Assembly: GCA_902595725.1 (NCBI GenBank)
Contig: CACJRJ010000013.1
Location: forward strand, 1-38,890
From: an uncultured Pelagibacteraceae bacterium
GTDB taxonomy: Bacteria > Pseudomonadota > Alphaproteobacteria > Pelagibacterales > Pelagibacteraceae
DNA: 38,890 nucleotides
Direction of reading: 5' to 3'
A program made the position numbers and the translations under genes. The notes below the pieces were generated by a model. It saw only the letters and a list, made by a program, of their open reading frames with translations. It ran no database searches and had not been told where the DNA came from. Below, piece after piece: positions 1 to 38,890 of the stretch (its first letter is position 1; every line of letters starts with the position of its first letter).

Positions 1-828
1 ATTGTAATGGCTTACGTAATTGGTGGAATTATGGAGAGTATGGGTAACAACGTTTCATATGCTGAAGGAGTTGATTCACAAGCAGTTTATGAATCAATTA
101 GAATCGGTGATGTAACAATATCACACGAAGTTTGGGAATCTGCTTTCGGTAAATCATTTACTACAGCTTTAGATAAAGGTGGTTTGCTTGACTGGGGAGA
201 TCACGAAGCAAGAACTCTTGAGGATATGGGATATCCAAATTGGGTTGTTGAAAAAGGTTTATGCCCAGGTCTACCAGACTGGACTGCTTTAAAAAATCCA
301 GACTGTGCAAAAAACTTTACAACTCCTGATTCACCAGATGGAAAAGGAAGAATGTTAGAAGGTCCACAAACTTGGCACGGTGATTTAATTCCACAAAGAA
401 TTGATGCATTAGGTTTAGGAGACCTTTGGTGGGTTAAATTTGCTGGAAGTGCAGATGCACTTTGGGCAGAACTTAAAGCTGCTAAAAAAGAAGGAAGAGG
501 AACTATCATCTTTAACTGGACGCCAAACTTTACTGATGGTGCTGGTTTTACATTTATAGATTTTCCTCCATACACAGCTGGTTGTAGACCAGAAGATGGT
601 GGAGATGGTAAATGTGGTTCGCCAGATGGTTATTTGAAAAAGGCTGTTAACGCAGACTTTCCAAAAACTCATCCAGCAGCAGCTGCAATGTTTAAAAAAC
701 TTTCATTTTCTACAAGTCAAATTGGTGCAATGGCCGCTTTAGTTGACGAAGATGGTATGACACACCAAGATGCAGCTAAAAAATGGTTAGCTGACAATAA
801 GAGTGTTTGGCAAGCTTTTACCAAATAA
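1..828 (+). CDS. proX: Glycine betaine/proline-type ABC transporter substrate-binding protein (OpuAC/ProX family), 5'-truncated by window edge
   Basis: ORF is open in frame to position 1 (att gta atg...). Translation reads as the C-terminal part of an OpuAC-type binding protein (GDVTISHEVWESAFGKSF..., WTPNFTDGAGFTFIDFPPYTAGC). Lies upstream of ProV/ProW genes. Confidence 0.85.
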   Translation: MVMAYVIGGIMESMGNNVSYAEGVDSQAVYESIRIGDVTISHEVWESAFGKSFTTALDKGGLLDWGDHEARTLEDMGYPNWVVEKGLCPGLPDWTALKNPDCAKNFTTPDSPDGKGRMLEGPQTWHGDLIPQRIDALGLGDLWWVKFAGSADALWAELKAAKKEGRGTIIFNWTPNFTDGAGFTFIDFPPYTAGCRPEDGGDGKCGSPDGYLKKAVNADFPKTHPAAAAMFKKLSFSTSQIGAMAALVDEDGMTHQDAAKKWLADNKSVWQAFTK

Positions 829-851
829 AGGTTAAAGTAATAATTATAAAG

Positions 852-886
852 TCTCTCCCAACAAAATGTTGGGGGAGATTTTTTTA
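852..886 (+). terminator. Rho-independent terminator after proX
   Basis: 12-bp stem TCTCTCCCAACA-AAA-TGTTGGGGGAGA (one G-U pair) followed by a T-run. Confidence 0.9.
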
Positions 887-930
887 TTTTAACTTTAGAA
901 AAACGGTTACTTAAAAGTTTATTTAATCTA

Positions 931-1392
931 ATGACAAAATATTTTCTTTATATATCTCTTAGCTTACTATTTTTAAATTCAGCCTTTGCAAAAGATGTGG
1001 ATATCCAAGAGGATATTAATCTTAGTTTTGTATGTGATTTAGAAAAAAAAATACTTAAGAATTCTGAATACAATTATCAAACTTTTCTAGCCAAAGATTT
1101 AGATGATAAGGATTTAGATAAATTCGATATTGAGGCAAAAAAACCAGAAACACTTTTGATTAGTGGATTGTCTTTATTTCTTTCAGAGACAGAAAAATTA
1201 AATGTTAAAATAGTAAATAAAGATGTTGTTTTATTTAAAGCAATTGACCAAAAAAAAAATTACTCAGAGTCTGGTATTATAAATAGAAAATCAGGCGAAT
1301 TAGTTCATGAAATTACAAGAAATGTAAAAAGTGAAAACTCGGAAAAAGATATTTCCTTTTATTCATGTAGAAAAATAGACACAAATGTCTGA
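931..1392 (+). CDS. Hypothetical secreted protein
   Basis: 153-aa ORF with an N-terminal signal-peptide-like stretch (MTKYFLYISLSLLFLNSAFA); no recognised domain. Confidence 0.65.
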   Translation: MTKYFLYISLSLLFLNSAFAKDVDIQEDINLSFVCDLEKKILKNSEYNYQTFLAKDLDDKDLDKFDIEAKKPETLLISGLSLFLSETEKLNVKIVNKDVVLFKAIDQKKNYSESGIINRKSGELVHEITRNVKSENSEKDISFYSCRKIDTNV

Positions 1393-1426
1393 TTTTTTTT
1401 TAATTAATTTTGTGTAAAGTATTGTT

Positions 1427-1804
1427 ATGAAAAAAATTATTATTAGTATAATTTTTAGTTTTTTAATTACATCTGAAGTTCTAGCTCGTAGTACTGGATG
1501 TAAGGAAGGAAATTGTGAAAATGGTTATGGTAAGTGGGTTTATACAGATAAAACAACTTATGAAGGTGAGTGGGTAAACACAAAAAAACATGGTCAAGGA
1601 ACAGAAACTTGGCCTAATGGATATATTTATAAAGGCGAATTTAAGAATAGTGAGTGGAGTGGGCAAGGTACATTAACTTTTCCAAATGGCGCAACGTATG
1701 TTGGAGAATGGGCCAATGGTTTTATGAATGGAAAAGGAACTTTTACCTGGTCTGATGGTAAAGAAAAAACAGGTACCTGGATTAATGGAAAATTACAAGA
1801 ATAA
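1427..1804 (+). CDS. MORN-repeat protein with signal peptide
   Basis: Tandem MORN-like repeats: YEGEWVNTKKHGQGTETWPNG / YKGEFKNSEWSGQGTLTFPNG / YVGEWANGFMNGKGTFTWSDG; hydrophobic N-terminus. Confidence 0.88.
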   Translation: MKKIIISIIFSFLITSEVLARSTGCKEGNCENGYGKWVYTDKTTYEGEWVNTKKHGQGTETWPNGYIYKGEFKNSEWSGQGTLTFPNGATYVGEWANGFMNGKGTFTWSDGKEKTGTWINGKLQE

Positions 1805-1812
1805 TTAAAATA

Positions 1813-2364
1813 ATGATAAAAAATAATTATATAAATAGATTAAAAGAGTTGCCTGAAACAACAAGGCAATTTGGTGGTCTTCTTATCTTAACACTTATTA
1901 TAATTTTATCTTTTGGTATTTTAAATATTTATTGGGGAGAAGGAGATGAATTAATTAAAAAAATGAAATTAGAAGAAGAAAGAATTGCAAAAGAAAAAAA
2001 ACTTAACGCACTTATATCAAAACTTCCATCAGGTATTCTAGTAACCTTTGATGGAACAGATAATTTTAGATTGACTGATGAATTATATGAAGCAGTTTGT
2101 AATGCAACAAAACTTCTTCCTCAACGTGCTATCATGGCTGCTCATTTTTTAAATTATGAAGCTTACGAACTATATACTATCAATGGTAATAAAATTGATG
2201 AAACATATGTTAAATGGGATAAAGAGAAAAACAAATGTTTTGCTGGTTACACTGTAAGTGGAGCTAATGTCGGAGTAAATAAAACAGCAAATGTAAGTGG
2301 AGAGGTTTTAAGTTTTTTAAGCACCGGTATTGATACAAGGGTTTATTTTATTAAAAATTTTTAA
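1813..2364 (+). CDS. Hypothetical single-pass membrane protein
   Basis: 183-aa ORF, one hydrophobic segment (GGLLILTLIIILSFGILNIYW) near the N-terminus; starts 8 nt after the MORN gene. Confidence 0.65.
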   Translation: MIKNNYINRLKELPETTRQFGGLLILTLIIILSFGILNIYWGEGDELIKKMKLEEERIAKEKKLNALISKLPSGILVTFDGTDNFRLTDELYEAVCNATKLLPQRAIMAAHFLNYEAYELYTINGNKIDETYVKWDKEKNKCFAGYTVSGANVGVNKTANVSGEVLSFLSTGIDTRVYFIKNF

Positions 2365-2430
2365 GGAGGAAAGTAATAAATTATATAGATTTTATTTTAT
2401 CTTAATTTCGTATAACTTGATTAAGAATTT

Positions 2431-3462
2431 ATGTCAGAACCAGTAATTAAATGTGAAGCTGTTTACAAAATTTTTGGAGAAAATGCCAAAAAAATGCTTC
2501 AAGAGTCAAATGGCAATGTAGACGCAAAAACCTTTCAAGAAAATGGATGCATAGTAGGCGTTAACAATGCTTCATTTGAAGTTTCAAAAGGAGAAATGCT
2601 AGTTGTAATGGGTTTGTCTGGTTCAGGTAAATCGACTTTATTAAGATGTATTTCTAGATTAACTGATGCAACAGGTGGAAAAATTTTTATAGAAGGTCAA
2701 GATTTACTTCAATTAAATAATAAAGAACTGATAGAGCTTAGAAGAAATAAAATGGGAATGGTTTTTCAGAGTTTTGCTCTACTTCCTCATAAAACAGTTG
2801 TAGAAAATATTGCCTTCCCGCTCCAAATTAAGGGAATTAAAACTGAAGATAGCATTAGTAAAGCAATGGATATGGTTAAACTTGTTGGTCTTGATGGAAG
2901 AGAAAACTATTTTCCAAGAGAACTTTCTGGAGGTCAACAACAAAGAGTAGGTATTGCGAGATCATTAGCAGTAGAGCCAGATATTTGGTTTTTGGATGAA
3001 CCTTTTTCTGCATTAGATCCATTAATTAGAAAAGAAATGCAGGATGAGTTTTTAAGACTTCAAGATAAATTACAGAAAACAATTATGTTTATTACACATG
3101 ATTTTGACGAGGCTCTAAAACTTGCTGATCGAATTGCGATTATGAAAGATGGTATAATTGAACAGCTAGATACGCCTGCTAACATTGTTTTAAAACCAGC
3201 AACTGAATATGTAAGGAAATTTACTGAAGAAGTTCCTAGGGAAAAAGTTTTGTTAATAGAAGATGTAATGGATCCATCTACCACTGAAAATTTGGGTGAT
3301 TTGAAGGTTTTAAAAAATGAAATTATTGAAAATGTTGCTGAAAAAATTTTAACTCAAGAAAAATCAGTAGCAGTAATAGATAATAACAACAAAATTGTAG
3401 GCTCTATTAATCCAACAAAAATAATTAATACAGTTTTTGGAGGAAGAAAAAATAATAATTAA
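2431..3462 (+). CDS. proV: Glycine betaine/proline ABC transporter ATP-binding protein
   Basis: Walker A GLSGSGKST, signature LSGGQQQRVGIARSLA, Walker B DIWFLDEPFSALD; C-terminal CBS-like tail. Confidence 0.93.
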   Translation: MSEPVIKCEAVYKIFGENAKKMLQESNGNVDAKTFQENGCIVGVNNASFEVSKGEMLVVMGLSGSGKSTLLRCISRLTDATGGKIFIEGQDLLQLNNKELIELRRNKMGMVFQSFALLPHKTVVENIAFPLQIKGIKTEDSISKAMDMVKLVGLDGRENYFPRELSGGQQQRVGIARSLAVEPDIWFLDEPFSALDPLIRKEMQDEFLRLQDKLQKTIMFITHDFDEALKLADRIAIMKDGIIEQLDTPANIVLKPATEYVRKFTEEVPREKVLLIEDVMDPSTTENLGDLKVLKNEIIENVAEKILTQEKSVAVIDNNNKIVGSINPTKIINTVFGGRKNNN

Positions 3463-3465
3463 ATC

Positions 3466-5619
3466 ATGGAATTTATAAAAAAATATCCAAAGTTATTTCA
3501 ATGGTTATTTTTATTGATTGCATTTTTTGCTTTATGTTTTGCAATTGATGTTCCAGAAACATATAAATTTATTCGGGTCCAGGCAGAATTTGTTAAAGAT
3601 CCAAATCAAAGTAGCTATGTTTTTCTTGGCAAAGAAGTAAGATATTACGCTTTTGATGTATTTTGGAGACTGCCTCCATTGCTTGGATGGTTACCCATTT
3701 GGATAAATGATTCATTATTTTTCTTAATGAACGAATGGATGCCAATGGAGTTTTGGGATGAGGATATTAAAGAATTTAAAACTCGACCTTTGTTATTACA
3801 AGTAAGTAGAAATTTAACTTTTTTTATGACGTTTTTAATAGAGTTAATTAGAGAAATTTTAATAGGTGGAAAAAATACCATTGTTACATTTACAAGCTGG
3901 GATTGGATTAGTGAAAATCCTTGGGCAAAGCTGCCTGGTTTGCCTTGGACAATCGTTGCTGCTGGTGCAGTAATACTTGGTTATAATTTAAGTGGCAAAG
4001 GTCTAGCCTTATTTGCAGGTTTAGTTATGGTTTATATCTCCATATTTGGTCAGTGGAAACCTTCGATGCAAACTCTTTCATTTATATTAGTTGCAGCACC
4101 ACTATCATTTATTTTTGGTTTAGGTTTAGGCATTGCGGCATTTAAAAGTAAACGTATTGAGAAAGCTTTATATCCAATACTTTTAGTTATGCAAACTATG
4201 CCACAATATGCGGTATTAGTTCCTGCAATGGTTTTGTTCGGAGTCGGTGATCATTCTGCAGTAATTATAACTATGGTTGTTGCTATTCCACCAATGATAT
4301 TATTAACTTTATTAGGTTTAAGAGCAATACCCCCAGAAGTTATTGAAGCGGGCAAAATGAGTGGATGCAATAATTGGCAACTGATGCTTAAAGTATTAAT
4401 TCCAACAGCAAGAAGAGATATTTTGATTGGTGTAAACCAGGTTATAATGGTGTGTTTTTCTATGGCAGTTATCTCAGCTTTTATAGCTGCAAAAGGTTTA
4501 GGATATAATTTATTGTTAGCGTTAAATAGATTGGATATTGGTATGGCCTTGGAAGCTGGATTGTGCATTAGTTTAATTGCAATTCTTTTAGATAAAATGT
4601 CTTTAGCTTGGGCAAATAAACAAATAGATTATTTTGGTAATCTGACATTCTTTCAAAAAAATAAAAACATTTTATTTTTTGCTGCAACAGTAATTATAGG
4701 AATTGTACTTGCTTATGTTGGAACTTTTTTATTCAAAGGTAGTTACAATTATTTATTTGAAGTTCCACATAATAAAGGAATATCAACAGCCGATTTTTGG
4801 AATAAAGGTGTTGATTGGATCTTCGATACGTTTTTTGTATATATAAAAGCATTTAATACATGGTTGATTCAAGACGTACTTCAGCCAATGAGAGCTTTAT
4901 ATTTAAGAATGCCTGCGGTAGCTACAATAGTTTTAGTTGTTGGAGCTGGATATTTAATCGGTGGCATTCGTTCAGCTTTAGTTGTTTGTGGTTTAACATT
5001 ATTTATTGCCCTAAGCCCTTGGTGGGATAGAGCTTTAGTCACGACTTATATGGCAACATTTGGAGTTATTGTATCTTGTATAATTGGATTTACAGTTGGA
5101 ACTTTATGTTTTCAAAACAAACATTCTGCGAGTTTTATGTTGGGGGTTTGTGATATATTTCAAACTTTTCCTTCATTCGTATACTTAATTCCAGTGATGA
5201 TGCTTTTTGGTATAACTGATACATCAGTTTTAATTGCAGTTATAGTTTACGCAACAATACCTGCAACACGTTATACAATTGAAGGTCTTAGAAGTGTTCC
5301 AGCTGGCTTGCATGATGCTGCAACAATGTCAGGTGTAAATAAATTCCAAAGATTGACTAAAATAGAATTTCCTTTAGCATTTCCTCACATGATGCTTGGC
5401 TTAAATCAAACAATTGTATTTGCATTGTTTATGGTGATCATTGGAGCTTTTATTGGAACTGAAGATTTGGGACAATATATTCTAAAAGCATTATCAGATA
5501 AACAAGGTGCGGGCAAAGGATTAACGCTTGGGATTTGCGTTGCTTTCATAGGTTTAATATTTGATAATTTAATTAGAACCTGGGTAGAGAAAAGAAAAAA
5601 ACATCTTGGCATAAATTAA
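3466..5619 (+). CDS. proW: Glycine betaine/proline-type ABC permease, two ProW domains in one polypeptide
   Basis: 717 aa with two separate EAA-like regions (IPPEVIEAGKMSGCNNWQLMLKVLIPTA and VPAGLHDAATMSGVNKFQRLTKIEFPLA); starts 4 nt after proV. Confidence 0.9.
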   Translation: MEFIKKYPKLFQWLFLLIAFFALCFAIDVPETYKFIRVQAEFVKDPNQSSYVFLGKEVRYYAFDVFWRLPPLLGWLPIWINDSLFFLMNEWMPMEFWDEDIKEFKTRPLLLQVSRNLTFFMTFLIELIREILIGGKNTIVTFTSWDWISENPWAKLPGLPWTIVAAGAVILGYNLSGKGLALFAGLVMVYISIFGQWKPSMQTLSFILVAAPLSFIFGLGLGIAAFKSKRIEKALYPILLVMQTMPQYAVLVPAMVLFGVGDHSAVIITMVVAIPPMILLTLLGLRAIPPEVIEAGKMSGCNNWQLMLKVLIPTARRDILIGVNQVIMVCFSMAVISAFIAAKGLGYNLLLALNRLDIGMALEAGLCISLIAILLDKMSLAWANKQIDYFGNLTFFQKNKNILFFAATVIIGIVLAYVGTFLFKGSYNYLFEVPHNKGISTADFWNKGVDWIFDTFFVYIKAFNTWLIQDVLQPMRALYLRMPAVATIVLVVGAGYLIGGIRSALVVCGLTLFIALSPWWDRALVTTYMATFGVIVSCIIGFTVGTLCFQNKHSASFMLGVCDIFQTFPSFVYLIPVMMLFGITDTSVLIAVIVYATIPATRYTIEGLRSVPAGLHDAATMSGVNKFQRLTKIEFPLAFPHMMLGLNQTIVFALFMVIIGAFIGTEDLGQYILKALSDKQGAGKGLTLGICVAFIGLIFDNLIRTWVEKRKKHLGIN

Positions 5620-5623
5620 AATT

Positions 5624-7102
5624 GTGAAAAAATTTCTTGTTGCTATTGACCAAGGCACTACATCAACAAGAGTAATTTTGTTTGATACAAAAGGTAACAC
5701 AAAATTTATATCACAGTTTGAATTTAAACAATATTTTCCAAAAAATGGTTGGGTAGAACATAATCCAAATGAGATTTGGAAGACTACACTTAAATCATTA
5801 AAAAAAGTTATACAAAAAGCTAAGAAGTTAAAAGGAAAAATATTAAGTATTGGAATTACCAATCAAAGAGAAACAACTATCCTCTGGAATAAAAAAAATG
5901 GCAAACCAATTTACAATGCTATTGTTTGGCAGGATAGACGTACACAACAATTTTGCCAAAAATTGAAAAAAAATAATTATGAAAATATTATTAGAAAAAA
6001 AACTGGCTTATTTATTGATCCATATTTTTCAGCAACGAAAATTAGATGGATATTAGATAATGTTAAAGAATCAAAAAGATTATTAAAATTAAATAATTTA
6101 CTATTTGGAACCATTGATACCTTTTTAATTTGGAAGCTCACTAAAGGAAAAAGACATTTAACTGAAGCAACTAATGCATCCAGAACAATGTTGTACAATA
6201 TAAATACAAATCAATGGGATAAAAATATATTAAAAAAATTAAAGATATCACACAAAATTCTTCCGGAAGTAAAAAATTCAGCTGATAGTTTTGGGACTTT
6301 AGATAAAAAAATTATCGGACAAGAAATCCCTATATCTGCAGTTTTAGGAGATCAGCAGGCAGCAGCAATTGGTCAATCTTGTTTTCAAAAAGGTTCAATC
6401 AAAAGTACTTATGGTACTGGTGCATTTGTAATAATAAATACCGGTTCAAAGAAAATTTTTTCAAAAAATAAGTTATTGACCACAATTTGTTATCGAATAA
6501 ATGGAAAAAATACTTATGCATTAGAAGGTTCAATTTTTATTGCTGGAGCAGGAATACAATGGCTTAGAGATAAAATAAAACTAATCGATCATGCATATGA
6601 AACAGAAAATATTGCTAAATCAAAAAAAAGTAATGAAGGTGTATATGTAGTTCCAGCATTTAGTGGAATAGGTGCCCCCTATTGGAGACCAGATGCAAGA
6701 GGAGCCATTACCGGTTTAACAAGAAACAGTGATTGGAAAAGTTTAGTAAGAGCTGTTGTAGAATCTGTTGCTTATCAAAGTTATGATTTATTTGAAGCAA
6801 TGAAAAAAGATGGACTTAAACTTAAATTGATTAAAGTTGATGGAGGAATGGTAGCGAACAATTGGTTTGCTCAATTTTTATCAGATATAATAAATTTAAA
6901 TGTAATTAGACCAAAAACTCTAGAAACAACTGCATTAGGAGCTGCACTTTTAGCCGGATATCAGATTGGAGAATTTAAATCTTTGAATGAAATTCAAGTT
7001 AAGTGGAAAAAAGATAGAGTTTTTTCTCCAAAACTTAATAAATCATTGAGAAATAATTTATTGCAAGGATGGAAACAAGCAATTAGAAAAACTTTAGCAT
7101 AA
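5624..7102 (+). CDS. glpK: Glycerol kinase
   Basis: FGGY kinase motifs: AIDQGTTSTRVILFD, NQRETTILWNKKNGKPIYNAIVWQDRRT, GDQQAAAIGQSCF, YGTGAFVIINTG, GAPYWRPDARGAITGLTR. GTG start. Confidence 0.95.
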   Translation: MKKFLVAIDQGTTSTRVILFDTKGNTKFISQFEFKQYFPKNGWVEHNPNEIWKTTLKSLKKVIQKAKKLKGKILSIGITNQRETTILWNKKNGKPIYNAIVWQDRRTQQFCQKLKKNNYENIIRKKTGLFIDPYFSATKIRWILDNVKESKRLLKLNNLLFGTIDTFLIWKLTKGKRHLTEATNASRTMLYNINTNQWDKNILKKLKISHKILPEVKNSADSFGTLDKKIIGQEIPISAVLGDQQAAAIGQSCFQKGSIKSTYGTGAFVIINTGSKKIFSKNKLLTTICYRINGKNTYALEGSIFIAGAGIQWLRDKIKLIDHAYETENIAKSKKSNEGVYVVPAFSGIGAPYWRPDARGAITGLTRNSDWKSLVRAVVESVAYQSYDLFEAMKKDGLKLKLIKVDGGMVANNWFAQFLSDIINLNVIRPKTLETTALGAALLAGYQIGEFKSLNEIQVKWKKDRVFSPKLNKSLRNNLLQGWKQAIRKTLA

Positions 7103-7110
7103 TTTTAGCT

Positions 7111-8130
7111 ATGAAAAAAATATTAATAATTGGCGGTGGAGCAATGGGATCTGCTTTTTCGATTCCGTGTGCAGAAAATAATAATGATGTCACTATAATC
7201 GGCTCAGTATTAGAAGACGATTTTATTTCCTCAATAAAATCTAATAAAAGTTTACACCCAAGTTTAAATGTAATTTTACCAAAAAATATTAAAATTGAAA
7301 AATTTAGTACAAGTGCTGATAGAGATTTAGATTTAATCGTAGTTGCTGTTAGCTCAGCTGGAATTGATTGGGTGGGTGATGAGATTTCAAAATTTTATAA
7401 ATCTAATACACCAATAATTTTGCTTACAAAAGGTCTTTCAATAATTAACGATCAACTAACAACTTTGACTGAAAAATTAGAAATGATTTTAAAAAAAAAT
7501 GGTCATAATAAAGTTAGTATTTCTTCAGTCAAAGGTCCCTGTTTGGCATCAGGTCTTGCAAATAAAATGAGAACAGGAACTATAATAGCAAATAAAAATA
7601 TTAAAGAGGCTCAAAAAATTCAGAATATTATTCAAACAGAATATTACAAATGTGAAATATCAGATGATATAGAGGGTGTAGAAATTTCTTCAGCAATAAA
7701 AAATCTTTATTCAATGTTAATTGGTGGTTCGCAAGGATTAAGTAACCCAGCTGCCTCAAAAGAAATCCAAGAAAAATATTTTTTAAACACCGCTGCTAGT
7801 TTGATTCATAGATCAATTTCTGAGATGGTAGAAATTGTTAATAATTATTCAGGTAAAACCGAAACTGTTTATGGTTTAGCTGGTTTAGGAGATATATATG
7901 TAAGTGTGTCTGGTGGAAGAAATAGCCAAATGGGAAAATATTTGGGACAAGGTTATTTGTATAAAGAAGCTAAAGAAAAATTTATGAAAAATACAACAGT
8001 TGAAGGCGCACAGTTAGCTTTTGATATTGGTCCAAAACTTATGGCGAAATTTGATAAACGTAAATTTCCACTTTTATTTAGCATTCTGGAATGTATTTGT
8101 GAAAACAAAAAATTACAGATCGATTGGTAA
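7111..8130 (+). CDS. gpsA: NAD(P)-dependent glycerol-3-phosphate dehydrogenase-like
   Basis: N-terminal IIGGGAMGSAFSIPCAEN Rossmann motif; later AIKNLYSMLIGG and YGLAGLGDIYVSVSGGRNSQMGKYLGQG as in GpsA; 9 nt after glpK. Confidence 0.85.
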   Translation: MKKILIIGGGAMGSAFSIPCAENNNDVTIIGSVLEDDFISSIKSNKSLHPSLNVILPKNIKIEKFSTSADRDLDLIVVAVSSAGIDWVGDEISKFYKSNTPIILLTKGLSIINDQLTTLTEKLEMILKKNGHNKVSISSVKGPCLASGLANKMRTGTIIANKNIKEAQKIQNIIQTEYYKCEISDDIEGVEISSAIKNLYSMLIGGSQGLSNPAASKEIQEKYFLNTAASLIHRSISEMVEIVNNYSGKTETVYGLAGLGDIYVSVSGGRNSQMGKYLGQGYLYKEAKEKFMKNTTVEGAQLAFDIGPKLMAKFDKRKFPLLFSILECICENKKLQIDW

Positions 8131-8135
8131 TTATT

Positions 8136-9476
8136 CTATTTTTTTGGTTGATTTAAAAAAACTTTTGAAGAGTCATCCATTGCTGTTGCCCAAGGTGTAT
8201 GATGTACTGGGGCAATAGATCCTGTAACAGGTGAAGAAAAAGATTTATTTCTATATGTCATAATATCTTCTACTTTATGGTGTTCCCATTCTTTAAAGTG
8301 TTTTCTAATTAACTCAAAATCAATTTTTGGATAATCAGATAGCCCATGAAGTTCTTTAGTATATTCAGTTTGAAAGTCTATCATTTGATCTGGATTTTCT
8401 AATTTTTCTTCTAAAGCAACCCATTTATTTATATCTTTTTCTATTTCTGAGCTATTTGGAATTTTACTTCTACCCATTATTACATCTCTTGCATACCACG
8501 CCTGACAATCAAACATATTAAAAGTATGAAATTGATCTTGCATACCTAAATAAAGTAATTTGTGATTATCTTGCCATACGACACCTTTATATAACTTTGG
8601 TGGATATAATCTGTTTCTAGTTTTTAGCTTAAGATCCTCAGTTAAAAATGGGAAATGGTGAAGATAACCAGAACACAAAATTATTGCATCAGCCTCTTGC
8701 TCATGCCCATCTTTAAAGATTGCTTTATTTCCAACCAGTTTATCTAAATAATGTACTTCTTTTACTCCCTTGGGCCATTTGAATCCCATTGGGTTATTTC
8801 TATAACCTATAGTTACACTTTTAGCTCCATACTTGTGGCATTGAAGAGCAACATCTTCTGCTGAATAACTGCTTCCTAAAACAATAACATTTTTTCCTCT
8901 AAATTCCTCTGCATCTCTAAAATCATGTGAATGCATAATTCTACCTGGAAAAGATTTCATTCCAGGATATTCTGGAATGAATGGAACTGAAAAGTGACCA
9001 GTTGATACAACTACATAATTAAAAATATCTTTTGAAAATTTGTCATTTTTTTTATCATGAGAAGTAATCTCAAAATTATTTCCATCGAAAACAACTTTAG
9101 AAACAGTTGTGCTAAATCTTACTTTATTTTTTAGATTACCTTTTTTTACTCTGCCAGTTATATAATCATATAAAACTTCTCTAGGTGGAAATGATGGAAT
9201 AGGTTTTCCAAAATGTTCATCAAACGAATAGTCGGCAAATTCCAAACATTCTTTTGGACCATTTGACCACAGATACCTATACATACTATTAGGAACAGGA
9301 TCACCATATTGGTCAGATCCAGTTCTCCAACTATAATTCCATAATCCTCCCCAGTCTTCCTGTTTTTCAAAGCAAACTATTTCAGGTATTTTTTCACCTT
9401 TTTTTTCAGCCTGTTCGAAAGCCCTCAACATCGAAAGACCACAAGGTCCAGTACCAATAATAGCTACTTTTGTCAT
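8136..9476 (-). CDS. tmm: Flavin-containing monooxygenase, trimethylamine monooxygenase type
   Basis: GTGPCGLSML (FAD), FMO-identifying motif FPGRIMHSHDFR, GSSYSAEDVALQ (NADPH); overall resembles SAR11/Roseobacter Tmm. Confidence 0.88.
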   Translation of the reverse strand: MTKVAIIGTGPCGLSMLRAFEQAEKKGEKIPEIVCFEKQEDWGGLWNYSWRTGSDQYGDPVPNSMYRYLWSNGPKECLEFADYSFDEHFGKPIPSFPPREVLYDYITGRVKKGNLKNKVRFSTTVSKVVFDGNNFEITSHDKKNDKFSKDIFNYVVVSTGHFSVPFIPEYPGMKSFPGRIMHSHDFRDAEEFRGKNVIVLGSSYSAEDVALQCHKYGAKSVTIGYRNNPMGFKWPKGVKEVHYLDKLVGNKAIFKDGHEQEADAIILCSGYLHHFPFLTEDLKLKTRNRLYPPKLYKGVVWQDNHKLLYLGMQDQFHTFNMFDCQAWYARDVIMGRSKIPNSSEIEKDINKWVALEEKLENPDQMIDFQTEYTKELHGLSDYPKIDFELIRKHFKEWEHHKVEDIMTYRNKSFSSPVTGSIAPVHHTPWATAMDDSSKVFLNQPKK

Positions 9477-9592
9477 AGTATTTTTAAACCCTTTAAATAA
9501 TTTTTAAATCTATCTTATCTAAATATTAATTCAATGATTTTAATTCTTGCAATAATTCTAATTTTAATTTTAATGTCATAAAAAATAACTCT

Positions 9593-10102
9593 ATGCCAAA
9601 ATTAATATCCAGCTATGTAAAATTTATTGATACTATTTGTATTAAAGTTGGAAGAATAGTTATGTATGGAGTTTTTTTTATGATGTTCGTACTCATCCTT
9701 TCTTTTGTTACTAGAAACATAATTAATTATCCATTGATGTGGATAATTGAGATGGCTCAATTTACAATTACTGCATATTATTTATTGGGTGGTGGTTATT
9801 CTATGATTACAGATGATCATGTAAGAATGGATTTATTTTATGGTAGACTTTCGGAAAGAGGAAAAGCAAAAATGGATGCTTTTACAAGTATATTTTTAAT
9901 TTTCTATTTAGTAATTTTATTTTATGGATCCATAACAAGCTTACAATACACCATTCAAACTAAACAAAAACTTTTTACGGCGTGGGCACCTTATGTTTGG
10001 CCAATAAAAAGTTTAATGTTAATAGGTATTTTTCTAATGTTACTGCAAGCTTTTTCAATGCTTTTTAAAGACATAGCTAAAATAAAAGGTAAAAAAATAT
10101 AA
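9593..10102 (+). CDS. TRAP transporter small permease (DctQ-like)
   Basis: Small 4-TM protein (NYPLMWIIEMAQFTITAYYLLGGGYSMITDDHVRMDLFY), 2 nt upstream of DctM. Confidence 0.9.
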   Translation: MPKLISSYVKFIDTICIKVGRIVMYGVFFMMFVLILSFVTRNIINYPLMWIIEMAQFTITAYYLLGGGYSMITDDHVRMDLFYGRLSERGKAKMDAFTSIFLIFYLVILFYGSITSLQYTIQTKQKLFTAWAPYVWPIKSLMLIGIFLMLLQAFSMLFKDIAKIKGKKI

Positions 10103-10104
10103 AT

Positions 10105-11445
10105 ATGTTAGCACAATACTTAAGTTATGAATTCATTGCATTGTTTATGTTTATAACAATGTTAACAATGATGTTCACTGGTCAAAGAGTATTTGGTGCA
10201 ATTGGCTTTGTTGCAGCTGCTTCAGCATTATTGATTTGGGGTGAAGGATCTATGGAGATGCCCTATACAGCTACTTGGAAATTATTTAAATGGTATCCAA
10301 TGCTTACTCTTCCCCTTTTTATTTATATGGGTTTTATGATCTCCGAGTCTGGAATAGCAAACGATTTATATAAAATGTTTCATGTATATTTTGGTGGACT
10401 AAAAGGCGGTCTTGCGATTGGAACTATGCTTATGATGGTAGCAATTTCGGCAATGAATGGATTAAGTGTGGCTGGAATGGCAATAGGAGCCACAATTGCA
10501 CTTCCAGAAATGTTGAAGAGGAATTATGACAAACGAATGATAACCGGGGTAGTTCAAGCAGGGAGTTCTCTAGGTATACTTATACCCCCAAGTGTAGTTA
10601 TGGTTTTATATGGTATGATTGCAAGGCAACCTGTTAGTAAGCTTTGGTTGGCTGGCCTTTTACCTGGAATATTAATGGCTTCTTTATTTATTATTTATAT
10701 TTATGTTAGATGCCGACTGCAACCAGAATTAGGTCCGGCATTAGATAAAAAAGAAAGAGACATTCCGTTATCAGAAAAATTAAAATTATTAAAAGCTGGA
10801 ATAATTCCTTTTGTAATTTTCTTTCTTATGACTGGTTTGTTTTTAATGGGAATAGCTAGTCTGGTTGAATGCTCAGCCGTTGGAGCATTACTTGCTACTA
10901 TCGCTGCTATTTATAAAAAAAGATTTAACAAACAAGTACTCGAAACTACGCTTAAAAAAACACTGGGTGTTTCATGTATGTTTATGTGGATAATTTTGGC
11001 TGCATTATGTTTCGGAGCTGTATTTGATGGTTTGGGAGCAGGAAAAGCAATAGAAAAGTTATTTATTGAAAGATGGCATCTAACACCTTGGGGAGTTTTA
11101 ATTATGATGCAACTTTCTTATATAATTATGGGAATGTTTTTAGATGATACTGCAATGTTGGTAATTGTTGCGCCACTTTATGTTCCACTAATTATATCTT
11201 TAGGATTCGACCCAATATGGTATGGAGTGCTTTATACAATTACTTGTCAAATAGCATACATGACTCCACCGTTTGGATATAATTTATTCTTAATGAGAGC
11301 TATGGCACCAAAAGAAATAACTTTATATGATATTTATAGATCAATAATTCCATTTGTTATAGTTATGGTTATTGGTCTAGCGATAGTTATGGCATTTCCT
11401 GAAATCGCTACATACTTGCCTGAAAAATATTTATCAAATAAATAA
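10105..11445 (+). CDS. TRAP transporter large permease (DctM-like)
   Basis: 446 aa, multi-TM, DctM-type motifs (MNGLSVAGMAIGATIALPEMLKRNYDKRMITGVVQAGSSLGILIPPS). Confidence 0.93.
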   Translation: MLAQYLSYEFIALFMFITMLTMMFTGQRVFGAIGFVAAASALLIWGEGSMEMPYTATWKLFKWYPMLTLPLFIYMGFMISESGIANDLYKMFHVYFGGLKGGLAIGTMLMMVAISAMNGLSVAGMAIGATIALPEMLKRNYDKRMITGVVQAGSSLGILIPPSVVMVLYGMIARQPVSKLWLAGLLPGILMASLFIIYIYVRCRLQPELGPALDKKERDIPLSEKLKLLKAGIIPFVIFFLMTGLFLMGIASLVECSAVGALLATIAAIYKKRFNKQVLETTLKKTLGVSCMFMWIILAALCFGAVFDGLGAGKAIEKLFIERWHLTPWGVLIMMQLSYIIMGMFLDDTAMLVIVAPLYVPLIISLGFDPIWYGVLYTITCQIAYMTPPFGYNLFLMRAMAPKEITLYDIYRSIIPFVIVMVIGLAIVMAFPEIATYLPEKYLSNK

Positions 11446-11539
11446 ATTCAACTTGTAGTTTAAATTATTTTAAATAATTACTAGAATCATTCTAAAATTA
11501 ATAATAACCTTTTACGTATAAATTAAGCGAGAGGAAGAT

Positions 11540-12616
11540 ATGAAAAAAGAAAAAAAAATCATAACAAATAAAAGGCGTTCATTTATTAAGAAAGCCGGTT
11601 TGTTAACTTTGGGTGCGGCGGGGGCTACAGTTGTAAAAGCTCCTTATGTTTATGCGGCGTCAAATCCGATTAAATGGAGACTGCAAACATATTCTGGTGC
11701 ACCTTTAGGAGCTCATGTGATTAAGCCACAAATTGAAGCTTTTAATAAAGCCGCGCATGGCGAAATGGAAATTGAGCTTTACTATGCAGACCAATTAGTA
11801 CCAACTGATGAATTGTTTAGAGCAATGCAGGCAGGTACAATTGATGCTGTGCAAAGTGATGACGCAACTATGGGTTCACCAGTAGATATACAGGTTTTTG
11901 GTGGATATTTCCCATTTGCAACAAGATACAGCTTAGATGTTCCATCATTATTTAAATATTATGGTTTAAATGAAATTTGGGATGAAGCTTATAAAGAAGT
12001 TAAGGGAGTAAAATGGTTAAGCACTAGTGCTTGGGACCCTTGTCATCTATTTACTGTTAAGAAAAAAGTTACTTCATTAGCAGACATGAAAGGTTTAAGA
12101 GTTTTCGGCGTTCCTACTGCTGGGAAATTCTTGTCTAGATATGGTTTAATTCCGGTAATTGTACCATGGGATGATGTTGAAACTGCAATGCAAACAGGTG
12201 AACTTGATGGTGTTTGTTGGTGTGGATTCACTGAAGCTTACGAAGTAGGTTGGGCAGATATTTGTAAATATGCTTTAACAAACGCAGTTACAGGTGCATG
12301 GTTTGGTTCTTACTTTGCCAATTCAAAAAGTTGGGAAAAATTAAGTCCAAAACTTCAAGCTTTATACCGAATGTCTATTAATGACTCTCATTATTATAGA
12401 CAAGTATGGTATTGGGGTGGAGAAGCTGATCTACGTGTTAATGGTAAAAAAATGGAACTAACAAGTCTTCCAGCGAATGAATGGAGCAAGGTAGTAGAAG
12501 ACTCTAAAGAGTTCTGGGATGATACATCTAAAATTAGCCCACGTGCTAAAAAAGTTGTTGATGCATTTAAATTATATGCTCAAACAATGGAAAAAGCTGG
12601 TTATCCTTATAGATAA
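11540..12616 (+). CDS. TRAP transporter substrate-binding protein (DctP-like), Tat-type leader
   Basis: RRSFIKKAGLLTLGAAGATVVKAPYVYA leader; DctP-like mature region; preceded by GAGAGGAAG ribosome-binding site. Confidence 0.92.
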   Translation: MKKEKKIITNKRRSFIKKAGLLTLGAAGATVVKAPYVYAASNPIKWRLQTYSGAPLGAHVIKPQIEAFNKAAHGEMEIELYYADQLVPTDELFRAMQAGTIDAVQSDDATMGSPVDIQVFGGYFPFATRYSLDVPSLFKYYGLNEIWDEAYKEVKGVKWLSTSAWDPCHLFTVKKKVTSLADMKGLRVFGVPTAGKFLSRYGLIPVIVPWDDVETAMQTGELDGVCWCGFTEAYEVGWADICKYALTNAVTGAWFGSYFANSKSWEKLSPKLQALYRMSINDSHYYRQVWYWGGEADLRVNGKKMELTSLPANEWSKVVEDSKEFWDDTSKISPRAKKVVDAFKLYAQTMEKAGYPYR

Positions 12617-12624
12617 TAATATTT

Positions 12625-12653
12625 TTAGGCGCTTCTTTTTTAGAAGCGCCTAA
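12625..12653. terminator. Hairpin between convergent genes (weak U-tract on both strands)
   Basis: Perfect 12-bp stem TTAGGCGCTTCT-TTTTT-AGAAGCGCCTAA between the dctP-like stop (12616) and the convergent SDR stop (12663). Confidence 0.7.
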
Positions 12654-12662
12654 TTCTAAGAT

Positions 12663-13418
12663 TTAAGGTTTAGCGGTAATACCGCCGTCGATAATAATTT
12701 CAGTTCCAGTAATATAATTAGATTGGTCACTTAATAGAAACATAACGGTATTTGATATGTCTTGCGGTTCACCTATTCTATTAAGAGGTATTATTTTTGC
12801 CAATTTTTTTTTTGCTGATGGATTTTTTTTCCATCTTTTTTGCATATTAGTATCGACTGCTCCTGGTAATATACTATTTGATCTAATATTGTTTGAAGCA
12901 AATTGAATTGCTAGAGATTTTGAAAGTCTAATCATAGCAGCTTTAGAGGATCCATAAGCATCCTGCGGTTTATCATCACCTGACAATGCATCAACAGACG
13001 AAATATGCACCATTGATCCAAATTTATTTTTTTTCATTTTAGGTATAATAATTTTAGATAGATAAACCATTGATTTTAAGTTTATTTCATAGACTTTATC
13101 CCATATTTTGGGGTCAATATTAGTTGATGATATATCTTTATCAAACCATAAGACGCCTGTTGTATTAATTAAATAGTCAATCTGCTTATTTTTTTTGTAA
13201 AATATTTCTATAGATTTTTTTAATTTTTTAAAATTTGTAACATTAATATTTTTGTATGTGCAATTTTGATTATCTTTTAAAAAATTTTTAGGAGGTTTTT
13301 TCAAATCAATCATAAGTACAGCAATATTATTTTTTGATAAATTTTTAGAAATTTCTAAACCCATGCCACCACAAGCACCAGTAACAATTGCTGATTTACC
13401 TTTGTAAGTAAGTTTCAT
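12663..13418 (-). CDS. Short-chain dehydrogenase/reductase
   Basis: TGACGGMGLEI nucleotide-binding motif, YGSSKAAM catalytic YxxxK, C-terminal YITGTEIIIDGG. Confidence 0.92.
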   Translation of the reverse strand: MKLTYKGKSAIVTGACGGMGLEISKNLSKNNIAVLMIDLKKPPKNFLKDNQNCTYKNINVTNFKKLKKSIEIFYKKNKQIDYLINTTGVLWFDKDISSTNIDPKIWDKVYEINLKSMVYLSKIIIPKMKKNKFGSMVHISSVDALSGDDKPQDAYGSSKAAMIRLSKSLAIQFASNNIRSNSILPGAVDTNMQKRWKKNPSAKKKLAKIIPLNRIGEPQDISNTVMFLLSDQSNYITGTEIIIDGGITAKP

Positions 13419-13422
13419 TTTT

Positions 13423-14799
13423 TTATAATTTTTTCTTTAGGTGAAAACTTTTTGGTTTTGTAAGATGTTCATATGCTATTTCAGATAAAGAACAACCTTT
13501 TCCCGTTTCCTTTACACCTGTCCAAGATAATCCTGGATCTAAGTAATCACATCTATTCATAAATAAAGTTCCAGTATTTACTTTATTGCCAAGCTTTTCT
13601 GCAACATCAATATCTTTAGTCCAAATAGATGCGGTTAAACCATAAGGACTATCATTCATCAAATTTATACCTTCATGGTCATTATCCACTGCCATTATTC
13701 CTACACAAGGACCAAATGTTTCTTCCATCATAAATTTCATTTCATGATTTACATTAGTTAGAACTTGAGGGATCATGTAATTTTTATGTTCTTTTGGGTA
13801 ATCAAATTTTGATTCATCAATCATCATTTTTGCACCTTGTTTTACAGCTAAATTCATCTGATCTTTAATAAAATCCGCAGCAGATAATTTAACAACAGGA
13901 CCAAGGTTGGTATCTTCTTTTAATGGATTACCCAATTTGTAGCTGTATGTTTTATCAATAAATAATTCTAAAAAATTATTATATATTTTTTTATCTACGT
14001 AGATTCTTTCTATACCACAGCAAGATTGACCAGAATTAAAAAAAGAACCATCCACAAGATTTTCTACAGTATTTTCAAGATCAGCATCATGTCTTACAAA
14101 TGCTGGATCCTTTCCACCCAATTCAAGTGCAATACTTATAAATTTGTTCATTGTTGATTTTTGAACTTCATAGCCTGCACTTACTGACCCTGTAAATGAA
14201 ACAAAACCAATTCTTTTATCAGAAACTATTTTCAAACTGTCATTGTGGTTAAGATGTAAATAATTAAATGTATTATTAGGAAGAGTTTTTTTAGCTGATT
14301 CATACAATTGCTCAGCACAAAGAGGTGTCTGGGCTGAATGCTTTAATATTACAGAATTTCCTGCTGCAAGAGACGGTATAATTGAATTAACAGACGTTAA
14401 ATAGGGATAGTTCCATGGAGCTATAATAAAAGAAACTCCCATTGGAATTCTTTTAATATAATTTTTAAAATTTTCTTTTTCTGGCAAATAGATATTTTTT
14501 AATTTTTCATCCGCAATTGAGAGCATATAATCAGCTCTTTCTTTAAAACCTTTTAATTCATTTAATGCTTGAGAGATTGGCCTTCCCATTTGTCTAGTAA
14601 TTTCTTCAATAATTTGTTTTTCTTTTGATAAAAAGTCAGCAACAAATTTTTTTAATAAACCAACTCTTTCCTCTACTTTAAGTGATCCCCATTCATTTTG
14701 TGCAATTACTGAATTAGATATAGTTTCTTCAATTATTTTCGAATTATACTCTCTTTCGACATATATTGTATTATCTATTGGTGTAATTGTTTGGATCAT
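13423..14799 (-). CDS. NAD(P)-dependent aldehyde dehydrogenase
   Basis: IAPWNYP, LELGGKDPAFV, FFNSGQSCCGIERIYV catalytic Cys, EETFGPCVGIM. Confidence 0.93.
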   Translation of the reverse strand: MIQTITPIDNTIYVEREYNSKIIEETISNSVIAQNEWGSLKVEERVGLLKKFVADFLSKEKQIIEEITRQMGRPISQALNELKGFKERADYMLSIADEKLKNIYLPEKENFKNYIKRIPMGVSFIIAPWNYPYLTSVNSIIPSLAAGNSVILKHSAQTPLCAEQLYESAKKTLPNNTFNYLHLNHNDSLKIVSDKRIGFVSFTGSVSAGYEVQKSTMNKFISIALELGGKDPAFVRHDADLENTVENLVDGSFFNSGQSCCGIERIYVDKKIYNNFLELFIDKTYSYKLGNPLKEDTNLGPVVKLSAADFIKDQMNLAVKQGAKMMIDESKFDYPKEHKNYMIPQVLTNVNHEMKFMMEETFGPCVGIMAVDNDHEGINLMNDSPYGLTASIWTKDIDVAEKLGNKVNTGTLFMNRCDYLDPGLSWTGVKETGKGCSLSEIAYEHLTKPKSFHLKKKL

Positions 14800-14869
14800 A
14801 AAAAATGTAAGATTAAACTAGATTAATTTCATTTACCATATTAAAAATCCTCTATAAATAAATTTAAAT

Positions 14870-16033
14870 ATGAGCAAATATAATTGGAATTATCCAACTA
14901 CAATGTGGGTAGGTGAAAATAGAATTACCGATTTAGGTAGTGCTTGCAAACAGTTAAATATTAAAAGTCCTTTGCTAGTTACAGACAGCGGTTTAGTTAA
15001 AACTCAGATGGTTTTCAATATATTAGAAAAATTAAAAGACGAAGGATTTAAAGTTAGTATTTTTTCAAAAGTTGTAGGTAATCCCACAGGTACAAATGTT
15101 AAAGAAGGAGTTGAAATATATAATAAAGATAGTTGTGACGGAGTTATAGCATTTGGCGGAGGTAGTGGATTAGATGTTGGAAAAGCTGTAGCATTTATGT
15201 CAGGACAAACTCTTTCAATTTGGGACTTTGAAGATGTAGGAGATAACTGGACTAAAGCAAATCATGATAAAATTTCTCCAATTATAGCTGTTCCGACTAC
15301 TGCTGGCACAGGATCTGAAACTGGTAGAGCTTCTGTAATTTTAAATGAAGAAACAGGTGTAAAAAATATTATTTTTCACCCAAAATTTTTACCTTCAATT
15401 GTAATATTAGATCCAACTTTAACTATTGGTTTACCACCAAAAATTACAGCTGCTACAGGAATGGATGCTTTAGCTCATAATCTTGAAGCATATTGTGCAC
15501 CCGGATTTCATCCAATGGCTGATGGTATTGCTTTAGAAGGAATGAGAATGATTAATCAATGGTTGTTAAAAGCTGTCAAGGATGGTTCTAATATTGAAGC
15601 AAGAATGAACATGTTAACAGCAGCTAGCATGGGATCTACTGCTTTTCAAAAAGGATTAGGTGCAATTCATTCCTTAAGTCACCCTGTCAACGCAGTTAAT
15701 AATATTCATCATGGATTATCAAATGCAATATTCATGCCATATGTTTTAACTTTCAATAAAGATGTAATTGAAGAAAAAATTATTAAAATTTGTAAATATT
15801 TAGAATTGCAAAATCAATCATTCGATGCTTTTATACAGTGGGTCTTAGAATTAAGACAAAAATTAGATATGCCTCACAAGTTATCAGATATTATAAAGAA
15901 AGAAGATTTTGATATTGAAAGATTGTCAAAAATGGCCTTAGAAGATCCATCAACCTCATCTAATCCAAAAAAAATGACAGTTAATGATATGAAAATTTTG
16001 TACGAACACAGCATGTCTGGGAAATTATTTTAA
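14870..16033 (+). CDS. Iron-containing alcohol dehydrogenase
   Basis: GGGSGLDVGKAVAFM, VPTTAGTGSETGRASVI, ATGMDALAHNLEAYCAPGFHPMADGIALEG, HSLSHPVNAVNNIHHGLSNAIFMPYVL metal/active-site motifs. Confidence 0.93.
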   Translation: MSKYNWNYPTTMWVGENRITDLGSACKQLNIKSPLLVTDSGLVKTQMVFNILEKLKDEGFKVSIFSKVVGNPTGTNVKEGVEIYNKDSCDGVIAFGGGSGLDVGKAVAFMSGQTLSIWDFEDVGDNWTKANHDKISPIIAVPTTAGTGSETGRASVILNEETGVKNIIFHPKFLPSIVILDPTLTIGLPPKITAATGMDALAHNLEAYCAPGFHPMADGIALEGMRMINQWLLKAVKDGSNIEARMNMLTAASMGSTAFQKGLGAIHSLSHPVNAVNNIHHGLSNAIFMPYVLTFNKDVIEEKIIKICKYLELQNQSFDAFIQWVLELRQKLDMPHKLSDIIKKEDFDIERLSKMALEDPSTSSNPKKMTVNDMKILYEHSMSGKLF

Positions 16034-16830
16034 TGAAAAATTTAAATTTATTAGTTGTTGAAGGAAACCTACCAAATGAAAATCAAAATTTTAAAAATTC
16101 AGGTATAAAAACTCATGCAGAAAGTTTACAAGAGAGTCTTGCGTATTATTCAAAAGATTTAAATATTGATGTTTTTAATCCATGTGCAGAAAAAAGTTTT
16201 GATAAAATAATTCCAAATATTAAAAAATATGATGGATTAATTTGGGGTGGTAGTAGCTTGAGCATCTATAACGATTGTATAGAAATTCGCAGACAAATTG
16301 CTTTTATGAAGGAATGTTTAAAAAATATTAAAAAAATTTTAGCTATTTGCTGGGGTATGCAAGTAGCCGTAACAGCAGCAGGAGGAGAAGTAAAAAAAGC
16401 ATCTAATGGCGCACACATTGGTATAGCCAAAGATATTGAAATTAATGAAAATGGATTGAAGCATCCTTTATATAGACATAAAAATAAAAAATTTAATTCA
16501 CCAGCTTTTAACTTTGATGAGGTAGTTACTTTACCAAATGAGGCGACTCATTTAGCATCAAACAAAATTAACAAAGTGCAAAGTATTCACTTTAAGTCTG
16601 GCGTAAGTGATATATGGGGTCTGCAGTACCATCCTGAAATCACATATGATAAAATGATTACATTAATTAAATTTAGAAAAGAAAGACTTATAACTGTTAG
16701 AAAATGTTTTAAGGATGAAGAAGAAATTCAGAATCATATTAAATTTATTGAAGAAGAAATCAAAAAATCAAAAAAAGATGCGAGAATGCTAGAGTTAAAA
16801 AATTGGTTAGACTATCTAAAAGCAGCTTAA
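16033..16830 (+). CDS. Class I glutamine amidotransferase-like protein
   Basis: Nucleophile elbow LAICWGMQ and HPE (LQYHPEITY) catalytic residues of GATase1; start overlaps the upstream ADH stop (TAATG). Confidence 0.82.
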   Translation: MKNLNLLVVEGNLPNENQNFKNSGIKTHAESLQESLAYYSKDLNIDVFNPCAEKSFDKIIPNIKKYDGLIWGGSSLSIYNDCIEIRRQIAFMKECLKNIKKILAICWGMQVAVTAAGGEVKKASNGAHIGIAKDIEINENGLKHPLYRHKNKKFNSPAFNFDEVVTLPNEATHLASNKINKVQSIHFKSGVSDIWGLQYHPEITYDKMITLIKFRKERLITVRKCFKDEEEIQNHIKFIEEEIKKSKKDARMLELKNWLDYLKAA

Positions 16831-18513
16831 TTAAAATAAACCTTCTATTTCACCTTTGTTATTTAATTTAATTGAATCTGCAGCAGGCACTTTTGGAAGA
16901 CCTGGCATTGTCATTATTGCTCCACATACAACTACAATAAATTCTGCTCCTGATGATAATCTTACTTCTCTTATTGGAACCACATGCCCAGAAGGGGCAC
17001 CTTTTAAACTAGGGTCGGTTGAAAAGCTGTATTGAGTTTTAGCAACACATATTGGAAGATTTCCATAACCTTTTGACTCAAAATCTTTAAGTTGATCTCT
17101 TATTTTCGTATCGGCCACTACTTCACTTGCATGATAAATTTCTTGTGCGATTGTTTCAATTTTTTTAAATAAAGGCATCTTGTCCTCATATAAATATTTA
17201 AAAGTATTTTTATTATTACTTATATCTACAACAATGTTTGCTAGATCTTTTGTTCCCTCTCCTCCATCTGACCAATGTTTACATATAGATGATTTTACAC
17301 CTAATGTTTTACAAAAATCCATAAGTGCATTAACTTCTTTATCAGTATCTGTGATAAAATGGTTAACGGCTACCACAACTGGTAAGCCAAATTTTCTAAC
17401 GTTATTAATATGTCTTTCAAGATTTACTAAACCTTTATTTAAAGCTTTAACATTTTCATTTTTAAGATCATCTTTAGATACACCACCATGCATTTTTAAA
17501 GCTCTTATTGTTGCAACAATAACTACACAATCAGGTTTTAAATTTGATTTTCTACATTTTATATCTATAAATTTCTCAGCCCCTAAGTCAGCACCAAAAC
17601 CAGCTTCAGTTACAACATAATCTGCTAATTTTAATCCTGTTTTGGTAGCAATGACAGAATTACAACCATGTGCAATATTTGCAAAAGGTCCCCCATGTAT
17701 TATTGCTGGGTTGTTTTCTAATGTTTGTGTCACATTAGGTCTAATTGCATCTTTTAATAAAACAGTCATTGGACCTTGAGCATTTAAGTCTTTTGCATAA
17801 ATTGGTTTTTTATCTCTAGTATAGGCTACAGTAATATTTCCAATTCTATTTTCTAAATCTGTTAAATCATTTGCTAAGCAGAAGATAGCCATTATTTCAG
17901 AAGCTACAGTAATATCAAAACCATCCTGTCTAGGATATCCATTGGCCACACCTCCAAGATCTACTACAATTGATCTTAAAGAACGATCATTCATATCCAT
18001 AACTCTTTTCCAAACAATTCTTCTAACATCAATATTTAATTTATTACCCCAGTAGATATGATTGTCTATCAAAGCAGAAAGAAGATTGTGAGCAGATGTT
18101 ATTGCATGAAAGTCCCCAGTAAAATGCAAATTTATTTGTTCCATAGGAACTACTTGTGCATAACCTCCTCCGGCTGCTCCACCTTTCATTCCAAAAGAAG
18201 GTCCCAAGCTAGGTTCACGAAGACAAACAAGCGATTTTTTTCCAATTTTATTTAGACCATCATTTAGACCAACTGATGTAGTTGTTTTTCCTTCACCAGC
18301 AGGAGTTGGGGTTATTGCGGTAACTAAAATTAATTTTCCATCTTTTTTATTTTTTAAAGTATCTAAGTATTCAGTTTTAATTTTTGCTATATATCTTCCT
18401 ATAGGACTATAGACTTCTGCTTTATCAGGTACATTTAGTCCATTAAGCACTTCTTGAATTGGCTTCATTTTTGCTTCTCTAGCTATTTCAATATCAGATT
18501 TTACTTTGCCCAT
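16831..18513 (-). CDS. fhs: Formate-tetrahydrofolate ligase
   Basis: [21 protein letters not shown]-loop, [36 protein letters not shown]. Confidence 0.97.
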
Positions 18514-18650
18514 TTCAGCTTTCTTATTTTATATATTCCTACTCATTTGAAGCTGGATTAATATCTTCTTTTATGGTTTTTTTAAAGTTCTAAAAAATAT
18601 ATATAAAAAAAATAAAGAACTATTTATACTAATTACGATAAAATTTGATC

Positions 18651-19907
18651 ATGCAAAAATATTCAGTCTTCAGCCTTATCAAAAATGCTTTTAAAGGTCA
18701 TAAAGATTGGGAAGTGGCATGGAAAGACCCAACTCCTAAATCTGAATATGATGTTATAATTATAGGAGGCGGAGGCCATGGTTTAGCCACAGCATATTAC
18801 CTTGCCAAAGAACACAATATTACAAAAGTTGCAATTATTGAAAAAGGCTGGATAGGAGGAGGAAACGTTGGACGGAACACTACTATAATCAGATCAAATT
18901 ATATGCACGATGAAAATGGATTGTTTAGTGAATTCGGTATGGATTTGTGGAGAAATATGAGTCAGGATTTAAATTTTAACGTAATGTTTTCTCCAAGAGG
19001 AATAATTAATCTCGCACATTCTGATGCACAAATGAATGCATATTCTAGGAGAGGAAATTCAATGCGTTTGAATGGAATTGATGCAGTTTTGTTAAATAGA
19101 GAAGAGGTCAAAAAAATTATTCCTATGGCAGATTTTTCTGAAAATGTAAGATTCCCAATTTTTGGTGGACTAATGCAACCTAGCGCAGGAACAGCTAGAC
19201 ATGATGCGGTTGCATGGGGTTATGCACGTCAAGCGGACTCGATGGGAGTAGACATTATTCAAAACTGTGAAGTTACAGGATTTGACATTTCTAATGGAAA
19301 AATTTTGGGAGTAAGAACTTCTAAAGGTGATATTAAAGCAAAAAAAATTGGTCTTTGCGTTGCTGGAAGTACAAATATTTTAGCAGAAAAATTAAACATG
19401 ACATTGCCAATAGAAACACATCTTTTACAGGCATGTGTTTCAGAACCAATTAAACCAATCTTAGACAATGTTGTTACATTTGGAGCTGGACATTTTTATT
19501 GCAGCCAATCTGATAAAGGAGAAATGGTTATGGGTGGAGATCTTGATGGATATAACAGTTATGCTCAAAGAGGAAATCTTCCAACATTACAACATGTATT
19601 AACTGAAGGAATAGCAATGTTTCCGTTTCTAAGTAAATTAAAAATGCTTAGAACATGGGGAGGAATTATGGATATGTCTATGGATGGATCACCTATAATT
19701 GATAAGACACATATTGATGGATTGTATTTAAATTGTGGATGGTGTTATGGTGGTTTTAAAGCAACTCCTGCCTCCGGATGGACTTTTGCTCATACAATTG
19801 CTCAAGATAGACCGCACGAACTAAATGAAGGTTATAGTTTAAATAGGTTTAGTACTGGACATTTAATTGATGAAAAAGGTCTTGGAACCAAAACCTGGAT
19901 TTCTTGA
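18651..19907 (+). CDS. soxB: Sarcosine oxidase beta subunit
   Basis: IIIGGGGHGLATAYYLA FAD motif, GGGNVGRNTTIIRSNY; followed by soxD, soxA, soxG. ORF track starts at an upstream TTG (18645); ATG at 18651 is the more likely start. Confidence 0.96.
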   Translation: MQKYSVFSLIKNAFKGHKDWEVAWKDPTPKSEYDVIIIGGGGHGLATAYYLAKEHNITKVAIIEKGWIGGGNVGRNTTIIRSNYMHDENGLFSEFGMDLWRNMSQDLNFNVMFSPRGIINLAHSDAQMNAYSRRGNSMRLNGIDAVLLNREEVKKIIPMADFSENVRFPIFGGLMQPSAGTARHDAVAWGYARQADSMGVDIIQNCEVTGFDISNGKILGVRTSKGDIKAKKIGLCVAGSTNILAEKLNMTLPIETHLLQACVSEPIKPILDNVVTFGAGHFYCSQSDKGEMVMGGDLDGYNSYAQRGNLPTLQHVLTEGIAMFPFLSKLKMLRTWGGIMDMSMDGSPIIDKTHIDGLYLNCGWCYGGFKATPASGWTFAHTIAQDRPHELNEGYSLNRFSTGHLIDEKGLGTKTWIS

Positions 19908-20174
19908 ATGCTACATATTAAATGTCCTCACTGTGGATTACGATCTCAAAATGAATTTTCATATGGTGGCGATGCAACAATTAAAAGACCAGAATTAAAC
20001 AAAGAAGTTTCTGATCAAGATTGGGATAATTTTGTATATTTACGTAAAAGCCCAAGAGGGAAACATCTAGAATTATGGCAACATATTTCTGGATGTAGAC
20101 AATGGATTAAAGTTGAAAGAGATACATTAACCCACGAAATATTTAAAACATTAAAAGCAAACGAAGAATTATAA
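19908..20174 (+). CDS. soxD: Sarcosine oxidase delta subunit
   Basis: 88 aa with CPHCGLRSQNEFSYGGDA; immediately after soxB. Confidence 0.96.
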   Translation: MLHIKCPHCGLRSQNEFSYGGDATIKRPELNKEVSDQDWDNFVYLRKSPRGKHLELWQHISGCRQWIKVERDTLTHEIFKTLKANEEL

Positions 20175-20176
20175 AG

Positions 20177-23173
20177 ATGTCAGAGAATTTTAGATTAGAC
20201 AAAGGTGGATTAATAAATAGAGATAAAAAACTTTCATTTAAATTCAATGGTAAAAAGTATTTTGGTTATGAAGGTGATACATTAGCTTCAGCTTTAATTG
20301 CAAATGGAGTTCATTTAGTTGGTAGAAGTTTTAAATATCATAGGCCCAGAGGTTTTTTTGGAGCAGGTGTAGACGAACCTTATGCGATAGTGCAAATGAA
20401 TAGAAATAATGAAGTTGATCCTAATGTAAGAGCAACGGAACAAGAGTTATTTGAAGGTTTAGAAGCAAAAAGTGTTAATTGTTGGCCAAATGTAGATTTT
20501 GATATTGGTGCAATAAATAATTTTTTAGGTAAATTTTTCCCTGCAGGTTTTTACTATAAAACTTTTATGTGGCCCAAAAGCTTTTGGTATAAGTTATATG
20601 AGCCGATTATTAGAAAAGCAGCAGGTTTTGGAGCAGCTTCAATAAAACATGATAAAGAAAAATATGAACATAAATACGAATACTGTGATCTATTAATTAC
20701 AGGATCTGGTCCTTCAGGTTTAGCAAGTGCCTATGCAGCAGCGCAAAACGGAGCAAAAGTAATTTTAGCTGAAGATAAATCGAGGTTTGGCGGAAGTCTT
20801 CTAACGAGCGAAGTTACAATTGGAAATCAAAGTGGAAAAGAATGGGCAGAAAAAATAATATCTGAACTTAAATTAATGCCAAATGTAGTTGTAAAAAATA
20901 GATCTCAAGTTTTTGGTTATTATGATCATAATATGCTTGTTATGTCAGAGAGAGTTAGTGATCATTTACCTAAAACAGAAAAATATATTCCCAAACAGAG
21001 ACTTTGGTACATCCGTGCAAAAGAAGTTATTATTTCTTCTGGATCAATAGAAAGACCTATAGTTTTTGGAAACAATGATACCCCAGGCGTTATGCTTTCA
21101 TCAGCAGCAAAAGAATATTTAAAAATTTATGGAGTATTAGTTGGAAAAAAACCATTAATATTCACTAATAATGATAGCGGATATGAAACTGCTATTGAAT
21201 TCAAAAAAAATGGAATAGATCCAATCGTATTAGATACAAGAAGAGATCCTAATTCAGAAATTATAAAAGAAGCAAAAGACTTAAATATAAGTATAAAGTC
21301 TTCCTACGTTGTTGTAGCAGCCAAAGGTTATAAAAAAGTTAATTCTGCAGATATTGCCAAAATATCTGATGATAAAAAAAATATAAGTAACATTGAAAAT
21401 ATAAAATGTGATTGTATTTGTGTTTCAGGATTTTGGACACCAACAATTCATTTAGCTTCACAATCAGGTAATAAAACTAAATTCAATGAAAAAATAGATT
21501 CATTTATTCCAAGTCAACCAAAGCAAAAGGAAACTACTCTTGGATCTGCTAGTGGAATTTTTACGCTAGAAGAAACATTGAAAACATCATTTGAAAAAGG
21601 AAATGAATTATCAAAACAAATAACAAATAAAGAAAATAAAGTTTCTATTCCTACCGTTGTTGAAAAAAAATCTTCTAATCATGATAAATTTTGGTGTGTA
21701 CCATTACCTGAAGGTAAAAATTATAAAAGATTCTTAGATTTTCAAAACGATGTTGCAGTCTCTGATATACAGCTCGCATTAAGAGAAGGTTACAGATCAA
21801 TCGAACACGTTAAAAGATATACGACATTAGGAATGGCCACAGACCAAGGAAGGACAAGTAATCTTAATGGACTACAATTAGTCTCAGATATAGAAAATAA
21901 AGTTGTGCCTCAAGTAGGCCATACTACTTTTAGACCACCTTATTCACCCGTTTCTATAGGAGCTATCGTTGGTAGAGAAATTGGAAAACATTCAAAACCA
22001 ACAAGAAAGTCACCAATGCATTATTGGCACGAAAAAAATAATGCTGTATTTGTCGATGCAGGTGTTTGGCTACGTCCAAGATATTATAAACGAGGAAATG
22101 AAAACTTATTTGAAGCTTCAAAAAGAGAAGCAAAAAATGTTAGACAAAATGTAGGTGTGTGTGATGTAACAACTTTAGGCAAAATTGATATCAAAGGACC
22201 TGATTCAGCAGAATTTTTAAATAGGGTTTATACAAATGCTTGGCTTAAATTACCTGTAGGTAAAGCTAGATATGGCGTGATGTTAAGAGAAGATGGAATT
22301 GTAATGGACGATGGAACAACAACTAGAATTTCAGAAAACCATTATCACATGACAACTACTACTGCTCAAGCTGCAAACGTATTATCTCATTTAGAATATT
22401 ATTTACAATTAGTATGGCCTGAACTGAATGTAAATGTAGTTTCTTCTACAGAACAGTGGGCAGGTGCTGCAATAGCTGGACCAAAATCCAGATATGTATT
22501 GCAAAAATTATTTCCAGATTTAAATGTTTCAAACGAAGGTTTGCCATTTATGGGTTATATGGAAGGTAATTTATTCGGCGTCAATGCAAAAATTTATAGA
22601 ATTTCATTTTCTGGTGAACTTGCTTACGAGGTAAATGTAGAGTCTGATAATGGTAATTATATGTGGGAAAAAATAATGGAAATTGGAAAAGAGTTTAATA
22701 TCCAACCATATGGAACAGAGGCATTATCGACCTTAAGAATTGAAATGGGACACGTCGCAGGATCTGAATTAGATGGACGTACAATTCCATACGATAATTC
22801 ACTAGATGGATTAGTTAGTAAAAAGAAAGATTTTATTGGAAAAAGATCCTTAAGCAAAGCAGCTTATATTGCTTCAGACAGACAGAAAGTTGTTGGAGTT
22901 ATTCCGTTAGATAAAAAAACGAGTATACCAGAAGGTTCATATATAGTTAAGGACGCAAAAGCGAAACTTCCAAATCCTAAATTAGGCCATGTCTCTGCTT
23001 CTTGCTGGAGCGTTGAGTATGATAACCCTTTTTCACTAGCAATAATTAAAGATGGAAAAAATATGATTGGACAAAAATTGTTTGCACTGTCTCCATTGAA
23101 AAATAAAACTATACCAGTTGAGATAGTATCATCGCATTATGTTGATCCTAAAGGAGAAAGGGTGAGATCGTGA
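20177..23173 (+). CDS. soxA: Sarcosine oxidase alpha subunit
   Basis: 998 aa; N-terminal FNGKKYFGYEGDTLASALIANGV, GSGPSGLASAYAAAQNGAKVILAE, C-terminal aminomethyltransferase-like domain. Confidence 0.96.
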   Translation: MSENFRLDKGGLINRDKKLSFKFNGKKYFGYEGDTLASALIANGVHLVGRSFKYHRPRGFFGAGVDEPYAIVQMNRNNEVDPNVRATEQELFEGLEAKSVNCWPNVDFDIGAINNFLGKFFPAGFYYKTFMWPKSFWYKLYEPIIRKAAGFGAASIKHDKEKYEHKYEYCDLLITGSGPSGLASAYAAAQNGAKVILAEDKSRFGGSLLTSEVTIGNQSGKEWAEKIISELKLMPNVVVKNRSQVFGYYDHNMLVMSERVSDHLPKTEKYIPKQRLWYIRAKEVIISSGSIERPIVFGNNDTPGVMLSSAAKEYLKIYGVLVGKKPLIFTNNDSGYETAIEFKKNGIDPIVLDTRRDPNSEIIKEAKDLNISIKSSYVVVAAKGYKKVNSADIAKISDDKKNISNIENIKCDCICVSGFWTPTIHLASQSGNKTKFNEKIDSFIPSQPKQKETTLGSASGIFTLEETLKTSFEKGNELSKQITNKENKVSIPTVVEKKSSNHDKFWCVPLPEGKNYKRFLDFQNDVAVSDIQLALREGYRSIEHVKRYTTLGMATDQGRTSNLNGLQLVSDIENKVVPQVGHTTFRPPYSPVSIGAIVGREIGKHSKPTRKSPMHYWHEKNNAVFVDAGVWLRPRYYKRGNENLFEASKREAKNVRQNVGVCDVTTLGKIDIKGPDSAEFLNRVYTNAWLKLPVGKARYGVMLREDGIVMDDGTTTRISENHYHMTTTTAQAANVLSHLEYYLQLVWPELNVNVVSSTEQWAGAAIAGPKSRYVLQKLFPDLNVSNEGLPFMGYMEGNLFGVNAKIYRISFSGELAYEVNVESDNGNYMWEKIMEIGKEFNIQPYGTEALSTLRIEMGHVAGSELDGRTIPYDNSLDGLVSKKKDFIGKRSLSKAAYIASDRQKVVGVIPLDKKTSIPEGSYIVKDAKAKLPNPKLGHVSASCWSVEYDNPFSLAIIKDGKNMIGQKLFALSPLKNKTIPVEIVSSHYVDPKGERVRS

Positions 23174-23757
23174 CATCAGTATCAGCTTTAAATCATATTC
23201 ATAAAACAGGTCTTTTCGGAAATTATGAGAATAAAAATGAAGAAAATTTATTAAAAGTTTCAGAAATTAAAAATTTACTTATTGTTCAGATAGTTCAGTA
23301 TAAAAATTCGAAAGTTTCATTTGAAAATATTGATATTGATAATTTAAAATTAAAAAACTTACCACTAAGTGTTGTCAGTAATAAAGACACAAGAATTTTA
23401 TGGAACGGTCCTAAAAATTGGCTTTTAATATCAATAAAAAAAGATTTACTTAAAAATATCTCTAAAGTTTTTAAAGAAACAGATTTTGCTGTTACAGATT
23501 TATCTCACTCTCGCGCTGCAATGCAAATAGAAGGTCATGATGCAAAAGAAGTTTTAAAAAAGGGATGTCCATTTAACTTTAATATTTTAGAAAAAAATAA
23601 TTCAATAAATTCAACTTATAATAGTATAGCATTTACAGCAGATATGACAGATGACCAGCCTAATAAAATAAGATTGTTTACTCTTAGAAGTTTTGGAGAG
23701 TCTTTTTATCATTCAATAACAGATTCTTCATTAGAATTTGGTTACAAAGCAATATAA
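23170..23757 (+). CDS. soxG: Sarcosine oxidase gamma subunit
   Basis: GTG start overlapping the soxA stop (GTGA); position in soxBDAG; DLSHSRAAMQIEGHDAKEVLKKGCPFNF is SoxG-like. Confidence 0.92.
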   Translation: MTSVSALNHIHKTGLFGNYENKNEENLLKVSEIKNLLIVQIVQYKNSKVSFENIDIDNLKLKNLPLSVVSNKDTRILWNGPKNWLLISIKKDLLKNISKVFKETDFAVTDLSHSRAAMQIEGHDAKEVLKKGCPFNFNILEKNNSINSTYNSIAFTADMTDDQPNKIRLFTLRSFGESFYHSITDSSLEFGYKAI

Positions 23758-23868
23758 TTTATCAATTAAATCTTAGAAAATCACCCAATTTGGATAGTTT
23801 TATTATTTACTCTCTTGAGTTGAATAAAAAATACCTTTAATATTCAACTATAGGGACAAATAAAAGTT

Positions 23869-24186
23869 ATGGGGATAAAAAAAATATTAACTTATATTTT
23901 CGTGGGTATAATTTTGTCAGGTTGTGCCCAGTCGACAGCAATGATAGGCCCGGCTATTACTTTGGCCTCATCAGGAAACATTTCGCAAGCAGGATTAACT
24001 TTTGTCACCAATAAAGCTGTAGAAAAAGAAACTGGAATGGACACAGTTTCTTATGTTTCAAATCAAATTGAAAAACAAAATTCTAAAACTAAACTAAAAC
24101 GTGAATTTAAAAATTTAGTAGAAACTAATTTTGCAAAAACTAGAGAAAAACTAATTTTACAAGATAAATCTAATACTTTTAATTAA
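23869..24186 (+). CDS. Small putative lipoprotein
   Basis: N-terminal lipobox IILSGC; 105 aa. Confidence 0.7.
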   Translation: MGIKKILTYIFVGIILSGCAQSTAMIGPAITLASSGNISQAGLTFVTNKAVEKETGMDTVSYVSNQIEKQNSKTKLKREFKNLVETNFAKTREKLILQDKSNTFN

Positions 24187-24210
24187 AATTAATATTAAGT
24201 TCTTAAATAA

Positions 24211-24666
24211 CTACAAGTTTAAAGTATAGTAGCAAGAATTTGGGTCATCTTTGTAATGAGCAAAGGGTGGGCAAGTTTTAAATCCAAATTTAGAAAATAA
24301 ATTTCTAGCAGGTAAAAAAAATTCTCCTGCTCCTGTTTCAATACTTAATTTTACAATGTTTAATTTTTTCGCTTCTTCGATTAGATGATTTATTATCCTT
24401 TCGCCACTACCTTTTTTTCTAAATTGATCAGCAACTCTGATAGATTTAAATTCACCGTGATTTTTTTCTAAAAATTTTAATGCTCCACAGCCAATAAGTT
24501 CATTATTTTCCCATAAACTCCAAAATTTTATACTTGGATCTTTTAAACCATCGATATCGAGTACATGAGTACTACCAGCTGGTGAAACCGACCTAAGTTC
24601 AACAAAATGTTTTTTTAATAAATCATTAACTTCAGAATTATCAAAATTTCCTTCTATGGATTTCAT
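24211..24666 (-). CDS. GNAT-family N-acetyltransferase
   Basis: ELIGCGALKFLEKNHGEFKSIRVADQFRKKGSGERIINHLIEEAKKLN acetyl-CoA-binding region. Confidence 0.85.
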   Translation of the reverse strand: MKSIEGNFDNSEVNDLLKKHFVELRSVSPAGSTHVLDIDGLKDPSIKFWSLWENNELIGCGALKFLEKNHGEFKSIRVADQFRKKGSGERIINHLIEEAKKLNIVKLSIETGAGEFFLPARNLFSKFGFKTCPPFAHYKDDPNSCYYTLNL

Positions 24667-25718
24667 TTTAATATATTTTCGAGCGTTTCTACTTGTCCGA
24701 TTTTAAAAATAATAGCATCATCACTATGGTAACCATATTGATTAGAGGAATTTTTAAAACGTTTTGGTGGTTCAAATATTGGTTCTAAAGATAAAACTAC
24801 AGTTCCCCAATGCATACCTAAAACTTTTTTACTTTTTAAATCTTGACCAATATTTAATGCCTCTTCAGGATTTGTATGATAAACCGATTTGTCTTTCAGT
24901 GGAGACATAGGATAAAAATTATATGCCCCTATGTTAATAAAAGTTAAATCAATAGGGCCATATTTATTTCCAAGTTCTTTATAAATATTTCCATAACCTG
25001 TATCACATGCAAAAAATATTTTTTTGTCTTTATATTCAATTAAAAAGTTTCCCCATAATGTTTTGTTTGTATCCCACAAACTTCTTTTTGACCAATGAAC
25101 AGCAGGTAAAAATGTTATTTTTAAGTCGTTAACTTTTATTTCATCGTACCAATCCATTTCGTTAATATCTTTAAATCCGTTTTTAGAAAAATATTTTCCA
25201 AGTTTTAGTGGAGTTAAAACTTTTGATTTTTTATAAGGAAATCTTTGTATAGTTCTAGTACTAAGATGATCATAATGATTGTGTGTTAATAAAAATAAAT
25301 TTACCTCAGGCAATTCCTTGAGCTCAATCGCAGGATCTACATATCTTTTTGGTCCAAATATTAAAGGTCCCATATTTTTTTCGAAAACTGGATCAGTAAT
25401 AATTGTTGTATTCCCAAGTTTTATCAAAAAAGTAGCATGACCTATCCAAGCAATATAGTCATTATTTTTATTTTTTTTTAAATTTTCTAAAACTTCTTTT
25501 TTATCTACAACATGGTCTGGTGGAATATCCATTTTAAGTTTCCTTTTTTCTTTGTTAAAAACTTTAAAACTCCAGTTAAATGAAACATTTCTTTCTGGAG
25601 AGCCCTCGGGGTTTCTAAAGGTTCCATCTGATAAATGGTGATAAGGTTTATTATCCATAGCTAATAAAACATTGTTATAAACAAAAAAAATTAATAAAAA
25701 ACTTAAAATTTTAGACAC
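24663..25718 (-). CDS. Exported metallo-beta-lactamase-fold hydrolase (NAPE-PLD/RomA/UlaG-like)
   Basis: Signal-peptide-like N-terminus; WIGHATFLIKLGNTTIITDPVF, THNHYDHLS (HxHxDH), FACDTGYG. Confidence 0.85.
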   Translation of the reverse strand: MSKILSFLLIFFVYNNVLLAMDNKPYHHLSDGTFRNPEGSPERNVSFNWSFKVFNKEKRKLKMDIPPDHVVDKKEVLENLKKNKNNDYIAWIGHATFLIKLGNTTIITDPVFEKNMGPLIFGPKRYVDPAIELKELPEVNLFLLTHNHYDHLSTRTIQRFPYKKSKVLTPLKLGKYFSKNGFKDINEMDWYDEIKVNDLKITFLPAVHWSKRSLWDTNKTLWGNFLIEYKDKKIFFACDTGYGNIYKELGNKYGPIDLTFINIGAYNFYPMSPLKDKSVYHTNPEEALNIGQDLKSKKVLGMHWGTVVLSLEPIFEPPKRFKNSSNQYGYHSDDAIIFKIGQVETLENILK

Positions 25719-25728
25719 TAGGATTATT

Positions 25729-26775
25729 TTACTTTTCGATTATTGTTAAATGGCCCATTTTTCTTTTTTTTTTTACAGTATTCTTCTGATAATCAAAGAA
25801 AAATTCATTATCCTTAAAAATTTTGTTTCTATAAACCAATATATCTTCACCAATCAAATTAATCATTTTGGCATTATGTAATTTTTTAGTTTCAACCTTA
25901 TCTAACCCACATACTGCTCTTATATGATTTTCAAATTGACTAATGTTATAAGCATTTATTGTAAGATGTCCTGAATTATGAACTCTTGGCGCAATTTCGT
26001 TTACAAATAAATTGTCATTTTTATCAATAAAATATTCAACACACATAGTTCCTATATAATCAAGTTCTTCAGCAATATACTTTGCCCATTTTTTCGATTT
26101 ATCAAACAAGTCTTCGCTAATTTCGGCTGGTATTTTTGAATACTTTAATATTTGATCTTCATGAACATTTTCTATTGGATCATACACTTCATATTTTTGT
26201 TTTCCAAATCTTGTAATTATTACTGCAATTTCTTTTTTAAGCTTAACTAATTTTTCTAATATATAATGATTTTCAAAATTTACTTTTAAATTATCTAATT
26301 CTTGTTCATTATTAATTTTATATTGACCCTTTCCATCATAGCCTAGCGTACAAGTTTTAAGTATACCTGGTATAAAATCTTGACTAGACTTTAGATCACT
26401 TTCATTTTTGACAGAAATATATGAAGTTGTACTAATATTATTTTTATTTAAAAAATCTTTTTCAGTGAGTCTATTTTGAATAATTTTATTTATAGAAGGC
26501 TTAGGATTTACTTTTTTTATATTGTCTATTTTAGATAGAGTTTTATATGGAATATTTTCAAATTCATAGGTTACAAAATCTATTTTATTAGAAAATTCTT
26601 CGATTTTCTTATCATCATCATATTTAGAAAAAATAAACTCATCTGCAAAAAATTGAGCGGGGGCATGTTCATCATCAGAAATAATTATAGTTTTTAAATT
26701 TAAATTTTTAGCAGCTGTAGAAAGCATACTTCCTAGTTGTCCTCCGCCAATTATTCCTATAGTAGGTTTTGACAT
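25729..26775 (-). CDS. purK: 5-(carboxyamino)imidazole ribonucleotide synthase
   Basis: IGIIGGGQLGSMLSTAAKNL, ATP-grasp features, VNEIAPRVHNSGHLTINAYNISQFENHIRAVCG; adjacent purE. Confidence 0.95.
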   Translation of the reverse strand: MSKPTIGIIGGGQLGSMLSTAAKNLNLKTIIISDDEHAPAQFFADEFIFSKYDDDKKIEEFSNKIDFVTYEFENIPYKTLSKIDNIKKVNPKPSINKIIQNRLTEKDFLNKNNISTTSYISVKNESDLKSSQDFIPGILKTCTLGYDGKGQYKINNEQELDNLKVNFENHYILEKLVKLKKEIAVIITRFGKQKYEVYDPIENVHEDQILKYSKIPAEISEDLFDKSKKWAKYIAEELDYIGTMCVEYFIDKNDNLFVNEIAPRVHNSGHLTINAYNISQFENHIRAVCGLDKVETKKLHNAKMINLIGEDILVYRNKIFKDNEFFFDYQKNTVKKKRKMGHLTIIEK

Positions 26776-26780
26776 TTAAT

Positions 26781-27272
26781 TTATTTTGGTTTTTTTTTTA
26801 CTGAAGAGCTTTGTTTGATACGCCACTTATTTAGATTTTTTTTTAATTTTTCATCGCTCAAAGAAATTATAGATGCCGCTAATAATGCAGCATTAATTGC
26901 TCCATCTTCTCCTATAGCTACAGTAGCAACTGGTATTCCTTTAGGCATTTGGGCAATAGATAATAAACTATCTAAACCCTTTAATTTTTTACTTTCAATT
27001 GGAACACCAATAACTGGTATTGTGGTAAGTGAAGCAATCATACCGGGCAAATGTGCGGAACCTCCTGCGCCAGCTATAATTACAGAAAAATTGTTTTTTT
27101 CTGCTTTTTTTGCGTAATCATACATTCGATTAGGCGTTCTATGAGCAGATATAATTTTTGTTTCAAATTTTACTTTTAAAATTTTAAACACTTTTTGACA
27201 CAGTTTCATTGTTTTAAAATCTGATTGGCTTCCCATAACAATAGAAACTTTATGTATTTTTTTTGATTGCAT
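26781..27272 (-). CDS. purE: 5-(carboxyamino)imidazole ribonucleotide mutase
   Basis: [58 protein letters not shown]. Confidence 0.96.
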
Positions 27273-27364
27273 AAGACTTAATAAATGAACAGTCTTTAAC
27301 TTATTTCAAATTAAATTAACTTTTTCAATAAAATTAGTAATGTAAGTGAAAATAAAATAAAAAT

Positions 27365-27751
27365 ATGTTATTTAGAATTATAATGAAAATATTGGCTTTT
27401 TTTATACTGTTAATTTGCACAAGTTCTTTTGCTGATGAGTATGAGACAAATTTTAACATCGAAAAATTTAAACTTGCTCAAAATAATGGTAAAATAGTTG
27501 TCATTCATTCCTGGAATAAATCTTGTGGAACATGTGCAAAACAGAAACCAATACTGGAAAAAGCAAAAAAAGACTTTGAGAACATTATTTTTATGAATTT
27601 TGAACAAACTAAAAATAAAGACATCGGAGAACTATTAAACATTGATTATTGGACAACTATCGTTGTTTATAAGGATAATAAAGAATTAGCTCGTGAGATA
27701 GGATTGTATAATGAAAGAGATATATATAATCTTATAAAAAAAGGTATTTAA
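27365..27751 (+). CDS. Secreted thioredoxin-fold protein
   Basis: Signal peptide plus redox motif HSWNKSCGTCAKQKPILEKA (CGTC). Confidence 0.8.
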   Translation: MLFRIIMKILAFFILLICTSSFADEYETNFNIEKFKLAQNNGKIVVIHSWNKSCGTCAKQKPILEKAKKDFENIIFMNFEQTKNKDIGELLNIDYWTTIVVYKDNKELAREIGLYNERDIYNLIKKGI

Positions 27752-27764
27752 TCTTAAAATTAAA

Positions 27765-28730
27765 ATGAATTATAAAATTGATAATTTACAATATTGTAAT
27801 TGGTCTAGAGAAATTTTTGAAATTAACAGAGAAGCAGAATTAGATGCTGTTCATGTTACAATAGTTTATCATGAAGATTATGACGAATTATTAAAAAGAA
27901 TAGATGAATGGAATATATATTTTAAAGATAATTCTGATTTAATTTTTCATGGTAAAAGTTATAAAGATATAGAAAAAGCTAAAGAACAAAAAAAAACAGC
28001 TATATTTTTTGGTTTTCAAAACTGCTCACCAATCGAAGATGACATTAACTTAATTGAAAAAATACATCATCTAGGATGTAAATTTATGCAGCTTACTTAT
28101 AACAATCAATCTCTTCTAGCCACAGGATGTTATGAAAAAATTGATAGTGGAGTTACTAATTTTGGAAAAGAAGTTATTAAAGAAATGAATAGAGTTGGTA
28201 TTGTAATTGACATGTCTCATTCTGCGGAAAAAAGTACATTTGACGCAATAGAGATAAGTGAAAAGCCAATTGCAATAACTCATGCAAACCCATTATTTTG
28301 GCACAAGGCAATCAGAAATAAATCTAATGAATTATTAAAAACTTTAGCTGATAGCGGTGGCATGATTGGTCTTTCATTATATCCTCACCACCTTAAAGAT
28401 GGAACTAATTGTAATTTAGAAAACTTTTGTGAAATGACAGCAAAAACTGCTGAATTGATAGGAGTAAAGAATATAGGCATAGGTTCAGATTTATGTTTAA
28501 AACAACCAGATGCAATAGTTGAATGGATGAGAAATGGTACTTGGACAAAAACAAAAAATTATGGAGAAGGAGCAAAAAATAAAGCTGGTTTTCCAAAACA
28601 ACCAGCCTGGTTTGAAGATGCAAGAGGATTTAAAAATTTGGAAACTGGCCTAAAAAAAATTGGATTTAACCAAGGTGAAGTAGAAGGAATTTTAGGAAAT
28701 AATTGGTATAATTTTTATAAAAATATTTAA
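27765..28730 (+). CDS. M19 (renal/membrane dipeptidase)-like protein with altered N-terminal metal motif
   Basis: Retains MSHSAEKSTFDAIEISEKPIAITHANP and GIGSDLCL of the M19 fold; lacks the usual N-terminal HxD. Confidence 0.8.
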   Translation: MNYKIDNLQYCNWSREIFEINREAELDAVHVTIVYHEDYDELLKRIDEWNIYFKDNSDLIFHGKSYKDIEKAKEQKKTAIFFGFQNCSPIEDDINLIEKIHHLGCKFMQLTYNNQSLLATGCYEKIDSGVTNFGKEVIKEMNRVGIVIDMSHSAEKSTFDAIEISEKPIAITHANPLFWHKAIRNKSNELLKTLADSGGMIGLSLYPHHLKDGTNCNLENFCEMTAKTAELIGVKNIGIGSDLCLKQPDAIVEWMRNGTWTKTKNYGEGAKNKAGFPKQPAWFEDARGFKNLETGLKKIGFNQGEVEGILGNNWYNFYKNI

Positions 28731-28731
28731 A

Positions 28732-30390
28732 ATGCAAATAGAACTAAGAGATCCAAAGGTTATTATGAAATTATCAAGACTTGGATCTTTTCATCAATCA
28801 AAATTATCTTTTTTAAGATCTTTTTTAAAAGAATTTAAAGATTGGGAATATAATAAAAATCTATTTGATTTAGACGAAAATGGATATGGAAGAGCAGTTT
28901 ATTCATTTTCAAAAAAAAATAGAACTTATTCGTTAATTTGCTTTGCAAATAAAATAAGTGACGAAGAAAGATCAGATAGAGTAATTGCAACAAAATGGGA
29001 TGCAGCTTTTGTATTACATGATGGGATTCCTACAAAACAAGATATTGAGAGATTAGAACTAAATGTTCCAAAACAAGAAGTTGGTAGACTTTCATATAAG
29101 GAATTAACGCTTTCAAGGGCAAATAAATCAGTCAGAGCTTTTGAGCATGTTATAGATAGCCTTTCAAATGGAAGACAACCTGATAAAGAATTTTTATCAA
29201 AAGTTGGATACCTTTATAGAACTACTGCTGTTTATGGATCAGGAAAATTTGGACTGGCTGATAGGTTTAGAATTAAAAATAGAGAAGAAATTTGTGGACC
29301 ATTCAGATTGGAAATGATGTTAGTTTATTTAGTTAGACAATTTACTTTTGATCAAGTTAATCATATAGCAAATTATAGAAATCCAAAAAAGTTTGTTGAA
29401 CTAGATAAAGAAATTTCTAGAAATTTAGGAATTGGAAATTCTACAGGTCTTGGAATGGCACCTTTTATTGTAAATCATCCAACACTTTTAAATAATTGGA
29501 TACTTGCCAGGGAAAAAGCTTTAAAAAAAATTAGAGAAGTAAAAAATGTAAAAAAAGAAGATTTTGATATTTTTGTTGAATGCTTAAAAAAATCTCTAAA
29601 GAATATAACCTCTTGGAATACGGAAAGTGAATTTCAAAAAAATAAAATAAAACAATTAATAACAGATTTAAATAAATTGCTAAATTTTATTAGTACTTTT
29701 AATTTTCAAGAAGAATTTTCTTTTAATAATCTATATTTATGGACAGAAAAAAATCTAGATTTAGAGTGTTCAGAGTATATTGTTTCCATGATGCTAGAAC
29801 CTTACGATTCTATTGTTGATCCTTTAATTCATCAAATGAGTTCTGAGGAAGAAAAATTCTTTAATATACCAGGAGACAGAACTATACTAGATTTAAGAAA
29901 TATATTAGAAGAAAAATACACTGATATTTTAAAAATTGATTTTAATAAAAAAGAAAGCAATGAAAATTTTTGGTTTATTTCAAAAAATAAAGAGGAACCA
30001 AGAATAGCAAAAAGATATAACGAACAAGGATCAGATTTAGAACAACCTTTGGCAATAGCCAGGGATATAAAAAAGCTATATGAAAGAATATCAAATCAAA
30101 AAAATAGCTTAAGTATCGGCAGATTCTTAATAGAAAATAATGACCTTAGGCATGTTGTAAGAAGAGCATTTATTTCAGAAAAATTTCCTTACTCAGAAAT
30201 TCAAGATAATACTATTGGATCTAATCTAATGCCTATAGATATGTTGAGGTTGAAATTATCATTTTTTGGAGCAGTAAAATTTGATCCTAAATCAGATAAA
30301 TGGTTAAGAATAAGTATGTTTCAAGGCGCACCATTACCAAATGAATTAAAAAAATTTAATGATCACTGGGTGTATAATTCTTTAAATTAA
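28732..30390 (+). CDS. Conserved protein of unknown function, 552 aa
   Basis: Full-length ORF starting 1 nt after the M19-like gene and overlapping the downstream DUF3726-like gene; no domain I can name with confidence. Confidence 0.8.
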   Translation: MQIELRDPKVIMKLSRLGSFHQSKLSFLRSFLKEFKDWEYNKNLFDLDENGYGRAVYSFSKKNRTYSLICFANKISDEERSDRVIATKWDAAFVLHDGIPTKQDIERLELNVPKQEVGRLSYKELTLSRANKSVRAFEHVIDSLSNGRQPDKEFLSKVGYLYRTTAVYGSGKFGLADRFRIKNREEICGPFRLEMMLVYLVRQFTFDQVNHIANYRNPKKFVELDKEISRNLGIGNSTGLGMAPFIVNHPTLLNNWILAREKALKKIREVKNVKKEDFDIFVECLKKSLKNITSWNTESEFQKNKIKQLITDLNKLLNFISTFNFQEEFSFNNLYLWTEKNLDLECSEYIVSMMLEPYDSIVDPLIHQMSSEEEKFFNIPGDRTILDLRNILEEKYTDILKIDFNKKESNENFWFISKNKEEPRIAKRYNEQGSDLEQPLAIARDIKKLYERISNQKNSLSIGRFLIENNDLRHVVRRAFISEKFPYSEIQDNTIGSNLMPIDMLRLKLSFFGAVKFDPKSDKWLRISMFQGAPLPNELKKFNDHWVYNSLN

Positions 30391-31001
30391 TGAAAACATT
30401 AAGTGAAATAGACACGACTTCAAAAAGAGCAACAAAAAGCGCAGGTTTTTCTTGGGGAATTGCTGAGGAAGTAGGAAAGAATATGAGGTTGCTAGAATTA
30501 TTTGGATTAGCTGGAATAAAAAATTTAAATAAATATTTAAAAGATTGTAAAAACAAGCAGTTCCAAAAAATAGCTTTAATCTCAGATATAAATGAAGCAA
30601 ACAAAAATTCTTTTTGTCCAATTATTTTAGGTACTAATTTTATTGATCAGGTAAATTTGCTAAACAAGAAAAATAATATTCAAATATCAAATGTAGCTTT
30701 TCCAATATTATTTTTACCTTTCGTAAGTAGAGCATCTGAGATTATAGGTAAAAAAATTTTTTTAAAAATTGATGAAAAAGAATTTTTACTTAATCTAAAT
30801 CAGTCTATCTATTCAAATTATTTAAAAAATGAAATTTTAGAAAATTGTAAGATTATAAATATTAGTTTTTTAGAAAATAATAATTTATTTAACGAAAATG
30901 AATGGAGTGAGCTTTACAAATTGTCAGAAGAAACATTTGTTGAAGAGACAGAATCGCTGAAAATAGGGGGCGCTGGCGCTGGATTAACTGATAATGATTG
31001 A
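30390..31001 (+). CDS. DUF3726-like protein
   Basis: SEIDTTSKRATKSAGFSWGIAEEVGKNMRLLELFGLAGI N-terminus and conserved C-terminal LYKLSEETFVEETESLKIGGAGAGLTDND resemble DUF3726 proteins (from memory). Confidence 0.7.
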   Translation: MKTLSEIDTTSKRATKSAGFSWGIAEEVGKNMRLLELFGLAGIKNLNKYLKDCKNKQFQKIALISDINEANKNSFCPIILGTNFIDQVNLLNKKNNIQISNVAFPILFLPFVSRASEIIGKKIFLKIDEKEFLLNLNQSIYSNYLKNEILENCKIINISFLENNNLFNENEWSELYKLSEETFVEETESLKIGGAGAGLTDND

Positions 31002-31155
31002 AGATATAGATAAAAATAAAACAATTGAAAGTGAATTAGACGATATTTGTGAGGAATGTAAAAATATTGATAAAAGTGTGACTGAAAATTTAATGCTTAC
31101 AGGATACAAGCTATGTAAATCTTGTAGAATATCAAAAACTATATTTCCACTTTAA
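30994..31155 (+). CDS. 53-aa mini-protein with two CxxC motifs (putative zinc knuckle); absent from ORF track
   Basis: ATG at 30994 overlaps the upstream stop by 8 nt; MIEDIDKNKTIESELDDICEECKNIDKSVTENLMLTGYKLCKSCRISKTIFPL, stop TAA 31153-31155. Confidence 0.65.
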   Translation: MIEDIDKNKTIESELDDICEECKNIDKSVTENLMLTGYKLCKSCRISKTIFPL

Positions 31156-31706
31156 CTAATATTACTTATAGGCAAGGAATCCATTCTACTCATTACAAAT
31201 GAGATAGATAAAAATACTATAATTAAAAAAGACAAGAATACAATTCCAAAGGCTTTAAAACTAGATTTTAAATTTAGAATTTGTTTAGTAGCAATTATTA
31301 AAGATGCAAAAATCCAAAATTGAGTCAAAAATACAATGGGAATTACAAATTCTGGCGTAACAGCAAAAAATCTTAGCAAACCAGGTGCATGAGCGTATCC
31401 AACAGCTATTAATATTTTTCTAAATGTTACTTTTGTTTCTTTATCAGAAAATAATTTAACTCCGATTACATAAATAAAAATTGCCCAAACAAGCCAAGTT
31501 AAAATTGCAGTTAATCCAGAAATGCCTATAGAAGTTTTAATGATTGAGTTTGCAGCTACAGCACCAGCAATACCGTCCAGAATCATTACTAATCCGGCGA
31601 AATATATTCCTGCTTCACCAAAAAATCTATTATCACTATATAAATTTTTATCGAGCTTTATAGAACTAAATACAATACTTAAAAACTGTGCAAACATAAT
31701 ATTCAA
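31152..31706 (-). CDS. Yip1-like multi-pass membrane protein
   Basis: 184 aa, about five hydrophobic segments, AVGYAHAPGLLRFFAV typical of Yip1/YIP1-family bacterial proteins. Confidence 0.7.
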   Translation of the reverse strand: MNIMFAQFLSIVFSSIKLDKNLYSDNRFFGEAGIYFAGLVMILDGIAGAVAANSIIKTSIGISGLTAILTWLVWAIFIYVIGVKLFSDKETKVTFRKILIAVGYAHAPGLLRFFAVTPEFVIPIVFLTQFWIFASLIIATKQILNLKSSFKAFGIVFLSFLIIVFLSISFVMSRMDSLPISNIS

Positions 31707-31711
31707 ACTGA

Positions 31712-31741
31712 AAAATAGGGGAAATATTAATTTCCCCTATT
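31712..31741 (-). terminator. Rho-independent terminator downstream of the GcvT-family gene (minus strand)
   Basis: 12-bp stem AATAGGGGAAAT-ATTA-ATTTCCCCTATT; on the minus strand it is followed by TTTTT. Confidence 0.85.
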
Positions 31742-31749
31742 AAAAATTA

Positions 31750-33108
31750 TTAACCTTTAACTACTTCTCTTGTATTTGCGTGGAAAGATTCTTTAAATGG
31801 TATATCAACCACTACTGCATCAACAGGTGTTCCTGGAGTATCAGAATATTTAGAAGGTAAATGAACTTTATATTTAGTTCCAACTTTACCTTTAGGAAAA
31901 CCGTTAGCATTTAAAGTTCCATCAAAAGGAACATATCCCATTGCAATGTTTTGTTTTTTTTCAGGGTGATACCAAGGCGATGTAATAAACCCTACAGGAT
32001 CTCCACCATCAGCATTTGATATTAACCAAAAATCTGGTGCATATTCTTCAATTGGTTTTCCTCCTAATTCAAGTCCAACTAATTGAAGTTTATAAGGTTT
32101 TTTTCCTGCCTTAATTTCAGCACCCATTTTTTCTAAAGCTGCTTTACCAACATAATCAGTCTTCTTATTCCATTCACCTTTTCCTGATAAAGAAACTTGA
32201 TAACCAAGGTTGCACTGAAAAGGATTATGTTGTTGATCCATGTCTTGTCCCCATGAAAGAATCCCTGCTTGAATTCTTCTATGATGAGCGGGAGCGATAA
32301 CCATTAAATTATGTTTTTTTCCAGCATCAAGAACAGCGTTCCACATATCATCAGCATATAAAGTTGCATTTCTTAAATATATTTCATATCCAGCTTCTCC
32401 TGAGAAACCAGATTGAGAAATTACACAGCTTCTTCCAGCAACTTTAACCTCAGCCAAGCCATAGAAAGGCATATTGTCCAGATCAACTTGATCACCAAGC
32501 AAATCTTTCATTAAAGCTTTTGATTTTGGGCCTTGAATTTGTACAGGGCAAGCGTCAATTTCTTCAACTGTGCAATTAAATCTTCCATCATGATTAACAC
32601 CTTGAAGATACATTCCAATATCAGAGTCTGATAATGAAAACCAAAATTCATCTTTTGAAATTCTAAGAAGAATTGGATCATTTAAAACTCCACCATAAGC
32701 ATTACATAAAATTACATATCTTGCTCTCATTGGAGAGATTTTGGTTGCGTCTCTAGTTATTACATAGTCAGTAAATTTTTCTGCGTCTGGGCCTTTTACT
32801 CTAATTTGTCTTTCAACAGCAACATTCCACATTGTAACATGATTAACAATCGCATCATATTCAACCATTGCTCCACCATCTTCAGGCTTAACATAGCCTC
32901 TTGGATGATAAATACGATTATAAACTGTTGCTCTCCAACAACCTGCTTGCATTGATAAATGCCAATAAGGAGATTTTCTTACTCTTGTTGAAATTAACAT
33001 TTCAACTTTTGTTGGTCCACTCTGTCTTAAATTGTATGGAACTTCACGATCTGATTGATCAACTGAAGTTACATGTTTTAGTTTAGTATAGTCAAATTCA
33101 TTAGACAT
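31750..33108 (-). CDS. GcvT-family (aminomethyltransferase/DmdA-like) putative demethylase, 452 aa
   Basis: GcvT fold reading: VNHVTMWNVAVERQIRVKGPDAEKF, YGGVLNDPILLRISKDEFWFSLSDSDIG, VQIQGPKSKALM, ISQSGFSGEAGYEIYL, ILSWGQDMDQQHNPFQCNLG. Confidence 0.88.
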   Translation of the reverse strand: MSNEFDYTKLKHVTSVDQSDREVPYNLRQSGPTKVEMLISTRVRKSPYWHLSMQAGCWRATVYNRIYHPRGYVKPEDGGAMVEYDAIVNHVTMWNVAVERQIRVKGPDAEKFTDYVITRDATKISPMRARYVILCNAYGGVLNDPILLRISKDEFWFSLSDSDIGMYLQGVNHDGRFNCTVEEIDACPVQIQGPKSKALMKDLLGDQVDLDNMPFYGLAEVKVAGRSCVISQSGFSGEAGYEIYLRNATLYADDMWNAVLDAGKKHNLMVIAPAHHRRIQAGILSWGQDMDQQHNPFQCNLGYQVSLSGKGEWNKKTDYVGKAALEKMGAEIKAGKKPYKLQLVGLELGGKPIEEYAPDFWLISNADGGDPVGFITSPWYHPEKKQNIAMGYVPFDGTLNANGFPKGKVGTKYKVHLPSKYSDTPGTPVDAVVVDIPFKESFHANTREVVKG

Positions 33109-33829
33109 ATTTGTTCTCCATCAACCACTTGTTTGTTTCCTTCAAGCCGCCGAATGTATAAATGTGGAAGAAATCAGTATGCGATTTAACTTTCCCAATT
33201 AAGTCATTTGGGTCTTTAGGTTTCAATAAATCTAACGCCTTACTAAAATTAGATTTAAGAAAGTTTATGGAATTTTTTGCACCTACAATATTAGCAAATT
33301 TAATTAAGCTAGTGATTTTTAGTGGTCCAGTAATTCCGACATGAACTGGTACTGTTTGTTTAGAAATAAAGTCTACTATTAATTGAGGATCTAATAACCA
33401 TTGAGTCACTATATAGTCCGCATAAGGCTTTTTATCTTTCATAGCTTCTTCTAATTTTGAATCGGATATATCAGGACTCCCCTCTGGATGTCCAGCGATT
33501 CCTATCTTCATCTTTTCAAAATATCCTGTCTCCAATAGTTGTATTGAGCTATCAAATTTTCCAATAGGGTCTCTACTGCCGCCTATAACTAAAGCTTGCT
33601 TTACACCTACATTTTTACATCTATTAACAAAATCTTTTAGTTGTTCTTCATTTTCAATAGATCTAGCTGGAAAATGGGGTATTGGATTGAAGCCTTTTTT
33701 GACTAATTTAGAAGCTTGTTCTGAGGTTTCTTTATAATCACCACCAGGTAGCATAGTTACATATACATCCTTTAATGCTGGCAAAGTATCTAAGTCAGTT
33801 TTAGGACCAATTTCTAAAGAAAAATTCAT
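33101..33829 (-). CDS. Short MetF-like methylenetetrahydrofolate reductase
   Basis: 242 aa; MNFSLEIGPKTD N-terminus, FPARSIENEEQLKDFV, ALVIGGSRDPIGKFDSSIQLL, IGIAGHPEGSPDI, DYIVTQWLLDPQLIVDFI. Confidence 0.85.
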   Translation of the reverse strand: MNFSLEIGPKTDLDTLPALKDVYVTMLPGGDYKETSEQASKLVKKGFNPIPHFPARSIENEEQLKDFVNRCKNVGVKQALVIGGSRDPIGKFDSSIQLLETGYFEKMKIGIAGHPEGSPDISDSKLEEAMKDKKPYADYIVTQWLLDPQLIVDFISKQTVPVHVGITGPLKITSLIKFANIVGAKNSINFLKSNFSKALDLLKPKDPNDLIGKVKSHTDFFHIYTFGGLKETNKWLMENKYV

Positions 33830-33892
33830 TCAGGGATATTTATTTATTTTAAAAAGACTGTCTATAAAAATCGCAGAGACAAATTGGTCAGG

Positions 33893-34777
33893 TTATCTTT
33901 TTATTCCTCTATGCTTTTGTATTCTTCGACCATATTCTTGAGCAGCCCTATCAAAAATTATCGCTAAAGCTACTATCGCTAAACCGTTAAACAATCCTAG
34001 AGCCAAATATTGGTTTAAAACTGCTCTTAAAATAGGCACTCCTAAACCTTTTACTCCAATCATAGAAGCAATAACAACCATTGCTAAAGCCATCATAATT
34101 GTTTGATTAACACCAGCAAATACAGTTGGAAGAGCCAAAGGTATTTGTACGGTTCTTAATTTTTGTAATTTTGTTGCACCAAAAGCTTCACTTGCTTCTA
34201 TTGTTTCTTTATCTACTTCTCTTATACCTAAGTTTGTTAACCTTATTATCGGTGGAACTGCATATATACAAATAGCTATTAAACCAGGAACTTTACCTAT
34301 ACCAAGTAACATAAGTATTGGAATTAAATAAACAAAACTTGGAATTGTTTGCATCATATCTAAAACAGGTAATATTGTTCTTTCAGCCCTATTAGAACGA
34401 GCCATTATAACACCCATTGGTATTCCTACAGTCATACATATGATTACACATACAGTTATGATTGCGACTGTAGCCATACAATCTTTCCACATTCCAAAGT
34501 AACCTATTAAAAAGAAAGATATTGCTGCACCTAAAACAAGCTTCCAACTTTTTGATGCCATCCAGGCCAAACCGCAAATTATACCTATGATTATTGGCCA
34601 TGGAGAATTCATCATCAATTTTTCTAACCAGACTAAAAAATATAATAATGGATCAAAAAATGATTCTATACTATCTCCATATGCTCTTGAAAAATCTCTA
34701 AAAGCGAAATCGATACTTTTTCTAAATTCAGCAAGCGCCGAACGTTCCATAACAGGAAACTTAGTAAAAAATTCCAT
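33893..34777 (-). CDS. Glycine betaine/proline-type ABC permease (single ProW domain)
   Basis: 294 aa; MMQTIPSFVYLIPILMLLGIGKVPGLIAICIYAVPPIIRLTNLGIREVDKETIEASEAFGATKLQKLRTVQIPLALP. Confidence 0.92.
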   Translation of the reverse strand: MEFFTKFPVMERSALAEFRKSIDFAFRDFSRAYGDSIESFFDPLLYFLVWLEKLMMNSPWPIIIGIICGLAWMASKSWKLVLGAAISFFLIGYFGMWKDCMATVAIITVCVIICMTVGIPMGVIMARSNRAERTILPVLDMMQTIPSFVYLIPILMLLGIGKVPGLIAICIYAVPPIIRLTNLGIREVDKETIEASEAFGATKLQKLRTVQIPLALPTVFAGVNQTIMMALAMVVIASMIGVKGLGVPILRAVLNQYLALGLFNGLAIVALAIIFDRAAQEYGRRIQKHRGIKR

Positions 34778-34796
34778 TAAATTCCTAAAAAATTAA

Positions 34797-34820
34797 CGAG
34801 CCTATTTTTTGATAGGCTCG
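34797..34820 (-). terminator. Intercistronic hairpin/terminator between proX-like and proW-like genes
   Basis: Perfect 9-bp stem CGAGCCTAT-TTTTTG-ATAGGCTCG; minus strand continues TTAATTTTTT. Confidence 0.78.
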
Positions 34821-34836
34821 ATAAATAATTTATATA

Positions 34837-35856
34837 TTAAAGACCAGCTTTGATTTTTTTCTTAGCTGATGAAGATACCCATTTACTCCATAGATCTTCA
34901 TGCTTTTTCAAAAACTCAATTGCTGCATCTGAACCTTTAGCTTGATTGTCTGCCATGTATACAAGCATTCCATTCATAATATCACCAGGATAAGTACGTT
35001 TTTCAACATACGCCACAGCTTCTTTTCCACCATTTTCTACGAAGCTTTTAGTAATAAGTGAATTTACTTCTGACTTTGTCCAAGCAGTTTGTTTTGGATT
35101 TGCACACTCGCCAGCTGGTTTCATTATGCAATTGTCCCAGTTATCTCTTCCAGCAAAATCTACACCAAAAGGAACTGGAATTAATCCATATTTTCCAACC
35201 ATTGAAGTTGGGTTCCAGTAATAACCAAACCATGGTTTTCCTGAGTCTGATGCTTTTGAAATTGTTCCATCTAGACCTGCAGCAGAACCTGGATCAATTA
35301 AATTCCAACCTTTTTTCTCCATTTCGTAAGCTACAAATAAATTTGCATTTGCTAATTGACATCCCCAACCTGCAGGACATCCTACAAAAGCTCCTCTAGA
35401 AGGGTCTTCTTTATCTGGAAACCATTCTGGATGCTCAAGTATTTCAAGAGCAGTCATTCCTTTTATCTGAGGATACTTCTCAACAGTTCCAGGAGTTATC
35501 CACCAACCTTCTCCAAGTCCAGTAATCGGAGCTTTATTCGCTACGAATATTCTTTTTTCACTTACTGCTACTTTTAAAGGTTCGTAAACAGCATTTGCCC
35601 ATTGTTCAGGGTTCATGTCTGGTGTTCCTTTATCATTCATTGAAGTAAAAGTTGGCATAGTTGCACCAGGCACTAATTCAACCTCACAACCATATCCTTT
35701 TTCTAAAATGATCTTATCTACGTTAGCCATCAATTCAGCTGACGCCCAGTTTTGCTCAGCAATAACTAGCTTTCCACATCCTGCATTAGCAACACCACTA
35801 AATGAAGTGAAGCCTAAAACTACAAGAGCTGAAAGAATTATATTTTTTATTTTCAT
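34837..35856 (-). CDS. Glycine betaine/proline-type ABC substrate-binding protein (OpuAC/ProX)
   Basis: Signal peptide; CGKLVIAEQNWASAELMANVDKIILEKGYGCEVELVPGATMPTFTSM, PWFGYYWNPTSMVGKYGLIPVPF. Confidence 0.93.
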   Translation of the reverse strand: MKIKNIILSALVVLGFTSFSGVANAGCGKLVIAEQNWASAELMANVDKIILEKGYGCEVELVPGATMPTFTSMNDKGTPDMNPEQWANAVYEPLKVAVSEKRIFVANKAPITGLGEGWWITPGTVEKYPQIKGMTALEILEHPEWFPDKEDPSRGAFVGCPAGWGCQLANANLFVAYEMEKKGWNLIDPGSAAGLDGTISKASDSGKPWFGYYWNPTSMVGKYGLIPVPFGVDFAGRDNWDNCIMKPAGECANPKQTAWTKSEVNSLITKSFVENGGKEAVAYVEKRTYPGDIMNGMLVYMADNQAKGSDAAIEFLKKHEDLWSKWVSSSAKKKIKAGL

Positions 35857-35995
35857 TATTTATTTCCCTTTTAATTAATTAAAATAGCATCAGAACATAT
35901 TGAAAAAAAAAATGCAAATCTATTTCAACTATCAGTTGTAGACAAAATGTTTTTGCAAAGATTTTAATTTAAAAATAAGATTTACAATTGCATTT

Positions 35996-37036
35996 ATGAA
36001 AAAAGATTTAATAACAAGATTAAATGAAGGACCTGTTCTTTGTGCAGAAGGTTACCTTTTTGCAATGGAAAGAAGAGGATATTTGTCAGCTGGAGGATTT
36101 GTTCCAACAGTTGTTTTAGAAAACCCTGATGTAGTTACTCAATTACATAGAGAATTTATTAGAGCAGGATCTGATGTCGTTCAAGCATTTACTTATTACG
36201 GTCATAGAGAAAAATTAAGAATTATAGGAAAAGAAGATTTACTTGAACCAATGCAGAAAAATGCACTTAAAATTGCAAAAGATGCTGCAGCTGAATTCAA
36301 AGATTTAGATTTAATGGTATGCGGTGATGTTGCTAATACAAATATTTTTGATCCAAAAGACAGCTCAACATTTAAAGAATGTCAAAAAATGTATGAAGAA
36401 CAAGTTAGATGGGCAAAAGAAGCTGGAGTTGATTTCATTGTAGCAGAAACAATTAATTGGGTTGATGAAATGAAAATTGCTCTAAAAGCTATTAAGGATG
36501 AAGGTTTAATAGCAGTTGCAAATTTTGCAATACCAAGAGGAGATTTAACAAGAGATGGATACACAGCTCAAGACGCTTGTAAAATAATTGAAGACCTTGG
36601 AGCAGATGTTGTTGGTTTAAATTGTTATAGAGGTCCAAAAATGACAATGAAATTGCTTAAAGAAGTTAGAAAAAATGTTTCTTGTCATGTAGCAGGTCTA
36701 CCCGTTCCATACAGAACTACTGAAGAAGAACCAGGTTTTTTAAATCAAACAGATCATGGTTGTGATTGTATACCTGGAGGAAATGCTTTCCCTGTAGCTC
36801 TAGATAATCTATTTTGTAATAGATTTGAAATGGCAGAATTCGCAAAAGATTGTTTAAAACAAAATATTAATTTTATTGGAATTTGTTGTGGGGCAGAAGC
36901 TCACCATGTAAGAGAAATGGCAGTGGCAATTGGAAAAAAACCAATTTCTATGATGTATATGCCCGATATGAGCAAACATTTTCATCATGGAACTGATAAA
37001 ACTTTGAAAAAAGTTAACAAAGAAATTAAATACTAG
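35996..37036 (+). CDS. bhmT: Betaine-homocysteine S-methyltransferase-like (homocysteine S-methyltransferase family)
   Basis: Homocysteine/zinc-binding Cys residues VVGLNCYRGP and FIGICCGAEAHHVREMA; AGSDVVQAFTYYGHREKL. Confidence 0.88.
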   Translation: MKKDLITRLNEGPVLCAEGYLFAMERRGYLSAGGFVPTVVLENPDVVTQLHREFIRAGSDVVQAFTYYGHREKLRIIGKEDLLEPMQKNALKIAKDAAAEFKDLDLMVCGDVANTNIFDPKDSSTFKECQKMYEEQVRWAKEAGVDFIVAETINWVDEMKIALKAIKDEGLIAVANFAIPRGDLTRDGYTAQDACKIIEDLGADVVGLNCYRGPKMTMKLLKEVRKNVSCHVAGLPVPYRTTEEEPGFLNQTDHGCDCIPGGNAFPVALDNLFCNRFEMAEFAKDCLKQNINFIGICCGAEAHHVREMAVAIGKKPISMMYMPDMSKHFHHGTDKTLKKVNKEIKY

Positions 37037-37038
37037 TT

Positions 37039-38890
37039 ATGGAAAATCATGCCAAAGTAGTAATAATTGGTGGAGGTGTTGTTGGTTGCTCAATTCTTTA
37101 TCATCTTTCAAAATTTGGAATGAAAGATTGTGTTTTGCTTGAAAGAAACGAGTTAACTTCAGGATCGTCTTGGCATGCCGCTGGAAATGTTCATGTAATC
37201 TCTAATGATCCAAATATTTCTAGAATGATGGCCTACACAATTGGTCTTTACAAAGAAATAGAAAAAGAGTCAGGACACTCTTGCGGATTTAAACCAAGTG
37301 GAGGATTTTATTTAGCTTCAAATGATGTCTGGGCAGAATATCTAAAAAGAGAAAGATCAAAAGCAAGATATATGGGTCTAGACCAAGAGTTTATTTCACT
37401 TGAAGAAGTAAAAAAGAAAAATCCATTAATTGACCCATCCAGATATTTATTAGCATTGTGGGATCCAATAGATGGAGAGGTTGACCCATCAGGAGTTACC
37501 TATGCTTTTGCTAAAGCCGCCAAAGTTCATGGAGGAAAATATTATACGCACACAGTTGTTAAAGATACAAAGCAAAAAGAAGATGGTTCATGGAATATAG
37601 TTACTGATAAAGGAAATATAAATACTGAGATTGTTATTAATGCTGGAGGACTATGGGCAAGAGAAGTTGGAAATTTAGCTGGATTAAATTTACCAGTACA
37701 GCCTATGGAGCATCATTATTTAATTACAGAAGCTATTCCAGAAATTGAAGCATTAGGAGATCAAAGACTTCCGATTGGCACAGATTTTGAAGGTAATATT
37801 TATTTTAGGCAAGAAGGAAAAGGTATGTTGCTTGGCACATATGAGCAAAAGTCTACTCCTTGGAAAGTAGAAGGAACTCCAATGAATTTTGGGCATGAAC
37901 TTTTAGAACCAAAATTAGATAATATTCAAGATAGATTAGCTATTGGATTTGAGAGAATGCCAGCCTTAGAAAAAGCAGGAATAAAAAATATAGTAAATGG
38001 ACCATTTACATTTGGCCCAGATGGAAGCCCTTTGATTGGTCCTGTTCCTGGGATGAAAAACTACTGGGTAGCCGTTGGTGTTATGGCAGGATTTTGCCAA
38101 GGAGGTGGAGTTGGAAAATGTATTGCAGAATGGATTATAGATGGTGAACCATCAATTGATGTTTGGGCTATGGATGTTGCAAGATTTGGAGATTATGCAT
38201 CTCCACAATATGGAACAATTAAATCATCAGAAAATTACGAAAGAAGATTTATAATGACTTTTCCAAACGAAACTTTACCAAAAGGTAGAAAACAAAAAAC
38301 AACAGCCTTATATGATCGATTTGTTGAGCAAGGAGCTGTAATGGGAGATTCTTTTGGTTTAGAAAATGTTTTGTGGTTTGCTAATAATAAAAAAGATGCT
38401 TACGAAGAACCAACAATTAAAAGATCAAGATCTCATAATTATGTTTCAAAAGAAGTAATAAATGTAAGAGAAAATGTAGGTGTAACTGAAGTAGCTAACT
38501 TTTCAAAGCATGAATTCAAAGGCCCAGATGCTAGAAAATTTTTAGATCATATTATGGCAGGCAAGTTACCAAAACCTGGAAGAATTTCTTTAACACCAAT
38601 GCTTACATATAGGGGAAAACTTTATGGCGACTTAACAGTTGCATGCTTAGACGAAAATGAATTTTTGGTTTTTGGATCTGGAGCAGCACAAGAAATGCAC
38701 AGAAGATGGTTTGAAAGCCACTTAGAAAAATTTAATTTACAATACAAAAATAGATCTGATGAGTTTCACGGACTTGGCATTGCGGGTCCAAAATCTAGAG
38801 ATCTTTTGCAAAAAATTGTCAGAGAAAATGTTTCTAATGATTGTTTTAAATTTAGAGATTCCAGAAAAATGTTTGTTGCAGGTGTTCCTG
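37039..38890 (+). CDS. Dimethylglycine-dehydrogenase-like FAD oxidoreductase with C-terminal GcvT domain, 3'-truncated by window edge
   Basis: ATG at 37039; open to window end (not in ORF track because no stop). VVIIGGGVVGCSILYHLSKFG FAD motif, SGSSWHAAGNVH, C-terminal GcvT domain beginning around KSRSHNYVSKEVINVRENVGVTEVANFSKHEFKGPDARKFLDHIM. Confidence 0.88.
   Translation, partial: MENHAKVVIIGGGVVGCSILYHLSKFGMKDCVLLERNELTSGSSWHAAGNVHVISNDPNISRMMAYTIGLYKEIEKESGHSCGFKPSGGFYLASNDVWAEYLKRERSKARYMGLDQEFISLEEVKKKNPLIDPSRYLLALWDPIDGEVDPSGVTYAFAKAAKVHGGKYYTHTVVKDTKQKEDGSWNIVTDKGNINTEIVINAGGLWAREVGNLAGLNLPVQPMEHHYLITEAIPEIEALGDQRLPIGTDFEGNIYFRQEGKGMLLGTYEQKSTPWKVEGTPMNFGHELLEPKLDNIQDRLAIGFERMPALEKAGIKNIVNGPFTFGPDGSPLIGPVPGMKNYWVAVGVMAGFCQGGGVGKCIAEWIIDGEPSIDVWAMDVARFGDYASPQYGTIKSSENYERRFIMTFPNETLPKGRKQKTTALYDRFVEQGAVMGDSFGLENVLWFANNKKDAYEEPTIKRSRSHNYVSKEVINVRENVGVTEVANFSKHEFKGPDARKFLDHIMAGKLPKPGRISLTPMLTYRGKLYGDLTVACLDENEFLVFGSGAAQEMHRRWFESHLEKFNLQYKNRSDEFHGLGIAGPKSRDLLQKIVRENVSNDCFKFRDSRKMFVAGVP

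Follow-up and report, generated by a model that had tools for sequence, protein, structure and literature searches.

A GcvT-fold methyltransferase coupled to a MetF-like protein in SAR11 as a candidate cobalamin-independent glycine betaine demethylase

The 38,890-nucleotide stretch of DNA analysed here (contig CACJRJ010000013.1 of an uncultured Pelagibacteraceae bacterium, called the window) carries on its minus strand two overlapping genes whose products may initiate the catabolism of glycine betaine. The gene at 31750..33108 encodes a 452-residue GcvT-fold tetrahydrofolate (THF) methyltransferase, AMT (GCV_T, 136 bits), for which model scores, tree and gene neighbourhoods lead us to propose the role of a glycine betaine:THF methyltransferase. 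We infer its substrate, reaction and direction, and put at roughly 60% the probability that AMT, with its GcvT/DmdA fold, demethylates glycine betaine without cobalamin and is coupled to oxidation by MetF. The partner gene, at 33101..33829 on the same strand, encodes a 242-residue MetF-like protein, by phmmer and Foldseek of the SYK-6 (LigM-linked) MTHFR type, for which we propose the role of a 5-methyl-THF oxidase. Such a methyltransferase would add a fourth biochemical way of taking the first methyl off betaine, one that SAR11, other marine Pseudomonadota and haloarchaea would have in common. GbcAB, BHMT and MtgBCD share with AMT the proposed step, from glycine betaine to dimethylglycine, and the same genomic partners; GbcAB uses O2, BHMT homocysteine and MtgBCD cobalamin, whereas in AMT, which shows no sequence relationship to them, THF itself would accept the methyl.

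Glycine betaine, a common salt-protectant, ranks among the sea's most abundant nitrogen-containing organic osmolytes, and SAR11 bacteria are among the ocean's most abundant heterotrophs. A 2025 study proposes that the first betaine demethylation in SAR11 is carried out by BHMT only, so that betaine use would be tied to methionine synthesis (PMC12478193). If our reading is true, a folate-dependent enzyme would uncouple betaine use in SAR11 from methionine demand and explain how these cells burn betaine methyl groups for energy. It would also offer a candidate first step to haloarchaea and other bacteria in which enzymes for dimethylglycine are present but a known betaine demethylase is not, and would bring quaternary ammonium donors within the chemistry of the GcvT fold.

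The stop of the MetF-like gene and the start of AMT overlap by 8 nt (33101..33108, minus strand), which presumably couples their translation. In 80/80 SAR11 loci compared, the MetF gene lies directly upstream of AMT on the same strand with an overlap of exactly 8 nt, and because it is identical in every locus we do not regard this overlap as due to chance. Across these loci AMT identity is at least 93.6% and MetF identity 82-99%. The window genome is itself a SAR11 genome, and the best AMT matches were found in Pelagibacteraceae single-cell genomes (94-99% identity). The first-pass annotation of this DNA had described two minus-strand ORFs overlapping by 8 nt and, in the GcvT-family protein, the motifs GGVLNDPILLRI and FWFSLSDSDIG; both ORFs and both motifs are present, and the strict co-occurrence of the two genes was seen in all 80 loci. 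Its interpretation is supported in part, as to the position of AMT outside the GcvT clade, the kind of MetF partner and the gene linkage, and a methylated osmolyte is still the likely substrate, but its description of the pair as undescribed has to be withdrawn: SAR11_1265 was noted in 2011 as an AMT of unknown substrate that adjoins metF (SAR11_1264) and lies close to dmdA (Sun et al. 2011, PMC3160333). We equate the window pair with SAR11_1265/SAR11_1264 of 'Ca. Pelagibacter ubique' HTCC1062 by description rather than by comparison with that genome, both being a DmdA-related AMT adjoining metF, which in SAR11 Ia is core (PMC3160333, PMC5069961). A 2016 study reported that the SAR11_1265/SAR11_1264 mRNAs drop together under sulfur-limited and stationary sampling (0.20/0.10 and 0.12/0.10 in the LS and CS samples; PMC5069961), and a 2013 metagenome study still named a SAR11 cluster 'aminomethyltransferase unknown substrate' (PMC3686209). 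Our literature search found no paper that gives the SAR11_1265/1264 pair a function. The published guess was demethylation of MMPA, whereas the betaine role is the proposal of the present analysis.

To which family does AMT belong? AMT contains the Pfam GCV_T domains of GcvT, yet it scores below the cut-offs of the GcvT models TIGR00528 and PRK00389 (131.6 vs 235.85 and 149 vs 300 bits), of the DmdA model NF009133 (229.5 vs 410 bits) and of the LigM/DesA models NF047885 and NF047633 (36.9 vs 580 and 42.9 vs 800 bits). The TMAO demethylase (Tdm) model NF053776 gave 145 vs 1100 bits, with only positions 403-721 of its 763 matched. The nearest solved structure is that of DmdA (3tfh, 145.8 bits); the AlphaFold model of AMT, built from 47 SAR11 rows, has a pLDDT of 39. 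In a maximum-likelihood tree, 24 AMT orthologues from SAR11, other Pseudomonadota and haloarchaea formed one clade (100/100) inside the DmdA superclade (99/98), apart from DmdA (100/100), GcvT and the FAD-fused GcvT domains. By sequence, AMT is therefore neither GcvT nor DmdA and forms its own sister-type clade beside DmdA; its position outside the true GcvT clade bears on the phylogenetic check put forward at first reading. AMT is 28% identical to the DmdA of its own genome and about 83 residues longer (452 vs 369 aa), in keeping with the earlier view that it is not canonical SAR11 DmdA but some 80 residues longer. The possibility that these two genes are left over from ordinary glycine cleavage was considered and rejected on the tree and the model scores.

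The alignment also bears on the folate site. The N-D of the NDP motif is common to 7/7 DmdA and 7/7 DmdA-like proteins, whereas GcvT has D-D-L in 5/5; AMT carries N143-D144-P145, so that the DmdA-like substitution of the GcvT Asp-Asp recognized in the first-pass annotation is borne out, and the folate-site residues S158, E242 and Y244 are conserved as well. With DmdA (NF009133; PDB 3tfh-3tfj) AMT thus has in common its fold, the NDP motif, the folate-site Ser/Glu/Tyr, the superclade and the proposed 5-methyl-THF product, and differs from it by a score well under the family cut-off, a longer N-terminus, a separate clade, other neighbour genes and a Phe in place of the DMSP-site Trp. This Phe, F235 in AMT, is invariant across the 24 AMT rows; the Trp is taken from PMC7487153, whose W171 we matched to W197 by our own reading, and the same position also varies among the DmdA-model proteins. 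H68, W58, W286 and H275 are likewise almost without variation across the AMT clade. A further DmdA-like group (L140, L147-L152) is 34-38% identical to AMT and, where scored, just under the DmdA cut-off with 345-390 bits; its neighbours on a plasmid of Phaeobacter are genes for OsmC, enoyl-CoA hydratase and acyl-CoA synthetase, and the L148 member adjoins a MetF-like gene.

The closeness to DmdA raises the question of whether AMT acts on DMSP or on a product of it. A role for AMT as another DMSP demethylase, not orthologous to DmdA, would suit its nearest structure, the shared motif and folate-site residues and the resemblance of DMSP to betaine. We consider this quite improbable given the score of 229.5 bits against a cut-off of 410, the separate clade and the invariant Phe at the DMSP-site Trp; moreover, the genes that recur around AMT concern betaine, not DMSP, and the window genome already has a DmdA over the cut-off. 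The guess made in 2011 for SAR11_1265, MMPA demethylation and with it loss of the second DMSP methyl, was argued from its relatedness to dmdA and a similar metagenomic abundance (PMC3160333). Only 7 of 17 AMT-carrying genomes have a DmdA over the cut-off, which weakens DMSP and MMPA alike as substrates. In six near-complete genomes (G075, G247, G286, G407, G469 and G701) no other protein outscores the genome's own AMT on the DmdA model, so that no MMPA would arise there from DmdA. Since the haloarchaeal and f194 AMT loci described below are moreover betaine loci, demethylation of MMPA is the least probable of the readings considered.

By phmmer the MetF-like protein matched the SYK-6 MTHFR 7xg9 with E=6.3e-31, against 0.024 for the Thermus MTHFR, and Foldseek with the model of the protein (pLDDT 60) returned 7xg9/7xlf as top matches. 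E28, H88 and Q183 of E. coli MetF are kept. It stays far below the cut-off of the classical MetF model TIGR00676 (26.5 vs 293.7 bits) and just exceeds that of the Pfam MTHFR model (26.8 vs 24). In sequence and predicted fold the partner is thus closest to, and classed here as, a SYK-6-type MTHFR, a subfamily described as preferring 5-methyl-THF oxidation beside a LigM-type demethylase (review, PMC13001107), which fits the MetF role assigned to it earlier. The LigM/DesA and SYK-6 MTHFR system (PDB 5tl4; 7xg9, 7xlf) resembles the present pair in that a GcvT-fold demethylase yielding 5-methyl-THF stands beside an MTHFR of the same subfamily; it differs in that its substrates are aryl methyl ethers, that LigM/DesA are very distant from AMT (37-43 bits) and that the MetF here has 242 residues. 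Besides the MetF-like protein, no MTHFR was found in the window genome (84% complete) or in those other SAR11 genomes that gave a match. As SAR11 are reported to be without MetE, MetH and MtgBCDE (PMC12478193), a reductive MetF would therefore be of little use to them. A genome of the same family without a close AMT match (G098) has a classical MetF (294 bits, G098:C1:530436-531284) in place of the short one.

What are the genes that surround the pair? Upstream, on the minus strand, lie genes for a ProW/ChoW-type betaine/choline ABC permease (33893..34777; TIGR03416 262 bits and PRK10952 250 bits, both below their cut-offs) and an OpuAC/ProX-type substrate-binding protein (34837..35856; PF04069, 148 bits), each of which adjoins the pair in 21 of the 42 SAR11 loci with full flanks. 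They are followed on the plus strand by a gene for a BHMT-like homocysteine S-methyltransferase (35996..37036; PF02574, 143 bits), so that the linkage to a betaine-type transporter and BHMT noted at first reading is there. Next comes a gene for a dimethylglycine/sarcosine dehydrogenase (DMGDH)-like FAD protein with a GcvT domain (37039..38890, plus strand; NCBIfam FAD and GcvT domains), cut by the window end and 38% identical to the DMGDH-like neighbour of AMT in locus L120. At 8 kb from the pair, soxB, soxA and soxG-like genes of the heterotetrameric sarcosine/N-methyl amino acid oxidase type (18645..23757, plus strand; from ORFs) are found, and a formate-THF ligase gene (fhs; 16831..18513, minus strand) has homologues that flank AMT elsewhere. 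The window genome has two BHMT-like genes, 48% identical. Directly upstream of the second (C17:12391-13416, locus L171) is a SAM-V riboswitch (53.9 bits), whereas a search for one at the window gene gave no Rfam match; the window BHMT may therefore serve betaine catabolism rather than methionine supply.

Outside SAR11, the neighbourhoods of AMT tell a similar story. Orthologues at 53-94% identity occur in 13 of 289 genomes of the class, the window genome included, as well as in non-alphaproteobacteria of the same phylum and, at 50-56% identity, on megaplasmids of haloarchaea, which were sampled through plasmid records. The closest relatives have the gene order AMT, DMGDH-like, EtfB, EtfA, to which L120 adds a FixC-like flavoprotein that we read as an ETF-quinone oxidoreductase. 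Of the AMT loci, 16/23 have a DMGDH-like gene no farther than about 10 kb away, as against 0/9 of the DmdA loci taken as controls from an overlapping set of genomes (Fisher p=0.0004), or, counted by genus, 11/17 and 0/6 (p=0.009); none was within reach in the AMT carriers L123, L125, L129, L115 and L135. Homologues of soxA/soxB flank AMT in L121, L124, L126, L128 and L131, those of fhs in L112, L114, L128 and L132-L134, and MetF and ETF/FixC-like genes are also found nearby. The haloarchaeal AMT genes stand mostly in C1/betaine islands with MTHFR, folD, fhs (annotated formate--THF ligase), glyA, formate dehydrogenase, a BCCT transporter and DMG-oxidase-like FAD proteins.

It could be asked whether AMT is itself an accessory that loads formaldehyde or methylene, released by dimethylglycine/sarcosine oxidation or by a Rieske demethylase, to give 5,10-methylene-THF. 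The GcvT domains of DMGDH and sarcosine oxidase do make 5,10-methylene-THF, and such enzymes adjoin AMT. We find this very improbable, since the DMGDH-like and sarcosine oxidase-type neighbours carry a GcvT domain of their own, AMT has Asn at the first Asp of the GcvT D-D and groups with the methyl transferase DmdA, and coupling to MetF makes most sense for 5-methyl-THF.

The strongest association with betaine came from f194, a family of the same phylum and another class, with 101 genomes of which 28 have AMT and 73 do not. GbdR, by its NCBIfam name and as established in Pseudomonas, activates choline/betaine catabolism. A GbdR-type regulator is encoded in 28/28 genomes with AMT and 4/73 without (p=5e-21, uncorrected for ancestry, with genomes that are not independent and come mainly from one genus), at 3.3-10 kb from AMT in all 28, and the link holds across three genera. 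The four exceptions with GbdR and no AMT comprise two with GbcA over the cut-off, one with a GbcA-like protein and one whose GbdR has an internal stop. GbcA over the curated cut-off, which a divergent GbcA could escape, was absent from 24 of the 28 AMT genomes; the other four each carry a second GbdR gene, with one copy about 3 kb from GbcA and the other at 4-10 kb from AMT. An MTTB/MtgB protein was absent from all 28 and from 33 of 34 AMT-carrying genomes tested. This pattern argues that AMT stands in the place of GbcA, in operons whose other genes are those of the later steps. AMT thus behaves as a glycine betaine catabolic enzyme should, co-occurring with GbdR and DMGDH and standing in for GbcA/MtgB, and its link to betaine is also seen independently, through neighbour genes, in alphaproteobacteria and archaea. 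The presence of GbcA in the four AMT genomes and of BHMT in several alphaproteobacteria, SAR11 included, counts against this reading.

Together, the neighbour genes and the GbdR/GbcA evidence narrow the methylated osmolyte proposed in the first-pass annotation to glycine betaine as the candidate. It is unlikely that AMT instead demethylates another betaine-linked osmolyte to THF, such as a choline derivative, stachydrine, homarine, carnitine or dimethylsulfonioacetate. GcvT-fold enzymes have varied donors, and GbdR regulons, like betaine-type transporters, can extend to related compounds; a Rieske oxygenase (L130:11261-12490; 125 bits to GbcA, cut-off 670) is directly beside MetF-AMT in the SAR11 relative G207, and one distantly like GbcA is near AMT in Haloarcula. 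Against such a substrate, the neighbours of AMT encode the two later steps of betaine breakdown, AMT replaces GbcA beside GbdR, and genes for pyridine, proline-betaine or carnitine breakdown did not recur in the neighbourhoods examined. A search for literature linking homarine to AMT found none.

In the pathway that we propose, glycine betaine would enter by ABC or BCCT transport, and AMT would convert it with THF to dimethylglycine and 5-methyl-THF, one of the methyls on the quaternary nitrogen being passed to N5 of THF. The coupled MetF-like protein, presumably a flavoprotein, would oxidize 5-methyl-THF to 5,10-methylene-THF. DMGDH-like and Sox proteins would then take dimethylglycine to glycine, the two remaining methyls yielding methylene-THF, and Fhs and related folate enzymes would release the C1 unit as formate with a gain of ATP. 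In SAR11 this catabolic route would run alongside the homocysteine-dependent BHMT route. We know of no precedent for a GcvT-type enzyme that passes a methyl from a quaternary ammonium donor to THF, and our literature search found no report of a THF-dependent betaine demethylase with the GcvT fold. LigM donates a methyl to THF from a substrate with a phenolate leaving group, to which the amine leaving group proposed here may be chemically comparable.

Two further parts of the window deserve mention. At 27765-31001 lies a block of genes, for an M19 dipeptidase, a DUF3726 protein and a 552-residue protein that matched no Pfam family, which adjoins AMT in 38 of the 42 SAR11 loci with full flanks. 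This block may belong to the pathway, because M19 dipeptidase genes also adjoin dimethylglycine genes in Pseudomonas. Finally, judging from ORFs only, positions 1-9476 carry betaine/TMAO-type ABC transporter genes, with two permease units (binding protein, ATPase and a 717-residue permease), and near them a gene for a flavin monooxygenase that resembles Tmm.
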